Part shown: positions 1-64,000 of the stretch, in pieces
How positions within the stretch are numbered: position 1 is the stretch's first letter
Layout: every line of letters starts with the position of its first letter
From: Candidula unifasciata
Taxonomy: Eukaryota; Mollusca; Gastropoda; Stylommatophora; Geomitridae
Assembly (NCBI GenBank): GCA_905116865.2
Contig: CAJHNH020002552.1
Span: 1-64,000 of the forward strand
Direction: 5' to 3'
DNA: 64,000 nt
The notes under the pieces: model-generated
What the model was told of the DNA's origin: nothing
Seen by the model: only the letters and a program-made list of their open reading frames with translations
The model's database searches: none
Position numbers and translations under genes: made by a program

Positions 1-1437
1 GCTAGGTTGCTGATAAGCGACGGCCAAATTTTTTTTTGTCTTTTAAAAGGTAGTTTAGACGTTGTTTTGTAGTTACAACAGTTGATAAGCAGTTAAAAGG
101 GTGGTTTGCACGTTGTGTTGTGGTTACAACTAGGCTGCGATATAGGCTGCGATTGCGCCTTTCGCTCGGTCTTGTAGTTAACAGCTAGGCTGCGATAGCG
201 GCGGCGAAATGCTCAATGGTCATGTCACGGGCAGCTAATCTCCTTTTTTTTTGTTTTGTTCGCCCTTGAAATGGCGGTTGGCATAGTGTATTGTGGTTTA
301 CAAATACGCTGCTATATCTGCGCCTTTCGTGCTAGGTTGCGATATCTGCGCCTTTCGCCCCAACACATCTGATTTCAGCAGTCCTAATTAGTTGCCTTTT
401 ACAACATTCTTTTCAGGTGGCAGTGGATCAATTCTTTTTTTTTTCTCCTTGGAACCCACAAAAAATGTCTTGTGTGTGACTTGTCGCTACTTGGAAGGGC
501 ATCAATACGTGGTTATTATTGTTACGGAAGTCGATTATTGGTTGGTTGTAATAGTCCCTGGTTAAACAGATACAGCCTAATAAAGACTCGTGAAATATAT
601 TGAGCTGACTGAGTATCCTCGGGAGAAGGGAAAAGGCGTTTATCGATATAGATATACTTTTGGTAAGATGATAAAAGATGAAGACTGCAGGTTACTTATA
701 TATTGCTTAACTAATGTTTGCACCTACTTTCACTGTTTACATGCAGTAGTTCAAATATTTCCATTTTTGAAATTTTTATTTTCGAAAAATGGTTAGATTT
801 TCTTTTTTGGCACAGTATGAAAGTATAATAATCAATCAGGCCACAGGCATCCGTAAATGTTCTACCCTGTTGTCCAAGTTCCGCCCTTGTGATTACGAGT
901 ATGTTGTAACATCACTAGGTAGATTACGTGTATCACATTAATGTGCGAAATTCGCTTGCTTAGACAACTGGACCCGCTATCCTGTTTGAACTCTGGACAT
1001 CAAAGTTGTCGACTGGTCTGAGAATGCCCGCTACGTCTCAACTCTAACACGTGGTAATTAGCCACCTGCCTGTCCGCAAGTTCAGGTCTTCTGTCCGTTC
1101 CACTGGAAGATTGCATAATTCTTCAACGTAGATGCGTTCCCTGGTCCAGCTGTTAAGCTAACGTTAAATTCCACTGAGATAAATTGTTGGTTGGTCAGAC
1201 ACTTTGATCGCTGCTAGGAAGATCGCTTGGGTTTGCTGTTCAGTCACCTCATTGTTTCACTTTGTAAAGGTTTCTGTTGGACTTGTGTACTTTTGTTGTT
1301 GTTGCGTTTAGAAGGAATTCTGGACTCACCGAATGCACCTCGTCACAGTCTCTTTGCGAATTTGTGCACTTGCGTAGATAATTAATTGCTTATCGGCAAA
1401 AGTTGCGAATAAAGTGGAAATATTTCTTTGATAATTT
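1..1437. other. No gene seen; short GCTAGGCTGCGAT repeats
   Basis: Positions 1-380 hold several degenerate copies of a motif around GCTAGGCTGCGAT with ttgtggttacaac. Related stretches occur near 32628 and inverted near 38735. From 400 to 1437 I see no recognisable gene or repeat. Confidence 0.5.
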
Positions 1438-1455
1438 GTGCAGCTACTTTTAATT

Positions 1456-3010
1456 ATGGCAGGCAGACCATCGGCTCCAAAACTTATAAGCAATAATATT
1501 CTACAAGTTGATCAACTGGCAGCTGTAGATGTCAGACCTGATGATTTATATAGAATAATGGACGATAAACTACAGTGGTTGCAATGGCTCGCTATGCACA
1601 GAATAATACGGAACTCAGTAGACTGTTCGTCTTCCAACCGTCGGATGTCATTAGTGTCAAGGCTAGAATGTTCCGATAGATTCTCTTGGCGATGTCGTCG
1701 CTGTAATACTCGTTGCAGTGTACGGACGGGTTGGTTCTTCGCTAATTGTGAACTCCCAACTGAAAGAATTGTGATGGTAATGTTTTACTGGTTGTTCGAA
1801 GTCAAGCAAAAAAATGTGATGTTTTTTGAGAGATTGACAAGCTGTGATACAGTAGTCAACTATAACAATTATTTTCGGGTAGAGTGTTACAACTGGCTGC
1901 TGCTTAGCAACCCTCAGTTGGGAGGATTTGATGCTAACGGACAGTCAGTGGTTGTTGAAGTTGACGAGAGCTATTTTTTCCACCGCAAGTACCATCGTGG
2001 TTACTTTCGTCGTGGTCAATGGGTAGTTGGGCTAGTTGAACGTGGAAGTGGTCGTTGCTGGTTGGAAGTTGTTAATAGGCGAGATGCGACAACATTGGAA
2101 CGCATCATAAGTGAGCATGTGTTACCAGGAACGACGATTGTCACCGATGCCTGGCGAGGCTACAACAACGTTGGTCAACTCAACAATGGCATATATGAAC
2201 ATCTCGTTGTTGTTCATGCTATTAATTTTGTTGACCGTGTACACGGAGACATCCACACCCAACCACCCGACCACTTCCGGTTAAAATGGACGCTAGACAG
2301 CGGCGCTGTGTCGGAGCGGAGGCAAATTTTTTGCTTCTGCCGGACGGTGGCCGAAGTATTTTTGCTCCATTTGTAGACTGGATATAGTTTCGTCGCCCAG
2401 CTTCTGAGTTGAATGCATGGCGTGACCCTGTGAGCTGCGGATTGCATTTGGAATGTTTTTTCGACTGTGACCAACGTGGTGTGAATTGTAGATTCAGAAA
2501 ATGGCGCGATGCCGGTCGTCAATGTTGGCGGTGCCCGTGTGTGATTACAATTGATCGCGTGGGAAACTGCTGATCTGTTGGCGACAAGTTCTGCTATCAT
2601 CAATGATGAACTGCATTTCTAATGTTGGACTGTTTGTGTTAGCACTTCGGATGGCTACCATATGCTTTAATGCAAGTGTATGCTAGATATGCTGAGACAG
2701 CAGTCTGTCAATCTTTCCACAAGGGACTGTGATAAACATTCTGGGTGTTTTTCGCTGGCACAGGAGCAGAGCAAAGATGGGGCGACCCGTTTGCTATGAA
2801 GCTGAAACTAAGACTACCAGACTACCAGAAATCCACACCCAAACAATTGAAGGGCTGTGGATGCAAGTCAAAAGGAAACAGCGTTTCCAAGGCGGCACTA
2901 GTCGTGCATTGTTTAATACATATTTAGCCGAATTTCAGTGGCGCCACAGTCACAAAGAACATGTTTTTGGACAGTATTTACAGCTGTTGTGCCACAATTT
3001 CGACATATAA
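1456..3010 (+). pseudogene. Merlin-type (IS1016-like) transposase, split by an insertion
   Basis: The reading frame from ATG 1456 runs to about 2262 and resumes in homologous sequence at about 2831-3010. Visible parts are an N-terminal zinc-ribbon-like C-x2-C segment (C-R-R-C-N-T-R-C), V-D-E-S (first catalytic Asp), V-T-D-A-W-R-G-Y (second Asp), T-I-E-G-L-W (Glu) and Y-L-A-E-F-Q-W-R near the end. These are the DDE hallmarks of the Merlin/IS1016 family. A 568-bp repeat sits between the second Asp and the Glu, so no intact enzyme is made. Terminal inverted repeats could not be identified with confidence. Confidence 0.88.
2263..2830 (+). mobile_element. Non-autonomous repeat family E, copy 1, inside Merlin
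   Basis: Flanked by a 12-bp target duplication (atccacacccaa) at 2251-2262 and 2831-2842. Related copies are at 14830-15367 and, inverted, near 32885. It carries no protein I recognise. The variable 10-12 bp duplications fit a retrotransposed element better than a cut-and-paste one. Confidence 0.8.
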
Positions 3011-3484
3011 CTGTCAAATATTATTGGCAGAGTTGCCACTTTTCTTTGACGGAAAGTGTATTGCATTTTGTTTTCTGCATTTTCTTCTTTTCGTCTGTCA
3101 TTTCATTTTCTCAGTGACCGCACTAGCAGGTGGTACACACTTCATTGATACTGAACATCCTCTTGTGTTTAGATAAGTTGTAGCCAAGTATATCTTCTCT
3201 GCTATGTCGTTTCTACTACACATCTTGGTATTTTAAAATCCATCAAAGTAGATATGATATTGTTGCAGGTATAACGCAGCGCTCTCTTTAATATACATCA
3301 AATGCATTAGATATTTAGAGAAACAGGCCGACAGTTTTTATTCCTTCTGAAATCCTGATTTGGCTTCTTGTAATTTAATAATCTGATTGAATATGCTTTG
3401 TGTATTATATATATATATATATATTGTGTGTATCTTATGTATCTTTCTTTTAAAAAATTCCACTGTGTGGAGGGAGAAAAGGAG

Positions 3485-3533
3485 CGGGGGAGGGGGGTTA
3501 GGGGTAGGGTTAGGGTTAGGGGTAGGGTTAGAT
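3485..3533. repeat. Telomere-like TTAGGG tract
   Basis: A short run of TTAGGG and TTAGGGG variants between the two Merlin relics. It directly abuts the Ile and stop codons of the minus-strand Merlin frame. Confidence 0.85.
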
Positions 3534-4389
3534 GTTAAAATTTTGACGTAGGGTTTCGAAATAGTGGCCGACAATCTGATGTTTGTGGGCGTGGCGCCAC
3601 TGAAATTCTGCTAAATATGACGCCAATAGTGTGCGGCTGGTGCCCAATCGTTGGCGAATGGTGCGTTTCACCAGCATCCAGAGGCCCTCAATTGTTTGTG
3701 TGTGTATGTGACTGTGTACGGCGTCGACGAAGTTGGTCTGGTGGACTACTACCTCGTGCAGATAGATGCCATGCCATAAGTTTGCCACGTTGCTGTAGCC
3801 TCGCCAAGCGTCAGTCACGATGGTCGTTCCCGTATCGTATCGTAATCTTTTATGATCCTCTCCAATGTCGCCGCATCTCGTTTTCGCACAAGCTCCAAGT
3901 AGCAACGGCCAGTCTCACGCTCTACTAGCCCGACGAACCAACGACCGTGACGGATGCGACCGCGCTGATACTTTCGTCGGAAGAAGTAGCTCTCGTCTAC
4001 TTCGACCACGATAGATCTGCCGGTCTCATCGAGTCCTCCCAGCTCCACGGTGTGTCTCAACATCCAATTATAGCATTCCTGACGGAAATAATTGATGTAG
4101 TTGACAATGGTGTGCCAGTTCGTGAGTCTCTCGAGGACCATGACAGTCGCTGAACTTAGCCGGAGAGCCAGTAGTACATCATCATGAGTATTTTCTCGGT
4201 CGACATGTCGCTGTTGGCGAAAAACGACCCAGTGCGAACACTACACCTAGTATTACAGCGATAACATCGCCAACCGTATCTGTCGCTACAGTCTTGCCGG
4301 GGACATAGGAACATTGGCCGCGTGCACGAGGTACACGGTTGCGTGTTCCTTATCAGACTATGCTCAGTTAGCCACCGCAACCACGCATA
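3528..4389 (-). pseudogene. Second Merlin-type transposase relic
   Basis: Homologous to the first copy but divergent: C-Y-R-C-N-T-R-C, V-D-E-S-Y-F-F, V-T-D-A-W-R-G-Y, T-I-E-G-L-W and Y-L-A-E-F-Q-W-R are all visible, but in three separate frames (4156-4380, 3815-4141, 3528-3840). At least two frameshifts or stops break it, and the N-terminus lacks an in-frame ATG. It is oriented tail-to-tail with the first copy. It is another copy of the family, not an inverted duplicate. Confidence 0.87.
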
Positions 4390-4599
4390 CTTATGTCATT
4401 ATGGCATACAGGAGTTACGTCCGTGGCAACTAAGTCGTGCGTCGGAATAACGATGTTAGTTATGTGAGTGCGTCTAACTGCCATGTTGCTTCTTGTGTCG
4501 TTTGTTTCGTTGTGGCTTTTCCGATCACTGTTTGGAGTGCGGCCACGGGAGAGAACTCTGACTTAGTCGTCCAAGGCTGTTTATTCTTCGTCCGGATTT

Positions 4600-5430
4600 G
4601 CCAGTAGAGCCGAAGTGAAGACTGATGATGATGATCTTAACGTTGCTACCCAGCGACACAGCGCTCCGATGGATCGAAAATTATTCCTCCCCACGTCACT
4701 TCAGCGCTCCGATGGATCAAAAATTATTCCTCCCCACGTCACTTCAGTCGATCGAAAACTATTTCTCTCCGATGGATCAAAAATTATTCCTCCCCACGTC
4801 ACTTCAGTCGATCGAAAACTATTTCTCCCCACGGTGCTTAACTTTAAACATTGCGCAGAAGTGAAAAACTGATGATGATGGCTTCAATTATTATTTCATG
4901 GCGCTTAACGGCAGAAGTGAAGACTGATGATGATGATCTTAACGTTGCTACCCATCGACACAGCGCTCCGATGGATCGAAAAATTTTCCTCCCCACGTCA
5001 CTTCAGTGCAGCGAAAACTATTTCTTAACGGCAGAAGTGAAGACTGGTGATGATGATCTTAACATTGCTACCCATCGACACAGCGCTCCGATGGATCGAA
5101 AATTTTTCCTCCCCACGTCACTTCACAGCGCTACTTCACAGCGCTTAACGATCAGATGTGGAAACTGATGATGATGGCCTTAATTATTTCACGGCATTAT
5201 TGGTACGTATTGTTCCATATTGTTCCATATTTTGTTGTTCCATATGTTGTATAACACGTCACTTCAGCGCTCCGATGGATCGAAAATTATTCCTCCCCAC
5301 GTCACTTCAGTCGATCGAAAACTATTTCTCACAACGCTTAACGCGCAGATGTGGAAACTGATGATGATCTACGTATTGTACCATTTTTTGTTGTACCATA
5401 TTTTGTATAACCTCTTTATAACCTCTTGAT
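4600..5430. repeat. Complex satellite, 43-bp and about 120-bp units
   Basis: Units around CGCTCCGATGGATCGAAAAT and CCTCCCCACGTCACTTCAG alternate with AGTGAAGACTGATGATGATG blocks. The larger period is about 120 bp (compare 4911 and 5031). Short open frames here follow the repeat and are not genes. Confidence 0.9.
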
Positions 5431-5639
5431 CCCTTTGAGGCTCTAACAGGAATGTTTTAGACAGCAAATAATATGGGGCCGGTATTCGGAAGAGTGCCGT
5501 GATGTCCATAGTACCAAGCCAAAGGGTTAACAATTCATGGTTTCTGGATATTTAACACACACACCCATACAAAAAGAAAACAAACGGACAAAAGACGGAC
5601 AGCACTGAGGACACTCCCATAAGTGATCAGTCTCCATCT

Positions 5640-5990
5640 TCAGCAGCAAGCAAAGAGTTTCAATCCGATGGTACCAGTAACTGTCTGATTGTATATCCGT
5701 CTCATCCTTTCCCTGAGTGTTGAGTGTCAGCCATAACCCCTGGTAACTCCTCGCAGTGCCATTCTCCTCGGACCGTAATGATCTGTATGTGCCTCAGCAC
5801 TGTTTACCCGTACGGACAAAAGAAGTTATATTGATCTTGTGTACTTCTCCTGCATTCATCTGAAGATGTAATTGTGCTGTGTCCGTTTAAAGCATGGCTG
5901 TGATATTTGCCCCTTTCTGCCAACACATCCGACTTCTGCAGGCATTTGTTGACAGAGTTAGCCTTCCCCGTTGATCTTGTATGCAGTTTC
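5640..5990 (-). mobile_element. Retrotransposon tail and family H repeat
   Basis: 5640-5800 matches 49225-49390 and, inverted, the RNase H-type tail at 20280-20400. 5800-5990 matches 17640-17785 in inverted orientation. No intact frame. Confidence 0.6.
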
Positions 5991-6149
5991 AGCAACTTTA
6001 TTAAAAGACAAAAATAAAGGACAACTGGATGACAAAAAACAAGATTTATTCTTTGAGTTTGTAATGTGCTGCAGAAATGAATGAATGTAGCAGTGATATT
6101 TATGAAGGAACAATGCTTTGCTTTTTAATAACAGTAACATTTTTCATAA

Positions 6150-6530
6150 CAGTTTGTGAGAAAAAAAGTAGAGAGATAGAGATGGGGGAGTGAAAAAGAG
6201 GAATGGATAGAGACAAATGGAGAAAAGTGAAAGACAGAAGGATAATGAGAGAGACAAAGGAAGTGAGACAGACAGAGGAAAAGTGAAACAACTAGAATGA
6301 CAGAGATGGAAAATGAGAGACACAAAGAGAGAGGGAAAATTAAACAGAGCGGAAAACGAAATAAATAAAAAAGAAATAAGGCAAAGACAGAAAGAGAGCC
6401 ATGGGAAAAGGTAAACCAACAGACAAGACAGAGAGGGAGAGATGAAGACATAAAGATAAACTGAAAGAGAAAAGACTTACAAACACAAAAAAATGTTTTG
6501 ACGATAGTCTGTTTCAATAAACAAAACAAG
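6150..6530. repeat. Purine-rich GA/AGA tract
   Basis: A long GA-biased stretch with irregular gagaga and aaagagag motifs. Open frames on the opposite strand (Leu/Ser/Phe-rich) are compositional. Confidence 0.75.
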
Positions 6531-6624
6531 AATAATTATCCACAAAACTAAACTAGCACAAACACAAATTTTGGCAGCATCATCTCAAGTGCCTTGCCAA
6601 CTGGCATGGGTAATTTTGCAATCT

Positions 6625-7745
6625 TCACAACATGCAATCATCTCCACAACATGGAATCTCCACAATATGCAATCTCCACAACATGGAATTTTCACAATAT
6701 GCAATTTTCACAATATGCAATCTTCACAATATGCAATCTCTACAACATGCAATCTCTACAACATGCAATCTCCACAACATGGAGTCTCCACAACATGCAA
6801 TCTTCACAACATGCAATCTCCACAATATGCAATCTCCACAACATGCAGTCTCCACAATATGCAATCTCCACAATATGCAATCTCCACAATATGCAATCAT
6901 CTCCACAACATGCAATCATCTCCACAACATGCAATCATCTCCACAACATGCAATCTCCACAACATGCAATCATCTCCACAATATGCAATCTTCACAATAT
7001 GCAATCTCCACAATATGCAATCTTCACAATATGCAATCTCCACAACATGCAATCTCCACAACATGCAATCATCTCCACAACATGCAATCATCTTGTGGAG
7101 CATGCAATCATCTGCACAACATGCAATCTCCACATCATGCAATCTCCACAACATGCAATCTCCATAATATGCAATCTCCACAACATGCAATCTTCACAAC
7201 ATGCAGTCTCCACAACATGCAATCTTCACAACATGCAGTCTCCACAACATGCAATTTTCACAATATGCAATCTTCACAACATGCAATCTTCACAATATGC
7301 AGTCTCTACAACATGCAATCTTCACAACATGCAGTCTCCACAATATGCAATCTTCTACAACAAGCAATCTCCACAATATGGAGTCTCCACAATATGGAGT
7401 CTCCACAACATGCAATGTCCACTATATGGAGTCTCCACAACATGCAATCTCCACTATATGGAGTCGTCTCCACAACATGCAATCTCCACAATATGGAGTC
7501 TCCACAACATGCAGTCTCCACAACATGCAGTCTCCACAACATGCAGTCTCCACAACATGCAGTCTCCACAACATGCAGTCTCCACAACATGCAGTCTCCA
7601 CAACATGCAGTCTCCACAACATGCAATCTTCCACAACATGCAATCTTCCACAACATGCAGTCTCCACAACATGCAGTCTCCACTATATGCAATTTCCACA
7701 ACATGCAATCTCCACAATATGCAGTCTCCACAATATGCAATCTCT
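6625..7745. repeat. 16-bp satellite (ATGCAATCTCCACAAC)
   Basis: About 70 units of a 16-bp motif, with variants ATGCAGTC and CAATATGC. Because 16 is not a multiple of 3, every frame cycles through the same 16 codons. Several frames on both strands stay open for hundreds of codons without being genes. Confidence 0.95.
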
Positions 7746-7781
7746 AACAGCAAGTATCAGTTTGTTTGCTGCCACCTCTGA

Positions 7782-9019
7782 ATGCCATGACAAGAGACTG
7801 AAGTATCTCCATTTGACACAACGTGTTCCAGTTTCCCTTTTCTCGTAACATTTCCACATAAATTACCCTTAATTTCTAAACCTTTGCCATGGCACTTTTT
7901 GTTCTATAACTAAGTACAACAAATATCGGCAACCAAAAAATGACACTGTAAAAAGGTGTCTTCTCAAGACTAAGTGGCAGACAGCAGTTTCAAATTTGTG
8001 ACAACACAACCAGTGTTAGTAAACTCCGCCTACCACTTCAGTATACGGGTAAATAGAAAGAAAGGCCTGTGGCCCAAAGGTTTGGAATCAATCATCTTCA
8101 TATATGCTGGGGCACAGCAAAATAACTTTTCCTGGCTCACCACATATCCATTCCCAGACAATTCTAAAAAGTATCCAAAAATACAACAACAAAAAATTAT
8201 CTGTACAACTTTGATAAAAAAAAAAAGGAAACTTGTACATATGCAATCATTGTCAAAATATCTAGCACCAACAACACCAATGATTCCTATTAAAACATCA
8301 AGTACGAACATCACCATTAGCTATCATAACATCAACAGTCAACATTATCAGTAATTCTCAAAAAAAAAAAAACAAGCAAAAATCAGTAATGACTACTGAA
8401 ACATCAATTAAAAGACATCATCAGTGGCTCTCCAAATCATCCAGTTTAAAAAATCACAAACTTTCTAAAACATTAAATACAAACAATATACACTAACAGA
8501 TCCAGCCGACATTGTCAATTATCCATTTTTTTAAAAAAATCAGTGAAAATCATCACCGGTGATTCTCTAAAACACTCAGTAAAAGACACTAGTGGTATCC
8601 CAAACACTCACAATATAATGAACCCAGCCGGTGATATCACTTTGCTACTAATACTATTCTGTTTCACAGCAGTTTTTTTTTATTTAATAAACAATTGCAA
8701 TTACAAATTGTACAACTGAAAACAGATATGTTGTGTATGTTATATTTAATTACCCCTTAACCTGCTACCCTGAGAAGAGTATATCTAGTCACTTTCAGAT
8801 GTGACACAGTCCCATAAATGCCAATATACTGGCCTGTTTGCAGTGACCTAGTCTAAAAAAAAAAAAGTGTAGTTACATTCAATTGGTTCTATGTGCACCT
8901 GTGAAGTGTTTAATAGGCCAAGACATGAATACAATAACTAAAAATAGCATTCAGGTGGGTTTCTTTATGACCCCAACTTGATGTCAAATTTTTCCATTAG
9001 TCTCAGTGATATAGGTCAC
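7782..9019. other. No gene seen; AT-rich
   Basis: AT-rich sequence with poly-A runs. I recognise no coding region, RNA gene or well-defined element. Confidence 0.5.
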
Positions 9020-9290
9020 GGGTTCACAGCATGAGTGACCTGATACACTTTGTTTCTAGGCCCCAAGGAATGTATTCCACGTAATGCTACACTCTGTTCA
9101 TGTTTGTTGTTCAACCCCACCAGGACCGTACAACTAGCGACCAACACTTGGTGACACAAAGTGCCACCATTCGGATTAGGATCACTCGGGCACAAGTCCC
9201 AGAAACCCCGATTAACCATTAAATTATATCAAGGCTGCCCGACTGCAGCTGAGGTAAGGCTTTAAAATAATAAAAAAAAACTGCGTCCCA
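9020..9290 (-). repeat. Dispersed repeat family G
   Basis: Contains ccaggaccgtacaactagcg and the aaggctttaaaat end. Related to 12320-12660 (opposite orientation) and 51990-52170. Confidence 0.65.
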
Positions 9291-9868
9291 CACTGGAACA
9301 GGAGAACTGAGTTCATGTTTACTGATAATCCCTTTTATATATTTCGAAAATGTTTTGTCTGCAACTGAAGATAAATATTTTTTTTTAAATGTATTAGCAA
9401 ACCATGTAAATGGTTTGGTTAAATTTTTTTTTCACATAATTTTTTTTCTGGGAATTTCCATGAGTTCATGACCAAATTTTTCCTCTTAGACAAAAGTGTT
9501 AAAGTTACGGATATACCAGCAGTCTGTGTTTGTTTCCCTCTTGTATCATAAATCATTTTATTGACAAGATAGCCTTGGTAGTGAAGTGGCTGGCATTGTT
9601 TACCTGCTAGCCTATGTTGGACTATTCTCGAAAACAGGGAATATTTTTAATTATCAAGTGTATTCAGCCTAAAAAATGGCACCAGGAAATGTTTTAGAGG
9701 TAAAGGGGGTTTGTGTGATACTGACCACATTAACCAACCAGTGCTGATTAGTCAATAAAATGGGGCTAGCACAATATGCCTAATAGCTCTGTGGGTGTAA
9801 AAAAAAGTGTTCTCTAGTACTTTAACTTTTAAAAAGTAGTAATGAAATAGTTATCCTCGGTCCTTTTC

Positions 9869-10820
9869 TTGCATTTGGAACACATCATGACAGAAACACT
9901 AGAAAAAAAGCATGAAACATCTGTATCCATTGGGGGAAGACCACTGTGTAACTTACATTTTGCAGACGACATTGTTCTTATGGCTCGGTTCCTAAGCAGA
10001 ACTCCAAGAACTTTCTACAAAATTAGAGACAGTCAGCGCCTGCGGCATAGGTGTTGCAAATGCGCTTCATAATGCCGGGGTGCTGGGTTTGATCCTAGCT
10101 GCAAATGGTTTGTCTGGCGCTGGTTTCGACAGTGGTACTGAGAGCTGACCATTCAGGAAGCAATGGCAAACTACTGAACAAAACATTTGCCTAGAAAAAC
10201 TACAACAGCCAAAAACACTGGGGTTGTTCTGCAATGTGCTGTAAAAGATATGCAACTTTTAACTGTGGTAAATATAGCATGGAAATTATTGCAGAGGAAA
10301 GCAAGATTCCGGTAAATAACCAGAATAATTAAGTACCTACCAACATACAGATACAAGGGTAAAAAACTACAAGAAGTTGAAACATAAGTAAAATGATGGC
10401 AGCTGTACCAAAGAGATCAAGACAAGACTTGATATGGCAATATCTGCAATGTCCCAGCTGAATACGATGTGGAAGAGCAAAATCAGTATATACAAGTCAC
10501 TGGTATTGTTTATTTTCTTATTCGGATGTGAGAGTTGCACTCTCACAGTGAAAATGATTCAGGTTTTCAAATACAAATGCTATAGACACATTCTACGAAT
10601 GAGATATTTAGAACATAAAAATAACAAATATGTCAGAGATAAAATATACAAATGTGCGGGACATCAAGAGCCTCTTTTAGCAGTGGTGAAACATCTCAAG
10701 CTAGCTTGGTTCGGGCATGTGATGAGACAAGGTTCAATTGCAAATACTGTATGTACTTCAAGTAACATTAGGAAGTTGTCAAATATTAGGAGGGCAGAGA
10801 AGAACCTGGAATGACCACAT
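9869..10820 (+). pseudogene. Non-LTR retrotransposon reverse transcriptase relic
   Basis: The first part (9869-10024) has L-H-F-A-D-D-I-V-L-M, the RT catalytic motif. The frame is then broken by a SINE. It resumes from about 10262 with K-S-L-V-L-F, G-C-E-S-C-T-L-T, Y-L-E-H-K and W-F-G-H-V-M-R, the thumb and C-terminal signature of metazoan non-LTR RTs. Frameshifts are visible. Confidence 0.85.
10025..10262 (+). mobile_element. SINE family B copy inside the RT relic
   Basis: A tRNA-like head (tgcggcataggtgttgcaaa, then gggtttgatcctagct) followed by the body caatggcaaactactg and a tail near ctgtaaaagatatgcaac. The same family is at 24435 and 45462. Confidence 0.82.
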
Positions 10821-10884
10821 CAAGAAATGGACAGGACTAAGTTATCATTACTTATTCATTAAGAGAAACATGGAGGGTTTTGTG

Positions 10885-11000
10885 TGTTAGTGCTTCCATC
10901 GATACCCTCCCTGTGCTTCCATAAATACACCATCCACCCCCCCCCCCCCCATGCTTCCATCGATACCCTCCCCGTGCTTCCATCAATACCCTCCCCAACC
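10885..11000. repeat. Short tandem repeat with tgcttccatcgataccctcc
   Basis: Four imperfect units with an internal C run. A related inverted stretch lies near 36520 at the end of a retrotransposon tail. Confidence 0.7.
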
Positions 11001-11020
11001 TTAACAGGTCAAAGATTATC

Positions 11021-11103
11021 TTAGAGGCCAGTAGATCAAAATAAACAAAACTATTTCATCAATATAAGATATTAGTTTTTTATTTTGATCTACTGGCCTC
11101 TAA
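11021..11103. mobile_element. 83-bp palindromic micro-MITE downstream of CHEK2
   Basis: Perfect 25-base inverted repeats (TTAGAGGCCAGTAGATCAAA...) at 11021-11045 and 11079-11103 flank a 33-base AT-rich centre. The outer TTA/TAA would fit a TA target duplication around ends starting GAGGCC, as in Tc1/mariner-type MITEs. The sense-strand AATAAA at 11079-11084 is the first canonical poly(A) hexamer after the CHEK2 stop. Confidence 0.8.
11079..11084 (-). terminator. Candidate CHEK2 poly(A) signal AATAAA
   Basis: AATAAA on the minus strand about 335 bases past the CHEK2 stop. I find no AATAAA or ATTAAA between the stop and this site. It lies inside the palindromic element. Actual use is inferred. 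Confidence 0.45.
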
Positions 11104-11104
11104 C

Positions 11105-11335
11105 AGTCTCTCAAAAACAATACTGCAGGGCTTAGTAGAGGGAAAGAGGAGAAGAGGCAGACCAAGAAAGACCTGGTTACAGAACCTGACTGACTGGACA
11201 GGCCTCAGGCATGCAACCATAAAGTCCATCGCAACTGACCGCTAAAGGTGGAGAGAGCTGATCAGACAGTCAACAGAAACTGGTGAACCAACAACACATA
11301 GTGTTATGGGATGATGATCTGCTAGCAATAGCCAG
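11105..11335 (+). mobile_element. Retrotransposon 3' tail fragment
   Basis: Encodes G-R-P-R-K-T-W and W-T-G-L-R-H-A-T-I-K before stops. It matches 49700-49935. It lies in the probable CHEK2 3' UTR, antisense to the gene. Confidence 0.7.
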
Positions 11336-11417
11336 AGCAGAAAAGTAACCAATTTTTTTGGCTTACAAGACATCAATCACCTTGTCAATTCTTCCCCTTC
11401 ACATTTTTACTTAATAT

Positions 11418-11510
11418 CTATTGACTATTCTCAGCAACTGCATCTATCGACGGCCTTCTTTTCTGGTGAGGTTTATCACATCCGTCAGCAGCTTTTCTTT
11501 TCGCCACAGA
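11418..11510 (-). CDS. CHEK2: CHEK2 exon 16 (C-terminal NLS and stop)
   Basis: The last coding exon, 93 bases including TAG at 11418-11420. It begins in phase 0 after ttttcag and encodes K-R-K (448-450), ten residues, then K-R-R-P (461-464), a classic bipartite nuclear localisation signal in the same place as the basic tail of human CHK2. Confidence 0.9.
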   Translation of the reverse strand, partial: SVAKRKAADGCDKPHQKRRPSIDAVAENSQ

Positions 11511-14500
11511 CTGAAAATAGAATGAAAATTCAATCACAACCATAACTTGTTCAAATATATTTTTGTTTAAATCACAGGAGAAAAACATGTTGAAAACTAA
11601 AAACTAACAACTACAGTTGAAATTATAGTCACATCTTGTATTTTTCTTTTTCTGTTTGTTTCGCAATCTGAGCTTTGAGGTCACTGCTGCTTATATCACA
11701 CACTTCCATTCATTTCTGTGACTGGCCTTCTCCAAGTGTCTGTAGGACTGCCTGTATATTATCCTCCACTGTCGTGTTAGTCTAGTCTATCTCATGGTGT
11801 TCTCCCATTGAAAACGTGGAGACAGGCATGCTCTGTGCAGAGTGGCAAGCATCGCTTCAGAGGTCCTGGGTAGTTAGCATCCTCTGGATACTTTCTCCAG
11901 TTGATGCCGGTGTGTTGGGAAACAAGCAGGCAGACAGGCTGGCCAGTTCTGCACATCTTGGGCGTGAACTGATGTATGACAAGCTAGATGTTGTGAGGTC
12001 ATTTTGAGAGCATGTATACAGTGCAGAGATACAAACAGATCATTACGGCTTGCAGGAAGTTACCAGGAGATCTGGCTGACATTCAATATTCAAGGAAAAG
12101 GCGAGACGGATGTACAGTCAGACTGTTACTGGTACCATCAGAACTAGAACTCTTCACTTGCTGCTAAAGATGCTGATGGAGCGCTTATTGGAGTGTCCCA
12201 AGTGCTATGATGTCGACATCCTATTCAACTCTTTTCCTTATGCACTTTTTATCTCCTGATTATCAGCATTCTCTCTTTATTAAATTTACTGGATTCAAAA
12301 ATTATATATCTAAACAACAATCAGTAGTCCCTTTACGGGACACAATTTTTCATTATTTTAAAGCCCCACCCAGGCTGTAGTCAGGGGCCCTATTCATTAT
12401 TTTAAAGCCCCACCCAGGCTGTTGTCAGGGGCCCTATTCATTATTTTAAAGCCCCACCCAGGCTGTAGTCAGGGGCCCTATTCATTATTTTAAAGCCCCA
12501 CCCAGGCTGTAGTCAGGGGCCCTAATATAACCTAACAGTCGAACAGGGTTTCTGGGACCTCTCCCCGGGTGATTCTCATCAGCATGGTGGCTCTTTGTGT
12601 CACCAGGTATCTATCGCTCGGTGGGTATCCTGGTAGGGGTTGAACCTCACTCACTTATAAATATAAATGAAATTCTTGCCATACTTAACACACAGCTACA
12701 ACATTCAAGCCACGACTACGCCAAAAACATTAACGTAACTTACCAGTTTAATAGAGCCCATAGTATCAACTTAACCAGTTTAATAGAGCCCATAGTATCA
12801 ACTTAACCAGTTTAATAGAGCCCATAGTATCAACTTATCAGTTTAATAGAGCCCATAGTATCAACTTACCAGTTTAATAGAGCCCATAGTATCAACTTAT
12901 CAGTTTAATAGAGCCCATAGTATCAACTTAACCAGTTTAATAGAGCCCATAGTATCAACTTATCAGTCTAATAGAGCCCATAGTATCAACTTATCAGTCT
13001 AATAGAGCCCATAGTATCAACTTACCAGTTTAATAGAGCCCATAGTATCAACTTACCAGTTTATTAGAGCCCTTAGTATCAACTTACCAGTTTCATAGAG
13101 CCCTTAGTATCAACTTACCAGTTTATTAGAGCCCTTAGTATCAACTTACCAGTTTCATAGAGCCCATAGTATCAACTTACCAGTTTATTAGAGCCCTTAG
13201 TATCAACTTACCAGTTTCATAGAGCCCTTAGTATCAACTTACCAGTTTATTAGAGCCCTTAGTATCAACTTACCAGTTTCATAGAGCCCATAGTATCAAC
13301 TTACCAGTTTCATAGAGCCCATAGTATCAACTTACCAGTTTCATAGAGCCCATAGTATCAACTTACCAGTTTATTAGAGCCCTTAGTATCAACTTACCAG
13401 TTTTATAGAGCCCTTAGTATCAACTTATCAGTTTATTAGAGCCCTTAGTATCAACTTACCAGTTTAATAGAGCCCATAGTATCAACTTACCAGTTTCATA
13501 GAGCCCATAGTATCAACTTACCAGTTTAATAGAGCCCATAGTATCAACTTACCAGTTTAATAGAGCCCTTAGTATCAACTTACCAGTTTAATAGAGCCCA
13601 TAGTATCAACTTACCAGTTTCATAGAGCCCATAGTATCAACTTACCAGTTTAATAGAGCCCATAGTATCAACTTACCAGTTTAATAGAGCCCTTAGTATC
13701 AACTTACCAGTTTAATAGAGCCCTTAGTATCAACTTACCAGTTTAATAGAGCCCATAGTATCAACTTACCAGTTTAATAGAGCCCATAGTATCAGAATCT
13801 CCATACATTATTGTATTAGCTCTTGTTCTCATTTCATTATCCTGTGAGGCAGGTTAAAAAATTTTTTTTTAGAAAAGAAAAAAAAAAACTGGGTTAGAAA
13901 AAAAACTGGTTAAGAAAACAAAACAACAACTTGCTATTTGAATAGATTATGAAATATGACTTGTCAATTCTCAAAAAAATTTGGAGAAATGTTCTAATTC
14001 TATTTTTTTAAGGCTCAGCAGAAATTATATAAAGTACAAATTTTGTTTTGAGCAAGATACGCCAGAGTCAAAGGGTTGAAAAGCCATCTCCACAATAAAG
14101 GTTGGCTGTGGTATACCCTCTTGACCTGGTTGCACACTCATTGAGGAAAAAGACTGGAACTTCGAATTGAAATGTTCAAGAAAAATTCTAAGAATAGTAT
14201 GGATCAGGAAAAGAAGTTGAACATCAAGGAGAACTGGCTCATAAACAGCATCCTGTCACGAAAGTTGAAGTATTTTGGCCACATCAAGCCTCATGGTGGC
14301 TTGGGAAAGACGGTGATGGAAGGTGCAGTTTGTGGAAGGTGAGGCAGGGGTCGACCACCCGGAAGATGGAAACAAGACATTAAAGATGCATTAGCATTAA
14401 AAGCACATGGGGCCGGAGAGCTGGCTAGGGAAAGGGATACTTTCAGGGGTGCTATGAAGAGAGTGACGTCCTGTAAAGGACCTGCTGACTGATGATGATT

Positions 14501-17500
14501 TATGAAGACTATATCAAGAATACTCAAACTCAAGTCTTTAGGAAAATATCCTGTTTAGAAATAGTGAGCATAAAACATGTGGTCAAATTAAGTAAAGACT
14601 TTTTACATTTTACTTTCCGTGGTGCCTCAGGCATATGATGCTAGATCCATATTTTTAATAGACTGATCAACACTCAATGGGTGAGGAAGTCAACATCGAA
14701 ACGACTGCTTTTACTTGCCAAAACTTTACCTGGAACCCCTTTTAGACTGGGTTGACTTGTGAATGAAGGTAATTTTAAAATAAAATTCAACTTGATGTGG
14801 ATTTGAACCCAAGACCTTTAGGCATCTAGATCGACACACGGCTTCCTGTTAAAATGGACGCTAGACAGCGGCGCTGTTCGGAGCGGAGGCAAATGTTTTG
14901 CTTCTGTCGGACGGTGGCCGATGCATTTTTGCTCCATTTGTAGACTGGATATAGTTTCGTCGCCCAGCTTCTGAGTTGAATGCATGGCGTGACCCTGTGA
15001 GCTGCGGATTGCATTTCGGAATGTTTTTTCGACCGTGACCAACGTGGTGTGAATTGTAGATTCAGAAAATGGTGCGATGCCTGTCGTGCGATGCTGGCGG
15101 GGCCCGTATTAAAATTGATCGCACGGGCAACTGCTGATCTGTTGACGAAAGATGATGAACTGCATTTCTAATGTTGGACTGTTTGTGTTAGCACTTCGGA
15201 TGGCTACCATATGCGTTAATGCGAGTGTATGCTAGATATGCTGAGACAGCAGTCTGTCAATCTTTCCACAAGGGACTGTGATAAACATTCTGGGTGTTTT
15301 TCGCTGGCACAGGAGCGGAGCAAAGATGGGGCGACCCGTTTGCTATGAAGCTGAAACTAAGACTACCAGGCATCTAGCACCTATGGCTCCCCAAGACATA
15401 TAGTCCCTAGACCCTAATTTTCAAAGACCAATCAGCATTCAATGGGTAATATGGTCAGTGATCACCTTGCTAAGCTCCATGAAAGACATGATCTATCTCT
15501 TGAGTGAGTTGAAGTGTCCTGTAGAGAAAGACATTGACTGACTTCTGGTGTCTCTATGATAGTGGCCAGGTTACCCAGAATCTTCGATGACCAACTTGCT
15601 AAGCTCCGTGAAAGACACAAGCCATCTTTTAAGTGACTTTCCCGTGGAAAAAAGAACTTAGTGTGTCCCAAGGACAGAGGACCACTTACTAAGAAACTTC
15701 AGTGACCGACGGTTACTGAGATTTCTGTCAAACTATTAAGGTTTTGATTTGCAGCCTCCTCATATATGATCTGATAAAGATCACACATCACATTATCTCA
15801 CAAACAGCAAAACTTCACAAACTTACCAAAAGCCATGGATGATTTAGGATATCTGCAGATGTGATTCTTTTGTCTGGATCAACTACCAGCATTTGTTTGA
15901 TCAAATCAACAGCTGTCAAAACAAAAAGATAAATTACAATCTTGTGTAGTTAGGACACAGTAAAAGTAAGTTGCCTGCACCTGCACCGACTCCACCTTTC
16001 TCCTTTCGTGACCTTTTAGCTCGTGCACTGCAGAGGGTGGACCTGCATAATACAACAGGACTCAGACGGTCCTCAGAGACAACAGCATGCGATGAACACA
16101 TCACAGTCTTCTATCACAGCAATCCATTGTTCTCAAACAAGGTGTTTTATCAATATAACATGCATCCACATAATCTTAATTACTCACTGTCACAAGCAGT
16201 CTGCTGAGAAACCATCGAACCGGCTGCTTTGAAATCCCAGCTAAGTGATTTTGTGTAGTATTGTTTGATTTGTATGTGCTGATGAAGGCTCCATAGCCGC
16301 AACGTTCACATTTTGTTTGTATTTGTTACATTGTGAAGCTTGCTAATAATATACTTTTTGTTCAGTTTTATATCTTTTCTTGACACTGTCACAAGCAGAA
16401 ATGGAAGACATCTTCTAGTTCACTACAAAACATCCATGAAGCTTTCCCTTCACAAATAAATCTATTAAGCCGCACCAACAAACTGTCATCTAATCACAAT
16501 TTGCTGTTTCATTCAGCCCAGACTAGATTTTGATACACAGCTAAGCATACCACTTGAGGCCTTACTTACAACGGAACCCACAACTTTTTCTCCAATTATA
16601 TATCTCTTTTTGGTGCGTACGCACACACACATACAGACACACAAACTCATACATACACACACCTTCACATAAACACACACATACATTCACACACACATAT
16701 TTACACACATACCTACATACACACACATATCATGTGTAAAGTAAATATGCCCAGTCCTCGTGCCCCATTCCTTTAAGACTGTGATGATCTATTTTCTCTC
16801 ACTCCAAAAAGACGCTGACCACATCAAGCTTCTTATGCATCAATTTCTCTACAAAACTTTCTGCAGAGAAATTGCAGGTATTTTCTCACCTGTTGATGAT
16901 ACATTTTTCCAATACTGCTTCAGAAATGTATAATGTCCTTCCATGATCTGCTTTGGAAGGTCCATATCTTCACGTTCATCAGAAAATGGCGAGTATCCTG
17001 ACAACCTTTATTGAAGAGCAAAAAAGTTTAACTTTCTGTCAAGGGCATTTGTTACTTAACTACTAATTTTTTAAATTTTCTATTCTATCTCTATGTGGGT
17101 TCCTGCGCCCCATGTGGGGGATGGGGGGGGGGGGAGGTGGAGGAGAGAAGAACAGATCTACTGAACACACCCCCCCTCCTCCCGCAAGCATATCGTAATA
17201 GTTGACTAACCATACAAGCTCCCCCCTTTCATCAGTAGCCAAGGAAGAGTTGTCATACTACTAGTACCATCTGGACCTGATTAAAAATTCGGCTGTTTTT
17301 CCCTGAGGGTAGAAAATCTGTCAGACCCTCTGTTCACCCCCTAGCTCCATACTCTGCTTCATTTGATCCCAGAGACATTTCACTGTGTCCGCTTCATCAT
17401 AAAGCAACTAATCTATCAGCCTGCTCGTTACCACATACACCTGAATGTCAAAACATATAGTATGTCAATGAATAGAATGTGAGATGCACAGAGTATGAGA

Positions 17501-20500
17501 CGGACTAACAGTTAACAGCCTGATGGCAGTAACTGCAAAGGGGCTAGTTTAATCTTATTCTGCAATCTGTGGAACCATTTTCCACAGTGAATAAAAAAAA
17601 TACTACTGTCATCTCACTACAGAATACATGCCATTTTAAACATATAGTGCTGGGAAGGCTAACCCGGTCAACAAATGCCTGCAGAAGTCGGATGTGCTGG
17701 CCGAAAGGTGCAAGTATTGCAGTCATTTGTAAACGGACACAACACAATTACATCTTCGGATGAAAGCAGAAGAAGAAGAAACATATAGTGTATTTCCCTC
17801 TTGATTCATTACAATTATTATACTAAGAATCAGGGCGTATTTACTCAGAATTCTGACCGTATGCAACAAGACACAGTACTGGTGCCTTTTCTGTTTTTTA
17901 AAGGCATCCTTTTTCATCAGTACTGTAATGGATACTTTATGGCATGGACAGGCACCTTTGATTAGATATCTTGTGGTGAGTACCAGCACCAGAAAAAAAA
18001 AAGCCTCAGCTCAGAATTATTGTTTCCATTTGGGTACAATCAGAGCACATTTCAGTGTTTGTAATATATGGTTGTTGTCAATAATGTTTATTACTATCTA
18101 TTAAAAGATTAATGGGAGTCGCCGTGGCAGAGCGGCTAGACGCTCACTGCGGATCGGAAGGTCGTGGGTTCGCTCCCTGGCAGAGCCGGACTTGTTCAAA
18201 AAATTACCTTGACTTCCAGGTCGACCCAGCCTTAAGTGGATACCGGGTGCAGTCTCGGGAAGTAAAGGCAGCCAGCGTGATGCTGATCATATCACCCATC
18301 TTGGGCTGATTGATCTATAAAAATATAGGTCTAGCCCTATATGCCTGAGCTACAAGGTTTGTCAAAATAGAATGAGTCAATTAGTAAAATGCAAAGTAGA
18401 AGTGGTCTCCCTCATGTGGGTTCTGGGGTCCCATAGAGGGGGCAAACAAGAATAGACCCATTGCCTGCCCAATAGCATGTCGTAAGAGACAACTAATTGG
18501 CAGCTTCCTTCAAAGTCAGAATACATCTGCCTGAGAAGCAAGGAACCAACAGACTGCATGCAAATGAGTCAGACCTGTGAAACAGATGTACACGCAACAC
18601 TCAGGTTCTGGAACAGGACTGGAGTCGAGAAGTGGACAAACAACCAGAACTTTCGGCCGGAGTTTACAGCCGGTGAACGCAAAGAAGAAGAAGAATTGGT
18701 CTGCTTGTGAAGAGTGTTGGCAGTTGCTGGGGCTGCATTCTAATGAGAAAGCCAAATCATTTTATCTTGTTTCTCAATGAATAGTTTATGGTTTTGCTCC
18801 CAGTCTGTGTGTCAGTATCATTTCTCACTTTGTCACAGATGGTTAAGTTGTGGGCTTTTCTCTGGTATCTCAGTTGTTATATAAGTGCACTGGCTCACTG
18901 GCATCTTGTTTCAGTGATATTTAGTGGCAATGGTGGAAATTGACGATGATGAAGATGTTATAGCCTGTAGCATAATATAACACTATCGTCTGGAAAGATG
19001 CCGCCGAGTTTGCTACTGCTTTCTAAATGGTTTAGCCCTCATGCCACCACAAAAATCAGTGCAAAGTAGTCTGTTACATCATGTGCAGGTGAGTTGGAAC
19101 CTTGGTATGCTAGAATTTTGAAACAGCGATCAATACACCTAAACCCCTAATGCCGAAAAAACCCTAAACTAAAACTTTAATATCTATTATCTAAGATATT
19201 AAAAAATACCAGTTATAACCCAGAAAGTTTTAACTGTTGATTCCGAACCCAGGTCCGTTGAAATTAATAATCTGTGCTCATAGCCTCTACAGCAGAGTCC
19301 AATGCAAAGCCTATGAGGAGTGGAAAAGCTCAAGAACTCACATGACAAACAAAATGACGCCCAAACTCCAACAGTCTATGGCTTTTGTGTATGAGCCACT
19401 GCCTGCGGTTAACAGGATTTCAGGAGCCAGGTAGGTCGGTGTCCCACAGAAGGTTTTCAGCATTGATCCGGCATCCACAAACTTAGACAGGCCAAAGTCT
19501 GTAACCTGAAGGAGATATTATCATACACCGTAATGGAAGCCCAAAGTCTGTAACCTGAAGGAGATAAATATCATACACCGTAATGGAAGCCGTCTATTCT
19601 CTCTGTCTCTCTGTGTGCACACATGCATGCACGTGCGTGCACATGATTCTTACTCTTCTTCAGCATTCCCTTGAGCCTCTAAGGTTCAGTGCTGCAGTTT
19701 TCCCTGTGTGGCTTCCAGGGCCAAACAAGAACTTTCTGCTGTAGTTTACAGACAATAAACGCAAAGAAGAAGACAGCTGCTGCAGATATCAACCACCTCC
19801 ATTGATCACTGCGACTGGCCTTGTCTCTCCGTTTGGTGACTCCAAGTGTCTGTCTGTCTCTCTGCCGAAATACTATCACATTAATTAAGACTTTTGTTTT
19901 TGTTTTAAAACTTACCTTGACTCCTAGGCTGACCGAACCTTAAAGGACTACCAGGTAATGAAACGCCCTGGGAAGTAAAAGTGACAGATTGTGATGTTGA
20001 CCCATTTACCCATCAGAGCATGTGCTCTTTTATTTATTGGTCAGTACTTCTCATATGGCAGCGTCTGTGGCTTAGGGGTTGCGAGTCCGACTCGTAATTC
20101 CAACGTACGGCGATTACCCACCTAGTGGCCTGCAAAAATATGGGTGCTCTTCCCATATGCCCGATGCACCTACTTTTTTTTGTTTTTACTCCTCACATGA
20201 CCGACATGATCAACTGGCTGGCGCTGCACCACGTGGTGGTAAATTGATGTATGACAAGTTAGATATTATAAGGGCCCTTTGGGAGCGAGTGAACAGTGCG
20301 GAGGCGCAAACAGATTATTATGGTCTGAGGAGAATGGCGCTGCGAGGAGTTACCAGGGGATCTGGCCGACGTCCAACACTCAGGGGAAGGATGAAACGGA
20401 TATACAATCAGACGGTTACTGGTACCATCAGAATTGGAACGCTTCGCTTGCTGCTGAAGATAGGGACAGACGGGTATTTATCTCTTTGCCTTCCTCTTGC

Positions 20501-21394
20501 TCTCTTCCCAGTTGTTACCAAGTTCTTGAGTTCGTTCCTTCTCATATGTTAAAAAAAAATACTGACTGCCTAAGTCTAATTGTTCTGATAAGTTTACAAC
20601 TTTTATCTGTCTCAATGAGGACTTCTTTTTCTTCTTTCACTTGAAATAGATTATCTCTATCTGCAATGTTGTCTCTAGTATGAACTTCACTGTCCTGAAG
20701 CTGCGCACCGGACCTGAAGCTGCGCACCGGACCTGAAGCTGTGCACCAGACCTGAAGTTACGCACCGGACCTGAAATTGCGCACCGGACCTGAAGCTGTG
20801 TACCGGACACAACTAAATGGTAGCCAGAATTTTCACATCTCAATGAGGACAGCTTCGTTTGTTTTTCCATCCTTCCATGATATTCTTTGCATTCTTCTCA
20901 GAAATCACATCTCTGTCCCGAGTCAATGTTTTTCAGCTGCAGTTACATAACCAAAATTGTTGTTGGCACCTTTCTGTCTTTCTAGACAACAGTGTTATAC
21001 TGTGGGATGGGGAGGCATGGGACTCACAGCCTATGGCGACGGCGAGTGTGACTAGCAAGACCCGCTTGTGTTAAGAAAAGTCTCTATAGCACAAAGCTTG
21101 GGCAGAAACGTAGAGACTTTGTGTCACCCATGCATCCTGATCCCTTCTCAGCCTGCCTTGTTTGCTGCAAACGAAAGGTAACAAAAAGAGATGTAAATTA
21201 CCTTTATCAATGTTTCCAGATCATCTGAGGCTAGCAGGATGTTCTCAGGCTGTGAAAACCACAAATAACTGTCAGAAAACAATCTTGAAAACTGAACAAC
21301 TGAGAAAAAATATATATGCATCTCATTTTAAAAAAAAAAAACAGTTTTCAAAAACAACATAAATAAACTTCCTTTAACTTCCAACAGTTTTTTT

Positions 21395-21486
<92 letters not shown>

Positions 21487-24400
21487 CTCAGGTCAGAAGA
21501 TTATCTGTTGCCCAGAATATGATGGCGTGTAGGGCAATTAGCAGGGTTGACAGATTGGCAGCTGCCATTCCTCTGTGTAGTGATCTACTTTACCCTAAGG
21601 TGGACATAGTGAAAGCTCTAGAAGATTAGGGTGCAAACAGCAGCAGAAACATAAAGCACCTTTTCCTGAAGAGAGTGATTCAGCAACGGATCTGGACCAT
21701 ACTCAACGCATCTAAGAAAAGATTGGTGGACTTTCCATCCGGTTGTCAATGGCATCATAAATCATGTGAATTCTTCAATGGTTAATGGTTTACTAATTTA
21801 AGAATCAACATCCCAGCACATTGGACATAGCCATAGATGCTGTATCTCCCGCAGCAAACGTCTTAAGGTGTAGATGATAACTGTTTTTGTAGTGCACTGA
21901 TTATACAACACTGTAATTCTCTTTTCCCAATACTCCCTCCATGCTGGATCTATATATTATTCCTCGTACATACATTGTTACAGATGTTTATTTCATTGGA
22001 CCTCGTGTCTTTTAACTCACAAATGGTCTTCAGAATGTCTTCTTTGCCCACGATGAGTGTTCCCAAAGCTATTGCACTTGCAGCCAAAAAATCTGCTCTT
22101 TAATTCCCTTGCACCCCTGCATATCCTTGACAGTATATCCATGTGTTACTTACTATAAAGGGTGTCGCCGCGGCCGAGCGGCTAGATGCTTGTCGCGGAT
22201 CAGAAGGTCGTGGGTTTGCTCCCTGGCGGAGACGGACTTTTTTCAAAAATGACCTTGGCTCCCAGGTCGACCCAGCCTTGAGTGGATACCGGGTGCAGTC
22301 CCGGGAAAGTAAAGGTGGCCGATGTGATGCTGACCACATCACCCATCTTGTACCGATTGGTCTATAAAAATATAGGTCTAGCCCTACATGCCCTATACAC
22401 CTAAAGGGCGTGGAAAAGGGCCCTTTACTTACTGTAAAGGCTAACGACGAAAAAAAAAGATGTGTGTGGAAATATTTAAAGTGCAGTTGTACCAATTCAT
22501 GACTCATTCATTCATCAAAGTACTTCACTGATGACTTGGAAAACTCACAAACACGTTAAGAGAGATTATGCTGCCTGTCTATCAGTATGGAACCTGACTA
22601 TCACTAGTCCCCAGTTCTTTAAATCCTAGAGTGAAAAATTGAAATCAAAAGTTCTAATAATACAACATGTGCAGGAGAACTCAGCACACTGGATTGAACT
22701 GCCTCACACCAGCAAGGAACATGGAGTAAATCAAAGCTGGATATGTGCGAAGAGAATGATATCTATTGCTACAATATGCAACGCTTCACACCATTAACTT
22801 CACCTTTGTCCCGGGACATGCTGAAATGAACAGGAAAAAAAAAAAGAGTGGATGTCCTCGCAGCTAATGCCTCTCTCAGAAGTGAAAATGACAAAAAGAA
22901 TGCTATGAAAGAGTCAATATGCGCTGAAGACCTTAAACATGAAGATAATGACTTCTCCCTGACAAGGAACCAAAGTTTGGGTATATCAATCGAAGCAGCG
23001 GGATGTGAAAACCATGAAAAAGCCCATAGCCGCTATCATCAACCAATACTAAAAAAAGTCGTCTACATAAACAGACTAAAGAGCCCGCTGTAAACAGACT
23101 AAAGAACATGCCATAAACAGACTAAAGAACATGCCGTAAACAGACCAAAGAGCATGCCGTAAACAGACTAAAGAGCATGCCGTAAACAGACTAAAGAGCA
23201 TGCCGTAAACAGACTAAAGAACATGCCGTAAACAGACTAAAGAGCATGCTTAGGAGACGATCAGAGCACTTATGGGTATGTTCAATGTGCAATGAAGATG
23301 ATCTTGAAATGAACAATTTCAATCAAAGAAGTTCTAAAAGCAACAAAAACATTGAGACAGTTTCTGCTAATCAACAGGCAGAAAGATTTTTTCACACCCC
23401 ATTTCAATGTTAATTCAGCCTTGGAAAGGTTCATTTTTGAGATGCCTGAGAAGCCTTGGTGTAATTACCATGTATATTTCATTTCTAATGCTTCATACGT
23501 TTACAGGAGAGTGGCTGCGGCGTTGGCTGCTAGACGCCCGCGTACGGATTGGAAAGTCGTGAGTTCGCATCCTGGTGGAGCCGGAGTTTTTTTAAGAAAT
23601 GACCTTGACTCCCAGGTTGACCCAGCCTTGAGTGGATACCAGGTGCAGTCCTGGGAAGTTGGCCGGCGTGATGCTGACCACATCACTCACCAAGTGCCGA
23701 TTGGTCTATAAAAATATAGGTCGAGCCCTATATTCCCAATACACCTAAAGGTGTGGAAAGGGGACCTTTTACTTTACTTTATACATTTACAGCATTATCC
23801 ACAATGTGATTATTCTTCAGTGACTTGAATAAGGATGATAATTCTAACTCAACCAACAAAAACACAAAATATTTTACCTTTAAATCTCGATGTGTGATGC
23901 CTTCGTCATGTAAGTACTGCATATGGGGAAAATACAGATATGAAAGAATTCTCAAACAGCTGTAGATATATATATTAAGGCAGACAAGCATACTGACAGA
24001 TGGATAAACCAGTAGGCACATAGGTAAGTAGACAGGGGAAGAAACTTAGGTAAATAGATAGGCTGGCAGGAATGTAGACAAGTAGGTAGGTAGATATGCA
24101 GGTTTAGAGGTGTGCAGTTAGGGAGGGCAGCAATACGTAGGTACATAAGCAGACAGATAGGTAACCTAGTTGATGTAAAAAGTACGTGATAATTTTCTTA
24201 CACTTATTCTTTCCTGAAACCTCATACGTGGTTTGCTATGTTGCCACAATATTCGTATTTTATGTCAAGGTTATTCTCACTCCTCATCTCTGACAAAACA
24301 TGTACACATGAATAGGTCACAAGTCATCCATTCTTTTCATTGTTGCCAGATTTCTATTGCCTACCTAAGCCTTTTTTTGTTGCTGCCTTCAACAATAATC

Positions 24401-27400
24401 TAGAAAATATTTTCTTTTACAATTAATCAGCGTTTTGGCGTCTGTGGCTTAGGCTTTGCAAATGTGCTTCGTAATGCCGGGTTCGATGCCAGCTGAGGAT
24501 GATTTGTCTTACGCTGGTTTCAACACTGGTATCAAGAGCTGACTGTTCAGTAAGCAATGGCAAACTACTAAATGAAATATTTGCCTTAAAAAAAAAAACA
24601 GCCCCCCAAAAAAATGATGAGTTTGGTTCTGCTACATCCTGTAAAGGATACACAATTTTATATGAAATCTGTATTCCTCCAGGCTGTTATACTTACAATC
24701 TACAGTATCACTATTATAGAATATTAAAAGCGTGAGAGTCTGCACAGAAGCAAAGCACTGTTATAGAATAGTAAAAGTGTGAGAGTTTGCACAGAAGCCA
24801 AGCCATTCTCGTGAAATGGTTCGCTTCTAGACGGCACAACACAACCAACCCACACGCGTTTGTCAGGTTCGCATAACGTACAATATACGTATAATATTTA
24901 TATATTTGTCAAACAATGCAAGTTTTTAGTATTTTGCTCTAACATGAATGACTATCAAAAGTTAGTATACTAGCTGTTGAATTACAAATTATAAGGTGCA
25001 TAATGCCGTATTAAGATTTGACTGCAGGAAATGGTCTAATATTCCTATCTATATGTTGATAAAGAAAACATAAATGTAAAAGTTACGAAAATAACACATA
25101 CAGATCAAACCTGCTTACTTTCACTGCTGTGGCAATTTGAAAAAAAAGCAGTTTGGCTGTGGCTTCCTCATATCTGCCTATGGACACCACTTTATCAAAA
25201 AGTTCACCTCCTTCAACTCTGCAAAGTATCACCAGCAACAGATTACACAGATTTAACCCCTCAATGACTTCATTCCATCCACACCATTAGAAAGGAATGT
25301 AGTTAATCAGATCATCAAATAAACAGGTAATTTAATGGAAAGATGGACAAACAGATGAGCAAATAGACTAGGGTTATTCAATTAAATTGACTCAGGGACC
25401 AAAGGTTTAAAAGCATTGAGAGATAATTAACAGAATACAACTGTCAATGATCTGCGGGCCTCTTGCTAGGCCTGTGGGCCAGATTTGGCCTGCGGGGCAC
25501 CAGTTAAATATTCCTGGTATAGACAAATAGACAGATTTTTAAACACAACAGTTTGACTATCATTTCCCAGAATTAATGAACACACAACCATTTGCCTATC
25601 CAATCCCAGAATTAATTAACAGACAACTATTTATATATCCTTTGCCGGAATTAATGAGCAGACAACCATTTGCCTATCCTATCTCAGAATTAATGAACAG
25701 ACAATCATGTGCCTATTCTTTCACAGAATTAATGGTCAGACAGCCATTTGCCTATCATTTCCCAGAATTAATGAACACACAACCATTTGCCTATCAAATC
25801 CCAGGTCCAAATCCTAAGTAAGATAACATATTTCTTTTAGTCGGAGGCAAAAATAAAATCTTAACCTGCACAGTCTGTGGCAACAGCAGTAGCTATGCAG
25901 CCCTAAATCCTCAGGCCCAAAGTCCCTTCCCTCCGCCACCCCCACACTGCAAAAGTGGCAAATACAGGGTTTTTGGGAAAGGGTGGGGGGGGGGGGGGGG
26001 GAATAACTGAAAAAAAATATTAAGAATGCAAATGTAAAATGGGAGAATAATGCAACTTACAATTCCAGAACTATGTACAGCATGTCAGAAGTGTCGACAA
26101 CATCGACAATACCAATGATACAGGGCTGAAATGAAAACGACGAGGCATCTTGTGTTTAGAAGCTGTCTCCTGACAAAACATGCTTTCACTCACAGCCAAT
26201 CATTATTAGCACATTTAAAACATATCAGAGGGTCTCCTTGATAAAAGAGTTAGGTCTATTAGTCCTAAATGGCGCTAGTTAATACCAGAGAGAGACAAGA
26301 ATGACATTCACTAAACTAATGGGTATACGACTTCCACAGGGATCAACTACACAATCCTTGTAGGAGCCAAATTTTTTGTCTGGGTGTTTTTTAAAGATTT
26401 CTTGAATTAACATGAGATATCTTCTTCTCCTCTGCGTTCACTGGCTGCAAATTCCAGCAGAAGTCCTGGTTGTTCGCCCACCTTCGGACTTTAGTCTTGT
26501 TCCAAAACCTGGGTGTTGCAAGCCCATCTCTGTTACAGATCTGGCTAATCTATGTGCAGATTGTTGGTTCCTTGCCTCTCAGGCAGATGCACTCCAAAGG
26601 ATGCCTATAAATAGTCAATAACATGCTTAAAAAGGAGGCAATGGGTCTATCTATATCTTCCCTACCATGGGGCCCCATAGCTAACATGGTGAAAAAGAAG
26701 AGATATAAAAATATACATAACGTATTGATTGGTATATAATATCCAACCACACAGTGTGTGTTGCTTGGGACAAAAAGAGTTAAGCCAGTATTTCCCTAAC
26801 TTTTCTTAGCCGTGGTGCCTTTTTTTTCAAATAAAACTTTTCAGCGGCGCCCTAAAATAGTAGAAGTATGAATATTCATCGTATGTAAGAGATAAAAAAA
26901 ATGAAATAATACTCGTGTATCTTAAAATATTTTGCAGTGCCCCTGTAAAGAGCCAGTAGCTCCACGGGGGCACACAGTTTGGGAATCACTGAGTTTAGCC
27001 ATTTGCCTCATACTCTAAAGATCGTGGCTTCATTTTGCACTGTTCCATTAAACTCACGGGCGTAACTATTATGCAGATTCCTGGGGATCACAGATGCAGC
27101 TAGAGACTTCAGATTCAGTTTCCATCAAACTCGGAGTACATCTGCCTGGGAGGAAAGGAACCAAAAGTCTGCCCAAAGATAAGCCGAATCTGTGAAGCAG
27201 ATGTGTAAGCAACACTCCGAATTTGTAGGAAACATCCTTAATTAGCTGCATTCTACAATGGGGGCGGGGGGTGGGGCAATGAATCTATTGTTTGTTCTCC
27301 AAAATGGAGATTTAGAACCCACACGGGGAAGGTGTTGGGTTCCCACATAAAGTGATTTTTAAAAGATTTTTTAAATAATTAATCTTGGCTCGCAGGCTCA

Positions 27401-30400
27401 TTTACCAACACATTGGCAAGACCTGGAGAAAATATCCAAAGAACTAACTAGCCAGGACCTATGAAGCGATGCTAGCAACTGCAAGATCCTAAGGTTAAGT
27501 AAAGGCCGCTAGTGTCATACGGACCACAAGATCCATTCAGTACCAAACGGTCTATAAAAACATGAATTTAGCACCACTAGAATTCTTTGCTTCAGGGCAT
27601 GGAAAGAAAACTCCACCTTTACATAATTTTGGCAGAGCTGGCATGGTGCAGTGGCTAGATGCTCACCTGCAGGTTCTAAGGTCATGTGTTCAAATCCAAA
27701 TGGAACCAGACTTTTTTTTAAAATTATTATTATTTAAAAAATGACCTTGACTTCCAGGTCAACCGAGCCTTAAATAGGTATCAGATAAAGTTCTGTGAAG
27801 TAAAGGCTGCAAACAAGATGTTGATGACAACACCCACTGAGCGCCGATTGGTCTATAAAATATAGGTGTCCAATAATACTGAAGGCGGGGAGAAGTGTCC
27901 TTTTCTTTTATTTAACACAATTTTGGACTTTACCTGCACAAGAAGCAGAAATATTACATAACGAGTGACACAAATTAGAAATATAAGTACTCACATGTTT
28001 TAAGGCCTTCAAAATTCTCACTTCACTCATAACTTTGGATTCATGATTCTGAAAAATATTTGTGCATAATGCATCAATGCTGGCCAAATCATCCGACCAT
28101 GCAAAAAACAACAAAAAACACAAATTTGGCAAATTAATATTTGACATAAGAGACTAAATTAAACCAATTTCAGGTATGAAAAAAGAAAAGAAACTCTCGC
28201 AATGTTTGATAATACTAGAAATGAGCAAGTAGATTGATTAGGCCATATAGTATGTTTCCTCAAGGTAATATTGTCCTTTTGCCGGAGAGACAAGGAACCA
28301 ACAGTCTGCATACAAACTAGCCAGATGAGAAAAATGAACGTGTATGCAAAACTCAAGTTCTGGAACAAGACCATAGTCCAGAAATGCACAAACTACCAGA
28401 ACATTGTAGAGTTTACAGCTGATGAATGCCAAGAAGTCTTTCCCTTGCTATTTTTCCACCAAGTTCAATTCAAAATTTCAAAATTTCAGAATGCAGATAA
28501 TCAAAAGACTTCAATAATGAATAAGATACTTACAATTTGCATCTTTTCATTGCCTGTAAATGCCTTTTTCGAAATGATTTTGCAAGCATATTTCTCACAG
28601 GAACCTTTGGCAAAAGCTAACCTAACTTCACCACAAGTGCCCCTGAAAACAGAATTACAGAAATTATTATCAAAAACTGAATGACAATAAAAAAAAAAGA
28701 CTGATAACCAGTCTTAGGTCTGATTAAACAAAATTAGAGTGTGTTACTAATGCCAAGCGACTAGAACTACAAGCTCAATCTTCTTCTTCTTCAGCATTTC
28801 AAGCCCTTGAGGTTCATTGCTGCAGATTTATCACCTTCCTACATTCATCTCTCTGGTTGGTCTTCTCTGTCCAGTTGGTGGCATCAAGTGTTTATAGCTC
28901 TACTTGGATAATATCTCTCCATCATTTTCTTTTTCTATGACCACTGAACTTCCTTATGTAGACCATTTTTTTACCGTTGTGCTCTCCAACATTCTCTCAA
29001 AATGCCCCAGCATCTTAGTCATCTTGTAATAATAAAAATATCAGGACGAAGCTCAATTCAGAAACTTTCGGTATGGCTGTCTGCGTCCTACATGTCACAA
29101 ATTCAATGATTGTCAAATCTGGTCACCAAGGGATGTGACCGGAAATTCAACGATCGTCATTTAAGTACGTTATTTGGAGGTGAAAAGTTCCATTTCCGGC
29201 ACAGTAACTATAGCTTTCGATTGTTATGTTGTGTAGTTTGTCCTTCTATCTTTCTACTTCTTTCTATGATCACTGTCTGCTTGTTTATTATATATAATGT
29301 TTCAACTGCTTCAATGGTTCCCCATCTGTTTATTCACATAGACAGCAAACTGATTAACAATGTTTGGGATTAATTCAGATTAATTCAAGAAAGGCGAGAA
29401 AATAAATAGAAACGTCTTGACAATTGCTGATGTCAACAATTATAAGACAAAGAAGATGACAAATGTACAGTGAAACCCGAACAGGAAATAGGAAACAAAT
29501 GAACTGAGGAAAAAGAGGACAGGTTAAATGAATGCTGATGAGAGATGCCAAATACACTATAATTGTAAAATAGCAAAATTAAACAATTATAGAAATGTCA
29601 AAACTACACGGCAACAGAATTAACGATGTTATTGGTATTAATATTGAAATATACTGATGATAAAGAGGTAAAACAAGGAGGAGGAGAAGGAGCTGGACAA
29701 GGAATATAAGAAGAAGGAAAAGAATAAGAAGAAGAAGAGGAAGAAGAAGGAGGAGGAGGAAAAGCAGAAGAAAAAGAAGAAGAAGAAGGAAAAGCTGAAG
29801 AAAAAAGAAGAAGAAGAAGCAGAAGAAGAAGGAAAAGCAGAAGAAGAAGAAGAAAAAGAAAGGAGGAGGAAAAAAAGAAGAAGGAAAAGAAGAAGAAGCA
29901 GAAGAAGATGAAAATGAAAGCTGAGATGTTGAGGAAAAGAAAGGAAGAATGGGAGGGAGATAAAAGAGAAGTGAGACACTCTAAAAAGGTGATCATCAAC
30001 AATCTTATACTTTATACTGGTAGACACATCTCAAGAACCCAGATTGTATGTTGAGAATGTCTTCAGTTTTGAACAGTAAATGTATCAAAATAGTAAATGA
30101 TCATAATGCACTAACATACCTCCCTAAGAGACTAGTTAATATGTACTTCTGTGTTAGTTCTGATGGTAAGTTACTCTCATGTACATTTAGATCCATGAAG
30201 ACATATGCTGCAGATGAAAAAAAAAACAAAAAAACATAAATATGTATTGTTAGAAATGTTATTTTTCTCTTCTCCCTCGTTTCATTTTTGACTTCTCCTT
30301 TATTATTTCCCCTTATTTCCTTCTGCTGTTCTGTAGATGTTAGTTAATCGACAGATTATCCTCACTGCACATGGAACAAGTCCATAAGCGCTCAGATCTC

Positions 30401-33400
30401 ATCTTCAGTATATCCCTCAGCATGTGGCGACAGATAACACCAGCTCTGTGTTCGTTTACTATTCTTCTTTGGCTACCTGTATAGTGTTCAGGTTTGGCAG
30501 CACCTCTTTTGACCTGAAGTTCTTGTAGTCTTTTGAGTGTGCTGATTCAACGTCATCTACTGAATCCTCTTCTCGTCCTGCCCCCTTAAGAGCACCGAGA
30601 ATGGTGGCCTGGTCCACTGCTATTCCTGAACCTACTGTGGCCCTGCCAGCAAGCCAATCCGCTCGTTCATTCCCTCTCACCCCAGAGTGTACTGGCACAA
30701 AAATAAAACTAATTCCTTTGGGTCGAGATTTCGTCAGCGACTCCAATCATTTTCTTCGAATCGATCCTGTCTCTATCGTCTTAAGCTGAAGATATACTGA
30801 AGATGCGTTCCTTAAGCATGCTCATGGAATCCCTTAGAAAACATCTGTAGATGACTTTTTCCATACCATTGGTACATCAGGCATAAGGTAAGTAAAGATA
30901 CCTTTTCACGCCTTTCGGTGCATCGGGCATATGGGCAGAGCGTCCCATATTTTTACAGACCATAAGCACTCTGTGGGTAATGTGGTCAGCATTACGCCGG
31001 CTGTCTTTACTTTCCCAGGACAGCCCATCCTGGTAACCATTTTAGGCTGGGTCGACCTGCGACGTCCCCATACCACGATAAAAATCCACACAGTGGGTTT
31101 CGATCGCGGTATGCTGGCTTACGAGTCAGACTCGCAACCCCTTAGCCACGGACGCCGCTAGGCGAAAGGTACTAGGGCCATATTTATATAGACCAGTTGC
31201 AACCTCATGAGTAATAGTGTCAACATCACACTAAAGTCAGTCAGCTGGCCCTTTAACGAAAATTGCTCACATCACGTCTGAAAGTCTCTCTTTCCCTAGC
31301 CAAATCTCCAGCCCTATGTGCTTTCACAACCAGTGCATCTTCAATGTCTTGTATCCCCCTTCACGGAGGTCCACCTCTGCCTCGTTTTCTGGAAATTTTA
31401 GCCTCCAAAACCATTCTCTCCAGGCCGCCATGACATTTAACTTGGCCAGAACACGTCAGCTCTTAGGACAGGATGCTGTTTATGAGCCAATTCTCCTCAA
31501 TGCTCAGATCATGTAGGATGTCTGTGTTTTTCTTCTTCTTGGTCCATGGTATTCTAAGAATATTTTCTGTAGGTTTTTTTAGTAACATTATATCAGCCAC
31601 TTTTACTTCCCAAGACATTTACTGGTATATTTTAGGCAGGGTCAATCACAGAGCCTAGGCCAATTATAACAATCTGCCTCAATGCTAGGAAAAACACTAT
31701 GACATAATGAGCTGTGGCAGCCAGTTCCCTTCTACATCACCTTTCCTCCTCTACTCATCAAGAAAATCACCTACTTTGTAGTATTTACCCAAGAACATTA
31801 CTGATGGAGCAGGGTCAAAATGAGATACACGCTGGTTGGAAAACACCCTGCCATATCTGGGTTGGTCATGTTCTCAGTACACTTGTTTCCATAGCGAGGT
31901 GCACACATCATCTGGTACAGTAATTATAGCTTTTGATTTTTATGTTGTCTAGTGTGTCTTTCTATCTTTCTACAAAATATTTCAATTTTTTTAGACTAGA
32001 TGTTTACTAACCAATCAATGTTCAGATCTTTTAAGATTCTGAGAATCTTTCTATAACATTTTAGGTACAAACTCATTTTCTTCCTTAATGACCAAGACAG
32101 CTACGACTAACATCTGTATGTCTGCACAGAAAAGATGCATGCCCTCAAATGTTAACCTTGATTTCCTATATACTTTTAATGCTGTTTAATGGCAGTGCCA
32201 ATAATTACCTTTATTTTTCTTCATTGCCAGAGCAATTTCATCGTTGTTCTTCAGTACATACTTTTTGCCTTTACCTGAAAATAAAACAGCAACAAAATAA
32301 AACAAGTTGAATAAAATAATTCTGTCACCTTCTGTGTTTGCCCTTAAAAGAGCAAATGGAATGCTGGGTGGTTTATTACTATCCTACCCCAAACAGAGGA
32401 AATCTAACGGTCATGGGACAGTCAAATATTTCAGGGAATGGTAGATAGGTTGCATGCAGTCGTGACACATAGGTTGGTTGGGCTTAGGGCAAATTCTAGA
32501 TGTTTTGGGGTAGTTAAAAGCATCAGAAAGTTGGGATAACCGGTCTTACCACCCTCTAAAATACTGGACTGTCCTGTGACATTATCTGAGGGTTGGATGT
32601 TAATAAAGAAACGAATGCTGAGTTGTAGTTGACAGCTAGGCTGTGATATGTTCACTTTTTAGCCCAAAAAACGTGATCTGAGCAAACCTGTAACTTGTTG
32701 TCACCTTTATAACATGCTTGTTAGGGAGTTGTGGGTCATTTAACCCCCCCCCCCCCAATGTTGACCCGGAATCAAGGAAAAGATCAACATCTTATGTGTT
32801 TTAAGTAAATAACTCTCAAAGATTGTCTACAGTATTTTATATTAGTCCTGTGTGGGTTCTGGGGCCCCATTGTGTGTGTGTGTAATCTGGTAATCTTAGT
32901 TTCAGCTTCATAGCAAACGGGTCACGCCATAGTTGCTGCGCTCCTGTGCCAACGAAAAACACACAGAATGTTCATCACAGTCCCTTTGTGGAAAGATTGA
33001 CAGACTGCTGTCACATTAAAAGCATACAGTAGCCATCTGAAGTGCTAACACAAACAGTCCAACATTAGAAATTCAGTTCATCATAGATGGTAGCAGAATT
33101 CACCAACAGATCAGCAGTCGGACCTGCGATCAACTTTAATCACATAGGGGTACCAATAATAGTGTGACAACAGGAATCACACCATTTTTTGAATCTACAA
33201 TTCACACCACCACATTGGTCACAGTCGAAAAAGTCCAGCCACTCACCCAACTCAGAAGGCTGGGCAAGGAAACTTTATTCCTTCAGTCTACAAATGGAGC
33301 AAAAATGCAACAGCTACTGTCTGGCAGAAGCAAAAAATTTGCCACAGTGGCTGTACCTAGCGTCCAATTTGACAGGAAGTATTGTGTATGTGTTTGTGTG

Positions 33401-36400
33401 TGGGGTGGGGGGGGAGGGGGGTGAATAAACGGCCCTCTCAACAAGCATGTGTTTAATGTCAACTAATTAGATGTTTCCTTGAGTGCAACTGTGTGTGTGG
33501 GGGGAGGGGGGGGGGGCTAACAGATTATCAATAAACCAATAAAATGGATTTGCACGCAAAAATCAAGTTCTGCAACAAGACCAAAGTCCAAAGGGGATGA
33601 ACAGCCAGAAGTCTCTGCCGGAGTTTACAGCTGGTGAACACGAAGAAGAAGAGGAGGCATCAATTTCATATCAGGATATTTTTGGGCGGACTTATGGATA
33701 TTTGTAGACAAGCTGGGAAACAAACATCCAATCACCGTGAAAATGTGGTCTCCTATAAAAAAAAAAGAATACCACAGATGAAACAAATGAAGCTCTCTGT
33801 TGACAAACACAAGTCTTAGTCTTAGTCAAGGTTTTAACTTCAATGCAGTCGGGTTTCCCCATACTTGCTCTGTTCCTGTGACAGTGAAAATCAAATAAAA
33901 TGTCCTTAACTGACAAATTTGAAAAACTGATGAACAAACAATTAGTAGCGATACAATCCACAAATATGCGCATGAAGTAAATGCAAATGGCAGTTGCTAG
34001 AGACGTCAAAGCCGTCGGCACCAGAAATGCAGTTTGTTGTTAATAGAAGTAGTCAGGCACAATTAGTTAGCTATACACATGAAAATTTTTACATAAGGTG
34101 TTTCACCAGCTCACATGAATACCGGCTACTGGGCATATTGAATACCACGACACAATCGCTACATAAATTAAAAACATTCCACACGAAAAAACACATCTTA
34201 CAGTGCAGCACCAAGTGCTAAACTCAGTAGCACAGGCAGCGAAACCGTAGACTATGGTCTATATGTGGAAACTGCTTTAGCAAAGTGCTGTCGAAAGCAA
34301 AAATAACTTCTAAGCTTAATATTCTGCCATGTCTAATAGGAAAACAATAAACTGATTGATTAGAGAAGCAGATACGGAAAGTGAAAGTTGTTTCAGAAGG
34401 TTATGACAGAAAAAAATTTTAAAAACATTTTAACAACCTGAAAACTCAAGGAGAATATTCCAAGAACACTTTATTGATAGCTTGGCCACCTGACATTATC
34501 AGGACAAGAACAAAAACCCGATTTGAGACTGGGCAGAAAAGGCTGCTGGTGTTAACTATGTTATATTACCGCTTTCGACATCACTGCACATTCGTGAGCA
34601 TGGTCAGTCCTCTGATCCAACAGCCACTTCAAGGTGCCTCTAATATTTCCCATTAGAATCTTGTTATAATGCCTCCTTTTCTGACCTCAAAGACAACATA
34701 GACATGCTTTACCGAGCTTTACTACAAGGAACCCCGTGTGGATTCTGAGGTCTCATTGAGGGGAAAACAAGAACGGACCCACTGCCTCCATAACAAGCAT
34801 GTCGTATGACTTGGCTAACTGGGTGTTTCCTTCGAAGTCGGAGTGCATCTGCCTGAGAGGCAAGGAACCAACAGTCTGAATATACAAAAGTCAAATCTGT
34901 CAAATGGATGAGCACGCAACACTTAGGTTCTGGAACAAGTCTTAAGTCCAGAGGTGGGTGAAAAAAACCAGAACTTTCCACCGGATTTCACAGCCGGTGA
35001 ATACGAAAAAGAAATATAAGGAGAAGAATTGTTAGCTAAAAGGCTGCTTTTTGGCACTTTTCTGTCTTTGCCGACCGCAGTGTTCTGCTGCACTGGTATA
35101 AGATTCGCAGTCCATGATGATACCAGTTAGCAAAGCCTGGTCAGTATTGTAGAGATGAAAGGTTAAAGTCAAGAGGACTGACTTCATTGGACCGGGTTTT
35201 AACCCATATGGCTCAATTTCCCTCTGCAGACCAGCTAGCTTCCGAGACAGAACGCAAAGCACAAACTCCTAGCTCTGGCAACGATCCCCAGAGATCTCCG
35301 TAAAAATTGCACTCTTGAACTGAACGACGCAGCTGTGATGCGAGCCCACAACCTTCACAGCGGGGGGCAAACAGCGTGACCATTTTGCCATGCAGTAAGA
35401 TTCCTTACTTAGCCTGCTTTGATAACTCTAATGGAAAGATAACACTAATATGTTTAGAACAAAGTAGTGCTCTGTGTCCAAACAGCAGAACATCTGGGAG
35501 AAAGGTGAGAGGAAGACCAAGAAATAGACAGATAAATGGTGTAGCAGAAACCTGCAAAAGGATGAACAAATCCATCAACCAAACCACCCGAGAAGTGCAA
35601 GATAAATACAGAAATCCAAAGAGCAGAACAAGTGGGAGTAAGGGGAGAGGAAGACCAAGAAAGAGATGGATAAATGGTGTAGCAGAAACCTGCAAAAAGA
35701 TTAACAAATCCATCACCGGAGAAGTGCAAAACAAATACAGAAATCTGTGACCCATTGGCTACAACCTGGTATCGGTGAGATGACAAAAGAAGAAGAAAAA
35801 AAGTGCTCTGTGTCCAAACACCACAGCTCTCCTCCTAGACCAAGGGTACCATAGAGGCAATGACCAGCACAGAATACAAAGCAAACTGTGGAGCTCATAA
35901 AAAAAGCTAAAATATCCTAACACTTCCTCTTCTCCAGTTCTGTTTTGCCAGAGTCAGATTTAGAAGTGGCATCAGGTGGAAGCCTTAGTATATGCTACGT
36001 AGATGCTGGTATTTAGGCCTTGGATATTCCATCTATCCATTTTTTGCATGATCTACCTCTAGTTCTGCCTCCCTTATCTCTAAAAGACAGGGCTCTCTGC
36101 GGTGCACTATCTGATGGCAGTCTTGACACATATCTGAACCATCTGTCTGCTGTGTCTTGATGTAGTTTGGTACTGATTTCATCCTAACTTCTTTCCTGAT
36201 ATCATAATTTCAGATCCTCTCTCTTCCAGTCACATTTAGACAGTTACAGGCATTTTATTTCTGTTGTTTTGATTGTTTTATTTTATTTTAACATTGAGAA
36301 AGAAATTAAAATAAACAAACATGCAGTGTGAGTACCTACCAACTTTCTGCCCATTAACAAAGGTGCCATTACTGCTGGTATCTTCCAAAAATATATGAAT

Positions 36401-38112
36401 GCCTGTTCGTGTATCTGCCTATTAATGAAACAAATAACTAATTCAAAACAATTTATATAAAACAAATGGCTAAGCAATTTATAAAAGACATAACATAACC
36501 CTTGACCCATCAGGGTCGTGGAGGTGTATCGATGGAAGCACTAGCACATAAAACCCGCCATCTTTCTCTGTCTTCTGCTTGATGAATAAATGTATGATAA
36601 CTTAGTCCTGTTCATTTCTTGATGTTTTCATTCTGGGTTTTTTGCCCTCCATTTCTTTGACTACCCCCAAATGTTTCTTGAAGTACAGTCTTTGCAACTG
36701 AATCATATCTTACCACATGCTATAAAAGACATATCTCCTCATATATTGAGAATACATTCACCATTATTATCATGGAGCCACTCAAGTAACAGAGTATGGG
36801 AGCCAAGGTCATTTTTTTTTAAAGTCCGGCTATGCCAGATTGCGAACCTATGACCTTCTGATCCGCGGCGAGCATCTAGCCGCTCTGCCATGGTGACTCC
36901 CCAATAGTCAAGAGAGATGTAAAACAGCGTTCACTGGGCTTCTAGGTAGGAACCTATGAACGTATGATGCATTCCTTGGGGCTCAAAGAGTTAATAAGTT
37001 CAGCAAATAAGCTAAGTAAAATACTTTAATAGAGAAACAACAAGATAATCACCCTTGATAACCGGAAGTGAATTTTGCTGTAAGCTTGAAAGCACAGGTT
37101 ATTTTCTGCTGAATCAGTAAAAGAAACATCACAATCTGTTCCTCGTCCAAATGTGTAATCGCTGGACACCAATTCTGCAATAATGATTAATTCAGACAAT
37201 TATTTTCAAGCTTACGAGAACAAACAGGTTAAAAAAGTGGATTGTTTGGAATTGTAACAATTTGCCAATATTTATTTTTAATTTAAAAAAAGGGTTAAAC
37301 ATTTTTTTTTAACAATCAAGGAACAACTCTCTTACCCATTATTTCACTTATGTTTTTCCTTGCACACAAAATAAAAACAGTAAGGCTACAAAAGCAAACT
37401 TGGATATACATTTTAAGTTAGTTTTTGCACCAAAGCACTTTACATATACCTTCAAATGAACATAATAAATTAGAATTGAAATTTAAAAAAAAATAATGCA
37501 CACTAGGGACAACTCACTCGCCTGTGGATGGGAAGGTCATGGATTCGCTCCCTGGTGGAGCCAGACTCTTTTCAAAAAGTAAAAGGACTTTGGCTCCCAA
37601 GTCGAACTAGCCTTGAATGGGTACCGGGTGCAGTCCCTGGAAGTAAAGACGGCCGGCGTGATGCTGACCACATCACCCATCTTGTGCCGATTGGTCTAAC
37701 AAAACATATAGGTCTGGAAATTGAAAAGAGTAGCCCAACGGCTCTGCCCGGGCAATAATATTTGGAGTTAAAAATCTACCCAAAGTATTTGAGATTTTAG
37801 AATCCTTGCCGGTGCTTCAGAGACTGTGCTGAGCTTCTTCGGACTAAGACTTGTTCAAGGGCTATTGCTTTCAATACTAGCATCTCATTTAAATCCCAAA
37901 TCAATAAAGAAAACATCAGTAAGTTACTGTAACAAAGCAGAAAATTTCTCAAAACTTCAACAACAGCAACAAAACCAGAAGCACTTGCCAACTGCAACAA
38001 AACTCGAACTCAAAGGAAACAACCTTCCCCATGCCTCATGTCGCTGATTCAACTCGTCCTCACCGGCTCCTGCCTCAGGACTGTCCATGTTTTGTGTTGG
38101 TAAACTTGACAT
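11418..38112 (-). CDS. CHEK2: CHEK2 (checkpoint kinase 2) orthologue, 16 coding exons, 474 aa
   Basis: Chk2 is the nuclear Ser/Thr kinase that ATM phosphorylates after DNA double-strand breaks; it acts on p53- and Cdc25-type targets. Joining the exons listed separately gives 1425 bases without an internal stop. Domain order is: N-terminus with one TQ (T6-Q7); FHA domain about 43-140 with the phosphothreonine-binding residues R52, S74, H77 and N99; kinase domain about 153-418 with the glycine loop G159-x-G-x-x-G164, lysine K181, helix-C E205, HRD 278-280, DFG 301-303, activation threonines T316 and T320, and APE 325-327; and a C-terminal bipartite NLS 448-463. Introns are GT-AG except intron 1 (GC-AG). 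Human CHK2 is 543 aa; most of the shortfall is the N-terminal SQ/TQ cluster. All key catalytic residues are present, so the gene looks functional. An in-frame TAA at 38122-38124 bounds the start. Confidence 0.95.
11750..12230 (+). pseudogene. RNase H-type retrotransposon fragment
   Basis: Shows [14 protein letters not shown], the last catalytic region of retroelement RNase H, followed by a C-terminal tail like the one at 63700-64000. Several frameshifts. It lies downstream (3') of CHEK2 exon 15, in intron 15. Confidence 0.75.
12320..12660 (+). repeat. Family G repeat with a fourfold 52-bp tandem
   Basis: Four copies of cattattttaaagccccacc... ending gtcaggggccctatt, then family G body reading into caccaggtatctatcgctcg. 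Opposite orientation to 9020-9290. Confidence 0.85.
12742..13793 (-). repeat. 31-bp satellite made of CHEK2 exon 15 end plus splice donor
   Basis: There are 34 units counting the authentic exon end. On the sense strand each unit is 23 bases of exon (ATACTATGGG... to ...TTAAACTG) followed by gtaagttg. By eye 26 units keep GTAAGT, 3 have GTTAAG and 5 have lost GT (ATAAGT). Most altered units lie at the exon-distal end. Alternating variants (tcat/ttatt) in the middle suggest a 62-bp higher-order unit. Confidence 0.95.
13770..13841 (-). CDS. CHEK2: CHEK2 exon 15 (post-kinase tail)
   Basis: A 72-base, phase-0 exon encoding D-N-E-M-R-T-R and a short variable tail. It corresponds to the 81-base human exon that starts DEDMKRK. 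The acceptor is cctcacag. Its last 23 bases plus the donor gtaagttg are the founder unit of the satellite that fills 12742-13769. Confidence 0.9.
14100..14505 (+). mobile_element. Non-LTR retrotransposon RT C-terminal fragment
   Basis: Contains the RT C-terminal motifs L-K-Y-F-G-H-I-K and a trailing T-S-C-K-G-P-A-D before tgatgatgat. The same tail type is at 41370-41670. It lies in CHEK2 intron 14. Confidence 0.72.
14830..15367 (+). mobile_element. Repeat family E, copy 2, in CHEK2 intron 14
   Basis: Flanked by the 10-bp duplication aggcatctag at 14820-14829 and 15368-15377. Very similar to the copy inside Merlin at 2263-2830. Confidence 0.85.
15827..15912 (-). CDS. CHEK2: CHEK2 exon 14 (kinase C-lobe, HPWL)
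   Basis: An 86-base exon, the same length as in vertebrates, encoding [13 protein letters not shown] and ending N-H-P-W-L-L, the last kinase helix. The acceptor is gacag and the donor gtaagt. Confidence 0.95.
16617..16735. repeat. Imperfect CA/ACAT microsatellite
   Basis: cacacacatacaya-type repeats within CHEK2 intron 13. No coding meaning. Confidence 0.8.
16890..17005 (-). CDS. CHEK2: CHEK2 exon 13 (kinase C-lobe)
   Basis: A 116-base exon, identical in length to the vertebrate one, encoding L-S-G-Y-S-P-F-S-D then P-K-Q-I-M-E-G-H-Y. The acceptor (aataaag) has a poor polypyrimidine tract. The donor is gtgaga. Confidence 0.93.
17090..17275 (+). repeat. SINE family C head fragment with G/C runs
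   Basis: Begins tgtgggttcctgcgccccat and continues to gcatatcgtaatagttgac, as in other family C copies, with poly-G and poly-C runs inserted. Intronic, before exon 13 in transcription. Confidence 0.55.
17640..17785 (+). repeat. Family H repeat
   Basis: Contains aaatgcctgcagaagtcgga and ggacacaacacaattacatc. Inverted relative to 5830-5990. Ends in a gaagaagaag tail. Confidence 0.65.
18114..18350 (+). mobile_element. SINE family A, full copy
   Basis: The head has a Pol III A box (tggcagagcggctagacgc) and B box (ggtcgtgggttcgctccc) of Leu/Ser-tRNA type. The body is ccaggtcgacccagcctt and the end is aaaatataggtctagccct. This is a clear reference copy for the family. Confidence 0.9.
18408..18700 (+). 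mobile_element. SINE-like family C, full copy
   Basis: Runs from tgtgggttctggggtcccat through catctgcctgagaagcaagg and tctggaacaggactggagtc to agccggtgaacgcaaagaag, with a GAA-rich 3' tail. Confidence 0.85.
19342..19505 (-). CDS. CHEK2: CHEK2 exon 12 (DFG, activation loop, APE)
   Basis: A 164-base exon, the same length and phase as in vertebrates. It encodes V-T-D-F-G (D301), the activation loop with T316 and T320 corresponding to human T383 and T387, [10 protein letters not shown], and [10 protein letters not shown]. The acceptor cttcag and first 14 exon bases are duplicated just upstream, with a second acceptor before 19554. Confidence 0.96.
19492..19590 (-). repeat. 49-bp tandem duplication of the exon 12 acceptor
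   Basis: Two copies of about 49 bp, each with cttcag followed by GTTACAGACTTTGG. The exon-proximal copy is the authentic junction. The other supplies a second acceptor before 19554. Confidence 0.92.
19905..20165 (+). mobile_element. SINE family A body and family B-type head
   Basis: 19905-20010 is a family A body (ccttgactcctaggctgacc). 20055-20165 begins cagcgtctgtggcttagggg, a tRNA-like head as in the minus-strand element at 30897-31162. Confidence 0.6.
20220..20480 (+). mobile_element. RNase H-type retrotransposon tail
   Basis: Encodes V-T-R-G-S-G-R and [13 protein letters not shown], matching the C-terminal tails at 12050 and 63900. 20540-20640 on the minus strand holds a separate short RT tail fragment. 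Confidence 0.68.
20693..20812. repeat. 19-20-bp tandem repeat (CTGAAGCTGCGCACCGGAC)
   Basis: Six to seven units in CHEK2 intron 11. Confidence 0.88.
21202..21249 (-). CDS. CHEK2: CHEK2 exon 11 (PEN motif)
   Basis: A 48-base, phase-0 exon encoding P-E-N-I-L-L through L-I-K. N285 is the magnesium-binding Asn of the kinase catalytic loop. The acceptor is ttcacag and the donor gtaatt. A 90-base homopolymer lies about 150 bases upstream in the intron. Confidence 0.94.
21388..21486. repeat. T9-G90 homopolymer in CHEK2 intron 10
   Basis: Nine T then 90 uninterrupted G (21397-21486) on the plus strand, which is the CHEK2 template strand; the pre-mRNA would carry C90. The exon 11 acceptor is about 150 bases downstream in the transcript. 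Length may be affected by sequencing or assembly. Confidence 0.9.
22161..22440 (+). mobile_element. SINE family A, full copy
   Basis: Head gtcgccgcggccgagcggct, B-box region gtcgtgggtttgctccctgg, end gggccctttacttac. In CHEK2 intron 10. Confidence 0.9.
22780..23090 (+). pseudogene. RNase H-domain retroelement relic
   Basis: Contains F-V-P-G-H-A-E-M-N and, after a short A-run shift, V-D-V-L-A-A-N-A-S, resembling the last RNase H motif (PGHxGxxGNExAD). Decayed. Confidence 0.6.
23070..23255. repeat. 23-bp tandem repeat (AACAGACTAAAGAACATGCC)
   Basis: About eight units with small variations (agcatgc/aacatgc), in CHEK2 intron 10. Confidence 0.9.
23505..23783 (+). mobile_element. SINE family A, full copy
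   Basis: Head gagtggctgcggcgttggct, body tcccaggttgacccagcctt, end aaaatataggtcgagcccta. Ends about 95 bp from exon 10. Confidence 0.88.
23878..23916 (-). CDS. CHEK2: CHEK2 exon 10 (catalytic loop HRDLK)
   Basis: A 39-base exon encoding [13 protein letters not shown], with the catalytic Asp D280. It stops exactly at the catalytic lysine. With exon 11 it totals 87 bases, the size of the single vertebrate exon, so an extra intron splits HRDLK from PEN. The acceptor is tgcag and the donor gtaaaa. Confidence 0.95.
24435..24660 (+). mobile_element. SINE family B, full copy
   Basis: Head gcgtctgtggcttaggcttt, then ccgggttcgatgccagctga, body agcaatggcaaactactaaa, end cctgtaaaggatacacaatt. Confidence 0.87.
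24662..24895 (+). repeat. Family F repeat attached to a SINE-B
   Basis: Matches 57990-58255 (tgtattcctccaggctgtta and aaatggttcgcttctagacg). In both places it follows a family B tail, so the two may form one larger element. Confidence 0.75.
25119..25218 (-). CDS. CHEK2: CHEK2 exon 9 (hinge and helix D/E)
   Basis: A 100-base exon, the same length as in vertebrates, encoding [11 protein letters not shown] and then E-E-A-T-A-K-L. The acceptor is tttgcag and the donor gtaagc. Confidence 0.95.
25560..25812 (+). repeat. 39-bp minisatellite with 13-residue frame
   Basis: Six to seven units around agaattaatgaacagacaac. It lies in the intron just 5' of exon 9. The open frame repeats R-Q-P-F-A-Y-P-x-x-E-L-M-N, but it is antisense to CHEK2 and there is no other evidence for a gene. 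Confidence 0.85.
26061..26125 (-). CDS. CHEK2: CHEK2 exon 8 (kinase N-lobe to hinge)
   Basis: A 65-base exon, phase 0 to phase 2, encoding P-C-I-I through L-Y-I-V-L-E. This is one codon longer than the 62-base vertebrate exon. The acceptor is tttcag and the donor gtaagt. Confidence 0.94.
26410..26720 (-). mobile_element. SINE-like family C copy
   Basis: Inverted: tctcctctgcgttcactggc at the tail, cttgcctctcaggcagatgc in the body, and tggggccccatag near the head. In the intron 5' of exon 8. Confidence 0.83.
26786..26991. mobile_element. hAT-like MITE, copy 1
   Basis: Imperfect terminal inverted repeats (CAGTATTTCCCTAACT and CAGTGATTCCCAAACT) with near-perfect 8-bp target duplications agttaagc / agtttagc. 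The interior includes ggcgccctaaa and a gtgcccctgtaaagagcc end. Confidence 0.85.
27080..27270 (+). mobile_element. SINE-like family C fragment
   Basis: Contains gtacatctgcctgggaggaa and gtgaagcagatgtgtaagca. 5' and 3' ends missing. Confidence 0.75.
27637..27910 (+). mobile_element. SINE family A, full copy
   Basis: Head ctggcatggtgcagtggcta, body gacttccaggtcaaccgagc, end tctataaaatataggtgtcc. Ends about 85 bp from CHEK2 exon 7. Confidence 0.86.
27995..28048 (-). CDS. CHEK2: CHEK2 exon 7 (kinase helix C)
   Basis: A 54-base, phase-0 exon identical in length to its vertebrate counterpart. It encodes 18 residues containing M-S-E-V-R-I-L-K, where E205 is the helix-C glutamate that pairs with K181. 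The acceptor is tttcag and the donor gtgagt. Confidence 0.94.
28245..28440 (+). mobile_element. SINE-like family C fragment
   Basis: Contains gagagacaaggaaccaacag and ctcaagttctggaacaagac, ending in an agtttacagctgatgaatgc tail, about 95 bp from CHEK2 exon 6. Confidence 0.8.
28534..28642 (-). CDS. CHEK2: CHEK2 exon 6 (glycine loop and catalytic lysine)
   Basis: A 109-base exon, the same length as the vertebrate one. It encodes [10 protein letters not shown], completing the ATP-binding loop, and A-C-K-I-I-S-K with the ATP-anchoring K181. The acceptor is tttcag and the donor gtaagt. Confidence 0.95.
29660..29945. repeat. GAA/GGA-rich purine tract
   Basis: Irregular gaagaagaag with aggagga. 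The long Leu/Ser/Phe-rich frames on the complementary strand are compositional. Confidence 0.88.
30120..30207 (-). CDS. CHEK2: CHEK2 exon 5 (FHA-kinase linker, start of kinase)
   Basis: An 88-base exon, phase 1 in and phase 2 out, as in vertebrates (91 bases). It encodes Y-V-F-M-D-L and continues to L-L-G, the first glycine of the kinase glycine loop. The acceptor is ctgcag and the donor gtatgt. Confidence 0.92.
30460..30790 (-). pseudogene. RNase H-domain retrotransposon relic
   Basis: Encodes [18 protein letters not shown], the C-terminal RNase H motif of non-LTR retrotransposons, followed by a short variable tail. Truncated on both sides. Same strand as CHEK2 but intronic. Confidence 0.8.
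30897..31162 (-). mobile_element. SINE with family A body and a different tRNA head
   Basis: The body (cccatatttttacagacc, gccggctgtctttac) is family A, but the head reads gcgtccgtggctaaggggtt followed by gcgatcgaaacccac. It may represent a head-swapped subfamily. Confidence 0.75.
31200..32208. other. CHEK2 intron, no further gene seen
   Basis: I see no recognisable element apart from faint SINE body traces near 31170-31260 and 31590-31660. Confidence 0.4.
32209..32274 (-). CDS. CHEK2: CHEK2 exon 4 (end of FHA domain)
   Basis: A 66-base exon, phase 1 to phase 1, encoding G-K-G-K then N-N-D-E-I-A-L, which lines up with the human GKGKRRPLNNNSEIAL segment. The acceptor is ttttcag and the donor gtaatt. 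Exons 3 and 4 together total 145 bases against 148 in the single vertebrate exon. Confidence 0.93.
32885..33386 (-). mobile_element. Repeat family E, copy 3, inverted
   Basis: Begins tctggtaatcttagtttcag and ends near gtccaatttgacaggaag. More diverged than the two copies at 2263 and 14830. A still more diverged piece lies at 33815-33970. Confidence 0.78.
33535..33655 (+). mobile_element. SINE-like family C 3' fragment
   Basis: Contains aatcaagttctgcaacaaga and ggagtttacagctggtgaac, ending cgaagaagaagagg. Confidence 0.78.
33975..34700. other. CHEK2 intron 3, nothing recognised
   Basis: No coding, RNA or repeat features that I can support. Confidence 0.4.
34730..35010 (+). mobile_element. SINE-like family C, nearly full copy
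   Basis: From ccccgtgtggattctgaggt through ctgcctgagaggcaaggaac to ttcacagccggtgaatacg. Confidence 0.84.
35380..35790 (+). mobile_element. Non-LTR RT tail with internal tandem duplication
   Basis: [17 protein letters not shown] and [17 protein letters not shown] follow one another, so the C-terminal block is duplicated. It ends ggctacaacctggtatcggt, the same 3' end that seeds the satellite at 61.9 kb. Confidence 0.82.
35930..36260 (-). mobile_element. Non-LTR RT tail next to CHEK2 exon 3
   Basis: On the minus strand it encodes an RT C-terminal tail including I-K-T-Q-Q and K-W-I-D-G-I. Its right part is included in the duplicate at 40791. A further tail fragment of the 10.4-10.9 kb type lies at 36505-36720. 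Confidence 0.7.
36340..36418 (-). CDS. CHEK2: CHEK2 exon 3 (FHA domain, SNGTFVNG motif)
   Basis: A 79-base exon encoding residues 83-108 plus one base. It carries the conserved [11 protein letters not shown] core, with N99 the phosphopeptide-contacting Asn of FHA domains. The acceptor is aatag and the donor gtaggt. Vertebrates encode this and the next exon together (148 bases), so the intron after it is extra here. An identical copy of this exon lies at 41069-41147. Confidence 0.95.
36790..36902 (-). mobile_element. SINE family A head fragment
   Basis: Inverted head cagcatctagccgctctgcc-type sequence with gaccttctgatccgcggcga. Truncated body. In CHEK2 intron 2. Confidence 0.8.
37053..37174 (-). 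CDS. CHEK2: CHEK2 exon 2 (FHA domain, first half)
   Basis: A 122-base exon encoding residues 42-82. It holds the FHA GR motif (G51-R52) and the S-K-I-H-F segment (S74, H77) that bind phosphothreonine. The acceptor is ttgcag. The donor gtgatt is weak. Phases 1 in and 0 out match the equivalent vertebrate exon of 125 bases. Confidence 0.94.
37500..37740 (+). mobile_element. SINE family A, 5'-truncated, in CHEK2 intron 1
   Basis: Starts within the head (gggaaggtcatggattcgct) and includes aagtaaagacggccggcgtg. Confidence 0.84.
37698..37850 (+). repeat. Repeat inverted relative to 41865-42005
   Basis: ttggagttaaaaatctaccc and gctgagcttcttcggacta match the reverse complement of 41865-42005, so the pair flanks CHEK2 exon 1. 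Confidence 0.72.
37989..38112 (-). CDS. CHEK2: CHEK2 exon 1 (start codon, residues 1-41)
   Basis: The ATG at 38112 is the first one after an in-frame TAA at 38124; a second in-frame ATG (M9) lies at 38088. The exon encodes a short acidic N-terminus with one TQ (T6-Q7) and then the W-G-R-L segment that aligns without gaps to the W-A-R-L start of the human FHA region. It ends in phase 1 before gcaagtgc, a GC-type donor. No GT donor gives the same alignment and phase. Untranslated exons further upstream cannot be excluded. Confidence 0.88.
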
Positions 38113-38454
38113 ATTATAACGTTAAGACGTTTCCTTGACGATATAAACGTAAATATATAAATCTGATAGAACTGCGGTTAGAACAGACAGATATTATTAA
38201 TCATTTTTGATTTGGTAACGTTCTGTGTTCTCCATTCATACAAAAAATGATAAACCGGATGTTGTTACAGAAAAAAAAAACGCGCCGGTTTTAGGGTCAA
38301 AGGCTGAGGGGTCATAGTTTACGTTACCCAATAAAAGGTGGCTGCTAATCAAACGGTATGCCGTCTTCGCAATTAGGGTTTGTAAGAATCCTATGGGTTC
38401 GTGGACCCCATGGGAGGGAGGGAAGGAGGGAGAAGGGTACATAACCACTAATAG

Positions 38455-38690
38455 CGAGTAATTAGGAATTTGACCGGGGTTCACCCAGCCTCTGGTTAGG
38501 TAATGGGTACCAGAGTTAACACTTTAGGGTAAATGTAAGAACGTCGCTGTAGCTACGGAGTTGCGTTCAGGCGGTGACACAGGTAGACAGTTTCTTATCA
38601 GCTGTCCGTACTGATGGCAGAGCACTTATGGTTTATAACCGTGTGCAATGACGCTGGTTTACATTTCCCGACTTTACCTTTTTTTGTGAA
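38455..38690 (+). mobile_element. SINE family D, 5'-truncated
   Basis: Contains tggcagagcacttatggttt and gcaatgacgctggtttacat, ending in a T-run. Full-length relative at 57677. It lies 5' of the CHEK2 start. Confidence 0.82.
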
Positions 38691-38783
38691 TTTGATCAAA
38701 TCGGATATGTTTGGTCTGAAAAACATATTAATCGCAGCCTAGCTGTAAACCACAATATAACGAGGCAACAGCCTGTTTAAGAG

Positions 38784-38799
38784 CGAATAATAATAATAA

Positions 38800-38830
<31 letters not shown>

Positions 38831-38940
38831 AAGAAGAAGAAGAAGAAGAAGAAGAAGAAGAAGAAGAAGAAGAAGAAGAAGAAGAAGAAGAAGAAGAAGA
38901 AGAAAAAGAAGAAGAAGAAGAAGAAGAAAAAGATGAAGAT
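38784..38940. repeat. (AAT)n(GAA)n microsatellite
   Basis: Five AAT units then about 45 GAA units with two interruptions. Confidence 0.95.
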
Positions 38941-39157
38941 GAAGATCTCTAATTTATAGTCTTGTTTTTCTTTTCCCCATTTGGTTGTACAGTACTATTA
39001 TTTTGAAATAGAAACAAGATGTCAACAAGCCAATAAACTTATGTACCAATTAAAACCTCTATTAATACTTAAAACATAAGTATGCGCGCTAAGATTATAA
39101 ACATAATTTTTATACCAACATTGTGCTACCAGTGCCAGACTTGGACATTATCAAAGG

Positions 39158-39176
39158 TTTCTTCTTCTTCTTCTTC

Positions 39177-39223
<47 letters not shown>
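39158..39223. repeat. (TTC)n(TTA)n microsatellite
   Basis: Eight TTC then about 14 TTA units, inserted immediately after a 70-bp RT fragment (cagtgccagacttggacatt). Confidence 0.93.
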
Positions 39224-39224
<1 letters not shown>

Positions 39225-39314
39225 GTCTTTTCCACCTTGTACCTCATCGAAGTGTCAGGGGGAGATGCAATGTTCGTTGATGAGCTCTGTCAAGAGCACT
39301 ATTAAGACTGATTT

Positions 39315-40205
39315 TCATTCTGTAAGGCTGTTCTTAATGCCATCACTCCATATTTTCCGAGGTCTTCCACTCGCTCTATACCCGTTGTAACGTTTTAGTA
39401 TGGCTTGCTGTGGCAGATAGTACCAGGGCATTATTGTTAGGTGTCCAAACCACTTCATCTGTTGTTCTTTGATGACCTGTAAGACTGGCTTTATTCCTAG
39501 CATTCGTCTTCGTATTCTGTCTTTCCTTGAAACTCCTGCAGCTCTTCTAAGGCATTTCATCTCTGTTGTCACAATTTTACGTTCATTGGAGGATGTAAGT
39601 GTCCACGTCTGGCATTGATAGCATAGTGTTGGCCAAAAAATAGTTTTGATAAGATTCACTTTAGTACTCCGGGGTATCTGCTTGTGTGTCAACAGGTGAC
39701 ATAGTTGCCCCATTACTTAATTAGCTTTGGCACATCTCGAGCTAATTTCTCTGTCCAGTTTTCCGTCGGATGTGAAAAATTGCTCCCAAATACTTAAATA
39801 CCTCTGTTTGTCTTAAGGTGTTGTTTTTTAATTTTATTTCTAAATTGTCTTTCTGTCTTCCTATCATCTTCGCAGTGTTTATTTTCATATAATATTCCTC
39901 CCCTTTGATACTAATTTGATTTAGGTAGTTCTGTAGGCATTCCGTACTTTCTGTTATGAATACCTGGTAGTCAACGAATAGTAATTCTGTAATATCTTCT
40001 TCATGATAAAAGTTCGTTTCGTTACATATGGTATTTATGTATGTTATAAAAAGAAGCGGCGATAGTTCACAGCCCTGACGCACATCAGAGTTCACTATAA
40101 AAGTTCTTGACAACCCTGCCTTCGATCTTATGCAGCATTTACTACGTGTGTACAGGCTTTTGCAAATATTAATGAGATGATTGCTGATTCCCTTTTTCCC
40201 CATAC
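39315..40205 (-). pseudogene. Non-LTR reverse transcriptase relic
   Basis: Two frames: 39742-40215 with D-V-R-Q-G-C-E-L-S-P-L-L-F (RT motif) and a degraded active site (L-L-F-V-D-Y instead of F-A-D-D), and 39315-39713 with T-L-C-Y-Q-C-Q-T-W and W-F-G-H-L. The ADD box is mutated and the frames are shifted, so it is inactive. Confidence 0.87.
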
Positions 40206-40575
40206 ATTCCCACAAATCATCACGTTATCAAAGGCTAACCTATGTAAAATTAACACCTGTGAAATAAGATGCCTGAGAATAGACGCCAACATAACCATCC
40301 GAGACAAAGTTAGAAATGATTTTATGAGACTAGGAACAACACCATGCAGCAATTTAAATGAGAAACAGATGACAAACTGGTTTGGTCATCTAGTAAGAAT
40401 GCAGCCAGAATAACTACCAACGCTAAACATGAACAGATCTGAAGTCGACATAGAGGTCGACCTTGGAGAAAATGGATTGATGACAAAGACCTTCTACATC
40501 GACATGGAATGACAATAGCCAATGTTGCCCATCAAGCATTGAAACAAACTGTTCCTCCCCACAACCTTTAACGAC
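40206..40575 (+). mobile_element. RT C-terminal fragment, head-to-head with the previous relic
   Basis: Encodes C-E-I-R-C-L-R-I and W-F-G-H-L-V-R-M-Q-P-E, then a broken tail. It joins the minus-strand RT directly at about 40205, an inverted junction. Confidence 0.78.
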
Positions 40576-40644
40576 AAAAGTAGAAATTGAGATTATGATG
40601 ATGAGGTACAAAAATATCACATTTAGTGATGTTATCCCACTCGT

Positions 40645-40790
40645 GAGGAGTGGCTGGCCGAACGGTTAGAACGCTGGGCCCTCAAGTGGGAGCCCCGAGT
40701 TCGAATTCTCGGTAAAGCTGGGGATTTTTTCTGTCGGGGACAAAATAAAATCCTCACCTGCACAGTTAGAGCATTAGTGATGCGGCAGTA
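40645..40790 (+). mobile_element. SINE with Leu-tRNA-like head (family J)
   Basis: gtggctggccgaacggttag then gagccccgagttcgaattct gives clear A and B boxes. The tail runs to ttagagcattagtgatgcgg. It abuts the duplicated CHEK2 segment. It is not a functional tRNA gene: no folded acceptor stem or 3' end is seen. Confidence 0.78.
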
Positions 40791-41243
40791 ATTCTGCCTC
40801 CCTTATATCTAAAAGACAGGGCTCTCTGTGGTGCACTATCTGATGGCAGTCTTGACACAAATCTGAACCATCTGTCTGCTGTGTCTTGATGTAGTTTGGT
40901 ACTGATTCCATCCTAACTTCTTTCCTGATATCATAATTTCAGATCCTCTCTCTTCCAGTCACATTTAGACAGTTACAGGCATTTCATTTCTGTTGTTTTG
41001 ATTGTTTTCTTTTATCTTAACATTGAGAAAGAAATTGAAATAAACAAACATGCAGTGTGAGTACCTACCAACTTTCTGCCCATTAACAAAGGTGCCATTA
41101 CTGCTGGTATCTTCCAAAAATATATGAATGCCTGTTCGTGTATCTGCCTGTTAATGAAACAAATAACTAATTCCAAACAATTTATACAAAAGAAACGGCC
41201 AAGCAATTTATAAAAGACATAACATAACATACCCCTTGACCCT
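40791..41243 (-). repeat. Segmental duplicate of the CHEK2 exon 3 region
   Basis: About 450 bp matching 36063-36508 in the same orientation, with about 15 substitutions by eye, none of them in the exon. The copied block also includes part of a non-LTR retrotransposon tail, so duplication followed that insertion. Confidence 0.9.
41069..41147 (-). pseudogene. Orphan duplicate of CHEK2 exon 3, upstream of exon 1
   Basis: All 79 bases equal exon 3 at 36340-36418. The donor gtaggt is kept and the acceptor is cag instead of tag. It lies 2.96 kb 5' of the CHEK2 ATG on the same strand, so the main transcript as I resolve it would not include it. It could be a relic, an alternative upstream exon, or an assembly artefact. 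Confidence 0.85.
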
Positions 41244-41369
41244 CAGACTTAAACCCCCCCCCCCACTCCACCAAACCCCTATCCCACCAACCCCCCTACG
41301 TCTACACCACAGCAAAATCGGTAAAATAAAGGCAGTCATTGCCAGCTCGTATCGTTGTTTATCCCTTGC

Positions 41370-41670
41370 TATGACATCTTAAAAGATCTCAACATCAAGG
41401 AAGATTGGCTAATAAACAGCATCCTTTCTCGAAAGCTGAAATATTTTGGTCATATCAAGCGCCACGATGGATTTGAAAAAAAATTATAGCAGAAGGCATG
41501 GTACCAGGAAGGAGGGGCAGAGCCGACCGACACGAAGATGGGCACAGGATATGGGTGACTCCTTGAATGTGAAAGTGCATGAGGCGGGAAAACTGGCGAG
41601 AGACCGAGTTTCTTTCAGGCAGACCGTGATGAGAGCGACGTTCTGCAAAGGACCTGCTACATGATGATGA
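41370..41670 (+). mobile_element. Non-LTR RT tail
   Basis: Encodes [22 protein letters not shown] and is then frameshifted at an A-run. Ends aaaggacctgctacatgatg. Same family as 14100-14505. Confidence 0.75.
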
Positions 41671-41864
41671 TGATGAGCCTGCCTTCTCCTGTTTCATCCA
41701 GCCAATCACCGGAGAGAAGAGAAGAAGAATCACCGAAGTGCAGTCTCCGCAATGACGGTTGGCTGAAATAGCTGTCCACAACTTTCTGCCACTGGAGGTT
41801 TGAGGTTTGAACAACGGATCAACATCATGGCACACGGGTAGTAACCCATAAGTGCTCTGTTTTT

Positions 41865-42005
41865 CTTCTAACTCAAGTCTGAGTCCGAAGAAGCTCAGCA
41901 CAGTGCACATGCTCTGTAGCACCGGTGAGGATCCTGAAATACTTAGTGTAGATTTTTAACTCCAAATTTTGCCTAGGCAGCGCCGTTAGGATACTCTTTT
42001 CTATT
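41865..42005 (-). repeat. Inverted partner of 37698-37850
   Basis: Reverse complement shares ttggagttaaaaatctac and gctgagcttcttcggactc with the copy near CHEK2 exon 1. Confidence 0.72.
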
Positions 42006-42159
42006 TCCAACTGCCAAGGTGAGATTTTTATGTGCGGAACAATGCACACGGGCGTCCGATCTCACTACCCAGAGACCTGGGGGAATTACTAGAAGTTCAA
42101 GTCCACGTGAAAAAATCCCAGCCCTTACTGGTGATTGAACCCGGAACCAGCACTGTGGT

Positions 42160-42332
42160 CAGAATCTCGCCGGCCGTCTTTACTTTCAGGGACTGCACCT
42201 GGTACCCACTCAAGGCTGGGTCGAAATGGGAGCCAAAGTCCTTTTTGGAAAAAGTCCGGCTCAACCAGTTAGCGAAGCCACGAACTTCTGATCCGCGGCG
42301 AGCGTCTAGCCGCTCGGCCACGGCGACTCCCT
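42160..42332 (-). mobile_element. SINE family A copy
   Basis: Ends ggcgagcgtctagccgctcg then gccacggcgactccc, the inverted tRNA-like head. Body truncated. Confidence 0.88.
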
Positions 42333-42599
42333 ATTAATGTATTAGGGCTTTTGGCTCTGCCTGTACGCACCTGTTTTGTTTTTAGGCATCTGATTTTTCA
42401 GCGCAACTAAAGTATCAGCACCCTTCCAAGACACTCTGTGATTAGTACCGTCACCGTTTTTTTTAAATCAGAAAACCTCTTGCACTTAGTTTCCTAGCAA
42501 GGGTATTCATCTTAAGGACAGGTTAAGCAGGTTGAATTTGATTATATCTGTTGGAAACAATGCTTTCACTCGGCCCTGACACAGATGATCCTATATGAG

Positions 42600-42810
42600 A
42601 TATGTCAAACGGGTCCAGAATCTTTTCTCTCCGGCTCCCTCTGCCCCCCCCCCCCCCCTGCCCGACTTTCCTACTGTCACGGTGTACTCTAGTTTTCTCC
42701 TTCTAATCACATGAGCAAAGAATGTAGATTGTCTCTTTCTGATGTTGTCAATCAGTTCTCTTCGTGAGTCAGTTTCTTTCAAGACATCCTTTTTTACTGT
42801 GTTTATCTGT
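42600..42810 (-). mobile_element. Non-LTR RT tail fragment
   Basis: Minus-strand frame R-E-L-I-D-N-I-R-K-R-Q-S-T-F-F-A-H-V, matching the RT C-terminal region at 46960-47020. Confidence 0.72.
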
Positions 42811-43045
42811 CCCATGTTATTGTCATCATTCGTCACTCATCTATGAAATTACATAATATTGGTGGCAAGGATATTGGTGAAAATCGTTCATTTAACTACT
42901 TTCCGGTACACTGAAACCAGTGTTCTTCAACCTGTCTTCATACACGGCCCACCAACAACAACAAAAAAAAGGGGGGGGGGGCGGGAGAATTGGTTCACTG
43001 CCCATTTGACAGCTAACCAAGCACAGAAACAACAGTTATGGTAAG

Positions 43046-43218
43046 TAAAGTAAAGATCCCTTTTCACGCCTTAGGCGCATCGGGTATATGGGAAGAGCGT
43101 CCCATATTTTACAGATCAATCGGCACTGGATGGGTAATATGGTCATCATTACACCGGCCGTCTTTACTTCCCCAGGACAGCCATCCTGGTACCCATTTTA
43201 GGCTGGGTCGACCTGCGA
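43046..43218 (-). mobile_element. SINE family A, head-less
   Basis: Inverted body with gcgtcccatattttacagat and caccggccgtctttacttcc. Confidence 0.8.
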
Positions 43219-43219
43219 C

Positions 43220-43765
43220 TGTTTAGCCCACACATTTCAGCTGACCGGAATTGCTACTTGGTCTATACTGAAAAATAATAGGAGAATAATAGGTCTAAAC
43301 AATTGTCAACGAGGGACCCACCTACTGATGAATGGTAGACTCGCTGCTGTGCATGTTCCCGCTTTGTTCTTCTTATTATTATTACTGAAGCCGGTCTGGT
43401 ATCGGCCTACCCCGTTATATGATTATGAAGAAATGTGCAGCCTACCTAAACTTGCCTGCGGCCCACCATTGTGTCCAGAGTTGAAGAACGGTGATTTCAA
43501 ATATAGGCCGCAAGCTGTATTGTCTGGACAAGATTTCATTACCTGTTCAACTGCGGTGGTCTAGATAATGTTTAACTGTCTTTGTCTATTGTTTTCCTGG
43601 CGATATTAAGCCCTGGCTACCTGGCGCCCTGTCTTGGTTTTTCTCCAGCATCTTAATTCTACAACAATGGTTTTCAGCCTGTAAAAGGTATGTTCGATGT
43701 TTTATATTCATCAGCCAACTAACACAGTCTCCATTTTAGATTCAGAATGCTTTTGGACTGATTTG
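43220..43765. other. Nothing recognised
   Basis: A 78-codon frame at 43328-43564 has no recognisable motif or splice context. I do not call it a gene. Confidence 0.4.
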
Positions 43766-43769
43766 GTCG

Positions 43770-43910
43770 GCGGCTGTGGCTCAAGCGTTGCGAACGAGCT
43801 TTGTAATGCAGGGTGCTGGGTTGGATCCCAGCTTCAGGCGATTTGGCAGCAGACCGCCTTGCGCTGGTTGCAATAATGGTATCGAGAGCCGACAGTTTAG
43901 TGATTTTGTA
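43770..43910 (+). mobile_element. SINE family B, 3'-truncated
   Basis: Head gcggctgtggctcaagcgtt then tgctgggttggatcccagct. Followed by a gatgatgat run. Confidence 0.78.
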
Positions 43911-44091
43911 GTTGCTGTTGATGACGATGGTGATAATGATGATGATGATGACAGAGGGAAGAAAGGGATTTGAGGTGTTAACTTATTTTTTTAAACAACT
44001 TGAAGCGATTTAAATAACATTAACCCCTTACTTACTGAAACAGATAGTTTATACGAATCCAGTGATAGAAACTAATGGTCTGTTTCCTCAT

Positions 44092-44305
44092 CCGCTTCAT
44101 CTTCTTCGTCTCCTTCTCCTCTTCCTTCTCCTCCCCTCCTCTCCTCCTCCTTCTCCTCCTTCTTCTTCTTCTTCTTCTTCTTCTTCTTCTTCTTCTTCTT
44201 CTTCTTCTTCTTCTTCTTCTTCTTCTTCTTCTTCTTCTTCTTCTTCATCATCATCATCATAATTCTCCGGCTCCTCCTCTTCCTTCCTCTTCTCCTCCTC
44301 CTGTT
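44092..44305. repeat. Pyrimidine tract, (CTT)n core
   Basis: CTC/CTT-rich flanks around about 30 CTT units. Poly-Ser, poly-Leu and poly-Lys frames here are artefacts of the microsatellite. Confidence 0.95.
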
Positions 44306-44554
44306 ATCTCTGAGTAAGGCATACGATCTCAAACACCTCACACAACTAATATTGTTAACTCAACAAAAGTAGCTAGTCTCATGACCACCAACCCTCATTC
44401 GTCGCCTCTTATGACATGCATGGTAGATTACATTGTTACTAATCGTGCTTCCTTTTAGCGCACCGCCAACAAACGAGAGAAACGGATTAACTACAAACTT
44501 ATAATTACTCAGTGATTAAAGGCATTTTTATCTTCTCTGGATTACCTATTACTG

Positions 44555-44820
44555 ATCGAGTAGCTGCTCCCCGAATGGTAGAGGACGTTGGACTTTAATG
44601 CCTGAGACCCAGGTTTAAATCTTCGGTAAGGTTTAGGGATTTTTTAATGGGATAGGCAACAATTAAACCATAATCTGCACAGTCTTTAGCGACAACACCG
44701 GAATGACGTCACATGATAGTCTAATATTGTTAAGGGTGAAAAGGATGCAGCCTTAAAACGAACCCACGACCTTCCGAGCGGGAGTCAAACGGCTTGACCA
44801 CTTCACCATGGAGATCCCCT
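44555..44820 (+). mobile_element. SINE family J relic
   Basis: A head with gtagctgctccccgaatggt and cccaggtttaaatcttcggt. A second, inverted tRNA-like end (cccacgaccttccgagcggg) occurs near 44765. A related end is at 35320-35395. Confidence 0.65.
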
Positions 44821-44824
44821 GGTA

Positions 44825-45455
44825 GACAGTAGTGTTTGTGTTAAGTTCAATGTCATATAATTACAAGTTTCAGCTGATGCGACATCTTTTGATTCTCGTC
44901 CTTCAGGTGTTAATCCTACAGAATCCTGGAAGAGAACAACTACTTATCAATCAAGGCCGTCTTCAAGTTCTAATACTTCCTGACAGTTTCCCGGCTTTCT
45001 GATGCTTTTAACTACCCCAAAACATCTAGAACTTGGTCTAACCTCAACCCACCTACGTCCTACGAGAGAGTGCAGCCTAGGTCCCACTACTGCATACAGC
45101 CTGTCTACGACCCCCTAAAATATTCGACTGTCTGTTTGGGGGGAGATATTGCTATAGAACCTGAAAACGACTTATTTCTGATTTAAGGATCTACATCACT
45201 GCACACCGCACATTTCCAGACATATTTTATAAGTTATATTTATCATTATTTATGATTTGTGTGGCCTTTTAGACTATCTAGCTCATCACCCCCGCCTGAT
45301 GTGGGCACTTATGCCCTTCCGTATCTTGGGATCTCCCACAGAATGTTTCAAGTCATATGCTGACAACTTTTTTTTTTTCATGTTAGAATAAACAGAACTG
45401 TCGAGAAAAATCATCTGTATCCGTCTTCTTCTATCTCTGCTTAATAAATCTTCCC
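44825..45455. other. Nothing recognised
   Basis: No supported feature. 45255-45440 keeps the occasional repeat motif but no coding signal. Confidence 0.4.
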
Positions 45456-45461
45456 TAATGT

Positions 45462-45680
45462 TCCAGAGTGCGCTGAGAACGCACTTCGTAATGTCAGGGT
45501 GCCAGGTTCGATCCCTGCTGCAGACGGTTTGTTCTGCTATGGTTTTGACCGTGGTACCGAGAGATGACCGTCCAGAGAGCAATGGCAAACTACTGGACGT
45601 AAATTTGCCTAGAAAAAAAAAACCACAACAGCCAGTAGGTGCTGTGGTTCTGCAACGTCCTGTAAAGGATACGCAACTAA
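45462..45680 (+). mobile_element. SINE family B copy
   Basis: Contains cgcacttcgtaatgtcaggg, ccaggttcgatccctgctgc, gagagcaatggcaaactact and cctgtaaaggatacgcaact. Confidence 0.85.
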
Positions 45681-45799
45681 TTGAGAATGTTCCAGAATGT
45701 TCTTCTCTTATCCAAATTTGATCAAATATTTTTGCTGTGATCAATTGCTTTGTGTGGCAAGTTCTTTCACATTTACATTCTACATTTCTTATGTCCGGT

Positions 45800-46140
45800 G
45801 TGGATCTTATACAAAGCATATTCATTCCCATCCTTTGCTACCAGTGTCAGACGTGGTCACTCACAATAAACCATAAAATAAAATTAGTAACTTTGGGAAT
45901 GATACATCCGAGAAGAGCTGCAGGAGTGATAAGAAGAAATAAAATAAAAAATGAGGTCATAAGAAAAAAGTCGACACAGAGCCAAGACTACATAGACAGC
46001 AAATTTGAGAGTTTGCCTGCGCAAAGAAAATACTTTGCGAAGGCATACCGTATAAGGTATATAAATTTAAACCGAATTTAAAAAAAAAACAGTACATGAA
46101 GCATAAACGATACCAAGAACAGGATGGAAAGATAACATCA
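45800..46140 (+). mobile_element. Non-LTR RT fragment
   Basis: Frame with I-F-I-P-I-L-C-Y-Q-C-Q-T-W-S-L-T and H-P-R-R-A-A-G-V, the RT region around the conserved Y-Q-C-Q-T-W. Truncated at both ends. Confidence 0.78.
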
Positions 46141-46711
46141 TATAAACTCTACAACAACGCAATGTGTTTGTGGTCGAGACAGCCATAAGAGCAAGACATA
46201 GAACCTTTTAATTTCCCCCGACACTTGAAGTGGTAAAAGAGGAAATGAAGAAGAAGAAGAAGATGACATGGTACAACCAAATAACGACTTAACCCACCAA
46301 GAGACGAAAACATTAATACAATCTGTTATCCAAGAATGGTGGCTGGATACACACACCAAATTCTCTTCCCAAGACTCGCTTCATCGCCTCTCTAGAGAGG
46401 AACAGTGTATTATATTAAGACTAAGGACTGGGCACAACAGACTTCGTCAACATATTTATTAGGGCTGTACCGAATATTCGCTTTGTATTCGCTTCGGGGC
46501 CGAATAGTGGACCTAATAACTATTCGGTATTCGGCCGAATAGTTGCGGTCAGGCCGAATACGAATAGTGGTTACCTACTCCCGTTTCTGCATACACTGTG
46601 ATGGACTGAAATAACTCTTTCATTAACACAATAGTTTCTGTTGCCTAAGTCTGTCGTAGCGGAGAAAACTGCGACACGGTTGCGTGGTACAAACTGCACA
46701 AAATGCCAACC

Positions 46712-46713
<2 letters not shown>

Positions 46714-46803
<90 letters not shown>
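46714..46803. repeat. (GT)n(GA)n(G)n compound microsatellite
   Basis: About 20 GT, 20 GA and 9 G in direct succession. Confidence 0.96.
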
Positions 46804-46804
<1 letters not shown>

Positions 46805-46844
46805 AGACATCATGCATTTTTAGTTCTTTCAGGGTGTCTTCGCC

Positions 46845-47210
46845 CAAATCAAATTTGAAGATATTGCTAACGAGAATATGAAGGTGGGTTTGAATTGCAT
46901 CGAACAAACGGTGGAGCGAACAATGGTTTTGAAAGAGGCGGGAGCCCGAAAACAACTAATCACTGACATCAGAAGGAGACCGTCGTCATTTTTCAGCCAT
47001 GTTATGAAAAGAGGGAAAATGGAACATTTGGTGACCACTGAAAAGATCTGTGGAAGGAGGGACAAAGGACGACAAAGAGAGAAGATTCTTGACAGTCTTG
47101 TTGCATGGCATGTAGGTGTGTCAGCACACGAACTGATACATGCTGCAGGAGATAGCAGATTGTGGATAGGCATGATCGCCTACACCACTCGGCAAGGCAC
47201 CTGCTGATGA
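46845..47210 (+). mobile_element. Non-LTR RT C-terminal fragment inside the hAT-like element
   Basis: Frame 46878-47207 with K-Q-L-I-T-D-I-R-R-R-P-S-S-F-F-S-H-V and G-R-R-D-K-G-R-Q-R-E-K-I-L-D-S, ending at a natural stop just before tgatgatgatg. Confidence 0.8.
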
Positions 47211-47744
47211 TGATGCACTATTCGTATTCGTATTCGGCCAAATAGTTGGTCCCACTATTCGTATTCGGCCGAATAGTGAAAATCACTATTCGGTACAGCC
47301 CTAATATGTATACATTTTTCGGTGTCGGAAACACGGAGACGTGTCCCTGCAGAATGGCACCCGAAAATGCTGAGCATGTGCTCCAACACTGTCAACTGTA
47401 TGCTGACAACAGAGACGCAATCTGGCCTATTCCAACCACAATTAGGACAAAACTGTATGGTACACGAGAGGATATGGACTGCACAATAGCTTTCATAAAG
47501 GCTACCTTTCACCTGATGTAAGTTTGAACACAATCCAAAATCAAATGAGATCATGACCAGAAAACGTCACCACAAATATAGCTGAAAGGAAAGTGAGCAG
47601 AAATGTGAGCGGACCTAGCTGAAAGTGGTCAACGAAAGAGAATTTGAATTTGATGTAAGTTTTCTGACAGAAGGATCGAAGAAGAAAAAGACGAAGAAGA
47701 AGAAGAAGAGGGTTGTGTTTATTGTACACGCAACTCGGGAGGTT

Positions 47745-47915
47745 GTGATAAAGTAGTGGTTAACCCCTCGGCTTACGGCACGAAGGTCTTTGGTTCGAAT
47801 CGGAATCGGAATCAAATTTTTTGATTTTCAAAATTGACGCAACTAAACATGGATACCAGGTAATGTCCAAAGAAATGAGGCGACCGGGGGATGCTGACCA
47901 CATCACACAAGGAGT
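47745..47915 (+). mobile_element. SINE related to family A with a different head
   Basis: Head gtagtggttaacccctcggc with aggtctttggttcgaatcgg, body ggataccaggtaatgtcc and gatgctgaccacatcacaca. Confidence 0.75.
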
Positions 47916-47919
47916 GTGT

Positions 47920-48900
47920 GTGTGTGTGTCGTTCAACCCTTCACTCCTTGCTTATTTTGAGGGAGAAAACATCTTCACGTTCAACTAGTATCCCCGAAGG
48001 GGAGCGTTTGGTTATAATTGTGACTAGATTTTCGCTCCACGTAAAGTGGCTTAGCATTGCAGGCCATGAAAAGGACTCTGGCAGTTTTGATGCGATCAAA
48101 GAAGGCAGACCCAAATATTGTTCCGACCGGCGACGATGTCGTCTACCGGTCAGTCAATGGGTGACAGTGTCGCCGATGACATAAGTAGTTCCAATGGGTC
48201 GTTAAAAATACGAGTTTGGCATCAGTTGCAAGCGGCATTAAATAAAAAAAGAAGCACTAATGAAAAATAAAATTGTCTATGTTGGTTATGCCATTAGTCA
48301 TGAAATGTACCAGCCTTGTTGAAGAAGAACATAGTGAACAAAACAAATAAAGGAAGAATACAGGAAACTACTAGTGTAAGATCAACCATCTAATGTCAAA
48401 AACAGAAAAGAACTGTCATTTCTGATCAAATATAAGGTAAGTCAGTTATGTAAATAATATGTTTTTAAAGACATTGAAACGGGTTGCTGCTTTTTAAAAA
48501 AATTAAAACAAATTGAAAATTTTGTATCTTTTGATGTGTTTTGGGTATCTTTTCAAACCCCAACCACGCCCTCCTCACTCGTCATCATCATTAGGTGCCT
48601 TGCCGACAGGCGTGAGCAATCCTCACTACCTAGTCAAAAAACAAAACAAATAATAGACGCCGGGCTCAGAACCCTTAAAGCCCACCCACCCTCTCCCGCG
48701 CAAACAATAAATGTTGAAGACTTGAGGACCTCAACTCCCCCTGCCCTTTCCAACCACCACCTCCTCGCCACCTTAAAAATTTTCTAGGCATATGATTAGG
48801 GTGGTGTGACGCGCTCAAGTCTTTGAGCACACCACCCGAAAGAAAACTGAAGTGAGCTGGGCGCCGCAGCCACTACCCAGTTATGCTGGGTGCTCAAAGG
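47920..48900. other. Nothing recognised
   Basis: No gene or element that I can support. A short TG run lies at 47912-47932. Confidence 0.4.
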
Positions 48901-48909
48901 GAGAAGGCG

Positions 48910-49128
48910 GGAAATGTAGTGGTTGCAGAATCAACCCCCGCAGCTCCTGGCTGTTGTGTGGTTTCTCTAGGGATATTTACGTCCAGTAGTTTGCCATTGC
49001 TTCTGGACAGTCGGTCCCCTGATACCACTATCGAAACCAACGCAAGGCGCATGGCCCGCAGCTGGGATCGAACCGGCATCCCGGCATTACGAAGCGTTCG
49101 CATCGACTTAGCCACAGAGCCGACAATG
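48910..49128 (-). mobile_element. SINE family B copy
   Basis: Inverted: aatcaacccccgcagctcct, agtttgccattgcttctgga, cagctgggatcgaaccggca, tggcttagtcg-type head end. A good full-length copy. Confidence 0.88.
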
Positions 49129-49199
49129 TAATGGTACGGTCATATAATCAGATCTAACAGCCTCGAAAAAACACACAATACTTCTTGAATGTTGAATTA

Positions 49200-49935
49200 G
49201 GAATCGACATCATAGCACTCGAGACACCCCTATTAGCGCTCTGTGCCCATCTTCAGCAGCAAGCGAAGAGTTCTAATTATATATCCGTCTCGACTTTTCC
49301 TCGAGTGTTGAGCGTCGGCCAGATACTCTGGTAACTCCCCGTATTGCCATTCTCCTCAGACTGTAATTATCTATGTGTGCCTCCACACTGTTCATTCGTT
49401 CCCAAACAAGCAACCTCTACTTTGTCACACATCAATTCATCACCAGGTGCTGCAGAACCGACACGTCTATCTGCCTGCGTGCTTCCCAACATACAGCATG
49501 AACTGGAGAAAATATCCAAAAGTTGCTAACGACCTCTGAAGTGATACTAGCCACTCTGCACGGAGCATGCCTGTCTTCACTTTTCTCAAGATGCTCTGTG
49601 AGACAGTTACATCTTAGACATGTGTGTACAGCTGATTCTCAAGGCAGCGGAAGGCAGCAGCGACTGCCTCCATCTTCATTCTCAAGCTAGACGTTGTGAT
49701 ATCATATGCCAGGCTCAAAAGCAATACTTCAAGGGCTCAGTAGAGGGAAAGGGAAAGGGGGCAAAAAGGCAAAACAAGCAATATCTGGATACATGAGGTG
49801 ACTGACTGGACAGGCCTTAGGCATGCAACCATGATGTTCATCTAATCCGACCGTCAAAGGTGGAGAGAGCTGATCAGACAGTTTACGGTACCTGGTAACG
49901 ACACAACGACATACAGTGTTACGTGATGATGATGG
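49200..49935. mobile_element. Retrotransposon tails (two fragments)
   Basis: 49200-49500 is an inverted RNase H-type tail like 5640-5800. 49700-49935 (plus) is an RT tail (agggctcagtagagggaaag, actgactggacaggccttag) like 11105-11335. Confidence 0.65.
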
Positions 49936-49939
49936 TGAT

Positions 49940-50520
49940 ATAAAATTAATGGGTTGGCTGACGTCTGCCGCAACCTTCTCCCCCATGTATTGATGTACTT
50001 GTCAGTTTGTCTTAGAAGCCTGCACGACTAGACCCAAGGAGAGTCACTGCAGCCCACTGAGGCTAAGTCATTAGCCAACCTGGCTAGGGTCTTTGGTTCG
50101 ATACTAAATAAAGTTTTTTCTTAAAAACCGCTAGAAACCTGAGCGACCCCCCCCCCCTCCCCTCCCTTTGCCCAGGTTTCAGCGCCTATGATCCCTCACA
50201 CAATGTGCAGTTTTGGAAAACACTTTCAGCCAGCGAGCAGTAAGTTTCTATACGCTCGTTTTACCTAGCAAAATAATTACAGGAGATGCCAGGACAAACA
50301 AAGATATAGTGCATATAGCAACCTCCTGGCAGTGGACTAAATTACACGGGAGCGCATTGATCGTCTGCAGTTGGCAGATGTTTTATTGTTGGCATTTCTA
50401 AACTGAGGAGTTTGTTTTGTGAAGTGGATTGAATCGATTAATGTAGACATTACCAGGGGTTCCCATCTTTGTACGTCTAGACACCTTTAACATAGTGTGC
50501 AAAGAAATAATTAAATCATG
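49940..50520. other. Nothing recognised
   Basis: Contains a C-run near 50148 and a weak tRNA-like tail near 50090. No supported gene. Confidence 0.4.
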
Positions 50521-50524
50521 TTTT

Positions 50525-50640
50525 CCCTATACATCGTGTGGGTTCTGGGGTTATCCTGGGATTGAAGAGGAGACGCATTAAGCCTGATAAGCATGTCGTA
50601 AAAGGCGACTAATTGGAAGTTTACTGAAATCGGATGTATT
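50525..50640 (+). mobile_element. SINE-like family C 5' fragment
   Basis: Begins cgtgtgggttctggggttat, continues agcatgtcgtaaaaggcgac, and breaks off before the body. Confidence 0.75.
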
Positions 50641-50649
50641 GGACATCGA

Positions 50650-51130
50650 GGCAGAACTGATAGAAAGCAAAAAGGCGTCAACGAAGAAGATATTTGGAAG
50701 GTAAGAAAAACATAGAAAGGAAAAGGCGTCTAAAATGAAGATATTTGGACGGTAAGAAAAACACAGAAAGCAAAAAGGCGTAAAATAAGAAGATATTTGG
50801 ACGGTAAGAAAAACACAGAAAGCAAAAAGGCGTCTAAAAAAGACGATATCTGGACGGTAAGAAAAACACAGAAAGTAAAAAGGCGTCTAAAAAAGAGGAT
50901 CTATGGACGGTAAGAAAAACACAGAAAGCAACAACAACAAAAAGTGTCTAAGAAGAAGACATTTGGTCGGTAAGTAAAACAAGAAAGTAAAAGGCGTCTA
51001 AGAAAAAGATATTCAGACGGTAGGGCACCGTATATAGAAAACAAAAACAAGTTTTAGGAGAAGATATATTGATGTAAAGAAGACAATAGAAAGACAAAAG
51101 TCGACTATGAAGAAGATATTCTAACGGTAA
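50650..51130. repeat. About 52-bp minisatellite (GGACGGTAAGAAAAACACAG)
   Basis: Eight to nine units combining ggacggtaagaaaaacacag with aaaggcgtctaaa and agatatttgg. Degenerates towards 51100. Confidence 0.88.
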
Positions 51131-51164
51131 AACCAACACTTGGGAGATGGATAGTAAAAGTCTC

Positions 51165-51390
51165 TTTTTCCCTTTGTATAGACCAATCGGCACTATGTGG
51201 GTGATGTGGTCAGCATTACGCCGGCCGTCTTTACTTCCCAGGACTGCACCTGGTACAGACTCAAGGCTGGGTCGACCTGGGAGTCACAGTCATTTTTGAA
51301 AAATGCCTAGCTCTGTCAGGACGCGAACCCACGACCTTCCGATCAGCAGGCAGGCGTCTAGCCTCCAACTCCACGGGGACTCCCCTTTTG
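51165..51390 (-). mobile_element. SINE family A copy
   Basis: Inverted body gtgatgtggtcagcattacg, then cccacgaccttccgatcagc and a degraded head. Confidence 0.86.
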
Positions 51391-51399
51391 AAATGGATG

Positions 51400-51840
51400 C
51401 CTGAGAGAAAACTACCAGTTTGGCCATCTCACGTGAGACTAAGATAAAATACAATGAGATCAAGTGTATCACTTGGCTCAGATAGCGTTTGGCGAATTTT
51501 AAATCTGTAAATTTTTTTTTAGTCATGACCTATGTTATTATTATGTTAATTTTCATACTATAGTCCTTGCACGCTTGGTTTAACCCGTTTCTGCGGTATG
51601 GGGGTGCATTTGGTCTGAAGTAGCAATTTGTGTTTGATCGTCCGTGAATAGAAGTAAGCACATTGTTGCTGTGTATGGTTAATCCCTGCAGCCAGACACG
51701 CCCATTGGCAGCACGGTATTGAAATGTGTTCGGCAGAACGCAACAGCTTCATCTTCTGCTTTATGTCTGTCAGAGATATCTAAGGGATCGGTATCTACAT
51801 CTTGGTACCTGTCTGCTCAATCATTTAGAGGCTGTATCTG
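51400..51840. other. Nothing recognised
   Basis: No supported feature. Confidence 0.4.
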
Positions 51841-51989
51841 GACGCAGAGATTCTGAACCACATGTGGGGGCTACACAACGGCCTGGGCTCAAATTTTTCA
51901 ACACTTGCCTAAACTTCTCCGAGCTCACCTGGAAAGTTTTGCCTGGGAAAGGGGGGGGGGGGGGATATAGGAGCCTGGTCAATGTACAG

Positions 51990-52170
51990 GATGAACGTCT
52001 CTACGAATGTGATTCACTCATATCAGGACCGTACAACTAGCGACCAACACCCGGGATCACCCAGACACAAGTTCCAGAAACCCAGTTCAATCGTTGGGTT
52101 ATATTACAACCGGAGTGTGGCCTTGATATAACGAATAGTTGCGTCCCATAATAAGACGGCATTCATCTAT
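51990..52170 (-). repeat. Family G repeat
   Basis: Shares aggaccgtacaactagcgac and cacaagttccagaaacccag with 9115-9215. Confidence 0.7.
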
Positions 52171-52360
52171 TTGAAGTCGGAGTGTATCAACCTGACAGGC
52201 GAGTAACCAACAATCTGTACGCAAAAAACTCATATTTGCAACACGGATGTGCACGCACAAATCATGTTCTGACACAAGACCAAAGACATTAAAGTGGCTG
52301 AAGAGAAAGGATTTCCCGCCGGTGTTTGCAGCCTGTGAATACGAAGAAGAAGAGGAGATG
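52155..52360 (+). mobile_element. SINE-like family C 3' part
   Basis: Contains aagtcggagtgtatcaacct and ggtgtttgcagcctgtgaat with a gaagaagaag tail. Confidence 0.78.
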
Positions 52361-52564
52361 TCGTCTCTACAGTAAAGGTTAAATGTAATGGGTCCCCAAG
52401 GCTTTTTGTCTCTGGCCCTGGTTGTGCACCTTCTGCTGTTCGTCCATCTCTTCCTGTTATCCTCTCTCTTCCTTTGCTGGCGTCCGGTAACTTGTATAAG
52501 TTACAATGTTCCCATGAGTTGTAGTGTGTGTGTTTTCTTTGGCGTCTGTGGCTTAGATAAACTA

Positions 52565-52845
52565 AAAGTAAAAGATCCTTTTCCCCGCCTTCCGGCATAT
52601 TGGGCACATGGGGCTAGACCTATAAATTATATACCAAGCGGCCCTTGGCGTAGTGATGCTGGCAGCATCATGCCGGTTGCCTTTGACTTCCCAGGACTGT
52701 ACCCGGTACCCACCCAAGGCTGGGTCCACCTGGGAGTCAAGGTCATTTTTGAAAAAGGTCCGGCCCTTGTTAGGACCCGAACCCACGACTTTTCGATCCA
52801 CAGGAGAGCGTCTATCCGCGAGACCATGGCGGCTGCTCTGTGGCC
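52565..52845 (-). mobile_element. SINE family A, full copy
   Basis: Inverted: cggcatattgggcacatggg, gtacccggtacccacccaag, cgaacccacgacttttcgat and a degraded head near 52815. Confidence 0.86.
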
Positions 52846-52859
52846 TAGATACGCCTCGT

Positions 52860-53400
52860 AATTCCTATGTATCCGGTTCGACTGAAAATAAAGGCGATTT
52901 GGCAACATTCCGTTTTGCGCTAATTTCAGTAACGGTCTCAGAGTTGACCATTTGTTTAACTTAAAAAAAAAGGGTAGGGTGGGAGTGCACAGTCTTCCTG
53001 TTTTCTGCAAATCCAATTTGGCAGACAGCAAACGTTATTAAGTCTCGGCAAAACATGACGTCAACTTGCAGCGTACAACATTGCATGATTAGAAATCGTT
53101 AGGGGGAAATTTATTTGTTGTTATCACAATATATGGATCGATGAGCTAGTTACGCTAATGAGAACTGAACTGTGGGTAAATTAGATCAATGATGGTTGAA
53201 CTACTCTGTGCTGGCAAGCTGATGTTCTCGCATGGAGTATTTTATGTTGGAGATTGATTACATGTTTCAGATACCGACTGATACTGGGGTGTAGGCTGCT
53301 GGGTAGGGAAAACTGAGACTGAGAAGAAAAAAAGGGGGGCGGGGGAGGGTATGTACAAAAGTACGAACGAACAAAACTTAAATCGTTGAACCTATTATCT
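52860..53400. other. Nothing recognised
   Basis: No supported feature. Confidence 0.4.
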
Positions 53401-53413
53401 TTTAGCATGTCTA

Positions 53414-53427
53414 GCTCTCTCTCTCTC

Positions 53428-53463
<36 letters not shown>

Positions 53464-53497
53464 CTCTCTCTCTATTTCTCTCCCACTTTCTCTCTCC

Positions 53498-53536
<39 letters not shown>
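53414..53536. repeat. (CT)n microsatellite
   Basis: ctctctct with a few ccctc and tatttc interruptions. Arg/Glu-rich frames on the other strand are artefacts. Confidence 0.95.
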
Positions 53537-53539
<3 letters not shown>

Positions 53540-53619
53540 CCCACCACCTCCATGAGTAGACTTCCTCTTTTTTTCAAGCATTTGTTCGTTACTTTCACAT
53601 TTTTTTTTCCATTTAGAGT

Positions 53620-53795
53620 AAGCTAGCGTGGTGTCGCCCTGATGGAGTCGGACATTTTCGAGACTAGGTACTAGGTAAAGTCCTAGGAAGTAAAGGCGGT
53701 CGATGTTGACCACATCATCCACCATGTGCCGATTGGTCTATAATATAGATCTAACCCTGCATGCCTAGTATACACTAGGGCCTGGGAAAGGTTAA
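53620..53795 (+). mobile_element. SINE family A, truncated
   Basis: taagctagcgtggtgtcgcc, agtcctaggaagtaaaggcg and the tgccgattggtctata end. Confidence 0.78.
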
Positions 53796-53796
53796 T

Positions 53797-54460
53797 TAAG
53801 TACTTTGCTGGATTCTTTACCTACTTTGCTGCGTCTTTTACCTAATTTTCTGGTTCCTTGACCTACTTTGCTGGGTACTTGACCTACTTTGCTGGGTACT
53901 TGACCTACTTTGCTGGGTACTTGGCCTACTTTGCTGGGTACTTGACCTACTTTGCTGGGTACTTGACCTACTTTGCTGGGTACTTGACCTACTTTGCTGG
54001 GTACTTGACCTACTTTGCTGGGTACTTGACCTACTTTGCTGGGTACTTGACCTACTTTGCTGGGTACTTGACCTACTTTGCTGGGTACTTGACCTACTTT
54101 GCTGGGTACTTGACCTACTTTGCTGGGTACTTGACCTACTTTGCTGGGTACTTGACCTACTTTGCTGGGTACTTGACCTACTTTGCTGGATTCTTTACCT
54201 ACTTTGCTGCGTCTTTTACCTAATTTTCTGGTTCCTTGACCTACTTTGCTGGGTACTTGACCTACTTTGCTGGGTACTTGACCTACTTTCCTGGGTACTT
54301 GACCTACTTTGCTGGGTACTTGACCTGCTTTGCTGGGTACTTGACCTACTTTGCTGGGTACTTGACCTACTTTGATGGGTTCTTGACCTACTTTGATGGG
54401 TCCTTGACCTACTTTTCTGGGGCCTCGACCTACTTTTCTGGGGCCTCGACCTACTTTGCT
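53797..54460 (+). repeat. 21-bp satellite (CTACTTTGCTGGGTACTTGAC)
   Basis: About 30 units of 21 bp. A block of variant units (ggattctttacctactttgc...) appears at both 53807-53870 and 54186-54240, so a large block was itself duplicated. Because 21 is a multiple of 3, the frame reads T-Y-F-A-G-Y-L over and over. The reverse strand is also open in part (S-R-S-S-T-Q-Q). Confidence 0.95.
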
Positions 54461-54639
54461 TACTATTATGTCTATTTGCCATTCAGTACAGAATATTACT
54501 ACTACTTCTAATTATTATTATTCTTCATAATATTGTTGTGTTGTAGATTTTGTTTTCAATTTTTTTTTCCAGGAAGTGTACTAACACCACTTGAATAATA
54601 GTATGTGGCAACATATAGCCACATTTGACCACACATGGC

Positions 54640-54770
54640 CACATCACCTGCAAGAGTACCGACTGGTCTGTCAAATATAGGCATAGCACTATATACCTCT
54701 AGCCCTATATGCCCATAACGTCTAAATGTGTTAAAAAGGGCCCTTTTACTTACTTTACTTTCTGAATGTT
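54640..54770 (+). mobile_element. SINE family A 3' end
   Basis: tagccctatatgcccataac then aaaagggcccttttacttac. Confidence 0.78.
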
Positions 54771-54792
54771 TGATCATGTATGTAGCTAAGTC

Positions 54793-55000
54793 GATGTCTG
54801 TGGCTAAGGCGTTACGAACGCGCTTCGTGATTCTGAGCTGCCAGGGTGGATCCCAGCTGCAGGTAATTTAGCAGCAGACCGCATTAGGTTCTTTTCAACA
54901 ATGATTTCCAAACAGACCCTGCGGAGAGCAAAGGAAAACTTATAAACAGTAGACACAGTAAAATCATAAACAGCCCAAAATGCTGGAGTTGTTTCATGTA
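54793..55000 (+). mobile_element. SINE family B copy, diverged
   Basis: gatgtctgtggctaaggcgt, ccagggtggatcccagctgc and a gagagcaaaggaaaact body. A related tail repeats at 55080-55200. Confidence 0.78.
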
Positions 55001-55199
55001 AAGTTAAGTAAAGAATACTTAACTAACTTTTTATGTATGGTTAAACTAGAGAGATACTTCTTTTAAATTCATTAATTAGATCCCAAACTGAGTCAGTCTG
55101 GACCTAAACATTGTCTAGTAAAATCACAAGCAGCACAAATATGCTGGAGATAGTTTTGTAAAGTCCTGTAAAGTTTAGTAAAGATTATGCAACTAACTT

Positions 55200-55490
55200 T
55201 ATATATGTAGGTAAACTAGACACAATCATATTTGGCTCTCTGACTAAGCCAAACTGGCAACATGCCATAGACGGAAATAATATTAACATGCCAACACAAA
55301 AAGGAGAACACAAAGAGACATTGATCAGACTTTTCCACTAATGAGAAGTCAGCGTTGGTAAATGGAATCGATATATATTCCCTACTATCGTATTCTATGG
55401 CAGAATAAGCGACACGCTTTGTCGAGTTCATAGTGTGACTGTTCAAGAATGGAGACACGAATGCATGTTTTCTTCTTTTTCTTAATTTTA
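55200..55490. other. Nothing recognised
   Basis: No supported feature. Confidence 0.4.
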
Positions 55491-55514
55491 TTTTTTACCA
55501 TCATCACCATTCAT

Positions 55515-55790
55515 CGTCTTTATTATTATTATTGCCTTCTCTTCGTCTTCATCCATCTTCTTCTTCTTCTTGTTCTTCTTGTTCTTGTTCTTGTTTTAGT
55601 TCTTCCTCTTCTTCTTGTTCTTGTTCTTCTTCTTCTTCTTCTTCTTCTTCTTCTTCTTCTTCTTGTTCTTGTTCTTGTTCTTCTTCTTCTTCTTCTTCTT
55701 CTTCTTCTTCTTCTTCTTCTTCTTCTTCTTCTTCTTCTTCTTCTTTTCTTTTTCTTCTTCACCTTCTTCCACTCCCCCTTTCCCCCTCGT
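55515..55790. repeat. (TTC)n/(TTG) microsatellite
   Basis: Long TTC tract with interspersed TTG. Low-complexity frames are artefacts. Confidence 0.95.
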
Positions 55791-55849
55791 CGCATCCTCC
55801 GCCCTCTACCTTTTCCGTCGTCTTCTCGTTCTTATCCCATTTATATTTA

Positions 55850-56150
55850 AATCGCACTTGAGGATAAACTGGAACTCCGGTTATAAAAAAGACAAAGTTA
55901 CACTAAAAGATGAATTAAGGTCAGCTTATCAGGGTGCCCCAGCAAGATAAGAGACACAATGACTCTGAGACCTAACGTTTCTAAACTGTGGAGACAACAG
56001 CTGTTTTTAAAAAAATAGTAATAGTACAAATAGGTCAAAAGATGATATCCAGATTTAACAGAGCAAAGAGCGGTGTCAGAACCTAAGGAACAATAATAAT
56101 AGAAATAACTATAGATACTGTGCTCTTAAACAAGACGTAAGCCACTGTGA
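55850..56150. other. Nothing recognised
   Basis: No supported feature. Confidence 0.4.
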
Positions 56151-56154
56151 CGCC

Positions 56155-56665
56155 CCTCAAGAGAGTGAATGAGTGAGCGAGTGAATGGGTGAGAGAGTGA
56201 AGGGGTGAGAAAGTGAAGGGGTGAGCGAATGAATGGGTGTGGGAGTAAATGGGTAAGAGAGTGAGTGGATAAGAGAGTGAGTGGATGAGAGAGTGAGTGG
56301 ATGAGAGAGTGAATGGATGAGAGAGTAAATGAGTAAAAGAGTGAACGGACGAGAGAGTTAATGGATGAGCGAGTGAATGGGTGAGAGAGTTAATGGAGGA
56401 GAGAGTGAGTGGGTGAGACAGTGAATTGGTGAAGGAGTGAATGGGTTAGAGAATGAATGGAAGAGCGAGTGAATGGATGAGAGATTGAATGGGTCAGAGA
56501 GTGAATAGATGAGCGGGTGAATGGGTGAGAGATTGAATTGGTGAGATAGTTAATGAGTGAGACAGTGATTGGGTGAGGCAGTGAACGGATGAGAACGTGA
56601 ATGGGTGAGACAGTGAATCGGTGAGATATTTAATGGGTGAGACATTTAAGGGGTGAGAGAGTGCA
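56155..56665. repeat. GAGTGAATGGGTGAGA-type satellite, block 1
   Basis: Degenerate 14-16-bp units based on agtgaatgggtgagag. The same satellite recurs at 58495-59465. Confidence 0.92.
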
Positions 56666-56694
56666 AATTCTAAGAGGAACTCATTAAAACCCCT

Positions 56695-56915
56695 GTTCTA
56701 TTACAAGCATGTCTCGAAAGCGACCAATTAGGAGTGTTTCCTTTGAAGAAGTGCATCTGCCTGAGAGGCAAGGAAACCATCAGTCTGCAGACACATAAGC
56801 CTGATCTGTAAGACGAGTGTGCATGCAAAACTAAAGCTCTGGAACAAGACCGAAGTCCAGAAGTGGACGAACAACCAAATTCTACAGCAGGTGTACACTA
56901 AGAAGAAATATAAGC
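56695..56915 (+). mobile_element. SINE-like family C copy
   Basis: gtgcatctgcctgagaggca, agctctggaacaagaccgaa and a gaagaaatataag tail. Confidence 0.83.
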
Positions 56916-56989
56916 AATTCATTCATTTTTATTATATTTATTTGCCATTCGGAACATTGTTATTATTATTAATATTATTATTCATATTA

Positions 56990-57250
56990 TTGGAAGCTGC
57001 CGTGATGTAGCGGCTAGATGCTCGCATGCCGATCCAAAGGTCGTGGGTTCAAGTCCTTACGAACCCTACTTCAAAAAAATGACCTTGGCTTTCATTTGGA
57101 CGCAGCCTTAATTGGGTACCAGGTAATGTTCTGGGAAGCAAAGGCGACTGGTGTGATGCTGACCACATCGCCTACCGAGTACCGACTAGATTACGCAATA
57201 TATAGGTCTAGCCGTATATGTCACGTATGCCTAAAGGCGTAGAGAAGGAT
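56990..57250 (+). mobile_element. SINE family A, full copy
   Basis: Head ctgccgtgatgtagcggcta with ggtcgtgggttcaagtcctt, body and tatataggtctagccg end. Confidence 0.87.
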
Positions 57251-57429
57251 TATTATTAGTACGCACTTTAAAAGGTCTTATACACCAATAACACTTCCCC
57301 ACAGTGTTTCAGTGTTTACTTATCGTGGCCGCCCCTGAAGCAGACCACACATTAGGCACACACACTATTGATCTGCATATCTTCTTATTCTTCGTGTGCA
57401 TCAGCTGTAAACTCTGGCGGAACTGTATA

Positions 57430-57555
57430 TGAAAGCTTAAGGCGTATCCTTTACAGGACGTTGCAGAACCAACCCTAACAGCCCCTGGCTGTTGTGTGGT
57501 TTCTCTAGGCAAGTTTACATCCAGTAGTTTGCCATTGCTTTCTGGACGGTCGGAT
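57430..57555 (-). mobile_element. SINE family B 3' half
   Basis: tgcagaaccaaccctaacag to agtttgccattgctttctgg. Confidence 0.82.
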
Positions 57556-57569
57556 ATGAAAGCTTTCTG

Positions 57570-57676
57570 AACGCAAAAGTTGCTTAGAAAAACCACAACA
57601 GCCACACACACACACACAAACACACACACACAAATGCTTGGTTCTGTTCTGCAACGTCCTGTAAAGAATACGCAAC
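57570..57676 (+). mobile_element. SINE family B 3' end, interrupted
   Basis: ttgcttagaaaaaccacaac, a CA run, and gcaacgtcctgtaaagaata, followed by the inserted family D element. Confidence 0.8.
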
Positions 57677-57978
57677 TAGGGGCCGCGTTAGTGCAGTCGA
57701 TAAGAGACTCGCTTTCAAATCCAGCTGCGACTCGCTGCAGCCCACGGTCGGTGTTCGAAACCGGGCGTCTCCCGGTGTTCACTCAGCCTCTAGGAAATGG
57801 GTACCAGAGTGATACTCTGGGGTAAATGGAGGAACGCCCCTGTAGCTACAGAGTTACGTGCGAACGGCGACGCAGGCGGACAATTCTTATCAGCTGTCCG
57901 CACTGGTGGCAGAGCACTTATGGTTTATAACCGTGTGCAATGACGCTGGTTCACATCTCCCGACTTTACCTTTTTTTT
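57677..57978 (+). mobile_element. SINE family D, full copy with target duplication
   Basis: Begins ggggccgcgttagtgcagtc, with cggtcggtgttcgaaaccgg as the tRNA-like B box, and ends ccgactttacc plus T/A run. Flanked by acgcaacta on both sides. Confidence 0.88.
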
Positions 57979-57984
57979 TAAACG

Positions 57985-58255
57985 CAACTAACTTTTTATG
58001 AAAGCTGTATTCCTCCTAGCTGTTATACTTGAAATCTGCAGCATCACTATCATAGAATATTAAAAGCATAATAGTTTGCACAGAAGCAAAGCACTGTTAT
58101 AGAATGGTAGAAAGCGTGAGAGTTTGCACAGAAGCCAAGCCATTTTCGTGAAATGGTTCGCTTCGCGCGTTGGCCTGTCTAGACGGCGCAACAAAACCTA
58201 CCCACACGCGTCTGTCAGGTTCGCATGACGTACCAGTATACGTGAAACGTAGAGT
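57985..58255 (+). repeat. Family F repeat
   Basis: Matches 24662-24895; includes aaatggttcgcttcgcgcgt and caggttcgcatgacgtacca. Confidence 0.75.
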
Positions 58256-58490
58256 GGATCGGCTGGAGCAATAGCTTTAGGTGGATACTAAACAGTTCTG
58301 GAAGATTTGGTTAGAGTGGTATAACATTGCAAGGTATGTTGTTGTTGTTCTTTTCATGGTTGTTGGGTGCAAGTTAGTGATGCAATGTTGTTTGATAACG
58401 CGTTGATTTGTTGTGTGACTATGCAGATTATTTGTCTTTATTTAGGAACTGGACGATATGGAGGGTTTTATAGCAGACACTGCCGTAGTT
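58256..58490. other. Nothing recognised
   Basis: No supported feature. Confidence 0.4.
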
Positions 58491-58494
58491 TTGA

Positions 58495-59098
58495 ATAGTG
58501 TGTGAGTGAGTGAGTAAGTGGGTGAGTGAGTGAAAGAATAATTGAGTAAGAGAGTAAGTGAATGAGAGAGTAAGTGAATGATAGAGTGATTGAGTAAGAG
58601 AATGATTAGTGTTGAGTGGATGAGGGAGAGAGTGCATGGATTTGAAAGTGAATGAATTAGAAACTGAATCAGAAGGTTAGTGGGTAGGTAAGTGAGTGAT
58701 CGAGAAGGTGACACAGTGAGATCGCATTAAAGAGTAAAAAGGTGTGTGAGTGAGACAATGAATAAGTAAAGAGTGAATGGGTGAGAGAGTAATTGAGTGA
58801 GAACGTGGAGTAGCAGTAAGTGTGTGAGGGAGAGAGTGCGTGGATTTTAAAGTGAGTGATTTAGAAACTGAATCAGAATGTGAGTGAGGAAGTGAGTTAG
58901 TGAAAGGGTGACTGGGTGAGAGAGTATAAGTTAGAGAGTAAGAAGGTGATTGAGTGAGTGAGTGAGAGAGTTAATGGGTAAGAAAGTGAATGGGTGAGAG
59001 AGTGAATGGGTGAGAGAGTGAATGGTTGAGACAGTGAATGGGTGAGAGAGTGAATGGGTGAGAGAGTGAATGGGTGAGAGTGTGTATGGGTAAGCTAG

Positions 59099-59152
<54 letters not shown>

Positions 59153-59465
59153 TGGGTGAGAGAGTAAATGGATAATAGGCTATATGGGTGAGAGCGTGAA
59201 TGAGTTTATAGTGAATAGGTGAGAGAGTAAAAAGGTGAGAAAGTGAATGGGCGAGAGAGTGAATGGGTGAGAAAGTGAATGGGTGAGAGAGTGAATGTGT
59301 GAGAGTGTGTATGGGTAAGCTAGTGGATGAGAGAGAGAGAGAGAATGAATGGGTTAAAGAGTGAATGGATAATAGGGAGTATGGGTGAGAGCGTGAATGA
59401 GTAAGATAGTGAATAGGTGAGAGAGAAATAGGTGAGAAAATGAATGGGTGAGAGAGTGAAGTTAA
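58495..59465. repeat. GAGTGAATGGGTGAGA-type satellite, block 2
   Basis: Same family as 56155-56665, longer, with (GA)n runs at 59104-59147 and 59328-59343. A segment around gagagtgtgtatgggtaagc appears twice (59075 and 59300), a block duplication of about 220 bp. Confidence 0.93.
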
Positions 59466-59659
59466 CGGAACTAAAAAAGTCCTTGCATGTCTACCTAATC
59501 CGTAACATATTCAGAGACTCGTTTTACTTCCAGGACGCATCGAGCCAAATATAATAAACTCATTTTATAGACCAGTAGGTGGGAACTTTATCCGCCTTTA
59601 CTTCCCAGGACAACACTTTGAATCTATTGTAGGCTGAGTAATCCCCGTGTTAGCCTTGA

Positions 59660-59955
59660 GATCCCAGAAGAGAACAAAGTGTGGGGGAACAAAGAATAGA
59701 CTTACCCCCCCCCCCCTTTCCTCCAACTATCAAGCACGTCGTAGGAGGATACTAATAAAGGGTGTTCCCTTCAAAGTCGGAGTGCATCTGCCTGAGAGGC
59801 AAGTAACAAAAAATCTGCATACAAATAAGCCATATCTATAAAACGAACGTGCATGCAAAGCTAGAGTTCTGGATTAAGACCAAAGTTCAAGAGTGAACGA
59901 ACAACTATATCTTTCCAGGAGTTTACAGCCGGCTGAACGCAAAGAAGAAACATTT
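59660..59955 (+). mobile_element. SINE-like family C, nearly full copy
   Basis: Includes agtcggagtgcatctgcctg and ggagtttacagccggctgaa and ends cgcaaagaagaaac. Confidence 0.85.
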
Positions 59956-59979
59956 AAATGTACTTTAGCGCGTGCGAGA

Positions 59980-60560
59980 CTCACAGACCCACACACCCCT
60001 TTCATCATCATCAATTTCCACCACTGGCGTTAAGCGTTGTGGGGATGAACAGATGTGATCCATTGCTTGATGGACAGCAATGGCTGTTGTCATTCCGTGT
60101 CGATGTAGAAGCTCTTTAATGTCATCAGTCCAAATTATCCGTGGACGGCCTCTTCTTTTCACGTCAGATTTTCTCATGCGAAGCGCTTGCGTTGATAGTT
60201 GCATTCTTTCTAGATGACCATAATGTTTAATCTTCTATTTCTGAGTGTATGGTGTAGTTCTTACCGTCTGTTGATAATATCATTTCTAACTTTGTCTGAG
60301 ATGGTTAAGAGGACGGCTTTTCTCATTTCACAGGTGTTAATTTTACCTTGGTTAGCCTTTGATTATGTCCAAGTCTGGCACTGGTAGCACAGAGTTGGTA
60401 TAAATATACTGTTTATAATCTGTTTCTGGGCTCTCATACTTATGTTTGGATGTCTCAATAACGGTGTCAGTTGGTTATATAAGTGCACTGGTTTGTTGGT
60501 ATCTTGTTTCTATTTCCCGATCTGTTCTCCGAGAATATACTTCCGAGATATTTAAATTCT
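59980..60560 (-). pseudogene. Non-LTR RT C-terminal relic
   Basis: Minus-strand frame R-G-R-P-R-I-I-W-T-D-D-I-K-E-L-L and A-V-H-Q-A-M-D-H, the usual C-terminal signature. Upstream, cagacttggacataa-type sequence marks the Y-Q-C-Q-T-W region. Frameshifted. Confidence 0.78.
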
Positions 60561-60589
60561 TTAAAACGTAATAGAAGTAGGATAAATTG

Positions 60590-60935
60590 TTTATGCCTTT
60601 AGCGCATTAGGCGTATAGGTTAATTGTGTATCCTTTACAGGACGTTGCAGAACCAATCCCAACAGCCCCTGGCTGTTGAGTGGTTTTTCTAGGCAAATTT
60701 ACGTCCAGTAGTTTGCGTATAGAGTAACATTTATATTGTTATATATTATTCGGGCCAGATGAGTTATATGGTCAACATCATCGCTGGTCGCCTTTATTTT
60801 CAATATCATTACTTGGTACCCATTTTAGGCTTAGTCGACTGGGGTGCCAAGCTTGATTTTGATAAATAACATGTCCTAATACGAACTTGAAACCTTGACC
60901 CTTGACCTCGGCAGACGATCGTCTAGTCATACAAA
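60590..60935 (-). mobile_element. Family A relic broken by a SINE-B fragment
   Basis: 60625-60715 is the inverted 3' half of family B (tgcagaaccaatcccaacag). The flanking pieces are diverged family A body (gcattaggcgtataggtt, ggtacccattttaggctt). Confidence 0.65.
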
Positions 60936-60948
60936 CATACATCTATAC

Positions 60949-61150
60949 CAATGTTTCCTAAACTGTTTCTTAGTCGTGGCGCCTTTTTCCAATTAAAATT
61001 TTTCTACGGCGCCCTAACCTAAGTTACAAAAAAAAAAAAAAAATGCTTATTTGTATGAAAACGATTTAAAAAAAAAGAATATTTCGCAGCGCCCCTGTGA
61101 AGAGGTCGCGGCTTGCCGGGGCGCCGCCGCATACAGTTTGTGAATCACTA
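60949..61150. mobile_element. hAT-like MITE, copy 2
   Basis: Same family as 26786-26991: CAATGTTTCCTAAACTG and inverse of TAGTGATTCACAAACTG as ends, with a perfect 8-bp duplication atctatac at 60941-60948 and 61151-61158. Confidence 0.88.
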
Positions 61151-61279
61151 ATCTATACATAAAAGAATTTGTCGTTACGTCAGCTCTTCATTTACTTTTT
61201 CGAGTTTATCACGAGACACTTAACATGGTTTACATATGGGCTCAAATATGCACTGCCACTTCAGATAGCTTTTAAGTGT

Positions 61280-61310
61280 GTGTGTTGGGGGGGGGGGGGG
61301 GGGGGGGGGA
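61280..61310. repeat. G homopolymer (about 23)
   Basis: A run of G following tgtgtgtgtt. Confidence 0.95.
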
Positions 61311-61529
61311 GAGGGCTTAAATATGATGGGTACCTGAATATGAAGGGGTAACAACCGTCTTTTCAGCTGCAACCAGATTACGAATTTGCAGAAACACACA
61401 GGGGCATCGCCGCAAAAAAATCATAGGGGAGAGAATGGACCACAGAGAACATTATAAGTGCACAACAATGACGATAGCAATAATAATTACTACTCTAATT
61501 ACTACAGCAAATGAATAATAGCATCTTCA

Positions 61530-61940
61530 TCCCTACTTAAATGTTATCAGTGCCAGACATGAAAAATAAATAGGGCACTAGAACAGAAAATAACTACCTG
61601 TGAAATGCGCTGTCTCCACAAGGTCACTAACAACACAAGAAGAGACAGGGTTACGAATGCTAGCAACAAAGAGAAAGTTGGAAGAAAACTATGTCTGGAT
61701 CATACTGACAAAGATTGAAATGGTTCGACCATCTAGTGATAATGCAGCCAGACCAAACTGCATTTGAGACTTTTTACAACAGAACATCTGGGAGGAAGGC
61801 GAGCGGAAGACCAAGAAAGAGATGGATAAAAGGTGTAGATGAAACGTGCAAAATGATGGACAAATTAATCACCCAAACCACCAGAGAAGCGCAAGACAAA
61901 TACAGAAAACTACGACGCTGGGCTGCAACCTTGTATCAGT
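61530..61940 (+). mobile_element. Non-LTR RT C-terminal tail
   Basis: Fragments with C-E-M-R-C-L, then M-K-W-F-D-H-L-V-I-M-Q-P and [16 protein letters not shown]. It runs straight into the satellite. Confidence 0.82.
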
Positions 61941-63200
61941 GAGACGACAAAACCACGACACTGGGCTACAACCTGGTATCAGTGAGACTACAAAACCACG
62001 ACACTGGGCTACAACCTGGTATCAATGAGACGACAAAACCACGACACTGGGCTACAACCTGGTATCAGTGAGACGACAAAACCACGACACTAGGCTACAA
62101 CCTGGTATCAGTGAGACGACAAAACCACGACACTGGGCTACAACCTGGTATCAATGAGACTACAAAACCACGACACTGGGCTACAACCTTGTGTCAATGA
62201 GGCTACAAAACCACGACACTGGGCTACAACCTGGTATCAATGAGACGACAAAACCACGACACTGGGCTACAACCTGGTATCAGTGAGACGACAAAATTAC
62301 GACACTAGGCTAGAACCTGGTATCAGTGAGACCACAAAACCACAACACTGGGCTACAACCTGGTATCAGTGAGACCACAAAACCACGACACTGGGCTACA
62401 ACCTGGTATCAATGAGACTACAAAACTACAACACTGGGCTACAACCTGGTATCAGTGAGACCACAAAACCACGACACTGGGCTACAACCTGGTATCAATG
62501 AGACGACAAAACCACGACACTGGGCTACAACCTGGTATCAATGAGACGACAAAACCACGACACTGGGCTACAACCTGGTATCAATGAGACGACAAAACCA
62601 TGACACTGGGCTACAACCTGGTATCAATGAGACGACAAAACCACGACACTGGGCTACAACCTGGTATCAATGAGACTACAAAACTACAACACTGGGCTAC
62701 AACCTGGTATCAGTGAGACCACACAACCACGACACTGGGCTACAACCTGGTATCAATGAGACGACAAAACCACGACACTGGGCTACAACCTGGTATCAGT
62801 GAGACGACAAAACCACGACACTGGGCTACAACCTGGTATCAGTGAGACGACAAAACCACGACACTGGGCTACAACCTGGTATCAATGAGACTACAAAACC
62901 GCGACACTGGGCTACAACCTTGTGTCAATGAGACTACAAAACCACGACACTGGGCTACAACCTGGTATCAGTGAGACGACAAAATTACGACACTAGGCTA
63001 CAACCTGGTATCAGTGAGACCACAAAACCACAACACTGGGCTACAACCTGGTATCAGTGAGACCACAAAACCACGACACCGGGCTACAACCTGGTATCAA
63101 TGAGACGACAAAACCACGACACTGGGCTACAACCTGGTATCAATGAGACGACAAAACCACAACACTGGGCTACAACCTGGTATCAGTGAGACCACAAAAG
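61905..63200 (+). repeat. 43-bp satellite derived from a retrotransposon 3' end
   Basis: About 30 units of ccacgacactgggctacaac with ctggtatcaatgagacgaca. The unit equals the 3' end of the retrotransposon tail that precedes it; compare the single copy at 35750-35785. Confidence 0.95.
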
Positions 63201-63234
63201 AAGAACACTGAAAAAAAAAAAACTAGAGTGTAAA

Positions 63235-63350
63235 GGCTTTACAACAGACATTTGATTTTAAATATCTAGGAACAACATTTACCGAAGAAGGGAATATGAA
63301 TACACATCTCGACATAAGTTGCAGCAAAGCAAATCAACTATTTAGACAGT
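63235..63350 (+). mobile_element. RT fragment after the satellite
   Basis: Encodes F-D-F-K-Y-L-G-T-T-F-T-E-E-G-N-M-N, the RT segment C-terminal to the catalytic site. It should normally lie upstream of the tail, so the order is rearranged. Confidence 0.75.
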
Positions 63351-63424
63351 TTACGCCCTCCCCCCACCCCCCCACAACCACCAACCCCAGCAGCAATTCC
63401 AGGTGGAAGACCAATAGTTGATTC

Positions 63425-64000
63425 ACGACAATTTACGCCCAGGTGATCTTATTATCTATACAGATGGTTCGGGGGTTAGAGGAAAGAGAAGTGCCTGTGG
63501 GTACATAGCGAAAGACAATGGAAAATCTCCAGTGCAAACAGCCTGGCATACGACACCACAACATCTAGCATGAGAATGGAGGTGGAGGCGGTAACTGCAG
63601 CTCGTGGCTAGAGAACAAGATGCATACACAAGTCGTAATTGTAACAGACTCTGAAAGCATGCTGAGAAAGGTAAAGACAGGGATGCTTCGAGCAGAATGG
63701 CAAGCTTTACTGGAAAGGTCACGGGTAGGGAACATTCTTGAATCTTTTCTCCAGGAATGCCGGCGTAGTGGGTAATGAACAGGCAGATTGGCTGGATCTG
63801 CACCATTGGGTGCTGAATTGATACATGACAACGCAGATGGGGTCAAGGCCCTTTGGGAACAAGCAACGGAATCAGTACAAGATTATAATGGTCTGGAGAG
63901 AATGATGCATCTGGGTGTAACCAGAGGGTTTGGCAGGCTCACTACACTCAGAGGAAAGGCAAGACGGATATGTAACCATATTGTGATCGGTACCACCAGT
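63425..64000 (+). pseudogene. RNase H-bearing retrotransposon relic, runs off the window
   Basis: Motifs appear in order but in shifted frames: Y-T-D-G-S (RNase H first Asp), an M-E-V-E-A segment (Glu), V-T-D-S-E-S-M-L (Asp), and N-A-G-V-V-G-N-E-Q-A-D (last Asp), then the V-T-R-G-F-G tail. Multiple frameshifts and a stop. Continues beyond 64000. Confidence 0.82.

Follow-up and report, generated by a model that had tools for sequence, protein, structure and literature searches.

The window analysed here, a stretch of 64,000 nucleotides covering positions 1 to 64,000 of contig CAJHNH020002552.1 from the land snail Candidula unifasciata, carries on its minus strand a complete CHEK2 gene of 16 exons. 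It encodes 474 amino acids without an internal stop, running from the methionine codon at 38112 to the glutamine codon at 11421; the stop codon occupies 11420-11418. The gene was identified by a search with a human CHEK2 query, and CHK2 provided the best matches of one of its reading frames in a library of solved structures. In its product an FHA domain precedes a kinase domain of Chk2 type, the motifs of both align with gastropod Chk2, and the kinase lysine and the HRDLKPEN, DFG and APE motifs are all intact. The assignment of gene and exon made in an initial annotation, which had been drawn from the DNA letters, is supported.

Exon junctions were placed by reading frame and splice signals. 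In the order of transcription on the minus strand, the exons are exon 1 (38112-37989), exon 2 (37174-37053), exon 3 (36418-36340), exon 4 (32274-32209), exon 5 (30207-30120), exon 6 (28642-28534), exon 7 (28048-27995), exon 8 (26125-26061), exon 9 (25218-25119), exon 10 (23916-23878), exon 11 (21249-21202), exon 12 (19505-19342), exon 13 (17005-16890), exon 14 (15912-15827), exon 15 (13841-13770) and the coding part of exon 16 (11510-11421, with the stop to 11418). Exon 15, which is 72 nt long, lies between introns of 1,985 nt and 2,259 nt, the latter being intron 15 (11511..13769). Exon 16 encodes SVAKRKAADGCDKPHQKRRPSIDAVAENSQ, with a bipartite-looking basic stretch that is likely to be a nuclear localisation signal (NLS); the initial annotation had also placed such a signal in the last exon, and it is treated as putative here. 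The donor of exon 2 is weak, and the acceptor of exon 12, together with 14 exonic nt, is present in two copies of about 49 bp (19492..19591, minus strand). At 37989, exon 1 apparently uses a GC donor (GTTG|GCAAGT). In addition, a 300-bp stretch (36060-36359) that extends into the FHA-encoding exon 3 recurs with 97% identity at 40789-41088, 4.7 kb away, and the extra copy of exon 3 sits upstream of exon 1.

The junction between exon 15 and intron 15 has grown into a tandem array of 34 units, which occupies 12737..13793 on the minus strand (Tandem Repeats Finder, TRF: 12737-13794, period 31, 34.0 copies, 95% matches, score 1851). The initial annotation had counted the same 34 copies, and its array is real; its limits of 12742..13841 are not, since 13841 is the start of exon 15. 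Each unit combines the final 24 nt of exon 15 with the seven intronic nucleotides GTAAGTT, or a variant of these, and measures 31 bp in 31 of the 34 units and 32 bp in the other three. Unit 1, from 13793 down, contains the exonic end itself, and its GTAAGT donor (13764..13769, minus strand) is the one chosen by the public gene model. Unit 34 (12737..12767, minus strand) is joined to unique intron sequence. GTAAGT is intact in 26/34 units, that is, in 25 of the 33 extra copies, in exact agreement with the earlier count, while five units (12, 26, 27, 29 and 31) read ATAAGT and three (28, 32 and 33) read GTTAAG.

Ten unit types could be distinguished, in the order AABBACABACADEFCCCFGFCFGFAHHIJAJIIA. 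At a lag of four units, 12 of 30 pairs are identical, which would be a sign of block duplication within the array. Units 1 and 34 both belong to type A, the commonest type, which fits one ancestral unit having been pulled apart. The earlier proposal that the array arose by repeated tandem duplication or unequal exchange is supported. The 2-3 bases of junction microhomology that had accompanied this idea came down to one on measurement: the left flank shares a single base (T) with the unit end and the right flank shares none. Broken donors are gathered towards the distal end, with seven of the eight units in the block of units 26-33 (12768..13018, minus strand) affected. Counted as 7/9 in units 26-34 against 1/24 in units 2-25, the difference is significant by Fisher's test (P = 6e-5), a value to be read with the caveat that units are not independent and that 2/34 rotations of the array give as many broken donors at the end. 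This cluster could reflect selection against intron-proximal decoys, in which case the decoys would matter.

The array is present on one contig only, in one assembled haplotype. DNA searches of the genome (7,176 contigs, 1.34 Gb) with the array and exon 15, which pass over very common words, reported 8 and 32 matches, all of them at this locus, and a dispersed satellite was rejected because every reported match falls within this array and exon. For comparison, the published C. unifasciata draft comprises 1.29 Gb in 8,586 scaffolds (PMC8496239). The array was also considered as coding sequence and rejected, as stops occur in all three frames.

As to which donor is used, a public C. unifasciata protein (P0001, partial and unnamed), encoded on the window's own contig, matches the window CHEK2 identically over its 343 residues. 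It reads ...DTMGSIKL|SVAKRK... across the junction and ends in ...DTMGSIKLSVAKRKAADGCDKPHQKRRPSIDAVAENSQ, which joins unit 1 to exon 16. This protein, the sole splicing evidence found, is an automatic and partial gene model, and gene finders favour the conserved protein. The annotation of this species drew on introns from mapped RNA-seq reads, on transcript assemblies and on homology (PMC8496239), so RNA support for the junction in P0001 is possible.

The intact donors offer little by which the first could be told from the rest. All 26 intact units share the same predicted U1 duplex energy, -9.1 kcal/mol, and the predicted local accessibility of unit 1 (0.0046) lies inside the range of all units (0.0022-0.0157). 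RNA structure masking the decoys was accordingly rejected, predicted accessibility being alike across units. With 26 donors alike in hexamer and in predicted U1 pairing, position is the main remaining discriminator. Previous work on human cells showed that, of identical donor pairs under exon definition, the upstream one was exclusively used in five minigenes, and that of near-equal donors between long introns the upstream one was favoured (PMC9225289). However, the same source gives the downstream donor a win in about 60% of human alternative-donor events, where strength was not equalised, and cites classical in vitro work in which the downstream donor was favoured (PMC9225289). Exon 15, with 72 nt between introns of about 2 kb, fits the long-intron setting, and a transfer of the rule from human to snail would be needed; the rule was obtained with two-donor constructs in human cells, and 26 equal donors exceed the tested range. 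By analogy with these constructs, the splicing machinery is likely to ignore the decoys and to use the first donor.

If the unit 1 donor is left unused, translation continues into V-S and an in-frame TGA (13761..13763, minus strand), just as the initial annotation had read it. Translation of four decoy-spliced versions and of the retained intron gave 446 residues ending in GSIKLVS in every case; as the stop lies within the first intronic bases, all remaining decoys must give the identical product. This stop is no trap created by the array, because the second CHEK2 of this genome, which has a single-copy donor, reads V-S-N-stop at the same place. With unit 2 the stop would lie 22 nt upstream of the last junction, and with units 3-34 the gap would widen to 53-1017 nt. 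A stop more than 50-55 nt upstream of a junction usually triggers mRNA decay, so that units 3 or 4 onward would lead to decay if snails obey this rule. For decoys 3-34, mRNA decay is more likely than a stable protein devoid of the NLS. Between the two outcomes formerly proposed, choice of the exon-proximal donor or a truncated Chk2, the first agrees with the P0001 gene model, and the second would mostly end as decayed mRNA. The C-terminal 64 residues of P0001, used as a protein query, returned only P0001 itself among two candidates, with neither a decoy isoform nor an ortholog, in a database clustered at 90% identity, where an isoform could be hidden.

We therefore consider, with a probability of roughly 0.72, that the array is a so-called mirage in CHEK2, grown by repeated tandem duplication and harmless since exon definition picks the exon-nearest donor. 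The donor of exon 15 would likely have been tandem-duplicated again and again to yield a minisatellite that spans the junction. From the sequence it follows that a duplication spanning a donor would leave the full exon and its donor first and place all further copies in the intron. Exon definition, which prefers the upstream of equal donors in published work on human cells, would presumably do so in the snail as well. With exon-proximal choice the array would be nearly neutral and could expand freely, and its block homogenisation and the decay of donors at its distal end may have followed from this. Tolerance might be increased by the carrier being the faster-evolving CHEK2 paralog, and an occasional splice from a downstream unit would yield V-S-stop and, in most cases, mRNA decay.

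The second Candidula Chk2 (P0005), which is encoded on contig C6150, provides a comparison within the same genome. In a tree of 21 proteins, the window CHEK2 adjoins the pair formed by Bradybaena and P0005, a placement with 90/85 support on a branch that carries no star, and its own end branch measures 0.39 versus about 0.15. At columns invariant in 18 other Chk2 proteins, the window copy is changed in 16/188 and P0005 in 1/189, and on this protein comparison the window CHEK2 is the faster-evolving of the two paralogs. As Bradybaena belongs to another superfamily, the CHEK2 duplication looks older than the split of both lineages; a genome duplication has been proposed for stylommatophorans (PMC12407731).

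Exon 15 of P0005 is equal to that of the window gene in length (72 nt) and frame, and it ends in a single-copy donor (CTG|GTCAGTAA) with no tandem repeat at that donor. An array is found at the opposite end of the same intron instead, where the acceptor of exon 16 with six exonic nt is repeated in 11 units of 65 bp (C6150 50258-50981, corresponding to 5759-6482 of stretch L026). In its ten decoys TTCCTACACACAG runs on into TCTGTG, and CCTGTG comes after the real junction. Intron 15 thus has a donor array in the window CHEK2 and an acceptor array in P0005. Moreover, 7/15 acceptors of P0005, that of exon 16 included, lie within 25 nt of an array (none of 20,000 random placements reached seven; mean 1.65), while its donors show no excess (2/15, P = 0.49). 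At exon 8 of P0005 the array includes near-copies of the acceptor; of nine matches to the motif, seven read CTG in place of CAG, and CAG persists in two, the real site among them. In the window CHEK2, acceptors near arrays are at chance level (1/15, P = 0.22), and 2/15 donors are near arrays (P = 0.02).

Arrays at exon edges were also sought in other kinase genes. We surveyed 23 stretches round non-Chk2 kinase matches (91 matches in total, Chk2 ones included), which had been picked as exon-sized matches before arrays were examined. Within them lie 33 exon matches, and 52 arrays, counted after merging, cover 20.7% of the sequence. Of the 66 exon edges, 11 were crossed by an array or had one no more than 40 nt away, where 4.9 would be expected (P = 0.006); the edges are alignment edges rather than exact junctions, and the sample is small. 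At cut-offs of 10, 20 and 60 nt the P values were 0.026, 0.069 and 0.014, respectively. Ten of the 11 edges were read, the array upstream of the second exon of stretch L030 being left out. At three of these ten (both sides of an exon in L030, and L050) a splice signal lies inside the repeated unit, whereas six others had none inside the unit in the stretch viewed. The remaining one, L037, was dropped as a donor array because the GTAAG there is a stop codon of the reading frame, and it is still included in the count of 11/66.

The donor array in L030 (1730-3616) has a 25-bp unit and follows an exon that is PKA-like, with 57 CAGGTGAG donors, the real one included. On the other side of this exon, an acceptor-side array (1292-1514) has about four copies of a 58-bp unit, three of them with the CAG of the presumed acceptor. 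The donor array of L050 (1970-2709, 62 bp x 11) repeats the end of a CaMK-like exon, namely the HRDLK codons and the donor, and four of its copies, the real one included, have CTCAAGGTGGG. Both kinase names are putative and were read from translations. The CHEK2 array is therefore likely one of a class in the Candidula genome, and not the largest. A much wider reading, for which we see about an even chance and which draws on the two CHEK2 genes and the small set of kinase stretches, is that splice junctions are birthplaces of minisatellites in land snails. Thousands of exon ends would then have become arrays with as many as dozens of intact donors or acceptors, tolerated via exon definition, with the CHEK2 pair one case among many, and such arrays would feed intron growth, give rise to new introns and let leaky isoforms appear.

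The name mirage was given to tandemly copied exon-intron boundaries in the lancelet gene Adh3, and further examples were described in the globin genes BflGb6 and BflGb9 and in TnC and PGBD5; both 5' and 3' boundaries are affected, many copies carry AG/GT, and regular splicing is reported to be undisturbed (PMC3087553; PMC3902484). Like the lancelet mirages, the snail repeats span the boundary (24 exonic and 7 intronic nt), and many but not all of the units carry the splice signal (26/34). Mirages are further marked by copy numbers that differ between haplotypes and by an interior made uniform while the boundary units are left out; the snail array does show a block pattern inside, but its units 1 and 34 are both of the commonest type. 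Unlike BflGb6, which has 3-6 copies of 150-160 bp (PMC3087553), the snail CHEK2 has 34 copies of 31 bp. Further differences are the mollusc host, the involvement of both ends of one intron across two paralogs, and the 57 donors reached in another snail gene. The array also resembles intron gain by tandem genomic duplication, a model discussed for lancelet globins (PMC3087553), in that a tandem copy spans a splice signal; the snail copies, however, lie in an existing intron and have made no new intron or exon. No mollusc mirage was found in the literature searched, which was limited to openly licensed papers, and a paper on gastropod intron sequences speaks, in its available part, of microsatellites only (PMC3862624). 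The CHEK2 array joins a known kind, in a phylum without an earlier case in that literature.

A human case comes close in another respect. Turri et al. in 1995 reportedly described a minisatellite with multiple splice donor sites in human IFI6 (6-16). There, two downstream repeat units serve as donors and give rise to three mRNAs (PMC4526556). As in IFI6, the snail minisatellite sits at an exon end and its units are splice donors, but the gene model of the snail takes unit 1, unlike the human gene, in which downstream units are used. By this analogy, a leaky use of downstream units in the snail is possible.

Such use could be more than leakage, if decoys were chosen at a regulated or stochastic rate and the array acted as a dial, turning nuclear Chk2 down by way of V-S-stop isoforms, by loss of the NLS with unit 2 or the retained intron and by mRNA decay with units 3-34. 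The convergence of all translated versions on one 446-residue product, the stop distances on either side of the decay rule, the human precedent (PMC4526556) and the fact that in the paralog this last exon is put at risk by an array of another sort would suit this idea. It is nevertheless unlikely, since among seven distinct variants two fall in the donor hexamer and 1.4 were predicted from its length, giving no sign that decoys are kept, and since the V-S-stop is not specific to the array, with its near-equivalent in P0005. We regard as still less likely, and indeed as quite improbable, that the window copy is a decaying paralog which tolerates splicing damage, with the array marking the start of pseudogenisation. 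Its long end branch, the 16 changes at 188 invariant columns, the duplicated exon 12 acceptor, the GC donor needed by exon 1, the weak donor of exon 2 and the existence of a second CHEK2 copy are what decay would lead one to expect. Against this, the frame is kept open through all 16 exons with its catalytic motifs, and the slow, strongly constrained P0005 has an 11-copy acceptor array of its own, so that loss of constraint is not required.

Consensus lengths of tandem arrays can drift in assemblies, and the genome is a wtdbg2 draft from about 25.6X PacBio reads (PMC8496239), which would leave room for an assembly artefact or a badly wrong copy number. This is very improbable given ten unit types in an ordered and partly block-duplicated pattern, and given a read N50 of 9.9 kb with Illumina polishing against an array of 1.06 kb (PMC8496239); the exact copy number of 34 is uncertain. 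It is scarcely credible, finally, that the array is a U1 landing platform shielding a long intron from premature polyadenylation. ATTAAA or AATAAA is present in 22 of the 33 extra units, many of which thereby pair a donor with a hexamer, but these hexamers simply came along when the exon end was duplicated. The titration of U1 by this pre-mRNA, raised in the initial annotation, is likewise implausible for one locus in view of the abundance of U1 snRNA.

The locus is a natural experiment in splice choice, with 26 equal donors in CHEK2 and 57 near-equal ones in another gene versus two in published constructs. Constant use of the first copy would mean that exon definition withstands dozens of perfect decoys. 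The arrays extend mirages, reported in lancelets, to molluscs, and splice junctions as seeds of minisatellites would have a bearing on intron growth and gain. Such arrays could also yield wrong annotation or a hidden truncated checkpoint kinase.

Elsewhere in the window, large minisatellites are located at 61906-63199 (43 bp x 30), 53801-54460 (21 bp x 31) and 6617-7744 (16 bp x 69), and a run of 90 G at 21397-21486 is possibly an oddity of assembly or polishing. At about 2217-4400 there are broken reading frames with an apparent likeness to an ISXO2/IS1595-type transposase.
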